NCBI RefSeq assembly: GCF_001182745.1 | Contig: NZ_LN868938.1 | Location: forward strand, 1,240,001-1,304,000 | DNA length: 64,000 nucleotides | Direction: 5' to 3' | From: Nocardia farcinica | GTDB lineage: Bacteria; Actinomycetota; Actinomycetes; Mycobacteriales; Mycobacteriaceae | Shown here: piece by piece, positions 1 through 64,000 of the stretch | Position numbering within the stretch: the first letter of the stretch is position 1 | How the letters are laid out: every line of letters begins with the position of its first letter | The notes under the pieces: model-generated | Seen by the model: only the letters and a program-made list of their open reading frames with translations | Database searches by the model: none | Told to the model about the DNA's origin: nothing | Position numbers and translations under genes: made by a program

Positions 1-2
1 TC

Positions 3-749
3 ATGCTGGTCCACGACGTGTCCGATCGGGTGCGGGACGAGCGCAAACGCGGACTGGAACTCCAGCGCGAGAACTACCTCGCCCGCTACACCGCGATGGG
101 CGACATGGCGATGGCGATCGCCCACGAGCTGGGCCAGCCGCTGGCGGCCGCGGGCAACTACATCGCGGGCATCCGCTCGCACCTGCCCGGCGGGGAGCAG
201 CTGGACCGCCGGGTCGGCATCGGCCTCGACGCGGCCCGCAAGCAGATCGACCGGGCCGCGACCATCGTGGCCACACTGCGCGCGTTCGTCGGGCACCTGG
301 AACAGGTCGACCAGGTCGCCGACCTCAACGACGTGGTCACCGAATGCCTCTACTTCGTGCGGTTGCGCGCCGAACAGCACGGGGTGGTGATCGAGCTCGA
401 CCTGTCCCCCACCCCCGTGGACGTGCGCTGCGAACGGGTGCTGACCGGGCAGGTGATCGTGAACCTGTGCTTCAACGCCATCGACGAGATGGCGCAGTGT
501 CCGCCCGGAGCGCGGCGCATCCTGCTGGCCACCGAGCTGCGGGCGGAGGGCGGCTGTTTCACGGTGCGCGATCACGGGCGCGGTGTGCAGCGTGATCCGT
601 TCCTGGAATCGTTCACCTCGAAATCGCACGGCAGCGGGATCGGATTGGCGTTGAGTTATCGCATCATCACCCGCCAGCACGGCACCATCTGGTGCCGTGC
701 CGCCGAGGGCGGCGGCTCGATCTTCGGATTCGCGCTGCCCACACCCTGA
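3..749 (+). CDS. FixL-type sensor histidine kinase, 5'-truncated by the window
   Basis: This is the C-terminal part of a sensor histidine kinase; the reading frame is open to the window edge, so the true start and sensor domain lie upstream. Visible residues 1-25 look like the end of a PAS-type region and a linker. The phosphoacceptor His is at visible residue 41 in the motif AHELGQPLAA, which resembles FixL-type kinases (usually AHELNQPL). An HATPase domain follows, with an N-box around NAIDEM, a G1 motif DHGRGV and a G2 motif GSGIGLAL. No membrane segment is visible in this part. The likely partner is the FixJ-type regulator ending at 4055 on the same strand. Its signal cannot be told from what is visible. 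Confidence 0.9.
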   Translation: MLVHDVSDRVRDERKRGLELQRENYLARYTAMGDMAMAIAHELGQPLAAAGNYIAGIRSHLPGGEQLDRRVGIGLDAARKQIDRAATIVATLRAFVGHLEQVDQVADLNDVVTECLYFVRLRAEQHGVVIELDLSPTPVDVRCERVLTGQVIVNLCFNAIDEMAQCPPGARRILLATELRAEGGCFTVRDHGRGVQRDPFLESFTSKSHGSGIGLALSYRIITRQHGTIWCRAAEGGGSIFGFALPTP

Positions 750-828
750 ATCGGATAGGGGAAACCTTCAGCGCGAGCGGGGGAACTCTCGATTTCTCGA
801 GGCGTGGATCACTCGTAGCGTCGAGATC

Positions 829-1368
829 ATGACCAAGCAATTGACCGCCGAACAGCGTGACTTCCGGGCGGCGATGTCGAATCTCTCGGCCGCAGTCAAC
901 GTGGTCACCACCAACGGGCCGGGTGGTCGCGCGGGCATCACCGTCAGTGCCGTGTGTTCGGTCACCGATTCACCGCCCACGGTTCTGGTGTGCGTCAATC
1001 AGTCCAGTTACACGCACGCGATCTTCCGCCGGAACGAGCGGTTGTGCGTCAACGTTCTCAGTGCCCGCGACGAGGAATTGGCCGGGCATTTCGCGGGGGC
1101 GACCGGGGTGCCGATGGCCGAACGGTTCGAGTGGGCGATGTGGGATCACGACACCGAGGACATCCCGATGCTGCGCACCGCCGCCGCCCGGGTGGTCGGC
1201 CGGATCATCAGCGACCACACCCAGGGCTCGCATTCGATCTTCCTGGTGAGTGTGGAGCGAGTCGACGTCCGGGAGAACGCCGACGCCCTCGTCTACTTCC
1301 AGCGCCGTTTCCACCACGTCGGCACCGAGCAGGAGAGCACCGCATGGACGACTCGCAGGCCCGCCTGA
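829..1368 (+). CDS. flavin reductase family protein (HpaC-like, FMN-binding split barrel)
   Basis: The 179-residue product matches the short-chain flavin reductases that supply reduced FMN or FAD to two-component monooxygenases. The N-terminal motif around NVVTTNGPGGRAG, the GITVSAVCSVT segment and the C-terminal FQRRFHHV are typical of this family. The ATG at 829 was chosen because it gives the usual family N-terminus; the frame is open further upstream to 697 but that part would be unusual. The end overlaps the next start by 25 bases. No matching monooxygenase is present in the window, so it would have to be upstream or elsewhere. The family is clear; the partner oxygenase and substrate are inference. 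Confidence 0.88.
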   Translation: MTKQLTAEQRDFRAAMSNLSAAVNVVTTNGPGGRAGITVSAVCSVTDSPPTVLVCVNQSSYTHAIFRRNERLCVNVLSARDEELAGHFAGATGVPMAERFEWAMWDHDTEDIPMLRTAAARVVGRIISDHTQGSHSIFLVSVERVDVRENADALVYFQRRFHHVGTEQESTAWTTRRPA

Positions 1369-1613
1369 CCCTGATGTGTTACAACGACACCCACGGCTAC
1401 GGGTGGCGGCACGTCGATCTGTTCCTGCACGACGCGTCCGGCCGGGAGCTGAACTGGGTGCACTGGCAGGCCGACGCCGACGGGCCGGAGGCCGCCGACC
1501 GGGTGACCGCCGCGGCCGAGCCCAGCCTGCGCCGCACCTCCGAGTGGCGGCACGGAGTGAGCGCGAGCGGCATGGACTACTGGTGGGCCGATGCGGCTTG
1601 GAGCGACCGATGA
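1344..1613 (+). CDS. small protein of unknown function in the flavin reductase/amidase run
   Basis: This predicted 89-residue acidic protein is rich in Trp and His (segments such as YGWRHVDLF and DYWWADAAW). I do not recognise a family. The ATG at 1344 lies inside the end of the flavin reductase gene, and its stop overlaps the amidase start as ATGA at 1610-1613, which supports real, coupled translation. It has no signal peptide or membrane segment. Its position between a flavin reductase and an amidase suggests a small accessory subunit of the same pathway, but no function can be read from the sequence. Confidence 0.65.
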   Translation: MDDSQARLTLMCYNDTHGYGWRHVDLFLHDASGRELNWVHWQADADGPEAADRVTAAAEPSLRRTSEWRHGVSASGMDYWWADAAWSDR

Positions 1614-2845
1614 CGCGGTACGCGCCGTGGTCGCTGCGCGAGCTGGTCGACGATCTCGCCGCCGACCGGGTCGGCCTCGAACAGGTGTGGCAGCGTTCGC
1701 GGCGCCGGATCGCCGAGACCGAGCAGCGCCTGCACGCCTGGGTGGTTCGCGATCCGCAGCCCTCGCCCGCCGGAATCCCGTTGGGCGTCAAGGACATCAT
1801 CGACGTGTCCGGCTACCCGACCCGGTGCGGTTCCCGCGTGCGGGCCGACAGCGCCGCGGCGACCACGGACGCCGAGATCGTGCGGCGGTGGCGAGCGGCC
1901 GGGTTCGTCCCGGCGGGCAAGACCGTCACCACGGAGTTCGCCTACTTCTCCCCCGGCCCCACCGGCAATCCGGCGGCGCCCGGGCACACACCCGGCGGAT
2001 CGTCGAGCGGGTCGGCGGCCGCCGTGGCCGCCGGTCAGGTGCCGCTGGCGCTGGGCTCGCAGACCGCGGGCTCGGTCACCCGACCGGCCGCCTACTGCGG
2101 GGTGGCGGCGCTGGTGCTCACCCGCGGCCTGCTGCCCACCGACGGGGTCACCGGGCTCGCGCCCAGTCTGGACAGTCACGGGTTCTTCACCGCGGAGGTG
2201 GCTGATCTCGCCTGCGCGTGGTCGATGCTGACGGGAGCGCCCGACCCGCTGGACGCGCCGGTCGCCGCACCGCGGGTGGCGGTGTGGGACGGTGGTCCGC
2301 CGGTCGAGCCGTCGATGCGCGATGCCGTTGCGGCGCTGCGGGATCGGATGGTCGCCGAGGGCGCCGACGTGGTGGATTTCGCCCACGAGGTCGTCGCACC
2401 CGCCGTCGAGGCCCACCGGATGGTCATGGCCTACGAGGCAGCCCGCGAGCGCGCCGCCGAACTCGCCCGGGCCGAGGAACTCAGCCGCCCGCTGGCCGAC
2501 CTGCTCCGCACCGGTGCCGCGATCAGCGACTCCGACTACACCGCGGCCCGGCGGGCGATCGAGCGCACGCGCGGTGCGGTGTCGGCCGTGCTCGGCGACT
2601 ACGACGTCGTGCTCGGCCCCGCCGCGCCCGGACCGGCGCCGCACGGACTGCACGCCACCGGCGACCCGGTGCTCAGCCGGCCCTGGCAGGCGCTGGGGCT
2701 CCCGGTGGTCACGGTCCCCGGGCTGCGCGACCCGCACGGGCTGCCGCTGGGCATCCAGGTGATCGGCGCCCCGCACTCGGAGGCTGCCCTGCTGCGCGCG
2801 GCGGCGTGGATTCACGACATCACCGACACGAGGAGGTCACGGTGA
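1610..2845 (+). CDS. amidase (amidase signature family)
   Basis: This 411-residue amidase-signature hydrolase cleaves a carboxamide. The catalytic Ser-cisSer-Lys set is visible: Lys in GVKDIIDV near residue 60, the Gly/Ser-rich stretch [14 protein letters not shown] near 125-138, and the serine nucleophile in QTAGSVTRPA near 150. The length is somewhat short but within the family range. The start is the ATG overlapping the previous stop, and the gene ends in a GTGA overlap with the next gene, so it is translationally coupled on both sides. The substrate is unknown. The setting with a flavin reductase and a two-component system suggests a catabolic amide intermediate. Confidence 0.9.
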   Translation: MTRYAPWSLRELVDDLAADRVGLEQVWQRSRRRIAETEQRLHAWVVRDPQPSPAGIPLGVKDIIDVSGYPTRCGSRVRADSAAATTDAEIVRRWRAAGFVPAGKTVTTEFAYFSPGPTGNPAAPGHTPGGSSSGSAAAVAAGQVPLALGSQTAGSVTRPAAYCGVAALVLTRGLLPTDGVTGLAPSLDSHGFFTAEVADLACAWSMLTGAPDPLDAPVAAPRVAVWDGGPPVEPSMRDAVAALRDRMVAEGADVVDFAHEVVAPAVEAHRMVMAYEAARERAAELARAEELSRPLADLLRTGAAISDSDYTAARRAIERTRGAVSAVLGDYDVVLGPAAPGPAPHGLHATGDPVLSRPWQALGLPVVTVPGLRDPHGLPLGIQVIGAPHSEAALLRAAAWIHDITDTRRSR

Positions 2846-3399
2846 CCGAGGCCGACACGATCGCGCGGCTCGTCCGCCGCATCGAGACATTGGAGGGCGA
2901 GGCGGAGGTGCGCCGGCTGCAGGCCCGCTACATGTTCCTCTGCGACACGCCGTGCCCGGAGTTCGGCGTGGCCGACGACGCCCGGCGCATCGACCTGATC
3001 ATGGACCTCTACAGCGAGGACGCGGTCTGGGAGGGCGTCGGTGAGTACTACGACAACCAGTTCGGCCGCCTGGTCGGGCACGCGGCGATCCGTGCGCATT
3101 TCGAGCGGTTCTGGAGCCCCGACCGGGAGCCGCGGCTGGTGCTCAACGCCCACTATCCGACCGCCGAGCAGATCCACGTCGACGGCGACACGGCGCAGGG
3201 CCAGTGGATCCACATGCAGCCGTGGCTGTTCGCCGACGGCACCGCGCTGCTGCGCTCGAGCCGCCTGAACAACGCCTTCCGCCGCATCGACGGCGTCTGG
3301 AAGATCACCCGGACACGCACCGAGAACGTCTTCGTCGCGCCGCTGCCCGCGAACTTCGCCGAGCACTTCCCCACCCGATCGGTGCTGATGACGCCATGA
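2842..3399 (+). CDS. SnoaL-like (NTF2 superfamily) protein
   Basis: This 185-residue protein has the cone-shaped SnoaL/NTF2 pattern: an N-terminal helix (ETLEGEAEVRRLQARYM), a segment of the type LYSEDAVWEG and a C-terminal strand around VWKITRTRTENVF. The family includes hydratases, isomerases and ring-hydroxylating dioxygenase beta-like subunits, so the exact reaction is open. The GTG start overlaps the amidase stop and an SD-like aggagg lies about 7 bases upstream. It is the fourth member of the co-oriented run from the flavin reductase. An enzymatic step in the same degradation pathway is a reasonable inference. Confidence 0.82.
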   Translation: MTEADTIARLVRRIETLEGEAEVRRLQARYMFLCDTPCPEFGVADDARRIDLIMDLYSEDAVWEGVGEYYDNQFGRLVGHAAIRAHFERFWSPDREPRLVLNAHYPTAEQIHVDGDTAQGQWIHMQPWLFADGTALLRSSRLNNAFRRIDGVWKITRTRTENVFVAPLPANFAEHFPTRSVLMTP

Positions 3400-3434
3400 C
3401 CACCGGGATCGCCGCAGGATTAGGATTGTCCGCC

Positions 3435-4055
3435 ATGAACGCCGAGTCCGCCCCCGTGGTGCACGTCGTCGACGACGACGAAGACCTGCGGCAGTCGCTG
3501 GCGTTCCTGCTCCAGAGCGTCGGCATCGAAGCACTCACCTACGCCACGGCCACCTCGTTCCTGGAGGAGGTCGATTTCGACGAGGCGGGCGTCGTCATCG
3601 TCGACGTGCGGATGCCCGGGTTGAGCGGATTCCAGTTGCAGGAACAGCTCAACCAGCGCGACTATCCCGCGCCGATCATCTTCTGCTCCGCCCACGGCGA
3701 CATCCCGATGTCGGTGCGTGCCCTGCGCGCGGGCGCCGTCGATTTCCTGGAGAAGCCGTACGAGCCGCAGCGGATGCTGGAAGTGGTGCAGGAGCAGCTG
3801 CCGGTGGCGACGCGGTTGTTCGCCGAGCGGGCCGACCGGTTGCGGGTGCGGGCCCGCCTGGACGGCCTCACCCCGCGCGAACGCGATGTGCTGCGCCTGG
3901 TCATCGAGGGCCGCTCCAGTCAACAGATCGCCAGCAGGCTCGGCACCAGCGTGAAAACCGTCGACGTGCACCGGGCCCGGATCAAGGCGAAAACCGAATC
4001 GGAGAGCCTCGGCACCCTCGTCCGCGACATCCTCGCCTACCGCGTCGCGGTCTGA
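3435..4055 (+). CDS. FixJ-type response regulator
   Basis: This 206-residue protein has an N-terminal receiver domain and a C-terminal LuxR-type helix-turn-helix. The acidic pocket is in VHVVDDDEDL, the phosphoacceptor Asp in VIVDVRMPG and the conserved Lys in FLEKPYEP. The DNA-binding part runs from LTPRERDVL to VKTVDVHRARIKAK. The ATG at 3435 gives the family-typical short N-terminus. An in-frame ATG at 3396 overlaps the preceding stop as ATGA and would add 13 residues; either start is possible. It is the natural partner of the FixL-type kinase at the window start, and the pair brackets the flavin reductase and amidase genes it probably controls. Confidence 0.9.
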   Translation: MNAESAPVVHVVDDDEDLRQSLAFLLQSVGIEALTYATATSFLEEVDFDEAGVVIVDVRMPGLSGFQLQEQLNQRDYPAPIIFCSAHGDIPMSVRALRAGAVDFLEKPYEPQRMLEVVQEQLPVATRLFAERADRLRVRARLDGLTPRERDVLRLVIEGRSSQQIASRLGTSVKTVDVHRARIKAKTESESLGTLVRDILAYRVAV

Positions 4056-4091
4056 CCCGGGCCCCCGGTGGCGGTGCGGCAGACTGGGGTG

Positions 4092-4646
4092 ATGGTATCG
4101 GCCGCGTATCGACCCACGCCCGCGGATCTGGCGGCCGCCGCCGGGACGACGATTCCCGACGTGGTGGGGCCGGATCTGCGGGTGTTGTTCTGCGGGATCA
4201 ATCCGGGGCTGTGGTCGGGGGCGACCGGGCATCACTTCGCGCGGCCGGGAAACCGGTTCTGGCCCGCGCTGTTCCGTTCCGGATTCACCCCGCGCCTGTT
4301 CCGGCCGGACGAGCAGGCGGAATTGCTCGCCTTGGGGTTGGGCATCACGAACGTGGTGCCGCGGACGACGGCCAAGGCGGACGAGCTGACCACCGCGGAG
4401 TTGCGCGAGGGCGGTCGGGCGCTGACCGAACGGGTCCGGCGATACCGCCCGAAGGCGCTGGCCGTGCTCGGGATCGGCGCCTACCGGACCGCGTTCGGCC
4501 GTCCGCGCACCACCGTCGGCCGCCAGGACGAGACGATCGCCGACACCGAGATCTGGGTGCTACCCAACCCCAGCGGACTCAACGCGCACTACACCCTCGA
4601 CGCCCTGGCCGCGGAGTTCCGCGCCCTCCGAGAGGCGACGCGCTAG
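4092..4646 (+). CDS. mug: mismatch-specific DNA glycosylase (Mug-like)
   Basis: This 184-residue protein belongs to the uracil-DNA glycosylase superfamily, Mug/TDG branch, which removes uracil or damaged thymine mispaired with guanine. The active-site motif GINPG with its catalytic Asn is near residue 40, followed by HFARPGNRFW. The second motif LPNPSG is near 160 with ALNAHYT-like sequence after it. Length fits the family. The ATG at 4092 was preferred over an in-frame GTG at 4068. It converges with the VOC gene that ends 3 bases away, leaving almost no space for a terminator. Confidence 0.9.
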   Translation: MVSAAYRPTPADLAAAAGTTIPDVVGPDLRVLFCGINPGLWSGATGHHFARPGNRFWPALFRSGFTPRLFRPDEQAELLALGLGITNVVPRTTAKADELTTAELREGGRALTERVRRYRPKALAVLGIGAYRTAFGRPRTTVGRQDETIADTEIWVLPNPSGLNAHYTLDALAAEFRALREATR

Positions 4647-4649
4647 CGC

Positions 4650-5039
4650 CTACTTCATCGCGGCGAGTTGGATCAGGTTGCCGCAGGTGTCGTCGAAGAC
4701 GGCGGTGACGACGGGCCCGAGATCGGTTGCCTCCTGGGTGAATTCGACGCCGAGGCCCTTGAGCCGGTCGACCTCGGCGTACACGTCGTCGACGGCGAAC
4801 TGGGTGAACGGGATGCCGTCGGCGACCAGCGCGTCCTTGTAGGTGCGGGCCGCCGGGTGCCCGTCGGGTTCCAGCAGCAGTTCGACACCGTCGGGGTCGG
4901 CGGGTGAGACGACCGTGAGCCAGCGCGCACCGCCGGCGGGTTCGTCGGTCTTCTTCACGAAACCCAGTTTCCCGGTGTAGAAGTCCAGCGCCTTGGCCTG
5001 GTCGTCGACGTAGACGCTGGTGATGTTGATGCGGATCAC
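4650..5039 (-). CDS. VOC (glyoxalase/bleomycin resistance-like) family protein
   Basis: The 129-residue product is a single vicinal-oxygen-chelate domain protein. It starts RINITSVYVDDQAKALDFYTG and has the paired beta-alpha-beta-beta-beta pattern, with a second repeat around FTQFAVDDVYAEV and the end FDDTCGNLIQL carrying the typical metal-ligand Glu position replaced by Asn. The GTG start at 5039 overlaps the stop of the upstream ArsR gene as GTGA, so the two are translationally coupled. Members act as dioxygenases, isomerases or resistance proteins. Here the coupled regulator suggests stress- or compound-induced expression; the substrate is unknown. Confidence 0.85.
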   Translation of the reverse strand: MIRINITSVYVDDQAKALDFYTGKLGFVKKTDEPAGGARWLTVVSPADPDGVELLLEPDGHPAARTYKDALVADGIPFTQFAVDDVYAEVDRLKGLGVEFTQEATDLGPVVTAVFDDTCGNLIQLAAMK

Positions 5040-5332
5040 GGCTTCGGTTCCTCTCGGTCGATGGGCCACCGCTCGACGATCGCGCGCAGCGGGCGGGTGT
5101 CGATGTGGTGGAACTTGTACCGGCCCTGCCGGCGGGTGCGCACCAGGCCCGCCTGTTCGAGCACGGCCAGATGCTGGGAGATGGCCTGTCGCGAGGAGGT
5201 GAGGCCGTGCTTCATCGTCAGCCGGCCGCACAGCTCGAACAGCGTCTGACCGTCTCGGTCGATCAGTTCGTCCAGGATGGTGCGTCGCGTCGCGTCGCCG
5301 ATCGCCTTGAACAGGTCGGGGTCTGCGTCCAC
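5036..5332 (-). CDS. ArsR-family winged-helix repressor
   Basis: This 98-residue regulator has the ArsR/SmtB-type winged helix: AIGDATRRTILDEL, then the recognition helix region SRQAISQHLAVLEQAGLV and the wing RRQGRYKFHHID. No cluster of metal-binding Cys is visible, so it is likely one of the non-metal ArsR proteins commonly paired with VOC or SRPBCC genes. The GTG at 5332 is chosen because a TTGACA/TATCGT promoter at 5340-5369 would place the transcript start within a base or two of it, making the mRNA leaderless. Further upstream in-frame starts (GTG 5341, TTG 5350) lie inside that promoter. It is coupled to the VOC gene and probably autoregulated. Confidence 0.88.
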   Translation of the reverse strand: MDADPDLFKAIGDATRRTILDELIDRDGQTLFELCGRLTMKHGLTSSRQAISQHLAVLEQAGLVRTRRQGRYKFHHIDTRPLRAIVERWPIDREEPKP

Positions 5333-5339
5333 GACCGCC

Positions 5340-5369
5340 ACGATAGGCAAGCGTGGACTTGCCTGTCAA
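5340..5369 (-). promoter_or_regulatory. ArsR-VOC promoter with operator palindrome between -35 and -10
   Basis: Reading the minus strand, TTGACA (5369-5364) is followed after 18 bases by TATCGT (5345-5340). An inverted repeat AGGCAAG - 6 bases - CTTGCCT at 5345-5364 fills the spacer. The geometry fits a self-repressed ArsR promoter. The predicted transcript start falls at about the GTG of the ArsR gene at 5332. Confidence 0.65.
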
Positions 5370-5372
5370 GGT

Positions 5373-6317
5373 TCACCAGGAACGGCACAGCCCGATGCGG
5401 GTCGCGTAGACGGCCGCGGCGGTCCGGTTGGGCGATCCTGTGCGGCGCAGGATCGCCTCCACGTGGGTGGCGACCGTCGAGGCCCCGATCCGCAGGGTGC
5501 GGGCGATCTCGGTGTTGGCCGCACCGTGCGCGAGCAGTTCCAGCACCTCGAGCTCACGCAGGGTCAATCCCGCGGGCGGCGGCACCGGGCGGTGCCGGAG
5601 CAGGGTGCCGCCGCGCACCTCGTCGACGCGGACTTCGTGCACCTGCGAGCGGTGGATCACCGTCGCCGACGGCGCCGGAAGCCGACCGACGAGGGCCGCG
5701 GCCAGGTCGGTGCACGCGCCCGCCGTCATCGGGCGTGGCGTGCCGTCGCGATCGATGAGCAGGGCCTCCTCCCCCGCGCCGAGGGCGATGGCGGCACCGT
5801 TGACCGGGCGCAGCGGGTCGACCGCGGCGGCGAGCGCGTCGGAGACCAGGGTGGTCAGTGCCAGGGTGTGCTCGTCGAGCGGAGTGTAGGTGCTCAGGTT
5901 CAGCATGCCGAGGTAGCGGCCGTGCGGCGAGTAGAGGCAGTGGCTGAGCCCGTCGCGGAAGCCGTTGCGTCGGATGGTGTCGAACACGACGCCGCGCCGT
6001 CGCCGCCGGTCCACGTCGTGCAACAGCACCGGGAGCCGGGTCTCGCGGAGTTCGTCGTACAACTCCATGTCCGGCATGGCGTCGTTGATCAGGTCCAGCG
6101 TCGGGGTGCTGTAGCCGAAGTTGGTGTAGGTGGTGTGCTCGCCGGTCACCGGATCCGGGATCGACAGCGCGGCGTGGTCGTAGGGCACCACCCGGCGCAG
6201 GGCGAACAGTAGGCGGGCGGCCTGCTGTCGGAGGGGTTCGCCCACCGGGGACCCGGCCGCCGCGTCCCGGAGTTCCAGCGCGGCGGCGAGACGTGCACGC
6301 ACCGCCGACTCGCTCAT
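5373..6317 (-). CDS. LuxR-family transcriptional regulator with GAF-like N-terminus
   Basis: This 314-residue regulator has a long N-terminal region, roughly residues 30-180, with a GAF-like or autoinducer-domain-like pattern (VPYDHAALSIPDP, LSHCLYSPHGRYLGMLNLSTY). The C-terminal LuxR helix-turn-helix runs from LTLRELEVLELLAHG to VATHVEAILRRTG and ends near residue 310. It is divergent from the amidase at 6446, with 128 bases between the starts, so control of that gene is likely. No receiver domain is present. The ligand is unknown. Confidence 0.87.
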   Translation of the reverse strand: MSESAVRARLAAALELRDAAAGSPVGEPLRQQAARLLFALRRVVPYDHAALSIPDPVTGEHTTYTNFGYSTPTLDLINDAMPDMELYDELRETRLPVLLHDVDRRRRRGVVFDTIRRNGFRDGLSHCLYSPHGRYLGMLNLSTYTPLDEHTLALTTLVSDALAAAVDPLRPVNGAAIALGAGEEALLIDRDGTPRPMTAGACTDLAAALVGRLPAPSATVIHRSQVHEVRVDEVRGGTLLRHRPVPPPAGLTLRELEVLELLAHGAANTEIARTLRIGASTVATHVEAILRRTGSPNRTAAAVYATRIGLCRSW

Positions 6318-6445
6318 GGGGTCATGGTAAGTGCGCGGCTAGCAACCCGCCCGCGATTGCGCCTCCGTCATTCTGCCGATACGCGCCGTGATGTTCGCTC
6401 CTACCCTTCGCCCATCCCGCCCGCGAAGCACGAGGAGAGAATCAC

Positions 6446-7885
6446 ATGGATGTCGCCGAATACGCCGCGCACGACGCCACCGGTTTGGCGGAGCTGATCC
6501 GCGAGGGCCAGGTCAGCGCGGCCGAGGTCTGGACGGCGGCCGCGACCGCCCTGGACGCGGTCGAGCCCGAACTGGCCGCCGTGGCGGGCGAGCGGTTCGA
6601 CAAACCGCTCGACTACGACGAGTCCGGCCCGTTCGCCGGGGTGCCGTTCGCGCTGAAGGACCTCATCGCGCACGCGGGCGGGGTGCTCAGCCGCAGCGGC
6701 AGCCGGCTGTTCGGCGCCGGTGTCGCCCACCCGGAGGACACCCACCTGGTCGCGCGGTTCCGTCGCGCCGGCCTGGCCATCGGCGCGATCACCCGCAGCC
6801 CGGAATTCGGGTTCAACGCCACCACCGAGGCCATCGCCTACGGCGGACCCAGCCGCAACCCGTGGGCCACCGACCGCAGCCCCGGCGGTTCCAGCGGCGC
6901 CTCGGCGGCGCTGGTCGCCAGCGGCGCACTGCCGATGGCGCACGCCAACGACGGCGGCGGCTCGATCCGCATCCCCGCCGCGGCCTGCGGTGCGGTCGGC
7001 CTCAAGCCGAGCCGTGGCCGGACCACCCCCGGCCCCGACTTCGCCGACCCGCTGCTCGGCCTCGGCATCGAATTCGCCGTCACCCGCACCGTGCGCGACT
7101 GCGCGCGGCTGCTCGACGCGGTGCACGGTGCCGAGCCCGGCGACCGTTACCTGCTGCCCGGCCCGGTGCGCAGCTACGCCGAGCACGCCGCCGCGGGTTC
7201 CCGGCCGCTGCGGATCGCCGTCACCACCACCCCGATGGACGCCGGTCGCGCGGTCGACCCGGAGTGTGTGGCCGCGGTGAACCGGGTGGCCGAGCGACTG
7301 GCGGAGCTGGGGCACGTCGTCGAGGAGGCCGCGCCCGAACTCGATGTGGCGGCCTTCGACAAGGCCAACCTCGACGCGTGGTGCAGCTTCCTCGCCGACG
7401 CCGTCCTCGGCGCCTCGGCACAACTGGCCGTGCAGCCCAGCCGGGAGTACCTGGAGGCGACCACGCTGGCGTGTGTCGAATACGGCAAGACCCTGTCGGC
7501 GTTCGACATCTTCGCCGCCGACCGCGTGTTCAACCAGACGACCCGCGCGGTCGCGGGCTTCCTCACCCGCTACGACGTGCTGCTGACCCCCACCACCAGC
7601 GCACCGCCGATCCCGCTGGGGCATCTCGACGCGGACGACGCCTCGCTGAGCGCGCGCGAATGGTATGACCGGATCTTCGACTACGGCAGCTTCACCGCGC
7701 TGTTCAACGTCACCGGCATGCCCGCCATCTCCCTGCCGCTGGCCGAATCCACCGCGGGCCTGCCGATCGGCATCCAGTTCGCCGGCCGCTACGGCGACGA
7801 AGCCACGCTGCTGGCGCTGGCCGGCGATCTCGAGCGCGCCATGCCGTGGGCGGACCGTCGCCCGGCCGTGCACGTGGGCCGGTAG
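6446..7885 (+). CDS. amidase (amidase signature family)
   Basis: This 479-residue enzyme is a full-length amidase-signature hydrolase. Catalytic Lys is in FALKDLIAH near residue 73, the Ser-rich motif PGGSSGASAALVASG near 147-160 and the nucleophile region GGGSIRIPAAACG near 171-183. The C-terminal half carries the usual LPIGIQFAGRYGDE signature. The ATG at 6446 follows gaggaga at a good SD distance. It is transcribed away from the LuxR-type gene on the other strand and is followed by a strong hairpin at 7892-7923. It is only distantly similar to the amidase at 1610, so the two probably act on different amides. Confidence 0.9.
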   Translation: MDVAEYAAHDATGLAELIREGQVSAAEVWTAAATALDAVEPELAAVAGERFDKPLDYDESGPFAGVPFALKDLIAHAGGVLSRSGSRLFGAGVAHPEDTHLVARFRRAGLAIGAITRSPEFGFNATTEAIAYGGPSRNPWATDRSPGGSSGASAALVASGALPMAHANDGGGSIRIPAAACGAVGLKPSRGRTTPGPDFADPLLGLGIEFAVTRTVRDCARLLDAVHGAEPGDRYLLPGPVRSYAEHAAAGSRPLRIAVTTTPMDAGRAVDPECVAAVNRVAERLAELGHVVEEAAPELDVAAFDKANLDAWCSFLADAVLGASAQLAVQPSREYLEATTLACVEYGKTLSAFDIFAADRVFNQTTRAVAGFLTRYDVLLTPTTSAPPIPLGHLDADDASLSAREWYDRIFDYGSFTALFNVTGMPAISLPLAESTAGLPIGIQFAGRYGDEATLLALAGDLERAMPWADRRPAVHVGR

Positions 7886-7891
7886 CGCACC

Positions 7892-7923
7892 GTGCGGGTC
7901 CGCGCCACGTGCCGGACCCGCAC
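7892..7923 (+). terminator. hairpin terminator after the amidase
   Basis: Perfect 11-bp inverted repeat GTGCGGGTCCG / CGGACCCGCAC with a 10-base loop, starting 7 bases after the amidase stop. No U-tract follows, as is common in actinobacteria. Confidence 0.6.
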
Positions 7924-8057
7924 ACCGGGGTCTTCGGTAGCCCACACCGGGCAGGCCGTCTTCTCCTGTGGGCTGTCGGCATCCCGCGCACGGGAGTAAA
8001 CTTCGAGGTCGCGCGTGGTTTCGAGTGGGGGGTCAACGCCAGCACCGGGATTCGATC

Positions 8058-8774
8058 ATGCAAACCCACACCGACGAGATCGCCGACGGCATCTATCGCA
8101 TCTCCACCTACATCCCCGAGGTCGGACCGACCGGGTTCACCTTCAACCAGTTCTTCCTCGACGCGGAGGAACCGCTGCTGTTCCACACCGGCATGCGGGC
8201 CTTGTTCCCGGCGGTGACCGCCGAGATCGCGCGGATCAGACCGGTCGAGGAGCTGCGCTGGATCACCTTCGGCCACGTGGAGGCCGACGAGTGCGGTTCG
8301 ATGAATCTCTTCCTGGCCGCCGCCCCGCACGCGCAGGTGGCACACGGCGCACTCGGCTGTGCGGTCTCCCTCGACGACATGGCCGACCGGCCGCCGCGAC
8401 CGCTCGCCGACGGCCAGGTGATCGACCTCGGCGACCGCCGCGTCCAGCACATCGACACCCCGCACGCCCCGCACAACTGGGAGGCGCGCGTGCTCTACGA
8501 GCAGACCACCGGGGTGCTGTTCTGTGGCGACCTGATGACCCAGCTCGGCGACGGTCCCGCGCTCACCGACACCGACCTCGTCGAACCGGCGGCGGCCGCC
8601 GAAGACGTCTTCCACGCGACATCGATCGGCCCCGCCGTCCCCGCCACCCTGCGCCGCCTGGCCCAACTGGCCCCGACCACCCTGGCGATCATGCACGGCT
8701 CCAGCTTCCAGGGCGACGGCGGGACGGCCCTGCGCGATCTGGCGAGCGTCTACGACGACCGGCTGACCGCGTGA
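8058..8774 (+). CDS. metallo-beta-lactamase-fold di-iron (ODP-like) protein
   Basis: The 238-residue protein has a metallo-beta-lactamase fold with the ligand set of oxygen-binding di-iron proteins: HVEADECGS in place of the classical HxHxDH, then His in IDTPHAPHNWE, Asp in LFCGDLMTQ and a late His in MHGSS. This HxExD pattern is known from flavodiiron proteins and stand-alone ODP proteins and is linked to oxygen or nitric oxide chemistry. No flavodoxin domain is attached. The ATG at 8058 starts MQTHTDEIADGIYRIS, the usual N-terminus. It lies 31 bases before the Mut7-C gene in the same direction. Confidence 0.82.
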   Translation: MQTHTDEIADGIYRISTYIPEVGPTGFTFNQFFLDAEEPLLFHTGMRALFPAVTAEIARIRPVEELRWITFGHVEADECGSMNLFLAAAPHAQVAHGALGCAVSLDDMADRPPRPLADGQVIDLGDRRVQHIDTPHAPHNWEARVLYEQTTGVLFCGDLMTQLGDGPALTDTDLVEPAAAAEDVFHATSIGPAVPATLRRLAQLAPTTLAIMHGSSFQGDGGTALRDLASVYDDRLTA

Positions 8775-8805
8775 ATTCGGTTGCGGACGACCGGATCATG
8801 GAGAC

Positions 8806-9561
8806 ATGACCGCGCCCGGCATCGAGCTGCGCCTGTACGCCGAACTCAACGACTTCCTGCCGCCGCAGGACCGCCAGGACGCACTGTGGCGCCCGGTCCG
8901 GCCGCACCAGACCGTCAAGGACATCGTCGAAGCCGCCGGCGTCCCGCACACCGAGATCGACCTGCTGCTGGTGAACGGTGAATCGGTCGGCTTCGAGCAT
9001 CATCCGCGCCCCGGCGATCGTCTCGCCGCCTATCCGATGTTCGAAAGCCTCGACATCTCCGGGCTGACCCGGGTGCGCCCGCATCCGCTGCGCGAGCCGC
9101 GCATGCTGGTCGACGTCAATCTCGGCGGCCTCGCCCGCCTGCTGCGGTTGATGGGCCAGGACGTGCGCTGCGACTTCGACGCCACCGACGCGCGGCTGGC
9201 CGAGATCTCGGCCGAGGACCACCGCATCCTGCTCACCCGCGACCGCGGGCTGCTCGCCCGTCGCATCGTCAGCCACGGCGTGTACGTGCGCGCGGACCGT
9301 CCGTTCGAACAGATCGTCGAGGTGATCGGCCGCCTCGATCTCGCCGACCAGCTGGCCCCGTTCACCCGCTGTCTGCGCTGCGGCGCGGTGTTGGCCGATG
9401 TCGCCAAAGACGAGATAGTCCACGAACTCTCACCCGGCACCCGGGAGAACTACGACACCTTCCGCCGCTGCACCGGATGCGGGCGGATCTACTGGGCGGG
9501 CGCGCACCAGCGCAGGCTGGACGATCTCGTCACGCAGATTCTCGCCGCGGTACGGCGTTGA
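8806..9561 (+). CDS. Mut7-C RNase domain protein with N-terminal ubiquitin-like domain
   Basis: The 251-residue protein combines an N-terminal ThiS/MoaD-like ubiquitin fold (about residues 1-85, LRLYAELNDFLP to RLAAYPMFES) with a Mut7-C PIN-like RNase domain (LVDVNLGGLARLLRLMG, then ILLTRDRGLL). A C-terminal zinc ribbon has two CxxC pairs (CLRCG and CTGCG). The ubiquitin-like end lacks a clear C-terminal Gly-Gly because it is fused to the RNase part. This two-domain architecture is known in many actinobacteria, but the RNA or DNA target is uncharacterised. The gene probably shares transcription with the ODP-like gene just upstream. Confidence 0.88.
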   Translation: MTAPGIELRLYAELNDFLPPQDRQDALWRPVRPHQTVKDIVEAAGVPHTEIDLLLVNGESVGFEHHPRPGDRLAAYPMFESLDISGLTRVRPHPLREPRMLVDVNLGGLARLLRLMGQDVRCDFDATDARLAEISAEDHRILLTRDRGLLARRIVSHGVYVRADRPFEQIVEVIGRLDLADQLAPFTRCLRCGAVLADVAKDEIVHELSPGTRENYDTFRRCTGCGRIYWAGAHQRRLDDLVTQILAAVRR

Positions 9562-9753
9562 CCGGCACCGTCGGCATCGTTGGGCGGAATATCGTGGTGA
9601 GGAGCGCCGTTGGCATCGGTGCTCGGCATTTCACCGCCGTCGGCACGGCATCGATACGCATGAATGTCGAGGTACCGGACGAGCGGGTCGACGTGCTCGA
9701 CGGTCTGGCCGCCCGCGCCCGTGCGGTGAGCAGGGAGTGAGCGGCGGCCGACG

Positions 9754-10380
9754 CTACTTCCGCGCCGAGCCGACGACCAACGGCACGATCGTGGGCAGGC
9801 GGGTCGGCATCCGCATGGCGGTGAGTTCCACCGTCGCGAATCCGCCTGCCCGGACCAGGGATTCGAAATCGCGGTTGGCGTGGCAGCCGTCGGCGAGGCG
9901 GCGTTGCAGCGGCGTGAGCGCGTCCTGGAAGACCGCGCGCACGCCGCTGCCGCGCACGTGTTCGTGGAACAGGAACACTCCCCCGGGCCGCAGCACGCGG
10001 TGCACCTCGGCGAGGGCACGGGCCGGATCGCGCAGCGAGCAGAAGACCAGCGAGGCGGTCACGGTGTCGAAGGCGGCGTCGAGGAAGTCGAGTGCGTGCG
10101 CGTCGCCGTCGATCACGCGCACCGGCACGTCGGGGGTGTCGGTGCGGGCGGCGAGCTGGGCCCGCAGGTCGGGGTTGGGTTCGAGCAGCACCAGCTCCTC
10201 GAGCTGGTCGGGATAGTGCGGCACGGACAGGCCGCTGCCCGCGCCGATCTCCAAGGTTCGGCCGCGGGCATGGGCGAGCTGGTCGCGGCGGATGTCCGCC
10301 TGCCCGGCGCGCTCGACGCGGTCCATGAAACGGGGATACCAGCGGGCGAAGGAACGCCGGCCGAAGGTCGTTGTGGTCAT
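9754..10380 (-). CDS. class I SAM-dependent methyltransferase
   Basis: This 208-residue methyltransferase has motif I in LEIGAGSGLSVPHYP near residue 45, an acidic loop end in LLEPNPDL near 70, the DGDAHALDF segment and motif IV-V in ASLVFCSLRDP followed by VLRPGGVFLFHEHV. It resembles the UbiE/phospholipid N-methyltransferase-like group, but the substrate cannot be assigned. The ATG at 10380 is the only plausible start near the conserved N-terminus (RWYPRFMDRVE). It is divergent from the hotdog-like gene at 10491 with 110 bases between the starts. Confidence 0.87.
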   Translation of the reverse strand: MTTTTFGRRSFARWYPRFMDRVERAGQADIRRDQLAHARGRTLEIGAGSGLSVPHYPDQLEELVLLEPNPDLRAQLAARTDTPDVPVRVIDGDAHALDFLDAAFDTVTASLVFCSLRDPARALAEVHRVLRPGGVFLFHEHVRGSGVRAVFQDALTPLQRRLADGCHANRDFESLVRAGGFATVELTAMRMPTRLPTIVPLVVGSARK

Positions 10381-10490
10381 GGTGGCAGTCTGGCCCGCGC
10401 CCGCCCCGCTCGGCATGGCCGGTTCCGGCCATTTCCGAAGGCGGAAACGGGTGATCCGGGCGCGGGGGTCGGCGCGGTTGGCTGGCTGCC

Positions 10491-11210
10491 ATGACGAATT
10501 CGACGACAACCACCCTCACCCTGTCCGCCGCCGAGAACGCCCTGCCCGGCATGTCCAACGGCGGCTTCGCCTGCGGCGCCTTCGCCGGTCTGGTCGGCGG
10601 CACCGCCACCGTCGTCCTCCGCCACGGGGTGCCGCTCGCGGTGCCGCTCACGGCGACCGGCGACGGCACGAAAGCCGCTGTCACCCACGGCGACACCCTG
10701 CTGGCCACAGCGGCGGCGGTCGAGCCGTTCGTGCTGGAACCGCCCGTGCGGGCGAGCATAGACCAGGCCGAGCACGCCCGGCGGTCGCATCCGATGCGCG
10801 GGATCGAGCACCCGCTGTCGGACTGTGTGGTCTGTGGACCCGACCGCGACGACGGGCTGCGGGTGACCTCCGGTCCCCTGCCCGGCCACCCGGACGTGCT
10901 GGCCAGCCCGTTCGTGCCGACCGAACGCTTCGCCGTGGCAGGCGTCGTGCGCGCGGCCGCGGTGTGGGGTGCGCTCGACTGCCCCAGCTACCCCGCCGCG
11001 GCCATGCGGGAGCGGCGGTTCTGCCTGCTCGGGAGTCTCACCGCGCATCAGCGCCGTCCGATCGAGGTCGGCGAGGAACTGATCTGCCTCGGCTGGACCC
11101 TCGACGCCGGGAACCGGTCGATACGCACCGCATCCGCCATCATCGATGGGTCGGGCGCGGTCGTCGCCTCCGCGCGGGCGGTGTGGGTGGAACTGCGGCG
11201 GCAGCCGTGA
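10491..11210 (+). CDS. hypothetical protein, possibly hotdog-fold thioesterase-like
   Basis: This 239-residue protein is not firmly recognised. It has two similar halves with central glycine-rich strands (GTATVVLRHGVPL and later GSLTAHQRRPIEVGEELICLGW), which suggests a double hotdog fold. A CxxC pair lies in DCVVCGPDRDDGLRV, and the segment VWGALDCPSYPA is typical of uncharacterised mycobacterial and nocardial thioesterase-like proteins. Its stop TGA overlaps a possible GTG of the next gene. It is read with the hydrolase-LuxR fusion downstream. Acyl-CoA or acyl-carrier chemistry is a guess from the fold pattern only. Confidence 0.6.
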   Translation: MTNSTTTTLTLSAAENALPGMSNGGFACGAFAGLVGGTATVVLRHGVPLAVPLTATGDGTKAAVTHGDTLLATAAAVEPFVLEPPVRASIDQAEHARRSHPMRGIEHPLSDCVVCGPDRDDGLRVTSGPLPGHPDVLASPFVPTERFAVAGVVRAAAVWGALDCPSYPAAAMRERRFCLLGSLTAHQRRPIEVGEELICLGWTLDAGNRSIRTASAIIDGSGAVVASARAVWVELRRQP

Positions 11211-11230
11211 CGATCGGGAAAGGTGGCATC

Positions 11231-12259
11231 ATGCTGCGCGTCGAGGATCAACTCGTGCGCCACCTGAAGACCTCGGGCGGCGACATCGCGTACTCGGCGG
11301 TGGGCAGCGGCCCACCGCTGCTGGTCGGCGGCTGGTGGTGCAGCCACCTCACGCTCAACTGGGAGGATCCGCTGTTCCGGGCGTACCTGTCCCGGCTCGC
11401 CGAACGGTTCACCGTGATCCGCTACGACCAGCCGGGCCGCGGCGCCTCCGGCACCGGCGGGAACACCCTCGACCTGGACGGCGAGATCGCGGTCACCACC
11501 GAGCTCATCGAGGCACTGGGGTTGGACCGGCTCGCGCTCGTCGGCGCCTCCTCCGGTGCCGCCGTCGCCGCGGGACTGGCCGCCCGGATGCCGGGCCGGG
11601 TGCACCGTCTCGTGCTCTACGGCGCGTTCGCCCGCGGCGCCGACATCGCGCCCGAAGCGGCCCGCCGGGCCATGGTCGATGCCATCTCCGCGCACTGGGG
11701 TCTGGGTTCGCGGCTGCTCGCCGACATCTTCATCCCCGGCGCCGGCAATGCCGAGCGGGAACGATTCGCCCAGTTCCAGCGGTTGTCCGCGACCGCGGAG
11801 CAGGCGGCCCGGTCCCTGGCGGGCGCCTACGCACTCGACGCCACCGACTACCTGGCCGCCCTGACGGTCCCGACCACCGTGCTGCATCGCCGCGACGACC
11901 GCGCCGTGCCGTTCGCCCTCGGCGTCGACGTGGCGCGGCGGGTGCGCCGGGCCACGTTCGTGGAACTGCCCGGTGAGGACCACTTCCCGTGGCGCGGGGA
12001 CGCCGGTGGGGTCGCCGACGCCACCTTGCGCGGTCTCGGGCACCCGATCCGCTCGCACCCCACCCCGCCCGGGCCCGCGGCCGTCACCGAGCGGGAGCGC
12101 GAGATCCTGCGGCTGGTCGCCGACGGCCTCACCGACGCCCAGATCGGCGAACGGCTGACGCTGAGCCCGCACACCGTCCACCGGCACATCGCCAACGCCC
12201 GCATCAAGCTCGGCGTCCGCTCCCGCGCGGCCGCCGCGGCCGCCATCCGGGATCGGTGA
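11231..12259 (+). CDS. alpha/beta hydrolase fused to a C-terminal LuxR helix-turn-helix
   Basis: The 342-residue protein has an alpha/beta-hydrolase domain (about 1-265) and a LuxR-type DNA-binding domain (about 280-340). The nucleophile Ser lies in LVGASSGAAVA near residue 105, the acid probably in RRDDRAVPF near 220 and the His in GEDHFPW near 255. The HTH starts VTEREREILRLVADG and contains TVHRHIANARIKLG. The ATG at 11231 has gggaaagg just upstream; a GTG at 11207 overlaps the preceding stop and is an alternative. The fusion suggests a regulator that senses or hydrolyses an ester or lactone ligand. Whether it is catalytically active is not known. Confidence 0.85.
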   Translation: MLRVEDQLVRHLKTSGGDIAYSAVGSGPPLLVGGWWCSHLTLNWEDPLFRAYLSRLAERFTVIRYDQPGRGASGTGGNTLDLDGEIAVTTELIEALGLDRLALVGASSGAAVAAGLAARMPGRVHRLVLYGAFARGADIAPEAARRAMVDAISAHWGLGSRLLADIFIPGAGNAERERFAQFQRLSATAEQAARSLAGAYALDATDYLAALTVPTTVLHRRDDRAVPFALGVDVARRVRRATFVELPGEDHFPWRGDAGGVADATLRGLGHPIRSHPTPPGPAAVTEREREILRLVADGLTDAQIGERLTLSPHTVHRHIANARIKLGVRSRAAAAAAIRDR

Positions 12260-12372
12260 CCCACGGTCAGGGACGACGGGGTGCGAGCAGATCGTCCGAG
12301 GCCGGGTACGGACGTTCCCGGGGCAGCGGCGTCCAGGCCGCCGTCGCCGACTCGGACAAACGGGATTAATTG

Positions 12373-12403
12373 GGTTGCCTTATTCTGGGTGGGGTAGGTT
12401 GCC
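12373..12403 (+). repeat. direct repeat GGTTGCC in the leader of the CorC-like gene pair
   Basis: GGTTGCC occurs at 12373-12379 and again at 12397-12403, 24 bases apart, within an AT-richer patch (gattaatt, ttattct) of the 248-base gap before the CNNM/CorC-like pair. A possible -10 element TATTCT lies at 12381-12386. The repeat may be a regulator site; no known riboswitch class was recognised. Confidence 0.3.
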
Positions 12404-12507
12404 ATTCGATTGCAGAGAGAGCTGATGAGACGCGCCAAGCGCAAACCTCGAAGACCCTCCCCGCCCCCGTGTGACGCTCCCGCCGTCACCATTTCCCGGA
12501 GCCGACC

Positions 12508-13893
12508 GTGCTGACCGTTCTCGGTATCGCACTCGGCATCCTCGTCGTTCTGGCCATCACCGCCCTCACCGGCTACTTCGTGGCGCAGGAATTCGCGTAC
12601 ATGGCCGTGGACCGGTCTCGGCTCCGGGCTCGGGCCGAGGCCGGTGACGCGGCGGCGGCCCGCGCACTCACCGTCACCCGCCGCACGTCGTTCATGCTCT
12701 CCGGTGCCCAGCTGGGGATCACGGTGACCGGCCTGCTGGTCGGCTATGTCGCCGAACCGCTGATCGGCAGCGGGTTCGGGGATCTGCTGGGCGGCGTCGG
12801 CGTCCCCACCGCGGTGGGCGTGGCCGTCGGCACGGTGCTCGCGGTGGCGTTCTCCACCGTGGTGCAGATGGTGTTCGGCGAGCTGTTTCCCAAGAACCTC
12901 GCCATCGCCCGGCCGGAACCGGTGGCGCGTTGGCTGGCCAGGTCCACCACCCTGTACCTGAGGCTGTTCGGCTGGCTGATCACCCTGTTCGACGCCTCGT
13001 CGAACCTGCTGCTGCGCCTGGCGCGGATCGAGCCGGTGCACGACGTCGAGCATTCGGCCACCCCGCGCGATCTGGTGCACATCGTCGCCGAGTCCCGCGA
13101 CACCGGCGAGTTGCCCGCGGAACTGTCGGCGCTGCTGGACCGGATCCTCGACTTCCCCACCCGCACCGCCGAACACGCGATGATCCCGCGCTCGCGGGTG
13201 GACTACGTGGGCGCCGGCGAGCCGGTCGCGCGGGTCCTGGCGAGGATGAGTGCCGGGCACACCCGCTATCCGGTGGTCGGTGACAGCGCCGACGACCTGC
13301 GCGGTGTGGTGCACCTGCACGACCTGCTCGACGACCGCGAGACCGGCACGGCGGGATCGCGGTGCCGGCCCGCGGTGTTGGTGCCCACCACGCTGCCGTT
13401 GCCGGACGTGCTCGCCCGCCTGGGGTCCGCGGGCGAGGAGATGGCGCTGGTCATCGACGAGTACGGCGGATTCGCCGGGGTCGTCACCATCGAGGACATG
13501 GCCGAGGAACTCGTGGGCGAGATCGCCGACGAGCACGACACCGCGATCGAGACCGAGGTCGTCACCGTCGACGGCGACGGCTGGCTGATCCGCGGGGACG
13601 TCCACCTCGACGAGGTGCGCCGCACCCTCGGCCACGCGCTGCCCGACGGCGACTACGAGACCCTGGCCGGACTGGTCATCACCGAGTACGGCGGCCTGCC
13701 CGAGGTCGGCACCACCGTCGCGATCACGCTCCCGCCGGACCCGGCCGAACTGATCATGGCCGACCCGCCACCGCGGCGGACCCTCCTGGCTGAGGTGCGT
13801 GCGGTGGACAAGCACGTGCCCGCGTCGGTGCGAGTGAGCGTCCGCGTCGAGGCTGCCGCGGGGCAGCCGGAAGGGGAGAACCGCGATGGATGA
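12508..13893 (+). CDS. CNNM/CorC-HlyC family membrane protein (first of a pair)
   Basis: This 461-residue hemolysin-family protein has an N-terminal CNNM (DUF21) membrane domain (residues 1-190; GVVFAQE-like segment GYFVAQEFAYMAVDRSR, LSGAQLGITVTGLLVGY, GELFPKNLAIARPE), two CBS domains (about 200-330, ending in DEYGGFAGVVTIEDMAEELVGEI) and a CorC/HlyC C-terminal domain (DGDGWLIRGDVHLDEV). The family acts in magnesium or cobalt transport. The GTG at 12508 follows ggag at a short distance. The end overlaps the next gene by 8 bases, so the two likely form a heteromer or operate together. Confidence 0.88.
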   Translation: MLTVLGIALGILVVLAITALTGYFVAQEFAYMAVDRSRLRARAEAGDAAAARALTVTRRTSFMLSGAQLGITVTGLLVGYVAEPLIGSGFGDLLGGVGVPTAVGVAVGTVLAVAFSTVVQMVFGELFPKNLAIARPEPVARWLARSTTLYLRLFGWLITLFDASSNLLLRLARIEPVHDVEHSATPRDLVHIVAESRDTGELPAELSALLDRILDFPTRTAEHAMIPRSRVDYVGAGEPVARVLARMSAGHTRYPVVGDSADDLRGVVHLHDLLDDRETGTAGSRCRPAVLVPTTLPLPDVLARLGSAGEEMALVIDEYGGFAGVVTIEDMAEELVGEIADEHDTAIETEVVTVDGDGWLIRGDVHLDEVRRTLGHALPDGDYETLAGLVITEYGGLPEVGTTVAITLPPDPAELIMADPPPRRTLLAEVRAVDKHVPASVRVSVRVEAAAGQPEGENRDG

Positions 13894-14899
13894 CCCGTGG
13901 ATCGTGCTGGCGGCCACGGTCGGATTGATCGCGGCGAGCGCCTTTTTCGTGGCCGTGGAGTTCGCCCTCATCGCCGCCCGCCGGCACCGCCTGGAAGACG
14001 CCGCGCCGCGCAGCCGCTCGGCGCGGGCGGCGCTGCGCAGCGCCTCGGAATTGTCGGTGCTGTTGGCCGGTTCACAGCTCGGTATCACGGTGTGCACGTT
14101 GGCATTGGGTGCAATCACCAAGCCCGCGGTGCACCACTGGCTCACCCCGGCCTTCGAGAACTGGGGCGCGCCGCTGTGGCTCGCCGATGTCGCCGGGTTC
14201 GTGCTCGCGCTGGTGATCGTGACGTTCCTGCACCTGGTCGTCGGCGAGATGGCGCCCAAATCGTGGGCGATCGCGCATCCGGAGAAATCGGCGACCCTGC
14301 TGGCGATTCCGATGCGCGCGTTCATGTGGCTGACCCGGCCGCTCATCGTCCGGCTGAACCAGGTGGCCAACTGGTGCCTGCGCAAGGTCGGCGTGGACCC
14401 GGTCGACCAGGTCGGCAGTGGTCAGGACCCGGATGCGTTGCGGCACCTGGTCGAACATTCGGCCACCGTCGGCACCCTCGACGAGCGATACCACGGACAC
14501 CTGGTGAGCGCGCTGGAGTTGTCCGCGCTCACCGTGGGCGACATCGTGCCGTCCGGCGCCGACCCCAGCGGGGTCTCCCCCGACGCCGACGCCGAGCAGA
14601 TCGCCGAGACCGCCCGCCGCACGGGGCATCTGCGTCTGCTCGTCGGCGCGGCCGGGCAGGTGGACGGCGTCGTGCACGTGCGCGACGCGTTGCGCGCCGA
14701 GCCGGGTGTCATCGCGGCGCGGTTGATGCGCCCGGCGCTGACCCTCGACACCGCGACCGCGGTCTACGAGGCGTTGCGGATCATGCGCGAGACCCGCAAC
14801 CACCTGGCCGTCGTCACCGACGGCGACCGGGTGGTCGGCCTGATCACCCTGGCCGACCTGCTCGCCCGCCTGCTGCCCACCGCCGACACCGCGGCGTGA
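13886..14899 (+). CDS. CNNM/CBS-domain membrane protein (second of a pair)
   Basis: This 337-residue protein is a shorter relative of the gene upstream. It has the CNNM membrane domain (ASAFFVAVEFALIAARRHR, LLAGSQLGITVCTLALG, HLVVGEMAPKSWAIAHPEK) and a divergent CBS pair ending VVTDGDRVVGLITLADLLARL. It lacks the C-terminal CorC/HlyC domain. The start overlaps the first gene by 8 bases. Such long-short CNNM pairs are common in actinobacteria and are thought to be transport or ion-homeostasis partners. A strong terminator follows 7 bases after the stop. Confidence 0.88.
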   Translation: MDDPWIVLAATVGLIAASAFFVAVEFALIAARRHRLEDAAPRSRSARAALRSASELSVLLAGSQLGITVCTLALGAITKPAVHHWLTPAFENWGAPLWLADVAGFVLALVIVTFLHLVVGEMAPKSWAIAHPEKSATLLAIPMRAFMWLTRPLIVRLNQVANWCLRKVGVDPVDQVGSGQDPDALRHLVEHSATVGTLDERYHGHLVSALELSALTVGDIVPSGADPSGVSPDADAEQIAETARRTGHLRLLVGAAGQVDGVVHVRDALRAEPGVIAARLMRPALTLDTATAVYEALRIMRETRNHLAVVTDGDRVVGLITLADLLARLLPTADTAA

Positions 14900-14905
14900 A
14901 TGCCA

Positions 14906-14931
14906 CCGGTGGCCGGTGCGCCGGCCACCGG
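14906..14931. terminator. bidirectional hairpin between convergent genes
   Basis: Perfect 11-bp stem CCGGTGGCCGG / CCGGCCACCGG with a 4-base loop (TGCG). It lies exactly between the CNNM gene stop (14899) and the TetR gene stop (14933), so it can serve both strands. Confidence 0.7.
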
Positions 14932-14932
14932 A

Positions 14933-15520
14933 TCACGCCAGCAGACCGCGGCACAGGAGGGTGAGTTGGGTGGCGGCGGCTGCGCGGTCGCGGCCGTCGG
15001 TGGCGGCCACCCGCATGCCCGCTTCGTTGATCGCGCCGAGCAGCAGCTGGGCGGTGAGATGCGGGTCGACGCCCTCGGCGAGCTGTCCGCGTTCGCGCAG
15101 CTCGGTGAGCAGGCCCGCGATCAGTGCCAGCGATCGCCCTTCGTCGATTGCCCGCCACCGGGTCCAGCCCAGGGCGGCGGGTGCTTCGAGGAAGACGATG
15201 CGCTGTGTGGTCGGATCCTCGGCCAGCACCCGCAACAGCGACGGGCCGAGGGCCAGGAACTTCGCGCCCGGTTCCGGGTGCTCGTCCAGCGCGTGCGCCA
15301 CGCGCTCGACGAGCGCTCGCTCGGACCGTGCCAGCACCGCCGCCATGACCTCGCCCATGTTGGCGAAGTGGTGATAGAGCGCGCCCCGGGTCATGCCCGC
15401 GGCCTCGCTCAAGGTGGTGGTGGTGACGGCCGCGTAGCCGTCCGCCGCGAACAGCCGCGTCGCCACCTCGATCAACCGTTCCCGCGTGGCCTGCGCCTGC
15501 GCCTGTCGCAACGTCGTCAC
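14933..15520 (-). CDS. TetR-family transcriptional regulator
   Basis: This 195-residue regulator has an N-terminal TetR helix-turn-helix (RERLIEVATRLFAADGY, then LSEAAGMTRGALYHHFANMGEV) and an all-helical C-terminal ligand domain. The GTG at 15520 is chosen over an upstream open frame to 15580 because a TAGGAT -10 element at 15533-15528 would start the transcript at about 15521, giving a leaderless mRNA. It is divergent from the PaaI-type thioesterase gene at 15573. The inverted repeat at 15544-15570 between them is the likely operator, so this protein probably controls both genes. Confidence 0.87.
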   Translation of the reverse strand: MTTLRQAQAQATRERLIEVATRLFAADGYAAVTTTTLSEAAGMTRGALYHHFANMGEVMAAVLARSERALVERVAHALDEHPEPGAKFLALGPSLLRVLAEDPTTQRIVFLEAPAALGWTRWRAIDEGRSLALIAGLLTELRERGQLAEGVDPHLTAQLLLGAINEAGMRVAATDGRDRAAAATQLTLLCRGLLA

Positions 15521-15536
15521 GACCGCGATCCTACCC

Positions 15537-15570
15537 TTGACATACAGAGTGCAGCTCACATTCACTGTGT
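15537..15570. promoter_or_regulatory. divergent promoter and TetR-type operator
   Basis: The plus strand has TTGACA at 15537-15542 and an inverted repeat ACAGAGTG (15544-15551) - 11 bases - CACTGTGT (15563-15570), one mismatch per arm. The repeat sits just upstream of the GTG at 15573. A TAGGAT -10 element for the minus-strand TetR gene lies at 15533-15528. Confidence 0.5.
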
Positions 15571-15572
15571 AG

Positions 15573-16007
15573 GTGAACAAGGAACAGCTTCAGCAGATGG
15601 CGTCCGGTGGCACCGAGCTCATGCGGCTCTTCGTGCCGCAATCCCCTTTCGTGCGCCTGCTCGGCGTCCGGATCGAAGAACTGACCGACGACGAGGCGGC
15701 GCTGCGCCTGCCCTGGCGCCCCGAACTGGCCACCGTCGAGGACATGGTGCACGGCGGCGCCATCGCGGCACTCGCCGACATGACCGTGATGGCCGCGGCG
15801 TGGTGCGGGCGGGAACTACCCGGCGAATTGCGCGGGGTGACCGCCTCGTTGGCCATGGAATTCCTCCAGCCCGCCCGCGCCGAGGACCTGATCGGCCGCG
15901 GCCGGCCCCTGCGCCGCGGCGCGACACTCACCGCCTGCGAGGTCGACATCGTCACCGCGTCCGGCACCCACGTCGCCAAGGCGCTGGCCAACTACAAGGT
16001 GGGCTGA
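15573..16007 (+). CDS. PaaI-family hotdog thioesterase
   Basis: This 144-residue single hotdog protein belongs to the PaaI/YbgC-like acyl-CoA thioesterases. The conserved VHGGAIAALADMTVM segment carries the catalytic-region Asp and the HGG motif typical of PaaI, followed by GVTASLAMEFLQPAR and a final KALANYKVG. The GTG at 15573 is directly next to the operator, so the message may be leaderless. The next gene starts 3 bases after its stop, suggesting cotranscription. The acyl substrate is unknown, though the divergent TetR gene points to regulation by a fatty acyl or aryl ligand. Confidence 0.87.
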   Translation: MNKEQLQQMASGGTELMRLFVPQSPFVRLLGVRIEELTDDEAALRLPWRPELATVEDMVHGGAIAALADMTVMAAAWCGRELPGELRGVTASLAMEFLQPARAEDLIGRGRPLRRGATLTACEVDIVTASGTHVAKALANYKVG

Positions 16008-16010
16008 CCC

Positions 16011-16259
16011 GTGCTGCGGATGAAGTCACGCTGCGAACTCTGCGGCGCCACGCTGCGACCGGACGGTGAGGCGTGGATCTGCTCCTACGAGTGCACCTAC
16101 TGCCCCACCTGCCACACGGGCCTGGACAGCTGCCCAAACTGCGCGGGCGAACTCGTGCCCCGGCCGCGCCGGACCACCGGCGCCGCCCAGATCGCGACCC
16201 GCCTGCCGGCACGCCTCGCCCGCCGGATCGGTCTCGGGACCACGCGCCCCAGCCCGTGA
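16011..16259 (+). CDS. DUF1272-type small zinc-ribbon protein
   Basis: This 82-residue protein carries the DUF1272 pattern: CELCGATL, then CSYECTYCPTCHTGLDSCPNC, giving several CxxC pairs that probably bind zinc. The basic C-terminal tail (RRTTGAAQIATRLPARLARRIG) is longer than usual and could be a nucleic-acid or membrane-surface helix. The GTG start is 3 bases after the thioesterase stop. The function of this family is unknown. Confidence 0.82.
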   Translation: MLRMKSRCELCGATLRPDGEAWICSYECTYCPTCHTGLDSCPNCAGELVPRPRRTTGAAQIATRLPARLARRIGLGTTRPSP

Positions 16260-16357
16260 CCCGGTCCGAGTCGGCCCGGATGAGGTCGGGTTGAAATCGT
16301 GCGGGCCGGGTAGACCGGGAGTCGAACACCTGTTCTGTCGACTGTGAGGAGTGACCG

Positions 16358-16549
16358 ATGGTGCAGCCGAATCCGGAGAAGGATCCGCAGGAGTGGACCA
16401 CCGGCGACGAGCCGATGACCGGTCCGCAGGAGTCCTACCTACACACGCTGGCGCAGGAGGCGGGCGAGCAGGTGCCCGAGGGCCTCACGAAGGCACAGGC
16501 CTCCCGATTGATCGACGAGTTGCAGCAGCGCACCGGGCGCGGTGAATGA
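16358..16549 (+). CDS. DUF3072 domain protein
   Basis: This 63-residue acidic protein matches DUF3072 in length and order: an N-terminal NPEKDPQEWTTGDEPMTGPQ, a helix with YLHTLAQEAGEQVPE and the end ASRLIDELQQRTG. The family is widespread in actinobacteria and proteobacteria with no known role. An SD-like gtgaggag is 10 bases upstream of the ATG. No membrane segment or signal peptide is seen. Confidence 0.85.
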   Translation: MVQPNPEKDPQEWTTGDEPMTGPQESYLHTLAQEAGEQVPEGLTKAQASRLIDELQQRTGRGE

Positions 16550-16622
16550 GCCGCACCACCGCGGGAATCCGTGGGCGGTAACGGAAATCGGCTATCCTGG
16601 AGCCGGATCAGGGAGGCTGCAC

Positions 16623-16790
16623 ATGCCCATCAAGTACCGTCAGCGCAAGTCGTTCGGGCCGTTGAAGCTCAACTTCACCCAATCGGGTCTCTCGTCGTGG
16701 AGCATCAAAATCGGTCCGTGGTCGTGGAATTCGCGCACCCGCAGGAACAGCGTGGACCTGCCCGGCCCACTGAGCTGGCGCCAGCGCTGA
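16623..16790 (+). CDS. DUF4236 domain protein
   Basis: This 55-residue basic protein fits DUF4236: PIKYRQRKSFGPLKLNFTQSG, then a WSIKIGPWSWN segment and the DLPGPLSWRQR end. The ATG at 16623 has cagggagg about 10 bases upstream. An AT-richer patch, tatcctgg, 20-30 bases upstream may be its -10. The function of the family is unknown. It is convergent with the MFS gene, whose stop is 14 bases away. Confidence 0.82.
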   Translation: MPIKYRQRKSFGPLKLNFTQSGLSSWSIKIGPWSWNSRTRRNSVDLPGPLSWRQR

Positions 16791-16803
16791 CCCGATCCTC
16801 GCC

Positions 16804-18264
16804 TCACCGCCGGACCCCGGCGATGTCGGGTTCGTCGGACTGAAAACTCAGTGGGGCGGCGATGCTCTCGAGCGACCGCTGCTCGGCCCGCACCCCGAGG
16901 ACGAGTTCGACCAACCCGGCGAGGATCATCATCGTCGCGCCGATGGCGAAGGCCAGGGCGGTGCGGCCGGGATCGCCGTCACCGGTGAGTTCGGCGAACA
17001 CCAACGGACCGGCGATCCCGCCGGCCGCGGTGCCGATGGCGTAGAAGAACGCGATCGCCATCGCCCTGGTCTCCATCGGAAAGATCTCGCTCACCGTGAG
17101 ATAGGCGGAGCTGGCGCCGCAGGAGGCGACGAACAGCACGATCGCCCAGCAGGCGGTGAGGGTGACAGCGGTCAGGTCGCCGCGCACCAGCAGCACCGCG
17201 GTCAGCAGCAACAGCAGACCGGACCCGAGGTAGGAGGCGGTGATCATCGGCTTGCGGCCGACGGTGTCGAAGTAGCGGCCCAGCAGCAGCGGGCCGAAGA
17301 AGCTGCCCAGGCACATCACCGCGTAGTAGTAGCCGGCCCGGTCGGCGGGCACGTCGAACGAGCGTCCGAGGATCACCGCGAAATTGAAGGTGACGGCGTT
17401 GTAGAGGAACGCCTGGCCGATGAACAGGGACAGCCCGAGAGCGCTGCGCCGCGGGTAACGGCGGAACATCACCGAGGCGATTTCCCCGAACCCGGTCGAG
17501 CGGCGCTGACGCACCTGCACGATCTCCTCGACCTCCGGCAGCTCCGCGCCGGTGTCGCGGCGCACCTGTTCCTCGATCCCGTCGACGAGTTCCTCGGCCT
17601 GCCGGTCGCGGCCGTGGATGAACATCCAGCGCGGGCTTTCCGGTACATGCCTGCGCACCACCAGCACCAACAGCCCGAACACCACTCCGATGCCGAACAT
17701 CAGACGCCAGCCGATGTTCGGCGCGAACAGTTCCGGGTTCAGCGCCGCCACCGACAGCAACGCGCCGCCGGACGCGCCCAGCCAGTAGGTTCCGTTGATC
17801 ACGATGTCGACGCGACCGCGGTATTTGCTCGGAATCAACTCGTCCACCGCGGAATTGATGGCCGCGTACTCGCCGCCGATGCCGAGCCCGGTGAAAAACC
17901 GGCACAACACGAACCACCAGACCGAGAACGACAGCGCGGTGAGCGCCGTCGCCGCCAGGTATACCGCCAGTGTGATGATGAACAGCCTCTTGCGCCCGTA
18001 GCGGTCGGTCAACCAGCCGAACAACAGCGCGCCCACGCACGCACCGGCCACATACATCGCCGCCGCGAGCCCGGACACCTGCGCCGCCGAGATCGGCAGG
18101 CCGCTGCCCGGCTCCGACAACCGCCCGGCCACACTGCCGACGACGGTGACCTCGAGCCCGTCGATGATCCAGACCGACCCCAGCCCCACCACGATCATCC
18201 AGTGCCATCGCGACCACGGCAGCCGGTCGAGGCGGGCGGGGATCCGGGTGCGCACCGTGGTCAT
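16804..18264 (-). CDS. MFS transporter (sugar/acid porter type)
   Basis: This 486-residue major facilitator protein has twelve probable membrane helices. Motif A between helices 2 and 3 is GWLTDRYGRKRLF, the PESPRWM motif follows helix 6, and GRYFDTVGRKPM is the second-half copy of motif A. A long acidic cytosolic loop (DRQAEELVDGIEEQV) separates the halves. The N-terminus contains DGLEVTVVGSVAG, seen in aromatic acid and sugar porters. The ATG at 18264 was chosen over an upstream frame to 18306. The cargo is unknown. The aldose epimerase gene upstream in the same direction hints at sugars. Confidence 0.87.
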   Translation of the reverse strand: MTTVRTRIPARLDRLPWSRWHWMIVVGLGSVWIIDGLEVTVVGSVAGRLSEPGSGLPISAAQVSGLAAAMYVAGACVGALLFGWLTDRYGRKRLFIITLAVYLAATALTALSFSVWWFVLCRFFTGLGIGGEYAAINSAVDELIPSKYRGRVDIVINGTYWLGASGGALLSVAALNPELFAPNIGWRLMFGIGVVFGLLVLVVRRHVPESPRWMFIHGRDRQAEELVDGIEEQVRRDTGAELPEVEEIVQVRQRRSTGFGEIASVMFRRYPRRSALGLSLFIGQAFLYNAVTFNFAVILGRSFDVPADRAGYYYAVMCLGSFFGPLLLGRYFDTVGRKPMITASYLGSGLLLLLTAVLLVRGDLTAVTLTACWAIVLFVASCGASSAYLTVSEIFPMETRAMAIAFFYAIGTAAGGIAGPLVFAELTGDGDPGRTALAFAIGATMMILAGLVELVLGVRAEQRSLESIAAPLSFQSDEPDIAGVRR

Positions 18265-18339
18265 GATGGTGATCTTCCCCGTCGCGGCCGCCGGAAACCG
18301 AACCACGCTCGGCCGCAGCCGATATCCGTCCCGCCGCGG

Positions 18340-19266
18340 TCAGCGGCCCGGGGTGTGGACGATTTCCCAGGTGCGCGAGGTGGTTTCGCCCGGTTCGAGC
18401 CAGTGCAGGCCGCGGCCGGAGTTGAGCGCGTCCGGCGGCGCCGTCATCGGTTCGACCGCGATCGCCAGGCCAGGGCCGCCGGGGCGCGGGAACGTGCGCG
18501 GGGTGAAGACCTGGAGGTAGCCCCAGTCCCCGCCGTACCGCAGGTCGACGGTGGCGCCGCCGGGGGCGGTGAGCCGGGCGGCCACGCCGTCGCGCGGGGT
18601 GACCGCCCCGAACGCGGTGTCGAGGTCGAGGGCATCGACGCGCACGCCTTCGCGCAGGTCGCGGTCGGTGCCGTCGACGGGATGCTCGCCGATCGGGTTC
18701 ATCCGCTCGTCGACGTCGAACCAGGTGTCGGCGTGGACGGTGAGTACGAGCTCGCCGACGGGCGTGTCGCCCACCCGGAGGTAGGGGTGGGCGCCGACCG
18801 CCCACGGCGCGGGCCGGTCGCCGTGGTTGGTGGCGGTGTGGACGACGGTGAGGCCGTCGGATCGCAGCGTGTAGTCGACCGTGGTGTCGAGCAGGAAGGG
18901 CCAGCCGTGCTGGGGCGGGATCAACGCCGCCAGGGTGACACTGTCGCCGGTACGCTCGCGCACGCTGTACTCGGTGTTGCGCAGCAGCCCGTGGATCGCG
19001 TTGCCGCGGGCGGGTTCGGTGATGTCGAGGTGCTGTGGTGCGCCGTCCAGCGTCCAGCGCGCGTCGCGAACCCGGTTCGGCCACGGCACGAGCACGATGC
19101 CGCACCCCAGCGGCGGCGGCGCGGTCGCGGAGATGGGCTCGGTGAGGGCGGTCCCGGCGACGGTCAACGAGCGCAACACGGCCGCGACGGTGCCGATCTC
19201 GGCGCGCACGCCGTGCGCGTCCAGCACGATCGACCGGCCGGTGGCGGTGGGGGCGGTGTCTGGCAC
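18340..19266 (-). CDS. aldose 1-epimerase family protein
   Basis: This 308-residue protein is a galactose mutarotase-like beta-sandwich enzyme. Recognisable are the VPWPNRVRDARW motif near residue 60, the HGLLRN motif near 90 with the catalytic His, the HPYLRV motif near 160 with the second His, and the late AVEPMTAPPDALN with the catalytic Glu. This is the YeaD/YihR-type actinobacterial subgroup. It is 75 bases upstream of the MFS gene in the same direction, so both could be cotranscribed. It is divergent from the KgtP-like gene at 19412. Confidence 0.88.
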   Translation of the reverse strand: MPDTAPTATGRSIVLDAHGVRAEIGTVAAVLRSLTVAGTALTEPISATAPPPLGCGIVLVPWPNRVRDARWTLDGAPQHLDITEPARGNAIHGLLRNTEYSVRERTGDSVTLAALIPPQHGWPFLLDTTVDYTLRSDGLTVVHTATNHGDRPAPWAVGAHPYLRVGDTPVGELVLTVHADTWFDVDERMNPIGEHPVDGTDRDLREGVRVDALDLDTAFGAVTPRDGVAARLTAPGGATVDLRYGGDWGYLQVFTPRTFPRPGGPGLAIAVEPMTAPPDALNSGRGLHWLEPGETTSRTWEIVHTPGR

Positions 19267-19304
19267 GCTGTGAGCTTAGGGCGCGCGGGCGCCGGGACCG
19301 ATCG

Positions 19305-19323
19305 TCCTAAGGGAGTGTTAGGA
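19305..19323. promoter_or_regulatory. inverted repeat, candidate operator in the divergent gap
   Basis: TCCTAA (19305-19310) - 7 bases - TTAGGA (19318-19323) is a perfect 6-bp inverted repeat in the 145-base gap between the divergent epimerase and KgtP-like genes. Its position fits an operator for one or both. Confidence 0.35.
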
Positions 19324-19365
19324 AACGTCCGCGAGCCTTCCGTCACCCTTGTGACTGCCGACACA

Positions 19366-19406
19366 CTCCTTTTCCGACAGACGCGACGCTGCGTCCGGAA
19401 AAGGAG
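19366..19406 (+). promoter_or_regulatory. 5' leader hairpin burying the SD of the KgtP-like gene
   Basis: CTCCTTTTCCG (19366-19376) pairs perfectly with CGGAAAAGGAG (19396-19406), an 11-bp stem. Inside it GACGC (19380-19384) pairs with GCGTC (19391-19395), leaving a 3-base bulge and a 6-base loop. The 3' arm contains AAGGAG, the ribosome binding site of the GTG at 19412, so the folded RNA would block translation. Confidence 0.65.
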
Positions 19407-19411
19407 ATTCA

Positions 19412-20773
19412 GTGACTACGACACAGCCTGGGAGCGAGCGGCGGGTCGTCGCGAACGTGCTGCGGGGATCGATCGGCAACCTCGTCGAGTGGTACGACTG
19501 GTACGTCTACGCGGCGTTCAGCGTGTATTTCGCCAAGGCGTTCTTCCCCGAGGGCGATGCGACCGCCCAGTTGTTGTCCACCGCGGCGGTGTTCGCCGTC
19601 GGCTTCCTGATGCGTCCGCTCGGCGGCTGGGCGTTGGGCCGCTACGCCGACCGGTTCGGCCGCCGCTCCGCGCTCACCCTGTCGGTGACCGTGATGGCGG
19701 CCGGTTCGCTGCTGATCGCGGTGACGCCCGGCTATGCGACGATCGGCATCGCCGCCCCGGTGATCCTGCTGCTGGCGCGGCTGCTGCAGGGTCTGTCGGT
19801 GGGTGGCGAGTACGCGACCAGCGCGACCTACCTGTCGGAGGTCGCCTCCAAGGGCAGGCGCGGGTTCTACTCCAGTTTCCAGTACGTCACGCTGGTGGCC
19901 GGCCAGCTGACCGCGCTCGGGGTGCAGATCCTGCTGCTGCAGGTGCTCACCGACGACCAGATGCACAGCTGGGGCTGGCGCATCCCGTTCGTGATCGGCG
20001 CGACCGGCGCCCTGGTGGTGATGTGGCTGCGGCGCGGCATGGACGAATCCGAGCAGTTCCGCGCCGTCGAGGCCGACGAGTCCGGCGCGGCGCCCGCGGC
20101 AGCCCGCGGTTCGCTGCGGATGCTGCTGCGGTATCCGCGGGAGTGCCTGCTGGTGGTGGGCCTGACGCTGGGCGGCACGGTGGCGTTCTACACCTACACG
20201 ACCTACATGCAGAAGTTCATGATCAACACCTCCGGGCTGGAGAAGGGCACGGTCGCGTGGATCAACTTCGTCGCGCTGCTGGTGTTCGTGGTGCTGCAAC
20301 CGCTGGCGGGCGGATTGTCCGACCGGATCGGCCGGCGCAAGCTGCTGATCTTCTTCGGCGTGGGCGGCACCGTGCTGACCGTGCCGATCATGATGGTGCT
20401 CGCGCAGACCAGCAATCCGCTGGCCGCGTTCGGCCTGATGATGCTGGCGCTGGTGATCGTGACCGGGTACACCTCGATCAACTCGATCGTCAAGGCCGAA
20501 CTCTTCCCGACCAAGATCCGCGCGCTCGGCGTCGGCCTGCCCTACGCGCTGACCGTCGCCATCTTCGGCGGCACCGCCGAGATGATCGCGCTGGCGTTGA
20601 AGAAGGCGGACCTGGAGGCGGTGTACTTCTTCTACGTCGCCGGCTGCGTCGCGATCTCGCTGGTCACCTACTACTTCATGCGGGAGACCTCGGCCGAGTC
20701 CACCATCGACGGCGACACCGCGCAGCCGGTGGACGGCGGGCCCGAGCGGGATCTGACCGGCGCGCGCGCCTGA
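19412..20773 (+). CDS. MFS transporter, KgtP/ShiA-like dicarboxylate or aromatic acid permease
   Basis: This 453-residue carrier belongs to the metabolite:H+ symporter group of the MFS. It opens NLVEWYDWYVYAAFSVYF, typical of KgtP/ProP/ShiA proteins, with RPLGGWALGRYADRFGRRSAL as motif A and LLQGLSVGGEYATS in helix 5. About twelve membrane helices are expected. The GTG at 19412 has a strong SD, aaggag, 5 bases upstream, but that SD lies inside a stable leader hairpin. The regulator-kinase-binding protein operon that follows 47 bases after the stop could detect the same type of substrate. Confidence 0.88.
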   Translation: MTTTQPGSERRVVANVLRGSIGNLVEWYDWYVYAAFSVYFAKAFFPEGDATAQLLSTAAVFAVGFLMRPLGGWALGRYADRFGRRSALTLSVTVMAAGSLLIAVTPGYATIGIAAPVILLLARLLQGLSVGGEYATSATYLSEVASKGRRGFYSSFQYVTLVAGQLTALGVQILLLQVLTDDQMHSWGWRIPFVIGATGALVVMWLRRGMDESEQFRAVEADESGAAPAAARGSLRMLLRYPRECLLVVGLTLGGTVAFYTYTTYMQKFMINTSGLEKGTVAWINFVALLVFVVLQPLAGGLSDRIGRRKLLIFFGVGGTVLTVPIMMVLAQTSNPLAAFGLMMLALVIVTGYTSINSIVKAELFPTKIRALGVGLPYALTVAIFGGTAEMIALALKKADLEAVYFFYVAGCVAISLVTYYFMRETSAESTIDGDTAQPVDGGPERDLTGARA

Positions 20774-20820
20774 GCGGCCGGCGACCCGGACGGAACTGCT
20801 CGGTGTGAAAGGATCGGCAC

Positions 20821-21480
20821 GTGCGACTGGCGGTGGTCGAGGACGACGACGGTGTGGGTGATGCGCTGGTGGAGGCGCTCACCGCCCGCGGCTTCCGTGC
20901 CGACCGCAAGCGCCGCGGCGCCGAACTCCTGCTCGATCATCGCGGCTACGACGCGGTGATCCTGGACCTCGGCCTGCCCGACGGCGACGGGCTCCAGGTG
21001 CTGCGGCAGCTGCGCGAGGTGAGTTCGGTGCCGGTGCTGATCCTGACCGCGCGCAGCGACGAGCGCTCGGTCGTGCGGGGCCTGCGCGGCGGCGCGGACG
21101 ACTACCTGGTGAAGCCACCGCGGATCGCGGAGCTGATGGCGCGCCTGGAAACCGTCACCCGGCGTGCCGCGGTGGCCGCGCAACCGCCGCGTCGGGAGGT
21201 GGTCACCGGGGACGTGCGGGTGGACCTGGTGGCGCGGGTCGTCGAGGTGGCCGGGTCACCGGTGCCGTTGACGCAGAAGGAGTTCGAGCTGGTCGAGGCG
21301 CTGGTGGAGCGGCCGGGCGCGGCGGTGAGCCGCCAGCAGCTGATGGACCGGATCTGGGGCGATGCCTTCGTCGCGGTGTCCCGGTCGCTGGATGTGCACA
21401 TGACCGGGCTGCGGGCCAAGTTGAACCGGCCGGGGCTGATCACGACGATCCGCGGCTACGGCTACCGGTGGGGGCAGTGA
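20821..21480 (+). CDS. OmpR-type response regulator (TctD-like)
   Basis: This 219-residue protein has a receiver domain with acidic pocket VVEDDDGV, phosphoacceptor Asp in VILDLGLPDGD near residue 51 and Lys in DDYLVKPPRI near 101. The C-terminal winged helix runs from PLTQKEFELVEALVERPG to RGYGYRWGQ. It is followed after 4 bases by a kinase gene. This is the usual OmpR-EnvZ-like order. The likely targets are the neighbouring transport genes. Confidence 0.9.
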   Translation: MRLAVVEDDDGVGDALVEALTARGFRADRKRRGAELLLDHRGYDAVILDLGLPDGDGLQVLRQLREVSSVPVLILTARSDERSVVRGLRGGADDYLVKPPRIAELMARLETVTRRAAVAAQPPRREVVTGDVRVDLVARVVEVAGSPVPLTQKEFELVEALVERPGAAVSRQQLMDRIWGDAFVAVSRSLDVHMTGLRAKLNRPGLITTIRGYGYRWGQ

Positions 21481-21484
21481 GCCG

Positions 21485-22909
21485 ATGCGGCGCAGGCTGC
21501 TGGTCGCGCTGACGGTGTTCGCGGCGATCGCGGTGCTCGCGTTCGCCGTGCCGCTCTCGCTCACCTACGCCACCAGCCGCACCCAGCAGCTGGTGCTCGG
21601 CCGCTCCGGCGACGCCGACCGGTTCGCCTCGCTCGCCGACGCGGTGGCCACCGCCGAGGGCGACACCGCCGCGCTGGTCGAGGAGGTCACCGGCTACCAC
21701 GCCCTCTACGGCGAGAACGTGCTGGTCGTCGACGCGCGCGGCGCGACGACCGTCAACGCCGGGATCGATACCGCCGACCCGGACGTCGCCGCCGCGGTGG
21801 CTGCCGCCCGCCGCAATCAACAGCCGCAACCGGCGGTGCGGCTGCTGCCGTGGAGCGCGGCCACGATGCTCATCGCCCGGCCGGTCGGCACCGGCGTGCA
21901 GGTCAACGGGGCGGTGGTGATCCAGGCGTCCACCACCGCGGCCCGCGCCGACATCACCCGGGCCTGGACGGTGATCGTGCTGGGCGCGGTGCTGGCCATG
22001 CTGGTGTTCATGCTGTTGGCGGTGACGTTGAGCCGGTGGGTGCTGCGGCCGCTGGCGGCACTCTCGGACGCCGTGGCCGAACTCACCGCGACACTGCCGA
22101 CCCCGCCGCCGGGCACGCCCGACCCGGCCGCACCCACCTCGCTCACCCGCCGCCACGGCGGCCCGCCGGAGATGCGCGCGGTCGCGCAGTCCTTCGACGC
22201 GATGGCGCGGGCGGTCGCCGATTCGGCGCACGCGCAACGTCAGCTGGTCGCCGACACCGCGCACGCCATGCGGAATCCGCTGGCCGCGTTGACGATCCGG
22301 CTGGATTCCCTCGAACCCGCCGTCCCCGAGAGCGCCGCGCCGACCTTCCGCAAGGCGAGCGCGGAGGTCGAACGACTGACCACGCTGCTCGACGGGCTGC
22401 TGACGCTCGCCGTCGCCGAGACACCGGCCGCCTTCCCGGCCGAGGCGGACCGCGACCGCTGCGACGCGGTGCAGGTGGTCGCCGACCGGGTGGACGCCTG
22501 GCATTCGGCGTTCCACGCCGCCGAGCAGACCCTGGAGGCCGCGGACGCGATGGGCAGTACCGAGGTGGCCGTGCCCGCCGACACCCTCGCCCAGATCCTC
22601 GATGTGCTGCTCAGCAACGCGAACCGGTACGCGGGGGCGGGCACGCGCACCGTGATCGCGGTGACGCGCGAGCCGGACGGTGTGACGGTGACGGTGCGCG
22701 ACGACGGCGCCGGGGTGCCCGCGCCCGAACTCGACCGGCTCACCACGCGGTTCTATCGCGGCTCGACGGCTCCGGCCGGCGGGTCCGGGCTCGGCCTGCC
22801 GATCGCCGCGGCGCTGGCGCAGGCCAGGGGCGGGCGGCTCACCGTCGCCGCGGCCGACCCGCACGGGCTCGCGGTCTCGGTGCACCTGCCCGCGGCGGTG
22901 CCGGCATGA
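21485..22909 (+). CDS. membrane sensor histidine kinase (TctE-like)
   Basis: This 474-residue kinase has two membrane helices (about residues 5-25 and 165-190) around an extracytoplasmic sensor region, a HAMP-like linker, the H-box with HAMRNPLAAL near residue 260, an N-box with LLSNANRYAG near 375, and G1/G2 motifs VRDDGAGVP and GSGLGLPIAA. An insertion rich in Pro follows the second helix (TPPPGTPDPAAPTS). It partners the regulator just upstream. Its end overlaps the start of the TAXI-type binding protein, so sensing may use that lipoprotein. Confidence 0.9.
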   Translation: MRRRLLVALTVFAAIAVLAFAVPLSLTYATSRTQQLVLGRSGDADRFASLADAVATAEGDTAALVEEVTGYHALYGENVLVVDARGATTVNAGIDTADPDVAAAVAAARRNQQPQPAVRLLPWSAATMLIARPVGTGVQVNGAVVIQASTTAARADITRAWTVIVLGAVLAMLVFMLLAVTLSRWVLRPLAALSDAVAELTATLPTPPPGTPDPAAPTSLTRRHGGPPEMRAVAQSFDAMARAVADSAHAQRQLVADTAHAMRNPLAALTIRLDSLEPAVPESAAPTFRKASAEVERLTTLLDGLLTLAVAETPAAFPAEADRDRCDAVQVVADRVDAWHSAFHAAEQTLEAADAMGSTEVAVPADTLAQILDVLLSNANRYAGAGTRTVIAVTREPDGVTVTVRDDGAGVPAPELDRLTTRFYRGSTAPAGGSGLGLPIAAALAQARGGRLTVAAADPHGLAVSVHLPAAVPA

Positions 22910-23829
22910 GTGTCTCCCCGGTGCGCGGATTATCGCGTCGCGGCTTGCTGATGCTGGCGGGGCTCGCGGCGGCGAGCGCCTGCGCGGGCGGTGATCCGCC
23001 CGCGGTGCGGTTGGCGTCGGGCGAGGTCGGCGGCTTCTATTACGCCTTCGCCCGCCTGCTCGCCGAGGCCGCGGCGCGGGCGGGCACGGTCCGGATCGAG
23101 ACCGTGGTGACCGCGGGGTCGCAGGAGAATCTGGCCCTGCTCGCCGAGGGCCGGGTGGATGCCGCACTGGCACTGGCGGATTCGGCGCGGGAGGCCGGGC
23201 CCGGGCTGCTCGCGCTCGGCCGCGTCTACGAGAACTACCTCCAACTGGCCGTGCGCACCGACAGTCCCGTCCACACCGTCGCCGAGCTGCGCGGCGCCCG
23301 CGTCAACCTCGGGGCCACCGGCTCGGGGGCGGCCATGACCGGCGAGCGCCTGCTGCTCGCGGCCGGACTGGACCCGGCGACCGACGTCCTCGTCACGCAT
23401 CAACCGTTGCGCGAGGCGGTGGCCGCCCTGTCGGGCGGCGCGCTCGACGCGTTGCTGTGGGCGGGTGGCGTGCCCACCGCGGCGCTGGCGGTGCCGTCGC
23501 GGATGCGGCTGCTGGAGCTGGGGCAACTCGCCGCCCCGCTGCGGGCCCGCTACGGCCCGGTCTACGACCGCGTGCAGATCCCCGCCGACGCCTATCCGGG
23601 CGGGCCGACCGTGCACACCGTGGGCGTGGCCAACCTGTTGCTGGCCGCGCCCGCGATGAGCGCGGAGGCAGCCGCCGCGATCGTGGACCTGCTGCTCACC
23701 CGCACCGACGAGCTCGTGCCCGCCGAGGCCGCGGGTACCCAATTCCTCGACGCGCGGCCGCTGATCGGCACCGGGACGGTGCCGCTGCACCCGGGTGCGG
23801 CCGAGGAGTACCGGCGCCGACACGGGTGA
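22906..23829 (+). CDS. TAXI-family solute-binding protein, probable lipoprotein
   Basis: This 307-residue protein has a twin-arginine-type signal (SRRGLLMLAGLAAASAC) with Cys26 as a possible lipobox cysteine, and a periplasmic-binding-protein body of the TAXI/TRAP type: LASGEVGGFYYAFARLLAEAA, then QENLALLAEGRVDAALALADSA and a GATGSGAAMTGERLLLAAGL ligand loop. TAXI proteins normally deliver glutamate-like or dicarboxylic acids to TRAP permeases, but no DctQ/DctM-like gene lies within view. The ATG overlaps the kinase stop by 4 bases. It may feed the sensor kinase instead, or serve a distant permease. Confidence 0.85.
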   Translation: MSVSPVRGLSRRGLLMLAGLAAASACAGGDPPAVRLASGEVGGFYYAFARLLAEAAARAGTVRIETVVTAGSQENLALLAEGRVDAALALADSAREAGPGLLALGRVYENYLQLAVRTDSPVHTVAELRGARVNLGATGSGAAMTGERLLLAAGLDPATDVLVTHQPLREAVAALSGGALDALLWAGGVPTAALAVPSRMRLLELGQLAAPLRARYGPVYDRVQIPADAYPGGPTVHTVGVANLLLAAPAMSAEAAAAIVDLLLTRTDELVPAEAAGTQFLDARPLIGTGTVPLHPGAAEEYRRRHG

Positions 23830-23834
23830 GACCG

Positions 23835-23855
23835 CACCCCCGGCCCGCCGGGGTG
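23835..23855 (+). terminator. possible terminator after the TAXI gene
   Basis: CACCCCCGG and CCGGGGTG form a stem of about 8 bp with one bulged C and a 4-base loop, starting 6 bases after the stop. No U-tract follows. Confidence 0.4.
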
Positions 23856-23957
23856 GAAGAGCGGCGGTGATTGAATGCCTAGTCGGCGCGATTCGCGCGA
23901 TGGTTGCCCGTGGCCCTCCGGGTCCGGGGTGAAGCACGAAGACGGTACGAGGAGAGT

Positions 23958-25334
23958 ATGGACGCGTTCCTGAGCGAAGCCAGCGACTTCATCTGGGGTC
24001 CGTGGCTGCTGATCCCGCTGTTGCTGCTGACCGGGCTCTACCTGACCGTGTTGTTGCGCGGTGTGCAGTTCCGCCACTTCGGCCTGGCGTTCTGGCTGGC
24101 GTTCGTCAAGCGCCGCGACCACGACGCCGAGGGCGACATCTCGCACTACCAGGCGCTGTCGACGGCGCTGGCCGCGACGGTGGGCGTGGGCAACATCGCC
24201 GGTGTCGCGACCGCGATCGCGCTCGGCGGGCCGGGCGCGGTGTTCTGGATGTGGTGCACCGGCCTGGTCGGCATGGCGACCAAGTACTCCGAGGCGTTCC
24301 TCGGGGTGCGGTTCCGGCGCACCGACGCCGCCGGTGAACAAGCCGGTGGTCCGATGCACTACCTGCGGCAGGGCATCAAGGGGCCGCTGGGCGTGTTCCT
24401 CGGCGGGTTCTTCGCCGTCGCCGGAGTGTTCGCCTCCTTCGGCATCGGCAACATGACCCAGGCGAACACGGTGGCGGCCAACGTCGAATCCGAGTGGGGC
24501 CTGCCGACCTGGGCGACCGGCGTGATCATCACCGCACTCACCGCCGCGGTGATCCTCGGCGGCATCAAGAGCATCGGGCGCGTGACCAGCCTGTTCGTGC
24601 CGTTCATGATCATCGTCTACATCCTCGGCGCCGCCGCGGTGCTGGCGTTCAACATCGCCGAGGTGCCCGCCGCGATCGGGCTGATCGTCACCGACGCCTT
24701 CACCGGCACCGCGGCGACCGGCGGCTTCGTCGGCGCCGGCGTGGCCGCGGCGATCCGATACGGCGTCGCCCGCGGCATCTTCTCCAACGAATCCGGCCTC
24801 GGCACCGGCGGCATCGCGGCGGCCGCGGCGCAGACCACCCACCCGGTGCGGCAGGCGCTGGTGTCGATGACCCAGACCTTCATCGACACCCTCGTCGTGG
24901 TCAGCTTCACCGCGCTCACCATCGTCGTGACCGGGGTGTGGAAGGGCGAGGGATCGCCCGCGACCTTCACCGCCGAGGCGTTCCGCCAGGGCCTGCCCGG
25001 CGACTGGGGCAGCGTCATCGTGACCGTGGGCGTCATCCTGTTCGCGTTCTCGACCGTGCTCGGCTGGTCCTACTACGGCGACCGCTGCGTCGAATACCTC
25101 TTCGGCCGCCGGCTGGTGCTGCCCTACCGGATCGTGTTCATCGCCGTGGTCTACGTCGGCGCGACCCGCGAACTGGCCACGGTGTGGACCTTCTCCGATG
25201 TCGCCAACGGCCTGATGGCCCTGCCCAACCTCGTCGGCCTGCTGATCCTGTCCCCGCTGGTGTATCGGGAGACCAAGGCCTACTTCGACGGCAGGCAACC
25301 CGAAGACGAGCGGACGAAAGTCACCGTCGACTGA
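23958..25334 (+). CDS. AGCS-family sodium:alanine (amino acid) symporter
   Basis: This 458-residue protein matches the alanine or glycine:cation symporter family. Characteristic segments are ALSTALAATVGVGNIAGVATA near residue 75, GPGAVFWMWCTGLVGMATKYSEAFLG near 95-120 and the IFSNESGLGTGG motif near 275. About eleven membrane helices are expected. The ATG at 23958 follows gaggaga. It is the last gene of the run that starts with the KgtP-like carrier. Transport of small amino acids fits the family; the regulator pair may sense similar compounds. Confidence 0.9.
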   Translation: MDAFLSEASDFIWGPWLLIPLLLLTGLYLTVLLRGVQFRHFGLAFWLAFVKRRDHDAEGDISHYQALSTALAATVGVGNIAGVATAIALGGPGAVFWMWCTGLVGMATKYSEAFLGVRFRRTDAAGEQAGGPMHYLRQGIKGPLGVFLGGFFAVAGVFASFGIGNMTQANTVAANVESEWGLPTWATGVIITALTAAVILGGIKSIGRVTSLFVPFMIIVYILGAAAVLAFNIAEVPAAIGLIVTDAFTGTAATGGFVGAGVAAAIRYGVARGIFSNESGLGTGGIAAAAAQTTHPVRQALVSMTQTFIDTLVVVSFTALTIVVTGVWKGEGSPATFTAEAFRQGLPGDWGSVIVTVGVILFAFSTVLGWSYYGDRCVEYLFGRRLVLPYRIVFIAVVYVGATRELATVWTFSDVANGLMALPNLVGLLILSPLVYRETKAYFDGRQPEDERTKVTVD

Positions 25335-25369
25335 CCGACCACCACCGTCGAGTAATCTGCATCACACTG

Positions 25370-25396
25370 TGTCAGGTTTCTCGGGTTCCCGGTGTC
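25370..25396 (+). promoter_or_regulatory. candidate ECF41-type promoter for the oxidoreductase-sigma pair
   Basis: TGTCAGG begins at 25370 and a GTGTC motif at 25392-25396 lies 17 bases downstream. This is close to the TGTCACA / CGTC pattern I recall for ECF41 sigma factors, and it precedes an ECF41-type gene pair by 35 bases. It could be autoregulated by the sigma factor encoded at 26619. Confidence 0.45.
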
Positions 25397-25431
25397 TTGT
25401 GCTCGAACCCTCGCAACGAAGGAGAGACAGC

Positions 25432-26622
25432 ATGAGCGGGAACATCCAGGTGGTCGTCGTCGGCGGCGGGTACGCCGGGGTGATGGCGGCCGACCGGCTG
25501 ACCCAGCGCGCGGACGTGCGGGTGACCGTGGTGAATCCGCGACCGCGGTTCGTGCCGCGGCTGCGGTTGCACCAGCTGGTCGGCGGGACGCACGACGCGG
25601 TCGTCGACTACACCGACGTGCTCGCCGATGGCGTCGAGTTGGTAGCGGACACCGTCACGCGGATCGACGCGCAGGCCAGCACGGTGGAGCTGGCCGGCGG
25701 CGGCACGCTCGGCTACGACTACCTGGTCTACGCGGTGGGCAGCCTCGCCGCGACACCCCCGGTGCCCGGCGTCGCCGAATTCGCCTACCCCCTGGCCACC
25801 TTCGAGGCGGCGCAGCGGCTGCGCTCGGCGCTGCTGGATACCCCGCAGTCGGCGGCGGTGACGGTGGTCGGGGGCGGCCCGACCGGCATCGAGACCGCCG
25901 CCGAACTGGCCGAGCAGGGCCGCGCGGTGACCCTGGTGTGCGGCGGGACGCTCGCGCCGTACCTGCACGCCAAGGCGCGGCGCACCGCCCGCCGATACCT
26001 CACCCGCCTGGGCGTGGAGGTGCTCGAAGGCCCCGAGGCAACGGTCACCGCGGTCACCCGCGACACCGTCGAACTCGGCGGCGGACACGCGGTGCGCAGC
26101 GCGATCACCATCTGGGCCGCGGGCTTCGGTGTCCCCGATCTTGCCGCGCGCAGCGGCCTGCGCACCGACGCCGCGGGCCGGTTGCTCACCGACGAGACGC
26201 TCACCAGCGTCGACGACGAACGCATCGTCGCGGCGGGCGACTCCTCGGCGCCTTCGGGGCTGCCGTTCCGGATGAGCGCCTACGCCGCGGGTTGCCTCGG
26301 TGCCCACGCCGCCGACACCCTGCTGAGCCGGATGGCCGGACGGCAGCCCGCGCCGATCGACCTGTCCTTCTCGGCGATGTGCATCAGCTTCGGCCGCACC
26401 GCGGGCATCTTCCAGCTGGCCCACAAGGACGACACCGCGATGCCGATCTACTTCCCCGGTCCGGTCGGCAAGAAGCTGAAGGAAGTGTCGTGCGAGTTCA
26501 GCGTCAAGCATCTGGTGACCGAGGCGCGCAAGCCCGGCTCGCACAAGTGGATGAAGGACGGCAAGCACCGGCCCGCCCAGCTGGCGGCCCGGCAGCAGGA
26601 CGCGGCGACCCCGGTCGCATGA
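25432..26622 (+). CDS. FAD-dependent NADH dehydrogenase-like oxidoreductase
   Basis: This 396-residue protein is a type II NADH dehydrogenase-like pyridine nucleotide-disulfide oxidoreductase. The FAD motif GGGYAGVMAA is at residues 9-18, the NAD motif VVGGGPTGIETAAELAE near 145, and the second FAD-binding segment ERIVAAGDSSAP near 265. The C-terminal part has no clear membrane helix. An SD gaaggag precedes the ATG. The stop overlaps the sigma factor gene by 4 bases. COE-type genes (carboxymuconolactone decarboxylase, oxidoreductase, epimerase) next to ECF41 sigma factors are known, and this fits the oxidoreductase class. Confidence 0.88.
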   Translation: MSGNIQVVVVGGGYAGVMAADRLTQRADVRVTVVNPRPRFVPRLRLHQLVGGTHDAVVDYTDVLADGVELVADTVTRIDAQASTVELAGGGTLGYDYLVYAVGSLAATPPVPGVAEFAYPLATFEAAQRLRSALLDTPQSAAVTVVGGGPTGIETAAELAEQGRAVTLVCGGTLAPYLHAKARRTARRYLTRLGVEVLEGPEATVTAVTRDTVELGGGHAVRSAITIWAAGFGVPDLAARSGLRTDAAGRLLTDETLTSVDDERIVAAGDSSAPSGLPFRMSAYAAGCLGAHAADTLLSRMAGRQPAPIDLSFSAMCISFGRTAGIFQLAHKDDTAMPIYFPGPVGKKLKEVSCEFSVKHLVTEARKPGSHKWMKDGKHRPAQLAARQQDAATPVA

Positions 26623-27509
26623 GTACGTCGGCCGCGGCGACGGAAACCTTTCTCGCCCATCGCAATCTGCTGTTCACCGTCGCCTACGAGATGCTCGGCT
26701 CGGCGGCCGACGCCGACGACGTCCTGCAGGAGACATGGCTGCGCTGGACCGCCGTCGACACCGCCGAGGTGCGCGAACCGCGCGCCTACCTGGTGCGCAT
26801 CACCACCCGCCAGGCCCTCAACCGCCTGCGCTCGGTGAAACGCCGCCGCGAGTCCTATGTGGGCTCCTGGCTGCCGGAGCCGCTGCTGACCACCCCCGAC
26901 GTCGCCGCGGACGCCGAACTGGCCGACAGCGTCTCGATGGCGCTGATGCTCGTGCTCGAGACGCTGTCCCCGACCGAACGCGCGGTGTTCGTGCTGCGCG
27001 AGGCGTTCGGATTCGGCTACGACGAGATCGCCGCCGCGGTCGACAAGACCCCGGCCGCCGTGCATCAGATCGCGCACCGCGCCCGCCGCCACGTCGAGGC
27101 GCGCCGCCCACGCCGGTCGGTGCCGCCCGGGCAGGCGCAGGCCGCGCTGGCAGCGTTCCAGCGGGCCCTGGAGGACCGCGACATCCAGGGCCTGTTGGAC
27201 GTGCTCGCCCCCGACGTGGTCGCGATCAGCGACGGCGGCGGGATCAAGCAGGCCAACCCGCGACCGGTGGTCGGCGCCGACAAGGTGGCCCGGTTCGTCG
27301 TCGGCGGCCTCGCCAGGCACCGGGTCGCGCTCACCGCCGAGCCGACGCTGGTCAACGCCGCTCCCGCACTGGCACTGCACATCGACGGCGAGCTCGACGG
27401 CGTGCTCGCGATGCAGCTCGCGGACGACCGGATCACCGGTCTGTACTACGTGCGCAACCCACAGAAACTGACCCACCTCGACACCGAGGCACCGCTCACC
27501 CTCCGATGA
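26619..27509 (+). CDS. sigJ: ECF41-family RNA polymerase sigma factor (SigJ-like)
   Basis: This 296-residue sigma factor has regions 2 (DADDVLQETWLRW) and 4 (LSPTERAVFVLREAFGFGYDEIA, HQIAHRARRHVEARR) in the first 160 residues and a C-terminal SnoaL-like domain (about 175-290). The C-terminal domain carries an SDGGGIKQANPRP segment like the DGGGK motif known to affect ECF41 activity. The ATG overlaps the oxidoreductase stop. No anti-sigma factor gene is next to it, as expected for ECF41. The gene symbol follows the Mycobacterium homologue. The target promoter may be that at 25370-25396. Confidence 0.9.
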   Translation: MSTSAAATETFLAHRNLLFTVAYEMLGSAADADDVLQETWLRWTAVDTAEVREPRAYLVRITTRQALNRLRSVKRRRESYVGSWLPEPLLTTPDVAADAELADSVSMALMLVLETLSPTERAVFVLREAFGFGYDEIAAAVDKTPAAVHQIAHRARRHVEARRPRRSVPPGQAQAALAAFQRALEDRDIQGLLDVLAPDVVAISDGGGIKQANPRPVVGADKVARFVVGGLARHRVALTAEPTLVNAAPALALHIDGELDGVLAMQLADDRITGLYYVRNPQKLTHLDTEAPLTLR

Positions 27510-27986
27510 AGGCCCGACAGTTCAGGAGCCGACATGAACACCTCGGCATGGCCTGCCACCGCGGCGCGCCGGTGGCAGGTCGTCACATCTGCCGGACATC
27601 GCCCGATCCCACAGCTGCCTGCTCACTCGGATCGGCTGCTGCATCCGGAAAGCCGCCCAGCTCGTGACGTTGGATGCGGCCAAGCGACCTCCCGAGACAA
27701 CGAAGCTTCCGGCAGCAAACCACCGAGGGCTTCGGAACCAAAAGGCCCCAGCCGGTAGAGGCCCCGAAGGGTGCGGCCCACCGGCTTGTCCTTCGGCGCG
27801 CACCGCAGCCACGCAAGCCCGGCTGCACCGGAGATCTCGAGATGCCCAGGTGGAACAGCACGATCGGGCCTGTGATGAGGTTGCGGACGAGTCGGCTTCC
27901 CGCTCATGCCGACGGCTGGGCGGGTGGAACCGACTGCTGGGCGAGGACGTCTATACTCGTGATCGTTCTGAAAGGGGGGTGGTTCT
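27510..27986 (+). other. 477-base gene-free stretch at the left edge of the type VII island
   Basis: The stretch has several short overlapping open frames on both strands, but none with a convincing start, codon bias or family match. It contains the first copy of the 15-bp repeat (27765-27779) and ends with a promoter candidate for the EspC-like gene: TATACT at 27952-27957 and, as an ECF-type alternative, GGAAC at 27926-27930 with GTC 18 bases later at 27949. The middle part, 27720-27850, reads like a degenerate intergenic repeat rather than a gene. Confidence 0.4.
27765..27779 (+). repeat. 15-bp direct repeat, left copy
   Basis: CGAAGGGTGCGGCCC occurs here and again in the same orientation at 30403-30417. 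The two copies bracket the whole type VII-like island (27987-30069). The flanks show only weak extra similarity. Confidence 0.5.
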
Positions 27987-28365
27987 GTGGCGTTCGAGGT
28001 CGATCCAGATTCCTTGCGTCAGGCGGCAGCCGCGTTGGCGTTGTTGCCGCATGAGATCGAGAAGGCCAAGCGGTTGGATGCGGGCGCTGCTGCCCGGGCG
28101 TTGCCTGGTTCGGCGGTGGGGGTATCGCTGAGTGCGTCCGATGGGCACAGCACTACGGCGAAGAATGTGCTGAAGGCGCGGTTCAATCACTGGTCGGGGT
28201 TGATGGTGGTTGCCGCAGTGGGCGAACGCCACCGCTTATGACGATCTGGCCGTAGCGTGCGTAGGAGCCTACAACGCGATGAACCAGCCGCTGGCGGAGC
28301 TGAAGTCGATCTATCGCACCTCCATCACCGGCAGGGTGACGGAAGCCGCGGACAAGGGGTGCTGA
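27987..28365 (+). pseudogene. EspC-like type VII secretion target gene, frameshifted
   Basis: The GTG at 27987 has a strong SD (aaaggggggt) and starts a protein FEVDPDSLRQAAAALALLPHEI, then PGSAVGVSLSASDGHSTTAKNVLKARFNHWSGLM, which fits the EspC/ESX-1 secretion-associated (type VII target) family common in Nocardia. The frame ends prematurely at 28241. After a shift near 28217-28219 the sequence continues as QWANATAYDDLAVACVGAYNAMNQ and runs to a stop at 28363-28365, so a small deletion or insertion (for example loss of two bases) has probably broken one longer gene. A sequencing error cannot be ruled out. Its loss would remove a secretion partner for the downstream genes. Confidence 0.6.
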
Positions 28366-28580
28366 AGTGGGTCGAAACCTGGGCTACCTCCAAGGACGGG
28401 CAATGGTCGACCGGCTTCAGCAGGCTGGGCATCGTCGGTAACGTGATCGGTACCGTGCCCGCGATCGCCAACGACATCAACGGCGGCATGGATCCCACGA
28501 AGGCGATCGTGAGCGAGGGCGCTGGAACGGCCGCGGGAATGGGTTTGGTCTCCAAGAGCATTCAGTGGATCTGGTCATGA
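28359..28580 (+). CDS. short glycine-rich protein, possible remnant of a type VII effector
   Basis: The GTG at 28359 overlaps the end of the frameshifted EspC-like gene. The 73-residue product has a polar start (KWVETWATSKDGQWSTGFS) and a glycine- and alanine-rich region, GIVGNVIGTVPAIAND and later SEGAGTAAGMGLVSK, with small residues spaced like a glycine zipper. Similar tails occur in the C-terminal regions of actinobacterial type VII effectors. It may be a truncated effector or a small membrane-active protein. The stop overlaps the next ATG as ATGA, so translation is coupled. Confidence 0.5.
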   Translation: MLKWVETWATSKDGQWSTGFSRLGIVGNVIGTVPAIANDINGGMDPTKAIVSEGAGTAAGMGLVSKSIQWIWS

Positions 28581-29467
28581 GACCGCCGAACTCCGCACCG
28601 GTCCTGTCCATTCCGCGGCAGTGGGATGGGCGCCATTCCCGTGCCGCGGCGTGGCTCTCGGCTGCGGCGGCGGTCTTCTTCGCGCTCATCATGCTGTTGT
28701 GGTTGGTGATGGCGGCGCGTGGCGTTGGCAACGGTCTCGCGGTCCCGCTCGGCCGTCTCGGTGTGGCGATGCTCAGCGCCGGCGCGGTCGGGCTCTTCGC
28801 CGCCCGGGCGTTGTCATTGTTCCCGCGCGCGAGCGCGCGGCTAGGCCCCCCGGTCACAACGCATACGGACCCCGACTGGGGTCTGGGAGTCCGGCTCGAA
28901 CAGAACTCCCAGGTCCTGCCGCTGATCTTGATCCTGGCCGGCTGCGCCCTCTACGGGGCGATGGCGTGGTGGTCGTGGCAGTCCGGCGCCGGAGCGGAGC
29001 TGCTCCCGTTCTCCCGCGACAACAGCGGTGGAGCCGGCGTCGCGCTGGTGATGGCCATCGCCGCCGCCATCTGCGTGCTGTTGATGGTGTTCGTCCGCGT
29101 CACCCGCATCTCGTATGAGATGTATCCAGCGGGAATCGTCTGCCGAACCCCCCTGCGCGCCACCACACGCATCGGCTGGGAGGAGATCACAGAGATCCGA
29201 GGCCGAGAACGCAGGCTCTCGGCCTACAACACCGAAGCCCCCGTCGTAACCGCGGTACTGGCCGACCGGTCCATGCGGCCGCGGCACCCTCTCTTCGACG
29301 ACGTCGGAGAATTCGGCATTCCGGCCTGCATCCTCCGCTGCGACTCCAACCTGCTGCTGGGATTGGTGGCCCACCTGCACATCACCCCACCCGACCGCGC
29401 GCTGCTGGCCTCGCCGTCTGTGCTGCCTTGGTTCACCGTGCACTACCACCAGCAACCCGCTCGGTGA
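28577..29467 (+). CDS. membrane protein with bacterial PH-like domain
   Basis: The 296-residue protein has about four membrane helices: residues 28-50 and 60-80, then about 115-135 and 152-172. A cytosolic C-terminal part follows with the pattern YEMYPAGIVCRTPLRAT and GWEEITEIRG, typical of bacterial PH-like domains. No enzyme motif is visible. The ATG overlaps the previous stop as ATGA, and the next gene may start at its stop, so it belongs to the same island operon. Related proteins occur near type VII secretion genes; the precise job is unknown. Confidence 0.7.
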   Translation: MRPPNSAPVLSIPRQWDGRHSRAAAWLSAAAAVFFALIMLLWLVMAARGVGNGLAVPLGRLGVAMLSAGAVGLFAARALSLFPRASARLGPPVTTHTDPDWGLGVRLEQNSQVLPLILILAGCALYGAMAWWSWQSGAGAELLPFSRDNSGGAGVALVMAIAAAICVLLMVFVRVTRISYEMYPAGIVCRTPLRATTRIGWEEITEIRGRERRLSAYNTEAPVVTAVLADRSMRPRHPLFDDVGEFGIPACILRCDSNLLLGLVAHLHITPPDRALLASPSVLPWFTVHYHQQPAR

Positions 29468-29529
29468 TCCTCACACCTGTCGGCCCCACACCGGAGAACT
29501 GCCCCATCAGCGTCTGGAAGCGAGACCCC

Positions 29530-30069
29530 GTGAGCGAAAGTATCGCCGAATATCTATACAACCGATCCGTGCGATGCGTCCCCGTGCATCCTGACACCAT
29601 CGGCGCACCCCAGGTTTGGGTCGATCTCCCGGCCGCCTGGGTTCCGATCGGACGAGAAGTCGCCCCGGGGGCGTACCTGGCATGGGCTCACGCACCCACC
29701 GGAATCGACAACGCCGAATGGGTCGACAATATCGTCATCATGGTCGGCCGGCTCACCGCCCGCGTGGACACTTGGGAGTTGATGGACCGCGCGTTCGTGG
29801 ACTCCCGCCGTCTCCCATCCTGGACCGAGACCTCGCACGGATACGACGATTGCTGCGGCTACCGATCAGCCGTCATCACCGGCAGCTACGTCGGCGGAGA
29901 CCGACAAGTTCACGCCACCACCCGCTACCTACTCGTACGTGGCGACGAATTCGATTTCCTCGTGCAGTACACCGTGACCGTCGAGTCGCACTCACCCCAA
30001 CACCACCTCATCGACACCCCGCCACCACTCAAAATCGACCCGCCTCTGCACATCACGACAGCCCTCTAG
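29530..30069 (+). CDS. LpqN-like protein without signal peptide
   Basis: This 179-residue protein resembles the LpqN/LpqT family in its strand order: ESIAEYLYNRSVRCVPVHP, VDLPAAWVPIG, YLAWAHAPTG and DNIVIMVGRLTA, then a YRSAVITGSYVGGDRQVHATTRYLL segment. The family is usually a lipoprotein, but no signal peptide or lipobox is present here. The start at GTG 29530 fits the family; an in-frame GTG at 29464 overlaps the preceding stop and would add 22 residues. Base composition is AT-richer than the neighbouring regions. It closes the type VII-like island. Confidence 0.7.
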   Translation: MSESIAEYLYNRSVRCVPVHPDTIGAPQVWVDLPAAWVPIGREVAPGAYLAWAHAPTGIDNAEWVDNIVIMVGRLTARVDTWELMDRAFVDSRRLPSWTETSHGYDDCCGYRSAVITGSYVGGDRQVHATTRYLLVRGDEFDFLVQYTVTVESHSPQHHLIDTPPPLKIDPPLHITTAL

Positions 30070-30313
30070 AACCGGTCCACCCGCGAGGACCGTCACGCAG
30101 ACATCCAGTTCCCGACAGCAGGCTTTGGTCCCGGTGGGGTCACCTGGGTTCGGAAGCCACATGGACCGGGGCGAGGCAGGCAGTCGGAAGTGGCAGCAGA
30201 GTCCGGACTCGCCGCGCCGGGCAGGGCCGGGTTTCAGCCACCGGCGGGGCACCGAATGTGGCAGCGACCTCTGGTGCTTCAGTACCGGCGGGGCCGAGGG
30301 TTCTGGAATGCAC

Positions 30314-30343
30314 AACGCCGCAGGTCCGTGGACCTGCGGCGTT
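30314..30343. terminator. strong bidirectional terminator hairpin
   Basis: AACGCCGCAGGTCC (30314-30327) and GGACCTGCGGCGTT (30330-30343) form a perfect 14-bp inverted repeat with two bases between them. It lies between the convergent LpqN-like and hydrolase genes. No U-tract is evident, but the stem is strong. Confidence 0.65.
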
Positions 30344-30402
30344 CCCGCGAACGGGGGTCGGCACCAGGCAAGCGCCTCTCGGCGAGTGGTCGCTCGTAGC
30401 GA

Positions 30403-30417
30403 CGAAGGGTGCGGCCC
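30403..30417 (+). repeat. 15-bp direct repeat, right copy
   Basis: Exact copy of CGAAGGGTGCGGCCC found at 27765-27779, same orientation, on the right side of the type VII-like island. It may mark an insertion or recombination boundary. Confidence 0.5.
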
Positions 30418-30547
30418 GGGGCTGCCCGAGGCGCCGACAGCATCTACAACGGCGGCCCGCGCGGAGATCTTCCACCCGTCGGGGTGACGTGCGGCACACC
30501 GCGTGGCGCGGAGGTGGCGGGGTACGGGTGGTCTGGTCCGGCCCCGG

Positions 30548-32275
30548 TCAGCTCGGTGCGACGGCGAAGGCGGCCAGCTGGGTCGAGACCGTCTCCGGGC
30601 GACCGTCGTTCTGCTCGGCAGCGGCGGTCACCACGTCGAGATGGTTGTAGCCGGGCAGGTCGACGACGCGACCGGGCGTTTCCGGCGGGGGCCGCACGCC
30701 CACGCCGTCGGCGGCGACGAAGGTGATCGTCGGCGCGCCGGTGGCGGCGTCGGGGTAGCGGCGGTGTCGATCGATGCCGGGGCCGCCGGGAGTGGCGGTG
30801 TCGAGGGTGAGGCGCGTGGGGAAATACCACTCCGTGAAGTCCAGGGGTGGTTCGCACAGATCGCGGGCGAGTTCGTGGACGGAGGTGATCTCGCTGTCCG
30901 GTGTGGTGGCGTCGAAGCGGGCCGGGTCGACGGCGTCGTAGTCGCTCCAGCGGTAGACGGTGCCGGGGTCGAACCCGGTGGGGGCGAACTTCTTCGCGGT
31001 GCCGAACAGCGCCGGGCCGAGTGGGAGTGCGGCGGCTGCCGCGGTGGGCAGCGGGAAGGACTTCGGGCCCACAGGGGTGCCGGGGGCGAGGAAACCCGTG
31101 CTGGCTTGCAGGAAGGCGAACGGTTGGGAGTTGTCGTCGAGGATCGCGCCGAGCACGGCGGTGTTGGTGGCATGCAGAGTGCGGATGTCGGGATGGCCGG
31201 TGAACACCGCGCGGTGGTCCTGGGCGAGTAGAACCCGCAGCGTCGCATCGACATTCGGATTGCGCGGCAGGCGCGCGACGATCTGGTCGACCCCCTCGGG
31301 CTCGAGATGCGCCGCCAGGCCGGCCAGCGCGAGCAGGTTCATCGTCTCCGGGTTGATCACCGCCGGGGCGGCCAACACCGGTAGCGCGGTGCCCACCCGT
31401 CCGGTCCCGGCGGCGAGCACCGCGGCCACGGCGGGCGGCAGATCGGGCAGTTCGGCCTGCGGCATCAGCGCCGCCGGGTCGGCGCTGACGGCGGTGTCGA
31501 GGGCGAAGTACCCGGCGCACTGCCGGTGGCCGGCGTCGTCGGTGGTGGCCGGGTCGCCGTCGAAATCCCATTCGGCGAAGTTGCCGGTGATCAGTCCACC
31601 GAGGGAGTGCCCGCCGCACAGCACCTTTCGCGCGCGGACCGCCGGGTCGGGCAGCTCGGCGCGCAGCAGGTCGTACTGGTCGCGCAGTGTCTGTGCCAGA
31701 CCTTGATTCGCCAGCCAGGCCACCGCGGGTCCGTCGACGGGAAATCCGGCGAAGCGCCTGCCATCGATCTCCGCGCCGCCGAAGTAGTAGGCGGTGGCGA
31801 CGTCGAGCGAGCCCGTCCGCAGGCCCGTGAGGCGTCCGGTGTGGTCTTCGAGGCAGTTGGAACGGCGGTCCAGCGCCCAGAATTCGAGGTGCGCGCCCTG
31901 CCGCGCGGCGGCCGCGACGGTGTTGCGGGCCAGGCTCTCGAAAGCGCTCGCCCCCTCGAAGATGCCGGGCTGGGCGACGAGGATGCGATCGGCGCGGGCT
32001 GCCTCGTCGGGGCCCGCGGCCGAGCGGAACCGCAGGTAGGACAGTTGATCACACTCGGGGGGACGGGGCCCGGCCGAGGCGGGCAGCGGCAGGTGCCTGC
32101 GTACCACCGACGAGATCACCGACGGCACCGACGAAGTGGACGGATAGACCCACTCGATCCGCTCGCTGACGTCCGGGTCCGCCGCCGACAGTGCCGATAC
32201 CGATACCGCGATCAGGGTGATGCTGCAGGACATGCTCGCGATCCGCGAGAGCAGACGCCAGGGGACACGGATCAC
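30548..32275 (-). CDS. secreted alpha/beta hydrolase
   Basis: This 575-residue protein has an N-terminal hydrophobic stretch (RIASMSCSITLIAVSVSALSAAD) that looks like a signal peptide or anchor, then a large alpha/beta-hydrolase body. The nucleophile Ser is in LCGGHSLGGLITG near residue 240. The likely Asp and His are late, for example in LPGYNHLDVVTAA near 550. The domain between is long, with many proline- and alanine-rich segments. The GTG start is supported by a gaggag SD 7 bases upstream; an ATG at 32233 would also leave a signal-like start. The substrate is unknown, likely an ester or lipid outside the membrane. Confidence 0.78.
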   Translation of the reverse strand: MIRVPWRLLSRIASMSCSITLIAVSVSALSAADPDVSERIEWVYPSTSSVPSVISSVVRRHLPLPASAGPRPPECDQLSYLRFRSAAGPDEAARADRILVAQPGIFEGASAFESLARNTVAAAARQGAHLEFWALDRRSNCLEDHTGRLTGLRTGSLDVATAYYFGGAEIDGRRFAGFPVDGPAVAWLANQGLAQTLRDQYDLLRAELPDPAVRARKVLCGGHSLGGLITGNFAEWDFDGDPATTDDAGHRQCAGYFALDTAVSADPAALMPQAELPDLPPAVAAVLAAGTGRVGTALPVLAAPAVINPETMNLLALAGLAAHLEPEGVDQIVARLPRNPNVDATLRVLLAQDHRAVFTGHPDIRTLHATNTAVLGAILDDNSQPFAFLQASTGFLAPGTPVGPKSFPLPTAAAAALPLGPALFGTAKKFAPTGFDPGTVYRWSDYDAVDPARFDATTPDSEITSVHELARDLCEPPLDFTEWYFPTRLTLDTATPGGPGIDRHRRYPDAATGAPTITFVAADGVGVRPPPETPGRVVDLPGYNHLDVVTAAAEQNDGRPETVSTQLAAFAVAPS

Positions 32276-32350
32276 GCTGCACTCCTCACCGACCGCGCAC
32301 GTCCCCGGGTGGTCGCGGGAGTGCGCGACTGTCCGGCGAAGATAGCAGGA

Positions 32351-33550
32351 TCACCCGGGCCCGTACGGCGGTTTCGTCGCGGCTCGGTCTTCGTCCGCCA
32401 GCCGCTGGTGCAGTGCGGCCGCGCGGAGGGTGAGGTGGTTGCGCTCGGCCAGATTGTCCGCCTGTTCGGCGGCTTCGACGTAACGGCGGGCCGCGGTGGC
32501 GAGTTCGCCTGCCTTCTCGTGGAGGTAGGCGTCCGCGGCGGTGTACCGCGGGAGTCCGGGGTCGAGATCGGCGAGCGCGGCCAATCCGGCGCGCGGGCCG
32601 TCCGCTTCGCCGAGGGCGACGGCGCGGTTGAGTCGCACGATCGGGCTGTCGGTGAGCCGCACCAGCTCGTCGTACCACTCGACGATCTGCACCCAGTCGG
32701 TCTCGGCCGCGGTCGGCGCGTCCGCGTGCAGGGCGGCGATGGCGGCCTGGGCCTGGTACTCCCCCAGCCGGTCGCGCGCCAGTGCGGTCTGCAACACCGC
32801 GATCCCCTGCGCGATCAGGTCGCGCCGCCACCGGGTGCGGTCCTGTTCGGCCAGCGGTACCAGGCTGCCGTCGTCGCGGGTGCGGGCCGGACGGCGGGCA
32901 TGGTGCAGCAGGAACAGGGCGAGCAGCCCGGCCACCTCCGGATCGTCGGTGGCGGCGGCGAGTTGCCCGGCGAGCCGGATCGCTTCGGCGGCCAGGTCGA
33001 CATCGCCGCTGTATCCCTCGTTGAACACCAGGTAGAGCGTGCGCAGCACGGTGCGCAGGTCACCCGGCGTATCCAGCCGGATCTCGCTCACGGTGCGCTT
33101 GGCGCGGCTGATGCGTTGCGCCATGGTCGCTTCGGGCACCAGGTAGGCCCGCGCGATCTGGCGGGTGGTGAGCCCGCCGACCGCCCGCAGCGTCAACGCG
33201 ACGGCCGAGGCCGGGGTGAGGCTCGGATGCGCGCACAGGAAATACAGCTGCAGCGTTTCGTCGACCGAGGCGGCCGGCCCGGGCGGCGGTTCGTCGAGCA
33301 TCCGTTCCTCGCGCCGCCGCCGGGCGGTGTCGGAGCGGGCCAGGTCGAGGAAGCAGCGCCAAGCCGTGGTGATCAGCCAACCCTTCTCGTCGGCGGGGTG
33401 CTGCCGCGGCCAGGTCTCGACCGCCCGCACCAGCGCCTCCTGCACCGCGTCCTCGGCCGTCGCGAAATCCGCCCCGCGGTGGACGAGGGCCGCCAGCACC
33501 CCGGGGATCAAGGCGCGCAGCCGCGCCGCGTCCATCGCGTCGGCGGCCAT
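32351..33550 (-). CDS. ECF42-type RNA polymerase sigma factor
   Basis: This 399-residue sigma factor has region 2 (ATAEDAVQEALVRAVETWPRQ, ADEKGWLITTAWRCFLDLARSD), region 4 (LTTRQIARAYLVPEATMAQRISRAKRTV) and a long C-terminal tetratricopeptide-like part (about residues 190-385) typical of ECF42. The ATG at 33550 overlaps the stop of the YCII/DGPF gene as ATGA. ECF42 factors are known to sit next to DGPF proteins, and the C-terminal domain is thought to regulate activity in place of an anti-sigma factor. A start at 33601 is open but adds an unlikely extension. Confidence 0.9.
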   Translation of the reverse strand: MAADAMDAARLRALIPGVLAALVHRGADFATAEDAVQEALVRAVETWPRQHPADEKGWLITTAWRCFLDLARSDTARRRREERMLDEPPPGPAASVDETLQLYFLCAHPSLTPASAVALTLRAVGGLTTRQIARAYLVPEATMAQRISRAKRTVSEIRLDTPGDLRTVLRTLYLVFNEGYSGDVDLAAEAIRLAGQLAAATDDPEVAGLLALFLLHHARRPARTRDDGSLVPLAEQDRTRWRRDLIAQGIAVLQTALARDRLGEYQAQAAIAALHADAPTAAETDWVQIVEWYDELVRLTDSPIVRLNRAVALGEADGPRAGLAALADLDPGLPRYTAADAYLHEKAGELATAARRYVEAAEQADNLAERNHLTLRAAALHQRLADEDRAATKPPYGPG

Positions 33551-33957
33551 CACTCGGTGACGGTCGGCGGGGCGGTGAGGAACGGGCGCACCTCGAGCCA
33601 CTCGTGGATCGGTGCGCCGCCCGCACCGGGCGCGGCCGACAGCTCGCCCGCGAGCTCGACGGCGCGGTCCTGGGAGTCCACGTCGATGATCATCCAGCCC
33701 GCGATCAGATCCTTGGTCTCGGCGAACGGGCCGTCGGTGACGGGTGGCTTACCCTCGCCGTCCGAGCGCACCCACATGCCCTCCGGAGCGAGGGCCTGCC
33801 CGTCGACGAATTCGCCGCTGGCCTCCAGCCGCGCCGCGAAGTCGTTCATGTACTGGACGTGCGCGTGGATCTCCTCGGGCGTCCACCGATCCATCGGCAC
33901 GTCGTTGACCGCCGCCGGAGCGCCGCGGTAGTGCTTGAGAAGCAGGTACTTGGCCAT
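33550..33957 (-). CDS. YCII/DGPF-domain protein paired with ECF42 sigma factor
   Basis: The 135-residue protein matches the YCII-related family with the characteristic DGPFAETKDLIAGWMIIDV segment near residue 75-95 and the N-terminal KYLLLKHYRG. The ATG has a clear SD (aagggagaa) 5-8 bases upstream. The stop overlaps the sigma factor start. The family is a dimeric ferredoxin-like alpha-beta barrel whose reaction is unknown. The gene is commonly a direct target of its neighbouring sigma factor. Confidence 0.88.
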   Translation of the reverse strand: MAKYLLLKHYRGAPAAVNDVPMDRWTPEEIHAHVQYMNDFAARLEASGEFVDGQALAPEGMWVRSDGEGKPPVTDGPFAETKDLIAGWMIIDVDSQDRAVELAGELSAAPGAGGAPIHEWLEVRPFLTAPPTVTE

Positions 33958-34354
33958 GACGTTCTCCCTTCGGGAATTGCGACCCTAGTTGGTCTCGTAC
34001 CCCTGGGACGGAACCGCGGACGCGTTCTCGACATCTCCCGGGAAGAATTTTCTCGCCGGTGCCGGCAAGCGGTGTACCGAGTCGGGCGGAATCGACGTAA
34101 GTGGGTGTTCCTTCTCAGGATGACCATCCGAGTGCCGATGATGCCGACCGGGTGCGCGCGCGATCGCGATCAGCGCGCGAACCCGCCAGCCGCTCATCGC
34201 TACGCCGACATTTCCGCAGTTGGATGCCCGGTCGGCCATCCGTCTTCCCTGCGACCGCGCGACCCGTAGCGGACGCCGATCTCCTCGATTCGCCGCACCA
34301 TCGGGCCCCTTCGCCCCTACTATGTTAATGACAATTCACGACCAAAGGAGCGCA
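33958..34354 (+). other. 397-base gene-free divergent gap
   Basis: This gap separates the minus-strand YCII gene from the plus-strand secreted protein gene. No convincing frame is visible. It has an inverted repeat of GCGCGC arms around GATCGCGATC near 34154-34176 and an AT-rich promoter end: TATGTT at 34321-34326, fitting a -10 element for the gene starting at 34355. A DNA-looping or regulator site is possible but not identified. Confidence 0.35.
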
Positions 34355-34672
34355 ATGATGCGTACCCCCCTTCGTCTCGCCACCGCTTCGGTGGCCGCGG
34401 CGTCCCTCGTCGCCGCCGCCGCGAGCGCCGCGGCCGCGCCTGCCGAGCCGGGCCCGGCCCACGCCATCCCCGTCGCCGTGAGCACCGGTTCGTCGATGGT
34501 GGACAGTGGCGCGGCCGCGCTGGAGTCTGCCGGGTACCACCTCGGGCGTGGTGACTTCCTCGGGTTGCTGGTCCTCGTCGGCGTCACCCCGTTCCAGATG
34601 CTGACCGGCGCCGTCTGCGATCTGGGCACCGGCTCGGGGCTGCCGGTCCCGTGCACCCGGCCGAAGTACTAG
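34355..34672 (+). CDS. small secreted protein of unknown function
   Basis: The 105-residue protein has a signal peptide of about 30 residues ([33 protein letters not shown], cleavage likely after an Ala-Ala-Ala). The mature part has two Cys (in AVCDLGTGSG and PVPCTRP) that could form a disulfide. ATG at 34355 and at 34358 are both possible; aaaggag at 34344-34350 suits the second slightly better. The family is not recognised, but such small secreted disulfide-containing proteins are common in Nocardia and Mycobacterium. Confidence 0.7.
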   Translation: MMRTPLRLATASVAAASLVAAAASAAAAPAEPGPAHAIPVAVSTGSSMVDSGAAALESAGYHLGRGDFLGLLVLVGVTPFQMLTGAVCDLGTGSGLPVPCTRPKY

Positions 34673-34723
34673 CGGCCACGGTCGGACCCTCCGGTTGCCG
34701 TCGGTCGGCGACCGGAGCCGCCT

Positions 34724-35173
34724 CTACCCCACCGACGACCGCATCGCGGTCGATTCCGCGCTTCCCGCGCGCCGCCGATACGGCAGCGCGAACATGTACA
34801 GCCCCGAGACCAGCAGCGCCAGCAGCGGGATCAAGGGCAGATACGACACCCAGACGATCGGCTCCGGCAGCGACAGCGCGACGAAGGTCGCGAGCACCGT
34901 CACCGTGAAGGCGACGGCGGACCAGCGGTGCAGCCGCCGCACACCCGCCGCCCGCGCCGGCGGTCCGCCCGCGTCCGCGCTCCGCCGCCCGCGCCACCAC
35001 AGCGCGTACAGGCCCGCACCGGAGAAGAACAACAGCGCCAGTGGCGGCAGTGGCAGATACGCCAGCCACGCCGGCCCCTGCGCCGCCATCGCCACCACGG
35101 TGACGACGACGCTGAGGGTGAAGACGATCGCCAGCACCCGGTGCGTCTGCCGGATTCCCTTGTTCCCGTTCAT
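34724..35173 (-). CDS. four-helix membrane protein of unknown function
   Basis: This 149-residue protein has two similar halves, each with two hydrophobic segments: VLAIVFTLSVVVTVVAMAA with YLPLPPLALLFFSGAGLYALWW, and WSAVAFTVTVLATFVALSL with YLPLIPLLALLVSGLYMFAL. A basic loop (RGRRSADAGGPPARAAG) separates the halves. This internal duplication is directly visible. No function can be assigned. The ATG has a gaggagg SD 7-8 bases upstream. Confidence 0.75.
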   Translation of the reverse strand: MNGNKGIRQTHRVLAIVFTLSVVVTVVAMAAQGPAWLAYLPLPPLALLFFSGAGLYALWWRGRRSADAGGPPARAAGVRRLHRWSAVAFTVTVLATFVALSLPEPIVWVSYLPLIPLLALLVSGLYMFALPYRRRAGSAESTAMRSSVG

Positions 35174-35415
35174 TGCGCCCTCCTCGAGCGGCGGATCCCT
35201 GCGATCCGCCCGTGCCTGCCGATGTCGATCGACGACGATGAGGACGACGCTATGGCGTCCGCGCCGACCTGCGCTTCTCGATTCCTGACCGGTTGCCGGT
35301 CCGGGTGATCGGCCGTTGTGATCTGCATCGGCTTCGGGCCGCCGGATTTGCCGCCCGCCGCCGCGAACGTCCAGAATCATCCGATGATTTGCGTGTCCGG
35401 TCGGGTGGCGGCCCG

Positions 35416-36153
35416 TTGAGCGTTCTCACCCTGAGCCTGGTGGCCCTGGCCGGGTTCTTCGCCGGCGTGATCGGGTACGTCACCGGGATCGCCTCGCTGA
35501 TCTCCTATCCGGCGCTGCTGGCAGCGGGACTGCCCCCGGTCGCGGCCAATGTCACCAACACGGTGGCGATGGTCGCGGTCGGTGTCGGGTCCACCGCCAA
35601 GGCGGGTGCCGGGCACGCGGTCGAAGGCCGCACGCTCGCCCGGTACGCGGCGTACTCGGCGCTCGGCGGCACCGCGGGCGCGGCGCTGCTGCTGCTCACC
35701 CCCGCCGACGCCTTCGAGGTGGCGGTGCCGTTCCTGCTCGCGGCGGCCTCGCTGAGCCTGCTGGCGCAGCCGAAGCTGCGGGAGCTGGCCGGCGACCGGG
35801 AGTTTCCGCGGCTCTACCCGCTCGGCATATTCGCCGTCGCCGTGTACGGCGGCTATTTCGGGGCGGGCGTCGGGGTGATGTTCCTGGCGCTGATCCTGGT
35901 CTGCACCTCGGCCACCATGTGGCGGGCCGGGGTGCTCAAGAGCTTCCTCACCGGCATCGCGAATTTCGTGGCCGCCATCGGATTCGCCGTGTTCGGGCCG
36001 GTGCACTGGCTCGCGGCGGCGGCCATGGCGGTCGGCGCCTTCGCCGGCGGGTGGTGCGGACCGCCCTTGGTCGCGCGGCTGCCGCCGACGGCGGTCCGCA
36101 TCGCGGTCGCCGTCTGCGGCACCGGCCTGGCTGCCTATCTGGCCCTGAGCTGA
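35416..36153 (+). CDS. TSUP-family (TauE/SafE) membrane permease
   Basis: This 245-residue protein fits the sulfite exporter TauE/SafE family: eight likely helices, with the GYVTGIASLISYPALLAAGLP segment and the second-half copy GYFGAGVGVMFLALILVCT. Typical cargo are sulfite or small organosulfonates, but the cargo is unknown here. The start is uncertain: TTG at 35416 is preferred because it begins just before the first helix; the frame is open upstream. The stop lies in a palindrome shared with the convergent nitroreductase gene. Confidence 0.82.
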   Translation: MSVLTLSLVALAGFFAGVIGYVTGIASLISYPALLAAGLPPVAANVTNTVAMVAVGVGSTAKAGAGHAVEGRTLARYAAYSALGGTAGAALLLLTPADAFEVAVPFLLAAASLSLLAQPKLRELAGDREFPRLYPLGIFAVAVYGGYFGAGVGVMFLALILVCTSATMWRAGVLKSFLTGIANFVAAIGFAVFGPVHWLAAAAMAVGAFAGGWCGPPLVARLPPTAVRIAVAVCGTGLAAYLALS

Positions 36154-36167
36154 CCCCGGGTCAGCTC
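36147..36167. terminator. palindrome covering both convergent stop codons
   Basis: GAGCTGACCC (36147-36156) and GGGTCAGCTC (36158-36167) are complementary with one base between. The TSUP stop TGA (36151-36153) lies in the left arm and two bases of the nitroreductase stop lie in the right arm. It may act as a compact bidirectional terminator. Confidence 0.5.
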
Positions 36168-36822
36168 ACCACGAGTCGACATGCACGATCCGCGCCATGT
36201 CGACCCGGGCGGCGGGCTTGAAGTCGGTGCCCTTGGTGTAGGCGACGGGGATCAACGCCCCCTGCGACACCTTCTCGAAGGGGATGCCGAGCACCTCGGC
36301 CGCCTCCCGCTCGTACTTCAGATGCAGGGTGGTCCACGCCGTGCCGAGCCCACGGGCGCGGGCCGCCAGGCAGAAGCTCCACACCGCCGGGAACAACGAC
36401 CCCCAGTGCGAGGCGCTGGCCGCACCGGAGACGTTGTCGACGCGCCCCCACAGGCACGGCACCAGCAGCACCGGCACCTCCCCCATCTTCTCGGCCAGGT
36501 ACTCCGCCGAATCGGCGACCCGGCGACGCGTGGCATCCACCGCCGGATCGCCGGTGGCCTTGGTGCCCAGGTACTCCGGTGCGTCCCGGTATTCGGCGAA
36601 CCCGCGCCGGTACAGCTCCCCCAACCGCCTGCGCTTCTCGGCATCGGTGACCACCACCCAGTGCCAGCCCTGCCGGTTGGACCCCGACGGCGCCTGCACC
36701 GCGAGCTCGAGACATTCGCGCACGACCGCGAGCGGCACCTCGCGCTCCAGGTCCAGCCGCTTGCGCACGGTGCGGGTGGTCGACAACAGCTCGTCGGGGT
36801 TCAGGTCCAGCTCGATCGGCAT
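36166..36822 (-). CDS. nitroreductase family protein
   Basis: This 218-residue FMN-dependent enzyme has the typical start STTRTVRKRLDLEREVPLAVV with the FMN-binding RTVRKRLD, followed by APSGSNRQGWHWVVV near residue 50-65 and the late GLGTAWTTLHLKYE. The family reduces nitro groups, quinones or other compounds with NAD(P)H. It is 27 bases downstream of the IrtB-like gene's stop side and reads in the same direction as that pair's other neighbours; cotranscription is not clear. The substrate is unknown. Confidence 0.85.
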   Translation of the reverse strand: MPIELDLNPDELLSTTRTVRKRLDLEREVPLAVVRECLELAVQAPSGSNRQGWHWVVVTDAEKRRRLGELYRRGFAEYRDAPEYLGTKATGDPAVDATRRRVADSAEYLAEKMGEVPVLLVPCLWGRVDNVSGAASASHWGSLFPAVWSFCLAARARGLGTAWTTLHLKYEREAAEVLGIPFEKVSQGALIPVAYTKGTDFKPAARVDMARIVHVDSW

Positions 36823-36849
36823 GGTTCCGACCGTACGACAGGGCCGCGA

Positions 36850-38562
36850 TCACGTGTGCGCCGGACTGGCTGCCGCGCGCCAGAAGTCGGCGTACCGACC
36901 GCCGCGGGCGAGCAGCTCGTCGTGGGTGCCCGCCTCGACGACGTGCCCGCCGTCGAGGAAGACGATGCGGTCGGCGGTGCGGACCGTGCGCAGCCGGTGC
37001 GCCACCATGACGACCGTGCGCCCGGCCATCAGCCGGGTGATGCCCGCGTGCACGGCGGCCTCGTTCACCGGGTCCAGGGCCGAGGTCACCTCGTCGAGCA
37101 GCACGATCGGGGCGTCCTTCAGCAGCGCCCGGGCGATCGAGACCCGTTGCCGCTCACCGCCGGACAGCAGGGCCCCGCCCTCGCCGACGTGGCTCGCCCA
37201 GCCGTCGGGCAGCCGCTCGATCACCTCGTCCAGGCGGGCGGCCGCCGCCGCGGCCCTGACCTCGGCGTCGGTGGCGTCGGGCCGGCCGAGGCGGACGTTG
37301 TCCTCGATGGTTCCGTCGAAGAGGTGCACGTCCTGGAAGACCACCGCGATGCGCGACATGAGCGTGTCGGTGTCGATGGCGCGCACGTCCACCCCGCCGA
37401 TGCGCACCGCGCCCGCGTCGACGTCGGAGAAGCGCGCGAGCAGGTGCAGCAGGGTGCTCTTGCCCGCACCCGACGGGCCGACGACGGCGAGCCGTTGCCC
37501 TTCCGGCACCGTCAGGGTGACCCCGTCGAGCACGGGCCGATCGCCGTGGGCGAAGGTCACCGCGTCGAAGGCGAGGTCGTGCCGCTGCGGCCGGATCGGT
37601 TCGGCGGGTTCCGGCAGCGGTTCGTTGCGCAGGACCGCGTCGAGTCGATGCAGTTCGGCGCGGGCGCCGCGCACCTGACTGCCGATGTCGGCCAGCGCGA
37701 GCAGCGGATCGGCGCAGCGGGCGGCCAACACCAGAATCGCCAGGACCTCGGCCACGTCGACGGTGCCGCCCAGGGCGAGGTAGGCGGCCAGCGCCAGCAG
37801 TGCGGTGAACATCGCCTGCACGGTGAGGGTCGCGCCGACCGCGCCGGTCAGCGCGGTCGCGATCTGCTTGCGGGAGGTGCGTTCGACAGCGCGCAGGGCG
37901 TCGTCGAGCAGGGCGAAGCGCTCGGCGGTTCGCCCGCCCGCGCGCAGTACCGGCTGCGCCTGCAAATACTCGACGACGCGGTTCGCGGCCTCGGTGTCGC
38001 GCTCGTGGCGTTCGGCGTCGCCCGCGGTGGCGGCCCGCGCGGTGACGGCCTGGGTGGCGGCGACGATCGGCACCGCGACCAGCGCGGCCAGCCCGAGCCG
38101 CCACTCGTAGGCGAGCATGACGGCGAGGATGGTCAGGGGCGTGACGGTCGCCGAGACCAGCGGGGCCAGCAGGTGGGCCAGCACGCTCAGCGCGGCGAGG
38201 ACACCGCGTCCGGCCAGCACCGACACCTCCCCCACCCGCCCTGGGGTGTACCAGCCGACCGGCAACCGGGCCAGATGATCGCCGAGCCGGTGGTAGACCC
38301 CGCGCAACAGGGTGGTGCCGACGGTGAAACCGGACAGGTCGCTGCGGTAACGCAGCAGCGCGTACCCCGCCACGGCGGCCCCGAACGCGATCAGCCAGGG
38401 CTCGGCCTCGGCCGGGTTGTCGCCGAGCAGCGCCCGCAGCACCGGCACCACCAGGGCGTAGGACAGGCCCTCGGCCACGGCGGTGAGGGTCATCAGGGCG
38501 ATGGTGCGGCGCACCGGGGGCGCGTAGTCGGGGCCGAGTACGCGCAACAGCGTGCGGATCAT
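36850..38562 (-). CDS. ABC transporter, fused membrane and ATPase domains (IrtB-like)
   Basis: This 570-residue half-transporter has a six-helix membrane domain (about residues 15-310) and a C-terminal ATPase: Walker A GPSGAGKST near 365, Q-loop VVFQDVHLF, signature LSGGERQRVSIARAL near 465, Walker B IVLLDEVTSALD and the switch His in MVAHRL. It overlaps its upstream partner by 4 bases, so a heterodimer is expected. The pair resembles mycobacterial IrtAB, which imports carboxymycobactin, but IrtA's siderophore-interacting domain is missing in the partner. Export of a drug or lipid-like molecule is equally possible. Confidence 0.88.
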   Translation of the reverse strand: MIRTLLRVLGPDYAPPVRRTIALMTLTAVAEGLSYALVVPVLRALLGDNPAEAEPWLIAFGAAVAGYALLRYRSDLSGFTVGTTLLRGVYHRLGDHLARLPVGWYTPGRVGEVSVLAGRGVLAALSVLAHLLAPLVSATVTPLTILAVMLAYEWRLGLAALVAVPIVAATQAVTARAATAGDAERHERDTEAANRVVEYLQAQPVLRAGGRTAERFALLDDALRAVERTSRKQIATALTGAVGATLTVQAMFTALLALAAYLALGGTVDVAEVLAILVLAARCADPLLALADIGSQVRGARAELHRLDAVLRNEPLPEPAEPIRPQRHDLAFDAVTFAHGDRPVLDGVTLTVPEGQRLAVVGPSGAGKSTLLHLLARFSDVDAGAVRIGGVDVRAIDTDTLMSRIAVVFQDVHLFDGTIEDNVRLGRPDATDAEVRAAAAAARLDEVIERLPDGWASHVGEGGALLSGGERQRVSIARALLKDAPIVLLDEVTSALDPVNEAAVHAGITRLMAGRTVVMVAHRLRTVRTADRIVFLDGGHVVEAGTHDELLARGGRYADFWRAAASPAHT

Positions 38563-40373
38563 CGGGGTGCCTCTTCTCGCGAGGGGCGGTCGGCGACCGC
38601 GGTGCGGTGGGTTTCCCAGAGGGCGGCGAAGCGGCCGCCGCGGGCCAGCAGCTCACGGGGGCTGCCGCGTTCGACGATGGTGCCGTTGTCGAGTACCGCG
38701 ACGGTGTCGGCGTCGGCGATGGTCTCGAGACGGTGCGCGATCACCAGGAGCGTGCGGTCGCCGCCGAGGGCGGACAGGGTCCGGCGCACCGCCTGTTCGG
38801 TCTGCGGATCGGCGAAGGCGGTCGCCTCGTCGAGTACCAGCACCGGCGTGGCGGCCAGCAGCGCGCGGGCGAGCGAAAGACGTTGCGCCTCACCGCCGGA
38901 CAGGACCACATCGACGCCGACCACCGAGTCGTACCCGTTCGGCAGTTCCAGGATGCGGTCGTGGATGGCGGCGCCTCGCGCCGCCTGTTCGATGGCGTCG
39001 CGGTCGGCCTGCGGCACCGCGAGCGCGATGTTGTCCGCGATCGAGGCGCGCAGCAGCCGCACATCCTGGAAGACGAACGACACCGTCCGGTACAGCTGCG
39101 CGGGGGCGAGGTCACGCAGGTCGACGCCGCCGAGCCGGACCGATCCGTGGGTCGGGTCGAAGAATCGCGGAAGCAGTTGCACCAGGGTCGATTTGCCGCT
39201 GCCTGACGGGCCGACCAGGGCCGTGACGGTGCCGGGTTCGAGCACCAGGTCGATGCCGCGCAGCACGTCGCGGCCGGTGTCGTAGCCGAAACGCACGTCG
39301 CGCAGTTCGATCCGGTGCCCCCGCGGAACGGCGGGCCGCGCGGGCTCGGGCAGCGGCGGCTCGGCCAGCACCTCCCGGATCCGGCCGATCGCGCGGCGGG
39401 CGGCCTGGAGGTCGTCGAAGCCGTGCCCCAGTGCCGCGACGGGCGCGGTGAGTCCGAGGCCGAGCAGCAGGAACGGCAGCAGATCCGCCGGGGGCATGTC
39501 GCCGGCGCGGATCAGGACCGTGCCGCCGATCAGCACGGCCAGCAGGACGAACGGCGGCGACAGCGCCACCTGCATCGCGGCCGCCGGTCCGGCCAGGCCA
39601 CGCACCATCCGCAAGAAGATGTCGGCGAATTCGTCGGCGGCGCGGTGGAACCGGCGATTGGCGCGACCGGCACCGCCGAACGTCTTGACCACCGCGATGC
39701 CCTGCACGAACTCCACCACCGAGTCCGCGATCCGGCACATCGCCGCGTCGAACTCCGCTTGTTCGCGTTGCCGCGCGGACGTCGTCATCAGCGGCACCAC
39801 CGCCACGGCCAGCAGCACCGGAACGAGGGTGAGCAACGTCAGCCGCCAGTCCACGGTGAACAGATAGATCAGCGAGGCCGACGGCACCACGAAGGCGGAG
39901 ACGAGTTCGCCCGGTGTGTGCGCGATGAACGGGTGCACAGCGCTGACGTCCTCGCCGACCACCTTCGCCAGCTCCCCGGTGCGCCGCCGGGAGAACCAGC
40001 CGATCGGCACCGTGCCCAGCCGGGCCGCGAGCTGCCGCCGGAACGCGAGTTGCACCCGGCTGTCGAGCAGATGCGCGAGCCCCGACGCCGCGGCGCCGCA
40101 CACCAGCCGCACGAACAACCCGGCCGCGCCCGCGAGCACCACCGACCAGACCCGCCCCTCCTGGATCGGTGTCGGCGACAGGAGGATCCGGCCCAGCTCC
40201 ACCACGGCCAGCAGCGGCACCAGACCCGCCAGCGCGCCGACGACCTGCAGCACGACCACGGCGGCGAAGCCCGGCAGATGCGGGCGCAGCAACCTCATCG
40301 CGGTCCGTTCGGGTGCGACCGCGGTGACCGGCCCGTCCTGCTCGCGTGCCTCGGCGAGATCGGTGGCCGTCAT
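38559..40373 (-). CDS. ABC transporter, fused membrane and ATPase domains (IrtA-like, no SIP domain)
   Basis: This 604-residue half-transporter has a short polar N-terminus (about 25 residues), a six-helix membrane domain and an ATPase with Walker A GPSGSGKST, signature LSGGEAQRLSLARAL, Walker B VLVLDEATAF and IAHRL. In Walker B-D the usual SALD is replaced by AFADPQ. The N-terminus is too short for the FAD-binding siderophore-interaction domain of mycobacterial IrtA. The ATG at 40373 was preferred over a long open upstream frame. It is divergent from the TetR gene at 40551, whose operator palindrome lies between. Confidence 0.88.
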   Translation of the reverse strand: MTATDLAEAREQDGPVTAVAPERTAMRLLRPHLPGFAAVVVLQVVGALAGLVPLLAVVELGRILLSPTPIQEGRVWSVVLAGAAGLFVRLVCGAAASGLAHLLDSRVQLAFRRQLAARLGTVPIGWFSRRRTGELAKVVGEDVSAVHPFIAHTPGELVSAFVVPSASLIYLFTVDWRLTLLTLVPVLLAVAVVPLMTTSARQREQAEFDAAMCRIADSVVEFVQGIAVVKTFGGAGRANRRFHRAADEFADIFLRMVRGLAGPAAAMQVALSPPFVLLAVLIGGTVLIRAGDMPPADLLPFLLLGLGLTAPVAALGHGFDDLQAARRAIGRIREVLAEPPLPEPARPAVPRGHRIELRDVRFGYDTGRDVLRGIDLVLEPGTVTALVGPSGSGKSTLVQLLPRFFDPTHGSVRLGGVDLRDLAPAQLYRTVSFVFQDVRLLRASIADNIALAVPQADRDAIEQAARGAAIHDRILELPNGYDSVVGVDVVLSGGEAQRLSLARALLAATPVLVLDEATAFADPQTEQAVRRTLSALGGDRTLLVIAHRLETIADADTVAVLDNGTIVERGSPRELLARGGRFAALWETHRTAVADRPSREEAPR

Positions 40374-40494
40374 GATGCCCGTACCCGGATACCCGGCGTG
40401 ACGCGCTCGGCGCCGTCGTCCCTGCCCATGCTCACTCCTCGCCGCTCGATGGCGGTACCGCTGTGTCCGATACCGCGCCCAGGTGAAACCGCCA

Positions 40495-40519
40495 GTTTCG
40501 ATACCTGACGTATCGAAAC
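40495..40519. promoter_or_regulatory. perfect TetR operator palindrome between ABC pair and TetR gene
   Basis: GTTTCGATAC (40495-40504) - CTGAC - GTATCGAAAC (40510-40519) is a perfect 10-bp inverted repeat with a 5-base spacer, in the 177-base divergent gap. It fits an operator of the TetR-family protein encoded next to it. Confidence 0.75.
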
Positions 40520-40550
40520 CAAGAGTAGCGTAATGCACTAGGGTGTGGGC

Positions 40551-41138
40551 ATGACGCGAGTGAGCAGCGAATCCGCTCGGCCACCGGGGCGGCCACGGTC
40601 CGGTCTGCACTCCGTGGTCTTCGCCGCCACCTTGCAGACGGTGCACGAGCTGGGTTATGCGCGCGCGACGGTCGATCGCATCGCGGCCGCGGCGGGCGTG
40701 GCGAAGACGACCGTCTACCGCCGCTGGCCGTCCAAGGGCGCGCTGATCATCGATTGCCTGCTCGACGCCTTCGGCCCGGTACCACTGGAGGGCGCGGACC
40801 GGGCCGAGATCATGACGGGTGCGATCCGTTGGATCGCGGGGAAGATCGCCGAGCCCGGCGTGGGCGACGCCTTCGCGGGTGTCTTCAGCGACGCGGTCAG
40901 CGATCCGGAGCTGCGCACCCTGTTGTCGACCCGCTTCCAGGATCCGTATCGGATCGCCGTTCAGGACGCGCTCGGCGAGTCCGAGCAACGGGTGCTGTTC
41001 TACATCGACGTCGTCGTCGGCACCCTGCTGCACCGGATGGGGATGACCGGTGCGCCGATGGTCGAGTCCGATGTCGAGGCATTGATCGAGATGACGCTGC
41101 GGTACTTCGGCACCGGCGACGAGGGTAACGGGCGCTAG
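40551..41138 (+). CDS. TetR-family regulator of the ABC pair
   Basis: This 195-residue regulator has the HTH VHELGYARATVDRIAAAAGVAKTTVYRRWPSKGALI near residues 30-65 and a helical C-terminal domain. A TAGGGT -10 element at 40539-40544 would put the transcript start exactly at the ATG of 40551, so the message is probably leaderless. It is divergent from the IrtAB-like genes, with the palindrome between. The end overlaps the stop of the opposite-strand F420-type gene by 4 bases. Repression relieved by a transported compound is the likely mode. Confidence 0.9.
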   Translation: MTRVSSESARPPGRPRSGLHSVVFAATLQTVHELGYARATVDRIAAAAGVAKTTVYRRWPSKGALIIDCLLDAFGPVPLEGADRAEIMTGAIRWIAGKIAEPGVGDAFAGVFSDAVSDPELRTLLSTRFQDPYRIAVQDALGESEQRVLFYIDVVVGTLLHRMGMTGAPMVESDVEALIEMTLRYFGTGDEGNGR

Positions 41139-41626
41139 GCCGACTCGCGGACGGGCGCCCGCCGCACCTGGAGGCACCGGTCCACGCGGAACAGCCGCAG
41201 CGTCAGGCGGGTTCCGGGCGAGAGGTGGGCGGCCACGGCGGCGGTCGGCACGAGCGCGGGCTGATCGACCGGCACGGTGGCACCGTCGGTGACCACCGTG
41301 GCCGAGCCCGCAGCGAGCACGTTGCGCAGCCAGTCGGCGCGGGTGCCGTAGGGCAGGGCGACGACATAGCCGGTGTCGGTGGGGATCACGTCGACGGGAG
41401 TGTCGTAGGTCCGGCCGGAGCGGCGGCCGACGTGCCGGATCAGCGCGCGGGGCGAGCCGGCCGTGCCGGCGTCCCGCAGGACGCGCCGGTTGGTGACCTT
41501 CTTGTTGAAGCGGCGCACGGTGTCGACGATCGGCGCGATCCGGTACCGCAGGCCGATCAGCAGGGTCGCCAACGCGAGCAGCGGAATCGCCACGATCAGC
41601 ACGGCGAGAACAATCAGCACTTTCAT
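41135..41626 (-). CDS. deazaflavin (F420)-dependent nitroreductase-type protein
   Basis: This 163-residue protein has an N-terminal membrane helix (VLIVLAVLIVAIPLLALATLLIGL) and a split-barrel domain with the pattern RALIRHVGRRSGRTYDTPVDVI, typical of the DDN-like F420-binding family, then PYGTRADWLRNVLAAG. Such proteins reduce or oxidise substrates with cofactor F420, which supports a mycobacterial or nocardial host. The ATG at 41626 faces the divergent TetR gene at 41742; the tandem operators between them suggest shared control. The substrate is unknown. Confidence 0.85.
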   Translation of the reverse strand: MKVLIVLAVLIVAIPLLALATLLIGLRYRIAPIVDTVRRFNKKVTNRRVLRDAGTAGSPRALIRHVGRRSGRTYDTPVDVIPTDTGYVVALPYGTRADWLRNVLAAGSATVVTDGATVPVDQPALVPTAAVAAHLSPGTRLTLRLFRVDRCLQVRRAPVRESA

Positions 41627-41669
41627 CAGGACAACCGCCTTCGGGACCGCCTCGGCACGCCGCGGCTCA

Positions 41670-41704
41670 CTTACGTTGTAAGTACCGTAGACTTACCGTG
41701 TAAG
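41670..41704. promoter_or_regulatory. two tandem TetR-type palindromes
   Basis: CTTAC-GTT-GTAAG (41670-41682) and CTTAC-CGT-GTAAG (41692-41704) are two perfect 5-bp palindromes with a 3-base centre, spaced 22 bases centre to centre, or about two helical turns. They are in the gap between the divergent F420-type and TetR genes. Confidence 0.75.
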
Positions 41705-41741
41705 TACCGTCAATCCCCGTCCTGCCCACCCCCGGAGCCCC

Positions 41742-42404
41742 ATGCCGCACCGCAACCCCGCTCGGCCACCCCTGACCCGGGATCGGATCCTCTCGGCCGC
41801 GGTCGATTTCGCCGACGCCAACGGCATCGATTCGCTCACCATGCGCCGTCTGGGCACCCTGCTCGGCGTGGAGGCGATGTCGCTCTACAACCACGTGCGC
41901 GGCAAGGCCGAGCTGCTCGACGGCATGGTCGACCTGGTCTTCGCCGAGATCGAGCTGCCCGATCCCGGCCTCGACTGGCGTGCGGCGATGGGCGCGCGGG
42001 CACGCTCGGTGCGCGCGGCGCTGGCACGGCACCGCTGGGCGATCGGACTCATGGAATCGCGCAAGGCGCCCGGTCCGGCCACTCTGCGCCACCACGAGGC
42101 GGTGCTCGGCTGCCTGCGCGGCGCCGGCTTCTCGCTGGCACTCACCGCGCACGCCTATGCCCTGATCGACAGCTACATCTACGGATTCGCCCTGCAGGAA
42201 GCCACGCTGCCGTTCGCCGCGCCCGCCGAGTCCGAGGAGGTCGCCCGCGAGATCATGGCCGGACTGCCCGCCACGGAGTTCCCGCACTTCACCGAACTGG
42301 CCGTCGGGCACGTCCTGCGACCCGGCTACGACTTCCGCGACGAATTCGACTACGGGCTCGACCTCATCCTGGACACCCTCGAGCAGCGCCGCACCGCCCC
42401 CTAG
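41742..42404 (+). CDS. TetR-family regulator (TetR_C type)
   Basis: This 220-residue regulator has the [47 protein letters not shown] at residues about 10-55, the arrangement of true TetR class proteins, and a helical C-terminal domain. The ATG has ggag 5 bases upstream. The tandem palindromes at 41670-41704 lie 37 bases upstream and also in front of the divergent F420-type gene, so it probably represses both. The ligand is unknown. Confidence 0.9.
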
Positions 42405-42436
42405 GCCAGAACCCGGATATCCGCTAAATTCCAGCC

Positions 42437-43432
42437 ATGACGATCGTGGCGGTCCTCGCCTCCGAAGGCGCGGTGGGTTTCGAGGTGATGCTCCCGGGCG
42501 TGGTGTTCGGCGCGGCGAACACGGTCTGCGCGGACGATCGGTACGAGATCCGCATCGTGACGCCCGAGGAGGGGGCCACCACCGGCGCGGTCCACGGGCG
42601 GGTCCGGCTCCAGAGCGATTGGGGCATCGACACTCTCGCGACGGCCGACATCGTCGTCGTGCCCGGCCGCGACGACTACCGCACCGAGCCGTCCGCGGCG
42701 GTCTGCCAGGCGCTGCGCGCGGCCCTGGCCCGTGGCGCGCGGGTGGCCTCGGTGTGCGTCGGGGCGTTCACCCTCGCCGCGGCCGGGTTGCTGGACGGGC
42801 TGCGCGCGACCACCCACTGGGCGCACGCCGCGGAGCTGGCCCGCCGGTACCCACAGGTCGAGGTGGACCCGTCGGTGCTGTTCATCGACAACGGGCAGGT
42901 GCTCACCTCGGCGGGTATCGCCGCGGGGCTCGACGTCTGCCTGCACCTGGTGCGCCAGGATCTCGGCGCGCAGGTGGCCGCCGACACCGCCCGCCGGATC
43001 GTCATGCCACCGCAGCGCGACGGCGGCCAGGCCCAGTTCATCGCGCACGCCGACCCCGCCGACCCCGACACCTCGCTGCAACCGGTCCTGGATTGGATGC
43101 AGGCCAACCTGCACCGCCCGCTCACCCTCGACGACATCGCCGCGCACGGCGCGATGAGTGTGCGCAGCCTCAACCGCCGCTTCCGCGCCGAGATCGGGAC
43201 CACCCCGTTGCAGTGGCTGCTGCGCGCCCGCGTGCACCGCGCGCAACAACTGCTCGAGACCACCGGCCTGTCGGTCGATCGGGTGGCCGAGGAGTCCGGC
43301 TTCGGCTCGGCCACCACCCTGCGCTATCACTTCACCCGGCTGACCCGGACTTCACCGCAGGCCTACCGCACCACCTTCCAGCACGGCGACGCCGGCGACC
43401 GAGAGCCGGCGTTGGCCAGATCTTCGCGATAG
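42437..43432 (+). CDS. GlxA-type regulator (DJ-1/PfpI domain plus AraC helix-turn-helix)
   Basis: This 331-residue protein has an N-terminal DJ-1/PfpI-like domain (about 1-185) with the nucleophile-elbow segment ASVCVGAFTLAAAGLLDG, where Cys near 113 corresponds to the reactive position, and a C-terminal AraC domain (about 215-315) with LTLDDIAAHGAMSVRSLNRRFR and a second HTH ending in GSATTLRYHFTR. GlxA-type regulators respond to small metabolites. It lies 32 bases downstream of the TetR gene and 74 bases upstream of the HD-SnoaL gene, and is the best candidate to control the latter. Confidence 0.9.
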   Translation: MTIVAVLASEGAVGFEVMLPGVVFGAANTVCADDRYEIRIVTPEEGATTGAVHGRVRLQSDWGIDTLATADIVVVPGRDDYRTEPSAAVCQALRAALARGARVASVCVGAFTLAAAGLLDGLRATTHWAHAAELARRYPQVEVDPSVLFIDNGQVLTSAGIAAGLDVCLHLVRQDLGAQVAADTARRIVMPPQRDGGQAQFIAHADPADPDTSLQPVLDWMQANLHRPLTLDDIAAHGAMSVRSLNRRFRAEIGTTPLQWLLRARVHRAQQLLETTGLSVDRVAEESGFGSATTLRYHFTRLTRTSPQAYRTTFQHGDAGDREPALARSSR

Positions 43433-43461
43433 GTGTCCATCTGGCCACTGGGCGGGCCGAT

Positions 43462-43498
43462 CTTCCGAAAGCACACTGGTGAGCGCACATTTCGGAAG
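43462..43498 (+). promoter_or_regulatory. inverted repeat overlapping the SD of the HD-SnoaL gene
   Basis: CTTCCGAAA (43462-43470) and TTTCGGAAG (43490-43498) are perfectly complementary, 19 bases apart. The 3' arm covers ggaag, the ribosome binding site of the ATG at 43507. It could be a DNA site for the GlxA-type regulator or an RNA hairpin. Confidence 0.55.
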
Positions 43499-43506
43499 GG
43501 AACACC

Positions 43507-44556
43507 ATGACTGTTCGAGAAGCCGACCGCACCGGGTTCGCATTCCCCACTTCGGAGCTCGCCGTCGCCGCCGACGCGCTGGTCGCCGAGGTCTCGTCGC
43601 CGCTGGTCTACAACCACGTGGTCCGCGCCTACCTCTACGCCCGCGAGATGGCCGCGGCCACCGGCCTGCGGGCGGGTACCGACTACGACGACGAACTGCT
43701 CTATCTCGGCTGCATCCTGCACGATCTCGGCGCCACCGACTACGCCCAGGGCGACCAGCGGTTCGAGGTCGACGGGGCGGACGCGGCCGCGGAGTTCCTG
43801 CGCGCCAGGGACGTCGCCGAGGACCGGATCCAGGTGGTGTGGAACGCGATCGCGTTGCACTCCACCGACGGTATCGCCCACCGCTTCGGCACCGAAGTGG
43901 CGCTCACGCAGATGGGCACCGGCGCCGACATCATCGGCCGGGGCCGGGAACTGCTGCCCGCGGGCTTCGCCGAGCGTGTGCACGCCGCGTGGCCGCGCCT
44001 GGACGTCGGCTACGCCTTCGGCGAGGTGCTCGCCAGGCAGGTGCGCGACAACCCCGCCAAGGGCAGTCCGTTGACCTTCCCCGGCCAGCTCTGCCAGCTC
44101 TACTACCCCGATCAACCCGCGGTCACCTGGTTCGACGTGGTCGATGCGGCGGGCTGGCACGACCGGCCGGTGCCGATCGGGGACCGGCCGGTCGGCGCGG
44201 CGACGCCCGAGGAACTGGCGACGCTGTTCACCCGCTACTTCAACGCCGGTGATCTCGGCGGTCTGCTGTCGCTGTACGAGCCGGGCGCGGTGCTGTTCCC
44301 GATGCCCGGCGAGCGGCGCACCGGCCTCGACGCCATCCGCGAGTCCCTGCGCGGCATGCTCGATTCCGGCGCACGGATCGAGCTGACGGTGCGCGGCGTG
44401 CACGTCGCCGGTGAGCTGGCGCTCATCGCCAACGACTCGGTCCTCACCGGGGCCGGACCGGACGGCACGCTGGTGTCCACCACCACCGAGATCGCCCGGC
44501 GCGGCAGCGACGGCTCCTGGCGATACGTCCTCGACGACCCGTACTTCACCGCCTGA
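43507..44556 (+). CDS. HD-domain protein fused to a SnoaL-like domain
   Basis: This 349-residue protein joins an HD-type phosphohydrolase or lyase domain (about 30-225) to a C-terminal SnoaL/NTF2 domain (about 240-349). The HD signature is in [15 protein letters not shown] near residue 75, with an upstream His in VYNHVVRAY and a later His in [13 protein letters not shown]. The second domain starts [27 protein letters not shown] parts of this type resemble cyanamide hydratase-like proteins. Fusion with SnoaL is unusual. The ATG has a gaaggg SD inside an inverted repeat. Its end overlaps the NRPS end on the other strand by 11 bases. Confidence 0.82.
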
Positions 44557-47500
44557 GCGGCCCGGGTCCCGGCGCGAGCCGTTCGTCGAGCACCCGGGCG
44601 ATCCGGGCCAGCACGGACGGCTCGGTCATCGCCAGGTGCGCGGCGTCGACGTCGACATTGGTGATCTCACCGGCCACGACCGGCGCCCAGCCCCGGTGAC
44701 CGCGGGCATCCGGTCGTCGGTCCCGTAGCGCGGTGAAGTACAACAGGTCGCTGTCGAGCACCCCCGGCTCCCAGTCCCCCGCGGCGCGGATCGACCGGTT
44801 GTAGGTGTCGGTGAGCCGTTCGATGGCGGCGGCGTCGATGGCGAGGCCGTCGCCGAGCCTGCGGCGGATCAGGGCGGCCGCCTCCTCGGGGGTGGCGTCG
44901 GTGGGCACGAAGTCGATACCGATCACGGGGCCGAGGTTGGCGATCAGCTCGCCCGCGGTCACGGTCGTCACGGTCGAGGCGTCGATGCCGTCCACCTCCG
45001 CGTCGAGCATCGCCAACAGCGCGACGTCCTCACCGGCGGCACGTATTTCGGCGGCGACCGCGTGGGCGATGAGACCGCCGAGCGACCAGCCGAGCAGGTG
45101 GTACGGCCCGCGTGGCTGCACGCCGCGGATCTCGGCGACGTAGCGGCGCGCGGTCTCGACGATGGAGTCGGGGCCCGGCTCCTCGCCGCCGAGCTGTGGC
45201 GCCTGCAAGCCGTAGATCGGCCGGTCGCCGGTGAGGAATTCGGCCAGCGGCCGGTAGCACCAGGCCAGACCGGACGCGGGGTGGATGCAGAACAGCGGTG
45301 GCTGCTCGCCGCCGGTGCGGATCGGCAGCAGCACGTCGAAGAGCGCGGCGGCTGGTTCGGGGGCGGGCCGGCCCGAGCGCATCCCGGTTTCGATGCGCTT
45401 GGCGAGGTCGGCCGGGCGCGGATCGGACAGGAACCAGCTGACCGGTACCTCGTAGTGCAGATCCCGGGACAGCTCGCCGGCCACCTGCACCGAGCGCAGC
45501 GAATTGCCGCCCAGGGCGTAGAAGTCGTCGTCGGCGCCGACCCGCTCGACACCGAGCACGTGCTCGAAGACTTCCGCGACCTCGCGTTCCAGCCAGGTCG
45601 CCGGTTCCCGGTATGCGCCGTGCGCGACGTCGGGTTCCGGCAGGCGGTTGCGGTCCAGCTTGCCCGACGGGGTGAGCGGCACGCTGTCGAGCACGACCAC
45701 GGCACCGGGCACCATGTAGTCGGGCAGCTCCGCCGCGGCGTGCGCCAGCACGGCGTCGACATCGAGGGTCGCGCCGGGGGCGGGCACGAGGTAGCCGACC
45801 AGCCGGGCCGCCGCGCCGGTGGACCGCACCGCCGCCAGGGCGCGGGCGACGCCGGCATGCTCGGCGAGCACGGCCTCGACTTCGCCGAGTTCGATGCGCA
45901 ACCCGCGCAGTTTCACCTGGAAGTCGGTGCGGCCCAGATATTCCAGGTCACCGGTGCGGTTGCGGCGCACCAGATCACCGGTTCGGTACAGCCGCTCACC
46001 GTGCCCGTAGGGGTCGGGCACGAACCGCTCGGCGGTCAATCCGGGCCGGGCGTGGTATCCGCGCGCCACCTGGGCACCGGCGAGATACAGCTCCCCCACC
46101 ACGCCGGGCGGGACCGGCCGCAGCCGGGCGTCGAGCACGTAGGCGCGGGCGTTCCACACCGGCGTACCCATCGGGACGGCGCCGGTGTCGCCGGCACGGA
46201 CCGGGCGCGCGGTCGCGTGCACGGTGAACTCGGTCGGTCCGTAGAGGTTGTGCAGTTCCACCTCGGGCAGCACCCGTCGCACGGCGGCCACCACGTCCGC
46301 GCCGAACGCCTCACCGGCCACCAGCAGCGCCCGCAGCGAGCGCAGCGCCGATGCCGGTGCCGACTGCGCGAACGCCGCGAGCATCGACGGCACGAACGAG
46401 GTGATCGTCACGCCGTGCGCGGCGATGACCTCCGCGAGGTAGGCCGGGTCGGTGTGGCCGCCGGGGCGGGCGATCACCAGCCGCGCGCCCACCGCCAGAC
46501 TGCCGAACAGCTCCCACACCGACACGTCGAAGGTGGCGGGTGTCTTCTGCAACACCACATCGCCGGGGCCGAGCGCGTAGGCGTCGGTGAGCCAGCGCAC
46601 CTGGTTCACCACCGCGCGGTGCGGGATCGCCACCCCCTTCGGCCGGCCGGTGGATCCGGAGGTGAACAGGATGTAGGCCAGGTGGTCGGGCCGTAGCGGG
46701 GCGAGCCGCTCGGCGTCGGTGACCTCCGTGGCGTCCAGACCCGCCAGATCGAGGTCGTCGAGCGCGGTGAGCACCACCACGGGAGCGGCGGTGGCCAGCA
46801 TGTAGTCGATACGGTCGGCGGGCAGATCCGGATCGATCGGCACGTACGCTCCGCCCGCGGCGTGCACGGCGTACATGGCGGTCACCTGGTCCAGGGAGCG
46901 GCGCATCCGCAACCCCACCGCCGTCTCCGGGCCGATGCCGCGGGCGATCAGCCAGCGGGCCAGCCGGTTCACCCGCGCCGCGAACTCGGCGTAGGTCAGC
47001 GACCGGCCCTCGAACTCCACCGCGGGCTCGTCGGCGTGGGCGCGCACGGCGCGGCCGAACAGCGAGACCAGCGTGTCGCCGGCGGGCAGCGCGTGATCGG
47101 TGGCGTTCCACCCCACCAGCACGGCATCGCGTTCGGCGGCGGTCAGCAACTCCACCTCGTGCACGGGCCGGTCCGGATCGGTGACCAGCGCCGCGAGCAT
47201 CCGCTGCAAGCGGTCGACGAAACCGATCACCGTGGTGGCGTCGAACAGGTCGGTCGCGTAGGAGATTCCGCCGGTGATGCCCGCGGGCGTGCCGTCGGCG
47301 TCGTAGCTGTCGGAGACGGTGACGTGCAGGTCGAACAGCGACGTGCCGGTGTCGGCGTCGGCGACCGTGGCCGACAGGCCCGGCAAGGCGAAGTCGGTGG
47401 CACCCAGGTTCTGGAACGCCAGCATCACCTGGAACAGCGGGTGGTGCGCGTGCGAGCGGACGGGGTTGAGTTCCTGCACCAGGCGCTCGAACGGCACGTC

Positions 47501-50500
47501 GGCGTGGCCGAAGGCGGCGAGATCGGTGGCGCGGACGTGCGCGAGCAGCTCGGTGAAAGTCGTGCCCGGCCGCATCCGGGTGCGCAGGACCAGGGTGTTG
47601 ACGAACATGCCGACCAGATCGTCGAGCTGGGGTTCGCCGCGTCCGGCGTAGGGGGTGCCGACGGCGACGTCGTCGGTGCCCGCCAGCCTGCCGAGCGTGG
47701 CCGCGAGCGCCGCGTGGAACACCATGAACAGGGTCGTGTTGTGTTCGCGGGCCACATGTTCCAGGTCGGCGTGCAACTCGGCGCCGATCCGGATCGGCAC
47801 GCTCGCCCCGGCATAGGACTGCACGGGCGGGCGGGGGCGGTCGGTCGGCAGCTCCAGCCGCGGGGGCAGATCGGCCAGGTGGGTGGTCCAGTAGTCGATC
47901 TGCGCGTGCAGCAGTGACGCGGGATCCTCCTCCGCGCCGAGCACCGCGCGCTGCCAGATCGCGTAGTCGGCGTACTGCACCGGCAGCGGCGTCCAGGCCG
48001 GCGCCTGACCGAGCAACCGCGCCTCGTAGGCGAGCATCATGTCGCGGGCCAGCGGTGCCAGCGAGGCGCCGTCACCGCCGATGTGGTGCATGGCGGCGGC
48101 CAGCACCCACTCGTCCCCACCGAGGTCGAACAGGCGGACCCGGAAGGGCGGCTGGGTGGTCACATCGAACACGCTGGCCAGGAACGCCCGCACCGCCTCG
48201 GCCACGTCGTCCCGGTCGACCCGGACGACCTCGGGCGCCGCGGCCGCCTCCGCCACGGGCAGCACGACCTGCACCGGCTCGCCCGCCACCAGCGGGTAGA
48301 CGGTGCGCAGGATCTCGTGGCGGCCGACCACGTCGTCGAGCGCGGCGCGCAGGGCGTCGCGATCGAGACTGCCGGACAACCGGATCACGACGGGAATGCT
48401 GTAGGCGGCCGACTCGGGTTCGAAGCGGTTGAGGAACCACATGCGCTGCTGGGCGTACGACAGCGGCACACGCTCGGGCCGCGGCTGCGCGGTCAGCGCC
48501 ACCCGGCCGGTGTCGGCGTGCGATTCCGCCCGGGCGGCCAGAGTCGCGACGGTCGGCGCCTCGAAGATCAGCTGTACCGGCACACTCGCGTCGATCGCGG
48601 CACCCAGGCGCGCCGCGACCCGGGTCGCGACCAGGCTGTTGCCGCCGAGGGCGAAGAAGTCGTCGTCGGCGCCGACCGGTCCGGTCAGCCCCAGCGTCTC
48701 GGCGAACACCCCGGCCACGATCTCCTCGATCGGCGTGGACGGCGCCCGGAATCGCTTGGGCTGCAACACCGGAGCCGGCAACGCGCGGCGATCCAGTTTG
48801 CCGTTGGGCGAGAGCGGGATCCGGTCGAGGATCAGCACCGCGGCGGGCACCATGTAGGACGGCAGCACCGCGGTCAGGGCAGCGCGCAGATCGGCTTCGG
48901 CCAGCAGCGCCCCGGCCTCGGGCACCACGTACGAGACCAGCATGACGGGTCCGGCGCCGTCGCGGCGCGGGACGGTCACGGCGTACCGGACGTCGGGACG
49001 CGCGGTGAGCGCGGCGTCGATCTCACCCAGTTCGACCCGGAAGCCGCGCACCTTGACCTGGAAGTCGTTGCGTCCCATGAACTCCAACGCCCCGGCCCGG
49101 TTCCAGCGCACCAGGTCGCCGGTGCGGTACATGCGCTCGCCGGGCCCGGCGTACGGGCAGGCCACGAACCGGCCCGCGCTGGTGCCGGGGCGATCCAGGT
49201 AGCCGCGTGCCAGCCCCGGGCCCGCCAGGTACAGCTCGCCCGCCACCCCGACCGGCACCGGCTGCAGGCGGGCGTCGAGCACCAGTGTCCGCATCCCCGG
49301 CACCGGCGTGCCGATGCAGGACCGGGCGGTCGGCTGCCCGCGGTCGACCGCGGTCGCGACGATGGTGGCCTCGGTCGGGCCGTAGAGCACCCGGAACTCC
49401 CGGACGCCCGCGTCGTCGGTGCCGGTCCAGCGGCGCACCAGGTCCGCGGGCACCTCGTCGCCGCCGGACAGCACCACCCGCAGGTCGTCGAGACCGGCCG
49501 GGTCGACGGAGGCCAGTGCCGCCGGGGTCACGAAGGCGTGCGTCACCCGCTGCGCCCGCAGGAACTCGCCCAGTTCCGTACCCCCGTACAGCTCGGTGGG
49601 CGCGATCACCAGCGCCGCCGCGCCCCCGACCGCCAACAGGATCTCGAGCAGCGAGGCGTCGAAGGACGGGGAGGCGAAGTGCAGTACCCGCGAATCGGGG
49701 CCGACGCCGTATCCGCGCTGCCCGGCCAGGAAATCGGCGATGCCCGCGTGGGTGACCGCGACACCTTTCGGCACGCCGGTGGAGCCGGAGGTGAAGACGA
49801 CGTACGCGGTGTTCGCCGGCCGCAGCGGGCGCAGCCGTTCGGCGTCGCCGATCCGGCCGCCCGGCAGCGCCGCGAGCCGCGCGGCGGTGTCGTCGGCACG
49901 GGCGTCGGCATCGAGCACGACCCACTCGACGACAGCGGGCAACCGGTCGCGCACCGCGGCCACGGTCAGCCCCAGCGTCGCGCCGGAATCCGTCACCATC
50001 TGCTCGATCCTGCCCGCGGGATACCCGGGGTCGACCGGGACATAGGCCGCGCCGGTCTTCACCACGGCCCACCACGCCACCACCGACTCCACCGAGCGCG
50101 CCACCGCCACCAACACGGTGCGCTCGGGTCCGGCGCCGCGCCGGATCAGGTGGCGCGCCAGCCGATTCGACCGTTCGTCGAGTTCGGCGTAGGTCAGCCG
50201 CGTCTGCCCGGACACGACGGCGACACCCGCGCCGGCGCTGCGCGCCGCGGCGTCGAACACCTCCGGCAGCAGCACCGTCGGCGCGGGTGTTCCGCCGGTG
50301 CGCGCGAGCAGGTGCGAGCGCTCGTCCGCGTCCAGCCAGTCGATTTCCCCGACCGAGACCGACGGATCGTCGGCGACCGCTTCCAGCACTCGCACCAGCC
50401 GTCGTCCGAATCCCGCCACCGTTGCCGGGTCGAACAGCTCACGCGCATACATGAGCATTCCGGAAATGCCCTCTGCCACACCTCCTTTCCCATAGGAATC

Positions 50501-53500
50501 CGATACGACCCATTGCAGGTCGAACTGGGAGATCCCGGTGTCGGCCTCGGCCAGGGACACCTGCACATCCGGCAGGGTCACCTGCGTGTCGGCCAGGTTC
50601 TGCCAGGCCAGCATCACCTGGAACACCGGATGGTGCGGGGCCGAGCGGTCCGGGTTCAGATCCTCGACGACGCGTTCGAACGGCACGTCCGCGTGCTCGA
50701 AGGCGCGCAGATCCGTCTCGCGGGTGCGGGCGAGCAGGTCCGCGAACGGCTCACCGCCGTCGAGCGGCGTGCGCAGCGCCAGGGTGTTGACGAACATGCC
50801 GACCAGCTCGTCGAGGCCCGGTTCGCCGCGGCCCGCGACCGGGGTGCCGATCACGACGTCGTCGCTGCCGCTGGAGCGTCCGAGCACCACCGCCAGTGCC
50901 GCGTGCAGCACCATGAACAGCGAGGTGCCGTGCGATCGGGCCAGTTCCAGCAGGCGGGCGTGCAGGTCGGGGCCGATCTCGACCGGCATCCGCGCGCCCG
51001 ACAGCGACGCCACCGGCGGGCGGGGCCGGTCGGTGGGCAGCTCGAGACGGTCGGGCGCGCCCGCGAGGGTGGTGCGCCAGAACGCCAGTTGCGCCGACAT
51101 CAGCGACCCGGGATCCTCGGCCGTGCCGAGCACCGCGCGCTGCCACAGGGCGTAGTCGGCGTACTGCACCGGCAGCGGCGCCCAGGCCGGCGCCTGTCCG
51201 GCCGTCCGGGCGGCGTAGGCGGTCATGACGTCGCGGGCCAGCGGGCCCATCGACCGGCCGTCCCCCGCGATGTGGTGCACCACCAGCGCCAGCAGGAACT
51301 CTTCGGTCGTGCCCGCGAGTTCGAAGAGGCCGACCCGCAGCGGTACCCGCGTGGTCACGTCGAAGCCGCGGCGCACGAACTCGCCGATCGTGTCATCGAC
51401 GGCGGCCGGATCGACGCGCACCGATTCCAGGGCGATCTCCGGTTCGTCGAGGATCACCTGCCGCGGTTCCCCGTCGGTCTCGGGATAGACGGTGCGCAAC
51501 ACCTCGTGCCGAGCCATCACATCGCGCAAGGCGGCCGCCAGCGCGGCGGGATCCAATCGGCCCGACAGCCGCAGCAGCACCGGGACGTTGTAGGCCGCCG
51601 AGTCCGGCTCGAACCGGTTCAGGAACCACATCCGCTGTTGGGCCAGCGACAACGGCAGCCGCTCCGGGCGGGCCACCGCGGTCAGCGCGACCCGCTGCCC
51701 GCCGCCCAGCGACGCGGTATGCGCGGCCAGGGCGGCCACGGTCGGGAAGTCGAACACCGCCCGTACCGGCACGGTCGTGTTCATCGCCGCGCCGATGCGC
51801 GCCGCCACCGACGCGGCACTCAGGGAGTCACCGCCGAGGGCGAAGAAGTCGTCGTCGGCGCCCACCCGGTCGAGGCCGAGCACCTCCGCGAACGCGGCCG
51901 CGACCGCCGCTTCCGACCACGTCGACGGCGCCCGGTATTCCCGTGCGGCGAAGGCGGGTTCGGGCAGCGCGTCCCGGTCGAGCTTGCCGTTGGCCGTCAG
52001 CGGCACCTCGTCGAGCACCACGACCGCCGCCGGGACCATGTAGGCGGGGAGCTCGTCGGCCAGCGCCCCGCGCAGCTGCGTCCCGGAGACGGCGGCACCC
52101 GCCGCGGGCACCACGTACGACACCGGCACCACCGCTCCCCCGCCGATCCGGCGCGGGACCGTCACCGCGAACGCCACCGCGTCCTGCGCCGCCAGGGCCG
52201 CATCGATCTCGCCCAGCTCCACGCGGGTGCCGCGGATCTTCACCTGGAAATCGTTGCGCCCCACGAATTCGAGGGCGCCGTCCCGGTTGCGCCGGACCAG
52301 GTCGCCGGTGCGGTACATGCGGCCGCCGTCGAACGGGCAGGCCACGAATCGGGCCGCGGTCAGCCCGCGCCTGCCCGCGTAGCCGGCCGCGACCCCGGCG
52401 CCGAACAGGTACAGCTCACCCACGACACCGATCGGGGCAGGCCGCAGCCAGGTGTCGAGCACGACCGCCGCCACCGGTCCGACCGGGCCGCCGATCGTGA
52501 TCGGCGCGCCGGGGCGCAGGTCGCCTGCGGTGGCCCAGATGGTGGATTCGCTGGGACCGTAGAGATTGACCATCCTGCGGCCGGGCGCCCACCGCTCGAC
52601 CAGTTCCACCCCGACCGCCTCCCCGGCCGTCGCCAGCACCCGCAGTTCGTCGAGCCCGTCGGCCGGGACGGTCGCCAGCGCCGAGGGGGTCACCACCGCG
52701 TGCGTCACGTGCTCGCCGCGGATCAGATCGGCCAGTTGCGGCCCGCCGTACACCTGCGGCGGTGCGACGATCAGCCGTGCGCCCGCCCCGTGCGCCAGCA
52801 GCAGCTCGAAGACCGAGGCGTCGAAACTCGGCGCGGCGACCTGCAACACCGCCGCGTTCCGGTCCACGCCGAGCAGGCGATGTTGCGCGGCGACCAGATC
52901 CGCGAGTCCACGGTGCGTGACGAGCACGCCCTTCGGCGTCCCCGTGGAGCCGGAGGTGTAGATCAGGTACGCGACGTCGTCGAGATGCACCGGACCGCCG
53001 CGCTCGGCGTCGGTGACCCGCTCCGCGGGCACGGATTCGACGGCGCGGCGGGTGTTCTCGTCGTCGAGCACCAGCGTCGCGACCGCCGCGGGCACCGCGG
53101 CACCGGCGGCGCTGTCGGTGACGGCGAGCGCGGCGCCGGAATCGGACAGCAGGAACGCGATTCGCTCGGCGGGCAGGCTGGGGTCGATCGGCAGGAACGC
53201 CGCTCCGGCCTTGGCCGCCGCCCACACGGCGGTGACGGCGGCGAGCGAACGCGGCAGCGCGATCGCGACGACACGATCGTGTCCGGCCGTGTGCGCCAGC
53301 AGGAGCCGGGCCAGCCGGTCGGACCGCTCGTCGAGTTCCCGGTAGGTCAACGCCTTGTCGGCACAGCGCACGGCGATCGCGTCGGGCGCTGCCGCGGCGG
53401 AGGCGGCGAGGATGCCGGGCAGTGTGCGTGGTTCCGCGCCAGGGCCGCTGTTCTCCGGCCGCATCGGCCCGTCCTCGCCGCCCCCGACGGCCGCCGTGGC

Positions 53501-56500
53501 GGCCTGCGGGTCGGCCGCGATCCGGTGCAGCACCGCGGTGTAGCGGTCGAGGATCTGCCGCGCGGCGGCGGCGTCGAACTCGCCGACCCGGTAGCGCAGG
53601 GTGATCCGCAGCGCCGACGTGCCGTCCGCCGCGGGCCGGGTCGGGGCGACGACCAGGCTCAGCGGGTACGGGGTGGCGTCGACACCGGCGAGTTCCTCGA
53701 CTCGCAGCCCGGCCGAGTCGACCAGTTCCTGCAGGGCCGTCCGGTCGATCGGGAAGGACTGGAAGGCCAGCGCGGTGTCGAAGAGTTCCGGCAGTCCCGC
53801 GGCCCGGTGGATCTCGGGCAGGCCGATGTGGTGGTGGTCGAGCATGCGGGCCTGCTGGGCCTGGAGCTCGGCCAGCAGCCGCGCGATCGGCGCCGCCGGA
53901 TCCAGCTGCGCCCGTACGGGGATGGTGTTGAGGTACATGCCCAGCGCCCGGTCCACGTCCGGCAGCTCGGGCGGTCGGCCCGACACCGCGGTGCCGAACA
54001 GCACATCGGTCTCCCCGGCCTGGACGCGCAGGGTCATCGCCCAGGCCGCGGCGAGGGCGGTGTTGACGGTGACCGCGGTGTCGGCGGCGACGCGGCGCAG
54101 CGCGTCGACCTCGGTCGCGGTCAGCTCGGCCACTTCCTCGGCGGTCGCGGCGGCGGGCACGCCGCGCGACACCCGGGTCGGTGCGGTGACATCGGAGAGC
54201 TCGCGCGCCCAGGCGGTTTTCGCCGCGTCGGCGTCCTGCCGGCGCAGCCACGCCAGGTAGTCGCGATACGACGGGGCGGCACCGGCGGAGTCGATGTGTG
54301 CCGGTCGGCCGTAGAAGTCGAGTAGCTCGCGCAACAGCAACGGCATCGACCAGCCGTCGAGGACCACGTGGTGGTTGGTGACGAGCAACCGGAACCGGTC
54401 CGGGGCCAGGCGGATCAGGGTGAATCGGATCAGCGGCGGTACCGACAGGTCGAATCCCGCCGCCGCGTCGGCCGCCGCGATCTCGTCGGCGGCCCGCCGC
54501 GGCTCGCTCCGGTCCGTCAGGTCGAGGGTGCGGAACGGCACGTCGGCGCGCGCGAGGACGATCTGGCACGGCCCGTTCGCGGTCTCGGCGAAGGCCGCCC
54601 GCAGGATGTCGTGCCGAGCCACCACGGCCTGGGCGGCGGCGCGCAGGCGCTCGCCGTCGACCGTCCCGGCGAACCCGATCATCGTCTGCACCGTGTAGTC
54701 GTCGCGGTCGCCGCCCAGGCCGGCGTGGAAGTGGATGCCGGCCTGGATCGGCGACAACGGCCACACGTCGGCCAACGCCGGGTAGCGCTGCCGCAACCGG
54801 TCGAGGTCGGCCTCGGCGAGCCGTACGAGCGGCGCGCCCGCGTCCGGCGCCTCGGTCGCGCCCTCGGCGCGGGCCAGCGCGGCCAGCGCGGCGACGGTCT
54901 TTCCCTCGAACACGTCGCGTGGTGTGAATCGCAGCCCGGCGGACCGGGCCAGCGCCACCAGTCGCAGCGACACGATGCTGTCGCCGCCGAGGGTGAAGAA
55001 GTTGCTGTCGGCCGTGACGGTGTCGAGCTGGAGCACCTCGGCGAACAGCCGCGCCACGGTCTGTTCGGCCGGCGTGGCGGGCGGCCGGCCCGACTCCTGC
55101 CGGGCTCGGACCGGCCTGGCGCACAACGCTTTCCGATCGACCTTGCCGACCGGAGTGAGCGGCAGGTCGTCGAGTACCACGATCGCGGCGGGGATCATGT
55201 AGTGCGCGAGCGCACGTTCCAGATCCGCGCGCAGCGCCGTCACGTCCAGTTCGGCGCCGGCCGCCGGGACGACGTAGGACACCAGCACCGGTTCCCCGGC
55301 GGGACCGCGCTGATCCACGGTGGCGACCCGCGCGACGGCGGGTCGGCGGGCCAGGTGGGCGTCGATCTCGCCCGGCTCGATCCGCAGACCGTGGATCTTG
55401 ACCTGCTGGTCGTTGCGGCCCAGGTAGGCCAGTTCCAGGCCGTCGCGGCCGCGTACCCAGCGGACCGCGTCGCCGGTGCGGTAGAGCCGTTCGCCGGGCC
55501 GGTCCGGGTCGGCGACGAAACGTGTCGCGGTCAGGCCCGGCCGCTCGTGGTAGCCGCGGGCCAGGCCCGGCCCGCCGACGTAGAGTTCACCGGTGACGCC
55601 TACCGGCACGGGCCGCAGCCAGGCGTCGAGTACCCGCACCGACGTGCCGGGGATCGGCGCGCCGATGGTGACCTGGTCGCCGGGCCGCAGTTCGGTCGAG
55701 CCGGTCGCCCAGATCGTGGTCTCGGTGGGTCCGTAGTGGTTCAGCAGGCGACGACCCGCTCCCCAGCGCCGCACGAGGTCGGCGCCGGTCGCCTCGCCCA
55801 CGACCGCGACCGTGGCCAGCGAGGGCACCCGATCGGGTGCCATCGTGCCGAGTACGGACGGCGTGATGATCGCGTGGGTGATGTGCTCGCGGCCGATCAG
55901 GTCCTCGAGCTCCGACCCGCCGTAGACCTGCGGCGGTGCGATCGACAGGCACGCACCGCGGCTGTGCGCCAGCAGCAGCTCCGACACGCACGCGTCGAAA
56001 CCCGGTGACGCCACTTGCAGCACGACCGACGCGGTGTCCACCGCGAAGGCATCGGCCTGGGCCGCGACGAGATTCGCCAGGCCACGGTGGGAGACCTGCA
56101 CGGCCTTCGGCGTTCCGGTCGAACCGGAGGTGTAGATCACGTACGCGGTGGTGCCCGGCAACACCGGGCCCGCCGGGCTGGGGACGGTGGCGACGGTTTC
56201 CTCGTCGGCGCGCAGCCACTCGACCGTTGTCGGAAGCTGGTGTGCGACAGCGTCGATGGTCACGCCGAGGGCGCAGTGCGCGTCCGCCAGCAGACCGGCG
56301 ATCCGCTCGGGCGGATTCGCCGGGTCGATGGGCACGAAGGCGGCGCCGGTCATCGCCACCGCCCAGATCGCCACGGGTAGTTCCGCCGATCGCGGCGCCA
56401 CCACGGCGACGAACGATTCGGGGCGAGCGCCCCGGGCGATGAGCCTGCGTGCGAGGTCGGCCGCCCGCTCGGCCAACGCCCGATAGGTGAGCGAGGTGGT

Positions 56501-59500
56501 CCCCGCGCGCACGGCGGTGGCATCGGGATGCGCTGCGGCGGTGGCGGTCAGGATGTCGCGCAGGGTGCGCGCCGGCAGTTGCTCGTCGGAGCGTGAAACA
56601 TCTTCGGGCACACCTGGTTCCGCGGTGATCGCGGCGACACGGCGCTCCGGGTCGGTGACGATCTGGGCGAGGATGCGCTCGAACCGCGCGAGCAACGTAC
56701 GCGCCTGCTCCCCGTCGAACCGATCGGTGGCGTACCGCAGGATCACGGTGTGGGTTCCGGTCTCGCCCGGCGCCGCCTGCCCGTCCCGCGCGGGACGCGG
56801 CGGTGTCACCTGCAGGCTCAGCGGATACGGGGTGGCGTCGTGTGCGTCGACGTCGACCAGGCGCAGACCCGCGTCGTCGAGGTCGCGGGCCAGCTCGTCC
56901 CGGCCCAGCGGGTAGGACTCGAGCACGGTCACCGTGTCGAACAGGTCGGCCACACCGGTGGCGCGCTGCAACTCCGCCAGACCGATGTGCCGGTGGTCGA
57001 GCATGGCCGCCTGTTCGGATTGCACGCGCACCAGCAGCTCGGCCACCCGCTCGTGCGGATCGAGCCGCACCCGCACCGGCACCGTGTTGATGAACAGTCC
57101 GATCATCCGCTCGACACCGGCCACCTGCGGCGGGCGGTGCGACACCGTGTTGCCGAACACCACGTCCGAGCGCCCGGTCAGGACGGTGAGCAGCAGAGCC
57201 CACGCGACCTGTACCGAGGTGTTCGCGGTGACGCCGTGCGAGCGGCCCAGATCCAGGATCGCCGCGGACGTGGCGGCGGACAGCTCCACGCCGACCTCGC
57301 CGCTGTCGGCGGTCACCGTGCGCTCACCACCGGTGACACGGGTGGGACTCTCGATCCCGGCCAGCATCCGCTGCCAGGCGGCGATCGCGGCGTCGTCGTC
57401 CTGCGCGTGCAGCCACTGCAGGTAGTCGCGGTAGGAGTGCGCGGGCGGGAGGTCCGCGCCGGTCTCGTCGGCGTAGCGCGCCAGCAGTTCGTGGATCAGC
57501 AGCGGCATCGACCAGCCGTCGAGCACGATGTGGTGGTTGGTGACGATCAGGCGGAACTCGGCGGCCCCGGTGCGCACCAGGTGGAACCGGACCAGGGGCG
57601 GGCGGGCCGGATCGAACGGGGCGGCCTCGGCGGCGGCGTGTATACGCAGACCCTCGTCCGGATCGGCCGAATCCGTCAGGTCGCTGGTGCGCCAGGCTGT
57701 TTCGGCCTCGCCGAGCACGATCTGCCGCGGCCCGTCCGCGCTCTCCACGAACGCGGTGCGCAGGCTGTCGTGCCGGTCGACGAGTGCCTGGGCGGCGCTG
57801 CGCATCCGGTCCGCCAGCACCGGGCCCGCGAGGGTGAGGGTGGCCTGCACGGTGTAGCCGTCCTGACCGTCGGTGTCGTAGACGGCATGGAACAGCAACC
57901 CGGCCTGGAGCGCGGTCAACGGCCACACGTCGGTCATCGCCGGATACTCGCGCCGCCACCGGTCGAGGTCGTCCTGCGTCACCGGGACCAGCGGGAAGTC
58001 CGACGGGGTGAATCCGCCCGCGTCGGCGGACCGCGCGTGCGCGGCCAGTCCGCGCAGCGCCGCCTCCCACAACCCGGCCAGCTCCGCGACCTCGGCCCGG
58101 TCGAGCACCTCGGCGGCGTAGTCCCAGGTGACCTCGAGTTCGTACCCGTCGGGCCCGTGCTCGGCGATCGCGTTCACATCGAGCACGGCAGGCAGCGCCA
58201 TCCGGGGGTCGACCGTGGCGGTGAGGGCGGTGAATTCGGTGGTGGGCGTCCACGGCCCGGTGTGTTCGCCCGCGCCGACCCGGCCCAGGTAGTTGAAACT
58301 GATCTGCGGCTCCGGCGCACCACCCAGCACCGCGGCGCCGAGCGAGTCCAGGTGGCGCAGCATCCCGTAGCCGATGCCGTTGTCCGGCACCGCCCGCAGC
58401 TGTTCCTTGACCCGCCGCACGGCCAGACCGGCGGCGTCCCCGCCGGCGAACGCGTCGTCCAGATCGAGGTCGCCCAGATCGAGTCGCAGCGGGAACCGGG
58501 TGGTGAACCATCCGACCGTGGCCGCCAGATCGGCGCCGGGCACCGCCTGTTCCTCGCGACCGTGCCCCTCCAGCGCGATCAGCTCCGCGCCGCCGGACCG
58601 GCCCCGCGCCCGCCGCCACGCGCGCAACGCCAGGCCAAGGGCGGCCAGCAGGGGGTCGTTCGCGCCGCCGTGGAACCTGGCGGGCACGGTGGTCAGCACG
58701 GTCTCGGTGACCTCGGCGGGCACCCGCAGGCGCACCTGCTCCGCCGCGGCCGCGACATCGCGGTCGGGGTCGAGCCTGCGCGCACCGAGCAGGTCGTCCC
58801 CGCACTCGAGCTCGTCGCTCCACAGCGCGAGTTCGCCCGCCCGCCGGCGGGGCGCCTGCTCGACCAGACCGTGCACCCACCGCCGCACCGAGGTGGTCGG
58901 CGCGTCGAACCGCGGGTCGCCGCCCTCGGCCACCTGCGCCCATGCCTGCGCGAGATCGCCGAGCAGGATCCGCCACGACACCGCGTCGACGGCGAGGTGA
59001 TGCACCACCAGCCACAGCAGATCCGCGCCCGCGTCGCCGCCGTCGAGCCACACGGCCTGCACGAGCACGCCGTCGTGGGGATTCAGCCGGTCGGCGGCGG
59101 CCTGCAGATGCCGGTCGACCTCGGCGGCGTCGCGCCGCGCCAACCGGACGCGGGTGAGCACCGCCGCGGCGTCGATCGTGCCGCGCTCGAGCACGTCGAC
59201 GAAACGGTCCGCCGAGCCGGCGGCGCGCAGCACCGCGCGCAGCATGTCGTGCCGGTCGAGCACGGCCTGGATCGCCCGAACCAGGTCGTCGCGGCGCAGG
59301 TCCGCGGGCAACTGGACCAGCGCCGCCTGGGCGAACCGGTCGTAGTGCCCGCGCGCGAGCATGGCGTGCATGATCGGCGACAGCGGCATCGATCCGATGC
59401 CGCCACCGGGAAGTTCGGGCAACCGCTCGGCGCCCGCGTCGGCGGCGATCAGCGCGAGCCCGGCGACGGTCTTGTGGTCGAACACGTCCTGGGTGGAGAA

Positions 59501-62500
59501 GTTCAGGCCCTTCGCCTTGGCCCGTGCCACCAGCCGGATCGACAGGATGCTGTCGCCACCCAGCGCGAAGAAGCTGTCGTCCGCGCCGACCTCGGGCACG
59601 CCGAGCACCTCCGAGAACAGCTCCGCCACGATCCGTTCCCGCGGCGTCTCCGGTCGACGCCCGACCGGCACGGCACCGAAGTCCGGTTCCGGCAGCGCCC
59701 GGCGGTCCACCTTGCCGAAGGCGTTGACCGGCAGGCTCTCCAGCGGCATCAGCACCGTCGGCACCATGTGCGGCGGCAGCGTCGCGCGGGCGAACCGCTG
59801 GAGTTCGGCGACATCGAGGCGGTAACCGCGCACCGGCACCACGTAGGAGGCCAGTACGGTCGTGCCCGCCTTGTTCGGCACCGGCACGGTCACCGACAGC
59901 TCGACGTGCTCGTGCCCGGTCAGTGCGGCGTCGATCTCGCCCGGCTCGATCCGGTACCCGCGGATCTTGACCTGGAAGTCGCTGCGGCCCAACAGTTCCA
60001 GCTCGGGCTCGGCGCTGTCGGTGCGCCACCGCGCGAGATCACCGGTGCGGTACATCCGCTCCCCCGGCGCGCCGTACGGGTCGGCGACGAATCGGGCCGC
60101 GGTCTCGCCGACCCGGTGTCGGTAGCCGCGCGCCAGGCCCGGCCCGGCCAGATACAGCTCCCCCGGCGTGCCCGGCGGCACCGGTTGCAGGGTCCGGTCG
60201 AGCACCATCGCCGCGACCCCGCGGATCGGTCCGCCCACGGTGCGGTCGTGGCCGGGCCGCAGGCGCGCGCACGCGGCGGTCACGGTCGCCTCGGTGGGCC
60301 CGTATTCGTTCAACAACGCCCACGGCCCGGTCCAGCGTTCCACGACGTTCGGCGGGCAGACGTCGCCCCCGACCACGACCGCGCACAGTTCCGTCAGCGG
60401 TTCGGGATCGACCGTGGCCAGCATGGCGGGGGTGAGGGTCAGGTGGGTGACGCGCGCCTGGGCGAGCAGCCGGGTGAGCCCTTCGCCGCCGATGATCTCC
60501 GGGGGCACCACGACCAGCGCGGCGCCGCTGGCGAAGCAGGTCAGGAACTGTTCCAGCGAGGCGTCGAAGCTGGGCGAGAGCGCATAGGACACCCGCGAAT
60601 CCGCGGCCATGCCGAAGGCGGCGACGCGGTCGGCGATCAGCCCGGCCAGCCCGGCATGGGTCACCTGCACACCCTTCGGCGTCCCGGTGGAGCCGGAGGT
60701 GTAGGTCAGATACGCCGTGTCGGCCGGACGCAGCGGGCGGGTCCGCTCGTCGTCGCCGACGGGCCCGTCGGCGGTGCCCGCGAGCGCCGCGCGGGTGGCC
60801 GGGTCGTCCAGCACCAGCGCGGCCACGCCGTCGGGCACCCGATCCCGGTGCTCGGCCACCGTGAGCACGGTCCGCGCGCCGCTGTCGGCGATCATGTGCT
60901 CGATGCGCGCGGCCGGATACGCCGGGTCGATCTGCACGATCGCCGCCCCGCATCGCGCGACCGCCCACGCCGCGAGGACCGATTCCACCGACCGGCGCAG
61001 CACGATCCCCACGGCCGTCTCCGGCCCGCACCCGAGTGCGACGAGCCGCCGGGCCAATCGGGCGGACTCGCGGTCGAGCTCGCCGTAGGTCACCGTCGCG
61101 TCGGGGGTGATGATCGCGGTGGCGGCGGGGTCGCGGCGCGCGGCCTCGCCCAGGATGTCGGGTAGCAGCCGCGGCGGCGCGGGGTTCGGTCCGCGCACGG
61201 GCAGCAGCGCCGCCCGCTCCGCCGGTTCCAGCAGCGGCAGCGCCGCCACCGGGCAGTCGGCGCCGCGGGCGAGGAAGGCGTGCAGGAAGCGCAGGAACCG
61301 CCGGTGATGCCCGGCCAGTTCGGCGCGGGTGTAGATGTTCGGGTTGCCCTGGAAATCGATGTGGGTGCTCTCGCGGCCCGCGCCCGGGTAGATGTTGACG
61401 AACAGGTCGGCGGTCGGCCCCGAGGTGAGCACATGCAGCCGCCCGGTCGTCTCCCCGAAGACGACCTCGTTCTCGATCATCATCAGGTTCACCGCCGGAC
61501 CGAAGGACGCGGCCTCGTCACGGGCGATGCCCATGTCGGCGAAGATGTCCTCCTGGCGGTAGCGCTGGCGGCGCAGCGCACTGGTCAGCTCGCCCTGGGT
61601 GGCCTCGATCAACTCACCGACCGCGCGTCCGGCGACCCGCACCCGCAACGGCACCACGTTGGCGACCATGCCACCGGACCGCCGCAGCACCGCCGAGTGC
61701 CTGCCCGAGACCGGCAGGCTCAGCAGCACCTCGTCGCTGCCGGTCATCCGTGCCAGATACGCCGCGAAGGCCGCGACCGCGATGGGCGTGACGCTCGTGC
61801 CGCGCGCCGCGATCACCTCGTCCAGCAGGCGCGCGGTGTCGTCGGGCAGCGGGGCGCTGATCAGCGTCGGATGGATGGTGGGCTTGCCGACCCGGCCGGC
61901 CAGGCTCACCACCGGGGGCGCCCCGGCCAGGTGTTCGGTCCAGTACTTGCGGTCGTTGTCGAAGCGGGTGGAATCCCGGTAGGCCAGGTCCTGTTCTACG
62001 ATGTCGGCGAGATTCTGGGCGGCGGGCAACGGGGCGTCCTCGCCGCGGACCCACGCGTTGTACAGCTCGGTGATCCGGCGCAACATCGTGACCGCCGCGA
62101 ACCCGTCCAGCGCGATGTGGTGAGCACGCTGATACCACAGGTAGTGCTGCGGACCCACCTGGTACACATAGCTTTTCATCAACCGGTCGGTGAGCAGGTC
62201 GAGCGGGGCCGAATAGTCCTCCACCATCAACCGGTGCGCGGTCGCCACCGGGTCGGTGTGCCCGCGCAGATCCACCACCGACACCGGCGCGTCGAGGCTG
62301 AGGTCGACGAACTGGCACGGCTCCCCGTCCACCTCGATCAGACGCACGTGCCCCGACCCGAACTCGCGGCTGGCGGTCCGGCACGCCTCCACCAGCAGAT
62401 CCGCCCGCAGCTCCCCGACGATCTCCACGTACTGCGCCACGGAGATCGGCGACCCGCCCGCCAGGTGCTGAGCGAACCAGATGCCCCGCTGGGCGGCGGT

Positions 62501-62656
62501 CAGCCGGAGGACCTCGGGGGGCGAGCTCGCCGCGCTCGCGGAGTCGGCTCGGGAATCGCCGCCGGACACCAGGTGCCGGGTCGCGTCGGGCGAGTGGCGG
62601 CGCGGATCACCCGACCACTCGGGGGTGCTGTCGAGGTTGCGCTTGGACTGGGTCAC
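44546..62656 (-). CDS. five-module nonribosomal peptide synthetase (C-A-T-E, 3x C-A-T, C-A-T-TE)
   Basis: One gene encodes 6036 residues. Approximate centres are: C1 HHIALDG 178, A1 A3-motif 650, T1 Ser 1036 (GGDSI), E HHLAVDA about 1218; C2 HHIVLDG 1708, A2 2173, T2 Ser 2560; C3 HHVVLDG 2761, A3 3231, T3 3610; C4 HHIAGDG 3793, A4 4288, T4 4675; C5 HHIGGDG 4856, A5 5331, T5 5719; TE GWSLGG 5857 with late His about 6008. Specificity codes read by eye (position 517 Lys): DAETVGEVTK, DASIAVHIWK, DAFVAALIWK, DALFLGLIVK, DVWSLALVHK. The first suggests a basic residue and the last a Ser- or Thr-like residue; others are open. The first C domain resembles EntF-like starter condensation domains, so an acyl or aryl start unit is possible. 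GTG at 62656 has ggagg 4 bases upstream. No MbtH-like gene or tailoring gene is in view. Confidence 0.93.
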
Positions 62657-63344
62657 CGGACCTCCATTGATCCGTTGTTGCCGTCCGGCGGGCAGCGTCG
62701 GGTGCGCAGGGCTGTGCGCACCATTCGCGACGCATCGAAATGGTGTCTGTGCCCTCGGACGAGGAATTGCTCGTGACGGCACCGAAAAGCACGCCGACAC
62801 GGGCGCAAGGAACCGTGGCGAACACGACCGGGTGAAATTCCGCCGGACTGCCGACGAATCACATTGTTCGAATTATCGACCGGTGTTTGCCGACGTGACC
62901 GTTGCGAGAATTCGCGATTCGGTCATTTCTGGCGATCCTCGCGTTTTCGCGGTCGCCCGGGTGGACCGTGCCGGTGGGGTTCCCAGCCGGCCACGGCCGC
63001 GTGCACGCCGTGTTCGTATCGGCGTACGCGCTGGTCAGGGGTAATGCTCGCGCCGCGGCACGGTTCCGCGAGCAGAACGAAGGTAGTGGATTTCATCGGT
63101 GGCACCGACTCGCCTCGGGACAATGGCGTACCGCAGTACGCGTCCGTTCGGTCGCAAGTCCATCGACGGCGCTGTCGCGAACTTGTCCTGTTGGCTCTCC
63201 GCAACCCCGACTATTGGGAGATTCGTCTGTGTTGCCGACCTGCCTCTCAGGCTTCCGGGTCGACTGTCGCCGGAGCATTTCGGTGGCTCGGCGACGGGCG
63301 CGAAAAGCAATCATAATCGAGCCGCGACGAACCTCGCAACGAAA
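62657..63344 (-). other. 688-base gene-free region upstream of the NRPS gene
   Basis: This stretch is AT-richer than the rest and has only short, overlapping frames without coding signs. On the minus strand GATAAT at 62877-62872 may be a -10 element for the NRPS gene, giving a leader of about 200 bases; no clear -35 was found. A second AT-rich patch is near 63305-63345. The region could hold regulator sites or a small RNA, but no structure of known class was recognised. Confidence 0.4.
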
Positions 63345-63848
63345 TCAGCGGCGAATGCCCATGACCCCGCAGACCGGCGCTGACCAGGTCAATTTGCCGG
63401 AAACGGCGACCAGGTCGTCGACCGCCGCGGCGAGGTCTTCGGGCATCGACGCGGCCCGGCGGCGCTCGAGGTCGACGTGCACGAGCATGATCTCGAGGGT
63501 GTTCGACAGCCGCTCCCGCTGCGGGTCGACGAGGAAGGTCATCATGTGCACGGCCTTGTCCGCCCGCTCGAGCACCCGCGCGTGCACGGTCAGCGGATCG
63601 CCCTCGCGCAGCTCGCTGTAGTAGGCGATGTGATGCTCGGTGGTGAACAGCCCGAGCCTGCGCTCCCGCCGGTACTGCTCGTCGAGCCCGGCGGCCCGCA
63701 GCAGGATGTCCGCCGCCCGGATGTTGTGCTCGAGGTAGTACAGCACGTTCATGTGCCCGTTGTCGTCGATCTCCCGGGCACTCACCCGCCCCTCGAGCAC
63801 GGCCGGAAGCTCACGAATCTGCGCAACACTCGGTAGGTCGATCGCCAT
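63345..63848 (-). CDS. thioesterase (4-hydroxybenzoyl-CoA thioesterase-like hotdog)
   Basis: This 167-residue hotdog protein has the catalytic-region pattern VSAREIDDNGHMNVLYYLEHNIRAADI at about 22-50, in which Asp-xx-GHMN is the typical 4HBT motif, then GLFTTEHHIAYYSELREGD. It probably cleaves acyl-CoA or acyl-carrier thioesters. The ATG at 63848 fits the family; the frame extends upstream without support. It reads in the same direction as the NRPS but 688 bases away, so a role as editing or chain-supply enzyme for it is only a guess. Confidence 0.85.
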   Translation of the reverse strand: MAIDLPSVAQIRELPAVLEGRVSAREIDDNGHMNVLYYLEHNIRAADILLRAAGLDEQYRRERRLGLFTTEHHIAYYSELREGDPLTVHARVLERADKAVHMMTFLVDPQRERLSNTLEIMLVHVDLERRRAASMPEDLAAAVDDLVAVSGKLTWSAPVCGVMGIRR

Positions 63849-63944
63849 ACGCCCATCCTGCGACACCACCGCACCGCCCCGGACAGCGGGTGCCCACTCA
63901 CCGAACACCTCTGTCCGGTGCCACCCACACGCGGGCGACAGACG

Positions 63945-63973
63945 TTTTGCCGCCCTCGCCCGATCGGTATACG
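63945..63973 (+). promoter_or_regulatory. candidate promoter reading out of the window
   Basis: TTTTGC at 63945-63950 and TATACG at 63968-63973 are 17 bases apart on the plus strand, divergent from the thioesterase gene. A gene downstream of position 63977 (an ATG is there) would be beyond the window; its start cannot be confirmed. Confidence 0.3.
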
Positions 63974-64000
63974 TTGATGCCGGATCGTCCGGCCCAGGTC

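Follow-up and report, generated by a model that had tools for sequence, protein, structure and literature searches.

The question raised by this locus was what kind of product the giant non-ribosomal peptide synthetase (NRPS) of Nocardia farcinica would make, and how far its domains allow the stereochemistry to be read. The whole stretch of 64,000 nucleotides analysed is called the window. Under the best explanation, which includes the loss of an epimerase (E) in module 2, the gene product is probably a self-contained lipopentapeptide synthetase.

Gene structure and domain order

The NRPS gene was located at 44546-62656 on the minus strand and encoded a single intact chain of 6036 residues with five modules (P0002, the window's own entry in the protein search). 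The open frame spanned 44546..62800 (minus strand) with 6084 codons. The GTG start at 62656 was residue 49 of this frame, giving the 6036-residue protein. Val or Met was aligned at this position in 18/18 other Nocardia orthologues and the start region carried the motif GGxV(T/S)Q in 13 of these 18. The frame stretch upstream of the GTG showed no alignment to the 18 sequences.

The module order was Cs-A-T-E-C-A-T-C-A-T-C-A-T-C-A-T-TE, comprising a starter condensation domain (Cs), five pairs of adenylation (A) and carrier (T) domains, one E, two DCL-type and two LCL-type condensation (C) domains and a terminal thioesterase (TE). Pfam searches with both protein halves detected six condensation-type, five AMP-binding, five carrier and one thioesterase domain. 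As in other multimodular NRPS, A, T and C domains followed in order with intact motifs and a type I TE at the end. The initial annotation had described a complete five-module assembly line with TE release, holding one E and one TE in 6036 residues, and Pfam, motifs and codes confirmed this description. The features are as follows.

44546..62656, minus strand: whole NRPS gene, 6036 aa, GTG start at 62656
61241..62515, minus strand: Cs, starter condensation domain; HHIALDG; acyl-gate residues A138/L143/A148 (RzmA numbering)
59666..61168, minus strand: A1, code DAETVGEVTK
59441..59653, minus strand: T1, GGDSI, epimerase-type carrier
58031..59413, minus strand: E, HHLAVDA; predicted to turn residue 1 into D
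56621..57973, minus strand: C2, post-epimerase (DCL) clade
55076..56548, minus strand: A2, code DASIAVHIWK
54866..55075, minus strand: T2, GGDSI, epimerase-type carrier, followed by C3 and no E
54791..54865, minus strand: T2-C3 linker, the spot where an E would be expected
53471..54793, minus strand: C3, post-epimerase (DCL) clade, together with C2
51941..53413, minus strand: A3, code DAFVAALIWK
51716..51928, minus strand: T3, carrier
50321..51673, minus strand: C4, LCL clade
48761..50263, minus strand: A4, code DALFLGLIVK
48536..48748, minus strand: T4, carrier
47141..48478, minus strand: C5, LCL clade
45626..47083, minus strand: A5, code DVWSLALVHK
45386..45598, minus strand: T5, carrier
44549..45343, minus strand: TE, type I thioesterase, GWSLG; catalytic Asp and His kept in 92/92 orthologues

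Distribution and conservation

The gene is not unique to this genome and is retained in two genera, with orthologues in 38/98 Nocardia and 11/59 Gordonia genomes. Besides the window NRPS, 92 full-length orthologues of 6012-6156 aa were compared. In all 92, the five C domains kept HHxxxDG, the E kept HHxxxD and the TE kept its Ser, Asp and His; their integrity is partly a matter of selection, since they were chosen as full-length. One of the 92 showed four instead of five TSG(S/T)TG motifs and another carried GGVSL in T3.

A decayed or silent remnant without a product is very improbable. Open frames of more than 6000 codons were kept at 32/38 Nocardia and 9/11 Gordonia loci, and the active-site motifs persisted across the full-length orthologues. 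Shorter frames at 6/38 Nocardia and 2/11 Gordonia loci would suit such a remnant, although some occurred in fragmented assemblies. The shorter frames included those of about 1150 codons in G071 and G385, assemblies of one and two contigs, respectively. Orthologue P0070 (5829 aa) was also listed without a TE in the precomputed domain list.

A probably lost epimerase in module 2

T2 was an epimerase-type carrier with GGDSI in 92/92 orthologues. In the compared NRPS regions of this genome, GDSI occurred in five of seven carriers preceding an E and in one of 39 preceding a C domain, the one being T2. C3 fell within the post-epimerase clade with a tree support of 1.0. The distance from the T2 motif to the C3 start motif was 69-92 residues in the orthologues, and an E would need about 450. 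Judged by its domains, module 2 contains a conserved "ghost" E, newly described here, with an epimerase-type T2 and a DCL-clade C3 but no epimerase. The forerunner of module 2 would be a C-A-T-E module that had given up its E by the time of the family's ancestor, and the donor side of C3 would still resemble one built for a D residue. Because T2 and C3 belong to the types found on either side of an E, yet none is present, residue 2 may be D-loaded, achiral or taken by a C3 with altered preference. The initial annotation had planned a D configuration for residue 1 only. D-residue 1 was supported, but its restriction to this position is unsafe for the same reason. A literature search for missing-epimerase precedents yielded nothing usable.

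Our tentative account, a serious possibility short of a probable one, is that the E of these lone-gene lipopentapeptide synthetases of Nocardia and Gordonia was excised long ago. The carrier and the D-selective C domain would have stayed under selection, and A2 or an external epimerase would provide a D or achiral residue 2. If this is true, the usual reading rules get a stereochemical step wrong. It is also a serious possibility that C3 returned to L-donor use after the loss of E2, leaving the GGDSI/DCL signature as a fossil and residue 2 as an ordinary L residue. C3 was the fastest-changing domain: Nocardia sequences averaged 64% identity to the window and Gordonia sequences 58%. The Nocardia mean was 71% for C2, C4 and C5, and the next-fastest domain, T3, stood at 65%. 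However, the GGDSI retained in all 92 T2 domains would not be required of a mere fossil. A bifunctional C/E domain is a different matter, as C3 would then make residue 2 D alone and an E would be unnecessary. Dual C/E domains carry HH(I/L)xxxxGD near the C-domain start. None of 25 sequences (the window NRPS plus 24 orthologues) had this motif, nor did any of the larger set (0/92), and C3 clustered with ordinary post-E C domains of its own genome. A dual C3 is therefore quite unlikely, even though T2 and C3 both look D-adapted and such domains are known in Pseudomonas-type lipopeptide synthetases, as described in PMC8949500.

The missing epimerase offers a clean natural case of what a DCL domain does without its E. 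It also bears on whether stereochemistry can be predicted reliably from nothing more than the carrier motif and the class of the C domain.

The starter condensation domain and the N-terminal cap

The first C domain was assigned to the starter class by score comparison and the C-domain tree. Among reference starter C domains, RzmA matched best with 192 bits, followed by CDA (187), ObiF1 (176) and EntF (170). The acyl-gate positions held small residues (A/L/A), kept in 92/92, 91/92 and 92/92 orthologues, respectively, whereas EntF, which uses an aryl donor, holds Y/V/F. Small residues at 138 and 148 point to an open acyl pocket. RzmA takes its acyl chain straight from a CoA thioester, and a dedicated loading enzyme therefore need not adjoin the NRPS. 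No AMP-binding domain was found in 30 scanned neighbouring ORFs (20 window ORFs and 10/16 ORFs of the upstream piece L046), in agreement with the earlier remark that no loading enzyme is nearby. Smaller side chains at RzmA positions 138, 143 and 148 led to longer acyl chains; HolA, with Ala at the gate (A149), uses octanoyl, and Ala at 148 also occurs in the longer-chain RzmA mutants described (PMC7804268).

The N-terminal cap is probably acyl rather than aryl, because RzmA and CDA outscored ObiF1 and EntF and the gate residues are small; the score gap behind this call is modest, and the gate positions were carried over by alignment. An EntF-like first C domain adding an acyl or aryl cap had been suggested initially. 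The starter function was retained and the EntF likeness gave way to RzmA and CDA. An aryl-capped siderophore, for which an EntF-type C domain would take salicylate or dihydroxybenzoate from an aryl carrier belonging to a different pathway (nocobactin, for instance), seems rather unlikely. EntF, the sole outside reference in the C-domain tree, did group with the starter clade (support 0.999), and the NCBIfam models for MxcG (myxochelin) and EntF matched, but far under their cut-offs (1054/2300 and 906/2400 bits, respectively). Clusters of the nocobactin type, including an enzyme that activates salicylate, are common in Nocardia (92/101 genomes; PMC7413640). Against this stand the scores, the small gate, the neighbours without AMP-binding domains and the absence of iron-box-like sites, with 0 in the window at up to 3 mismatches to the consensus.

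Adenylation domain codes

The code-extraction columns, applied to E. coli EntF, returned DVWHFSLVDK, which we take to be a Ser code. Among the 92 full-length orthologues, the codes of A1-A3 were nearly invariant, that of A4 varied and A5 was of two kinds, DVWS...HK and DMWA...(C/A)K. A1 carried Glu at 239 and 322 in 92/92 orthologues, suggesting a basic residue as its substrate. The A4 code appears aliphatic. The codes had been called unfamiliar, and this was upheld: a literature text search with the A1-A3 codes of the window, the A4 and A5 codes frequent among orthologues and one fragment gave no match. Therefore no product could be tied to the codes. The searches run found no near-identical cluster with a known product, which would have spoken against novelty. 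Among solved structures, the best stretch for A3 was the second A domain of LgrA with 272 bits (first A domain, 250), presumably a Gly-using domain. This specificity was dropped for A3, as the code there, read by eye, differed. Chain 5u89, which we take to be DhbF, was uninformative as a substrate guide: among chains matched across one A domain, it came first for each of A1, A2 and A3.

Genomic neighbourhood

Flanks were compared for the window, 14 Nocardia and six Gordonia loci (21 upstream and 20 downstream, one Nocardia lacking a downstream flank). No gene family present at at least four loci included the window or spanned both genera. On this basis the NRPS is a lone gene, with no neighbours conserved over the flanking regions examined, and the earlier label of a cluster was abandoned; tailoring genes could sit elsewhere. 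Two downstream ABC exporters, a nitroreductase and regulators were rejected as a cluster, because at 45% identity or more one ABC piece alone recurred, at one other locus. Upstream, catalase-peroxidase-like genes were present in 8/14 and Fur-like genes in 7/14 other Nocardia flanks. Both were absent from the window and Gordonia flanks and are therefore read as shared ancestry of location. MbtH and phosphopantetheinyl transferase families were each found at two places elsewhere in the genome. That dozens of species have kept the lone gene amid changing surroundings suggests a lasting role of its product in these bacteria.

Proposed assembly line

Cs would take an acyl chain, probably of medium to long length, from its CoA (or ACP) thioester and attach it to a basic residue 1, which the E would turn into D. 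Four further residues would come from modules 2-5. Residue 3 would be of the kind that a trimodular sister NRPS uses twice, residue 4 aliphatic-like and residue 5 one of two kinds, depending on the species. Hydrolysis or cyclisation by the TE would free the chain. A phosphopantetheinyl transferase, and an MbtH-like partner should one be required, would be supplied from elsewhere in the genome. Species that differ in the code of module 5, which has two variants, are predicted to make products of different mass; this contrast and the single gene provide two handles for testing.

Related systems

GCF 5 of Mannle et al. (2020) is a trimodular Nocardia NRPS whose first and last modules contain an E, present in 75/101 genomes and given without a predicted product in the family's description (PMC7413640). 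L047, the trimodular NRPS of the same genome, shows this order and, by sequence, is the sister of the window NRPS. Both start with Cs-A-T-E-C-A, with 57% identity over the Cs-A1 piece, have an acidic residue at 239 of A1 and consist of one NRPS gene with a TE at the end. The code DAFVAALIWK is shared by A3 of the window NRPS and A2 and A3 of L047. L047 differs in having three modules with a second E just before the TE, whereas the window NRPS has five modules and one E. T2 of L047 is GGNSL and its C3 is LCL; it thus has no ghost E.

The likeness to RzmA (rhizomide) and CdaPS1, which belong to other bacteria, is drawn from the first C domain, which is of the same class; Ala at 148 further matches HolA and the longer-chain RzmA mutants. 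IupU of Rhodococcus, a humimycin-type NRPS, is similar by its description as actinobacterial with a C-starter and an assumed acyl cap (PMC5550956). EntF (enterobactin) has a related first C domain and a TE match of 94 bits, but comprises one module, bulky gate residues and a Ser code. The best match of the window TE was PDB 7crn ('Non-ribosomal peptide synthetase 4'), with 167 bits over TE residues 2-257, presumably the epimerising and cyclising TE of skyllamycin.

Organisation and conservation of the NRPS

The source Nocardia genome comprised 6.46 Mb and held the NRPS gene in the following frame of the window:

44546..62800, minus strand, open frame of 6084 codons

The initial annotation had placed the start at 62656 and assigned five modules with one epimerisation (E) and one thioesterase (TE) domain. 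Val or Met was aligned with this start in 18/18 other Nocardia orthologues, and the assigned domains were found in the order Cs-A1-T1-E-C2-A2-T2-C3-A3-T3-C4-A4-T4-C5-A5-T5-TE, Cs being the starter condensation domain. The five-module NRPS is real, intact, old and conserved. It is ordinary in kind; unusual are its status as a lone gene and a conserved stereochemical mismatch.

A T5-TE query returned 25 loci, 19 from Nocardia with 69-74% identity and six short matches with 34-49%. Searched with an 827-residue piece of Cs-A1, 38 of 98 Nocardia genomes, counting the source genome, showed a match of at least 73%, and the next best matches dropped to 59%. Open frames of at least 6047 codons were present in 32 of these 38 loci and shorter frames in six. 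Orthologous loci at G071:C1:5648416 and G385:C1:4218312, in assemblies of one and two contigs, respectively, had open frames of only about 1150 codons and are possibly broken copies or sequencing errors. In a wider-family sample of 301 genomes, matches of at least 67% were restricted to Nocardia and Gordonia. Gordonia held the orthologue in 11 of 59 genomes, with a frame above 6000 codons in nine.

The protein search yielded 801 proteins among 836 scored candidates, of which 120 were listed, including the window's own protein P0002. Start, middle and TE were present in 92 of the 119 other proteins listed. The 27 left out were distant NRPSs together with a small number of incomplete relatives; one of the latter was the 5829-aa protein P0070 of Nocardia nova SH22a, for which no TE was listed. 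P0108 was an orthologue from Gordonia sp. ABSL1-1, and several further orthologues were named Gordonia. Each of the five C domains kept HHxxxDG, the E domain kept HHxxxD and the TE kept each of Ser, Asp and His in 92/92 filtered orthologues. The carrier Ser was retained among them, with GGVSL occurring once, in T3. One orthologue showed four TSG(S/T)TG motifs instead of five.

Stereochemical mismatch in module 2

A tree was calculated from 62 C-type domains, namely EntF and 61 domains of the NRPS regions retrieved from the same genome. C3 clustered with C2 and all five post-E C domains (support 1.0) and was nearest to C2 of the same NRPS and C2 of a trimodular sister enzyme (support 0.955). 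The clade also held one domain standing first in its protein. In the same NRPS regions, GDSI was present in five of seven carriers preceding E (one GNSI, one not found) and in one of 39 carriers preceding C. That carrier was T2, and its GGDSI was found in 92/92 orthologues. The T2-to-C3 motif spacing was 69-92 residues in the 92 orthologues, and an E domain is far too long to fit. By eye, the stretch preceding C3 resembled that between E and C2. The post-E type of C3, the GDSI of T2 and the short spacing together point to a probable loss of an E domain from module 2. Judged from these sequences, the loss probably predates the spread of the family, with T2 and C3 retaining their old types.

A bifunctional condensation/epimerisation (dual C/E) role was considered for C3. 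What we take to be the dual C/E motif was found in none of 25 sequences of one set and in 0/92 filtered orthologues. C3 was the fastest-changing domain, which counts against a D configuration of residue 2.

Predicted substrates, cap and release

As a check, the columns used for the adenylation codes were applied to EntF and read DVWHFSLVDK. Among the 92 orthologues, A1 and A2 showed six kinds of code each, with DAETVGEVTK in 70 and DASIAVHIWK in 80, respectively. A3 showed eleven kinds (DAFVAALIWK in 65) and A4 twenty-six. The eleven kinds of A5 fell into two groups: in 53/92 orthologues position four is Ser and position nine His, and in 39/92 position four is Ala and position nine either Cys or Ala. 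Two Glu were present in the A1 code of 92/92 orthologues. Given their likeness to what we take to be basic-residue codes, the A1 substrate was read as a basic residue.

Against solved structures, Cs scored 192 bits with RzmA, 187 with CDA, 176 with ObiF1 and 170 with EntF. According to PMC7804268, smaller residues at position 148 of RzmA, and additionally at 138 and 143, shift acceptance from C2 towards C8-C16. This numbering was transferred via the HHxxxDG motif and an alignment of Cs to the RzmA structure. Position 138 was Ala in 92/92, 143 Leu in 91/92 and 148 Ala in 92/92 orthologues, whereas EntF has Tyr, Val and Phe. The pattern favours a medium to long acyl chain as the putative cap. 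The donor of such a cap would be a CoA thioester. This would account for the lack of a loading enzyme among 30 neighbouring ORFs scanned, a lack also noted in the initial annotation.

The best TE match was 7crn with 167 bits, compared with 94 bits for the EntF TE. We take 7crn to be the skyllamycin TE, epimerising and cyclising. The skyllamycin TE is described in the review PMC11735501, in passages that name no PDB code. Release may be by hydrolysis or cyclisation.

Sister enzyme and published families

The sister NRPS of the same genome was located as follows:

L047:2298-15515, minus strand, trimodular NRPS with a second E directly before the TE and DAFVAALIWK twice

It comprised 4405 residues in the order Cs-A-T-E-C-A-T-C-A-T-E-TE, with the codes DIENVGGVTK, DAFVAALIWK and DAFVAALIWK. 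It fits GCF 5 as described by Mannle et al. 2020 (PMC7413640) and may correspond to a conserved three-module NRPS reported in Komaki et al. 2014 (PMC4035055). The five-module enzyme was not described in the accessible text of either paper or of the 2025 survey PMC12153302. It may be listed as an unnamed family in published figures or supplements outside the text compared. At G000:C2:1378000-1418000 and 1459000-1503000, two NRPS loci of very large size contained numerous Ser and Thr codes and resembled the Ser-rich families of Komaki et al. 2014.

Genomic neighbourhood

Flanking ORFs were compared for the window, 14 Nocardia and six Gordonia orthologues. Among 21 upstream and 20 downstream flanks, some of them short pieces, no ORF family at four or more loci included the window or joined Nocardia and Gordonia. 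Within Nocardia, with families at two or more loci counted, the window shared one family, an ABC transporter piece, with one other locus. Its downstream neighbours had only weak or partial matches at 10/10 Nocardia loci examined (of 19 named). Two MbtH-family and two PPTase-family genes were located elsewhere in the genome. The NRPS thus appears to work with general cell machinery or distant partners.

Catalase-peroxidase-like and Fur-like genes, named by sequence reading, were present near the NRPS start at 8/14 and 7/14 other Nocardia loci (upstream flanks L079-L084, L097 and L104) and absent from the window. Other neighbouring genes were:

30548-33957, minus strand, DUF6596-containing sigma-70-like factor next to a YCII protein and a 575-aa ORF that has no Pfam match
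36166-41177, minus strand, nitroreductase-like protein and two MsbA-type ABC exporters; about 290 N-terminal residues of an 872-aa ORF lack a family match, perhaps through an over-long start
L046:9065-14113 (piece upstream of the window's end), minus strand, consecutive genes for copper amine oxidase, GMC oxidoreductase and aldehyde dehydrogenase

The last set is amine-degradation-like and unrelated to the NRPS.
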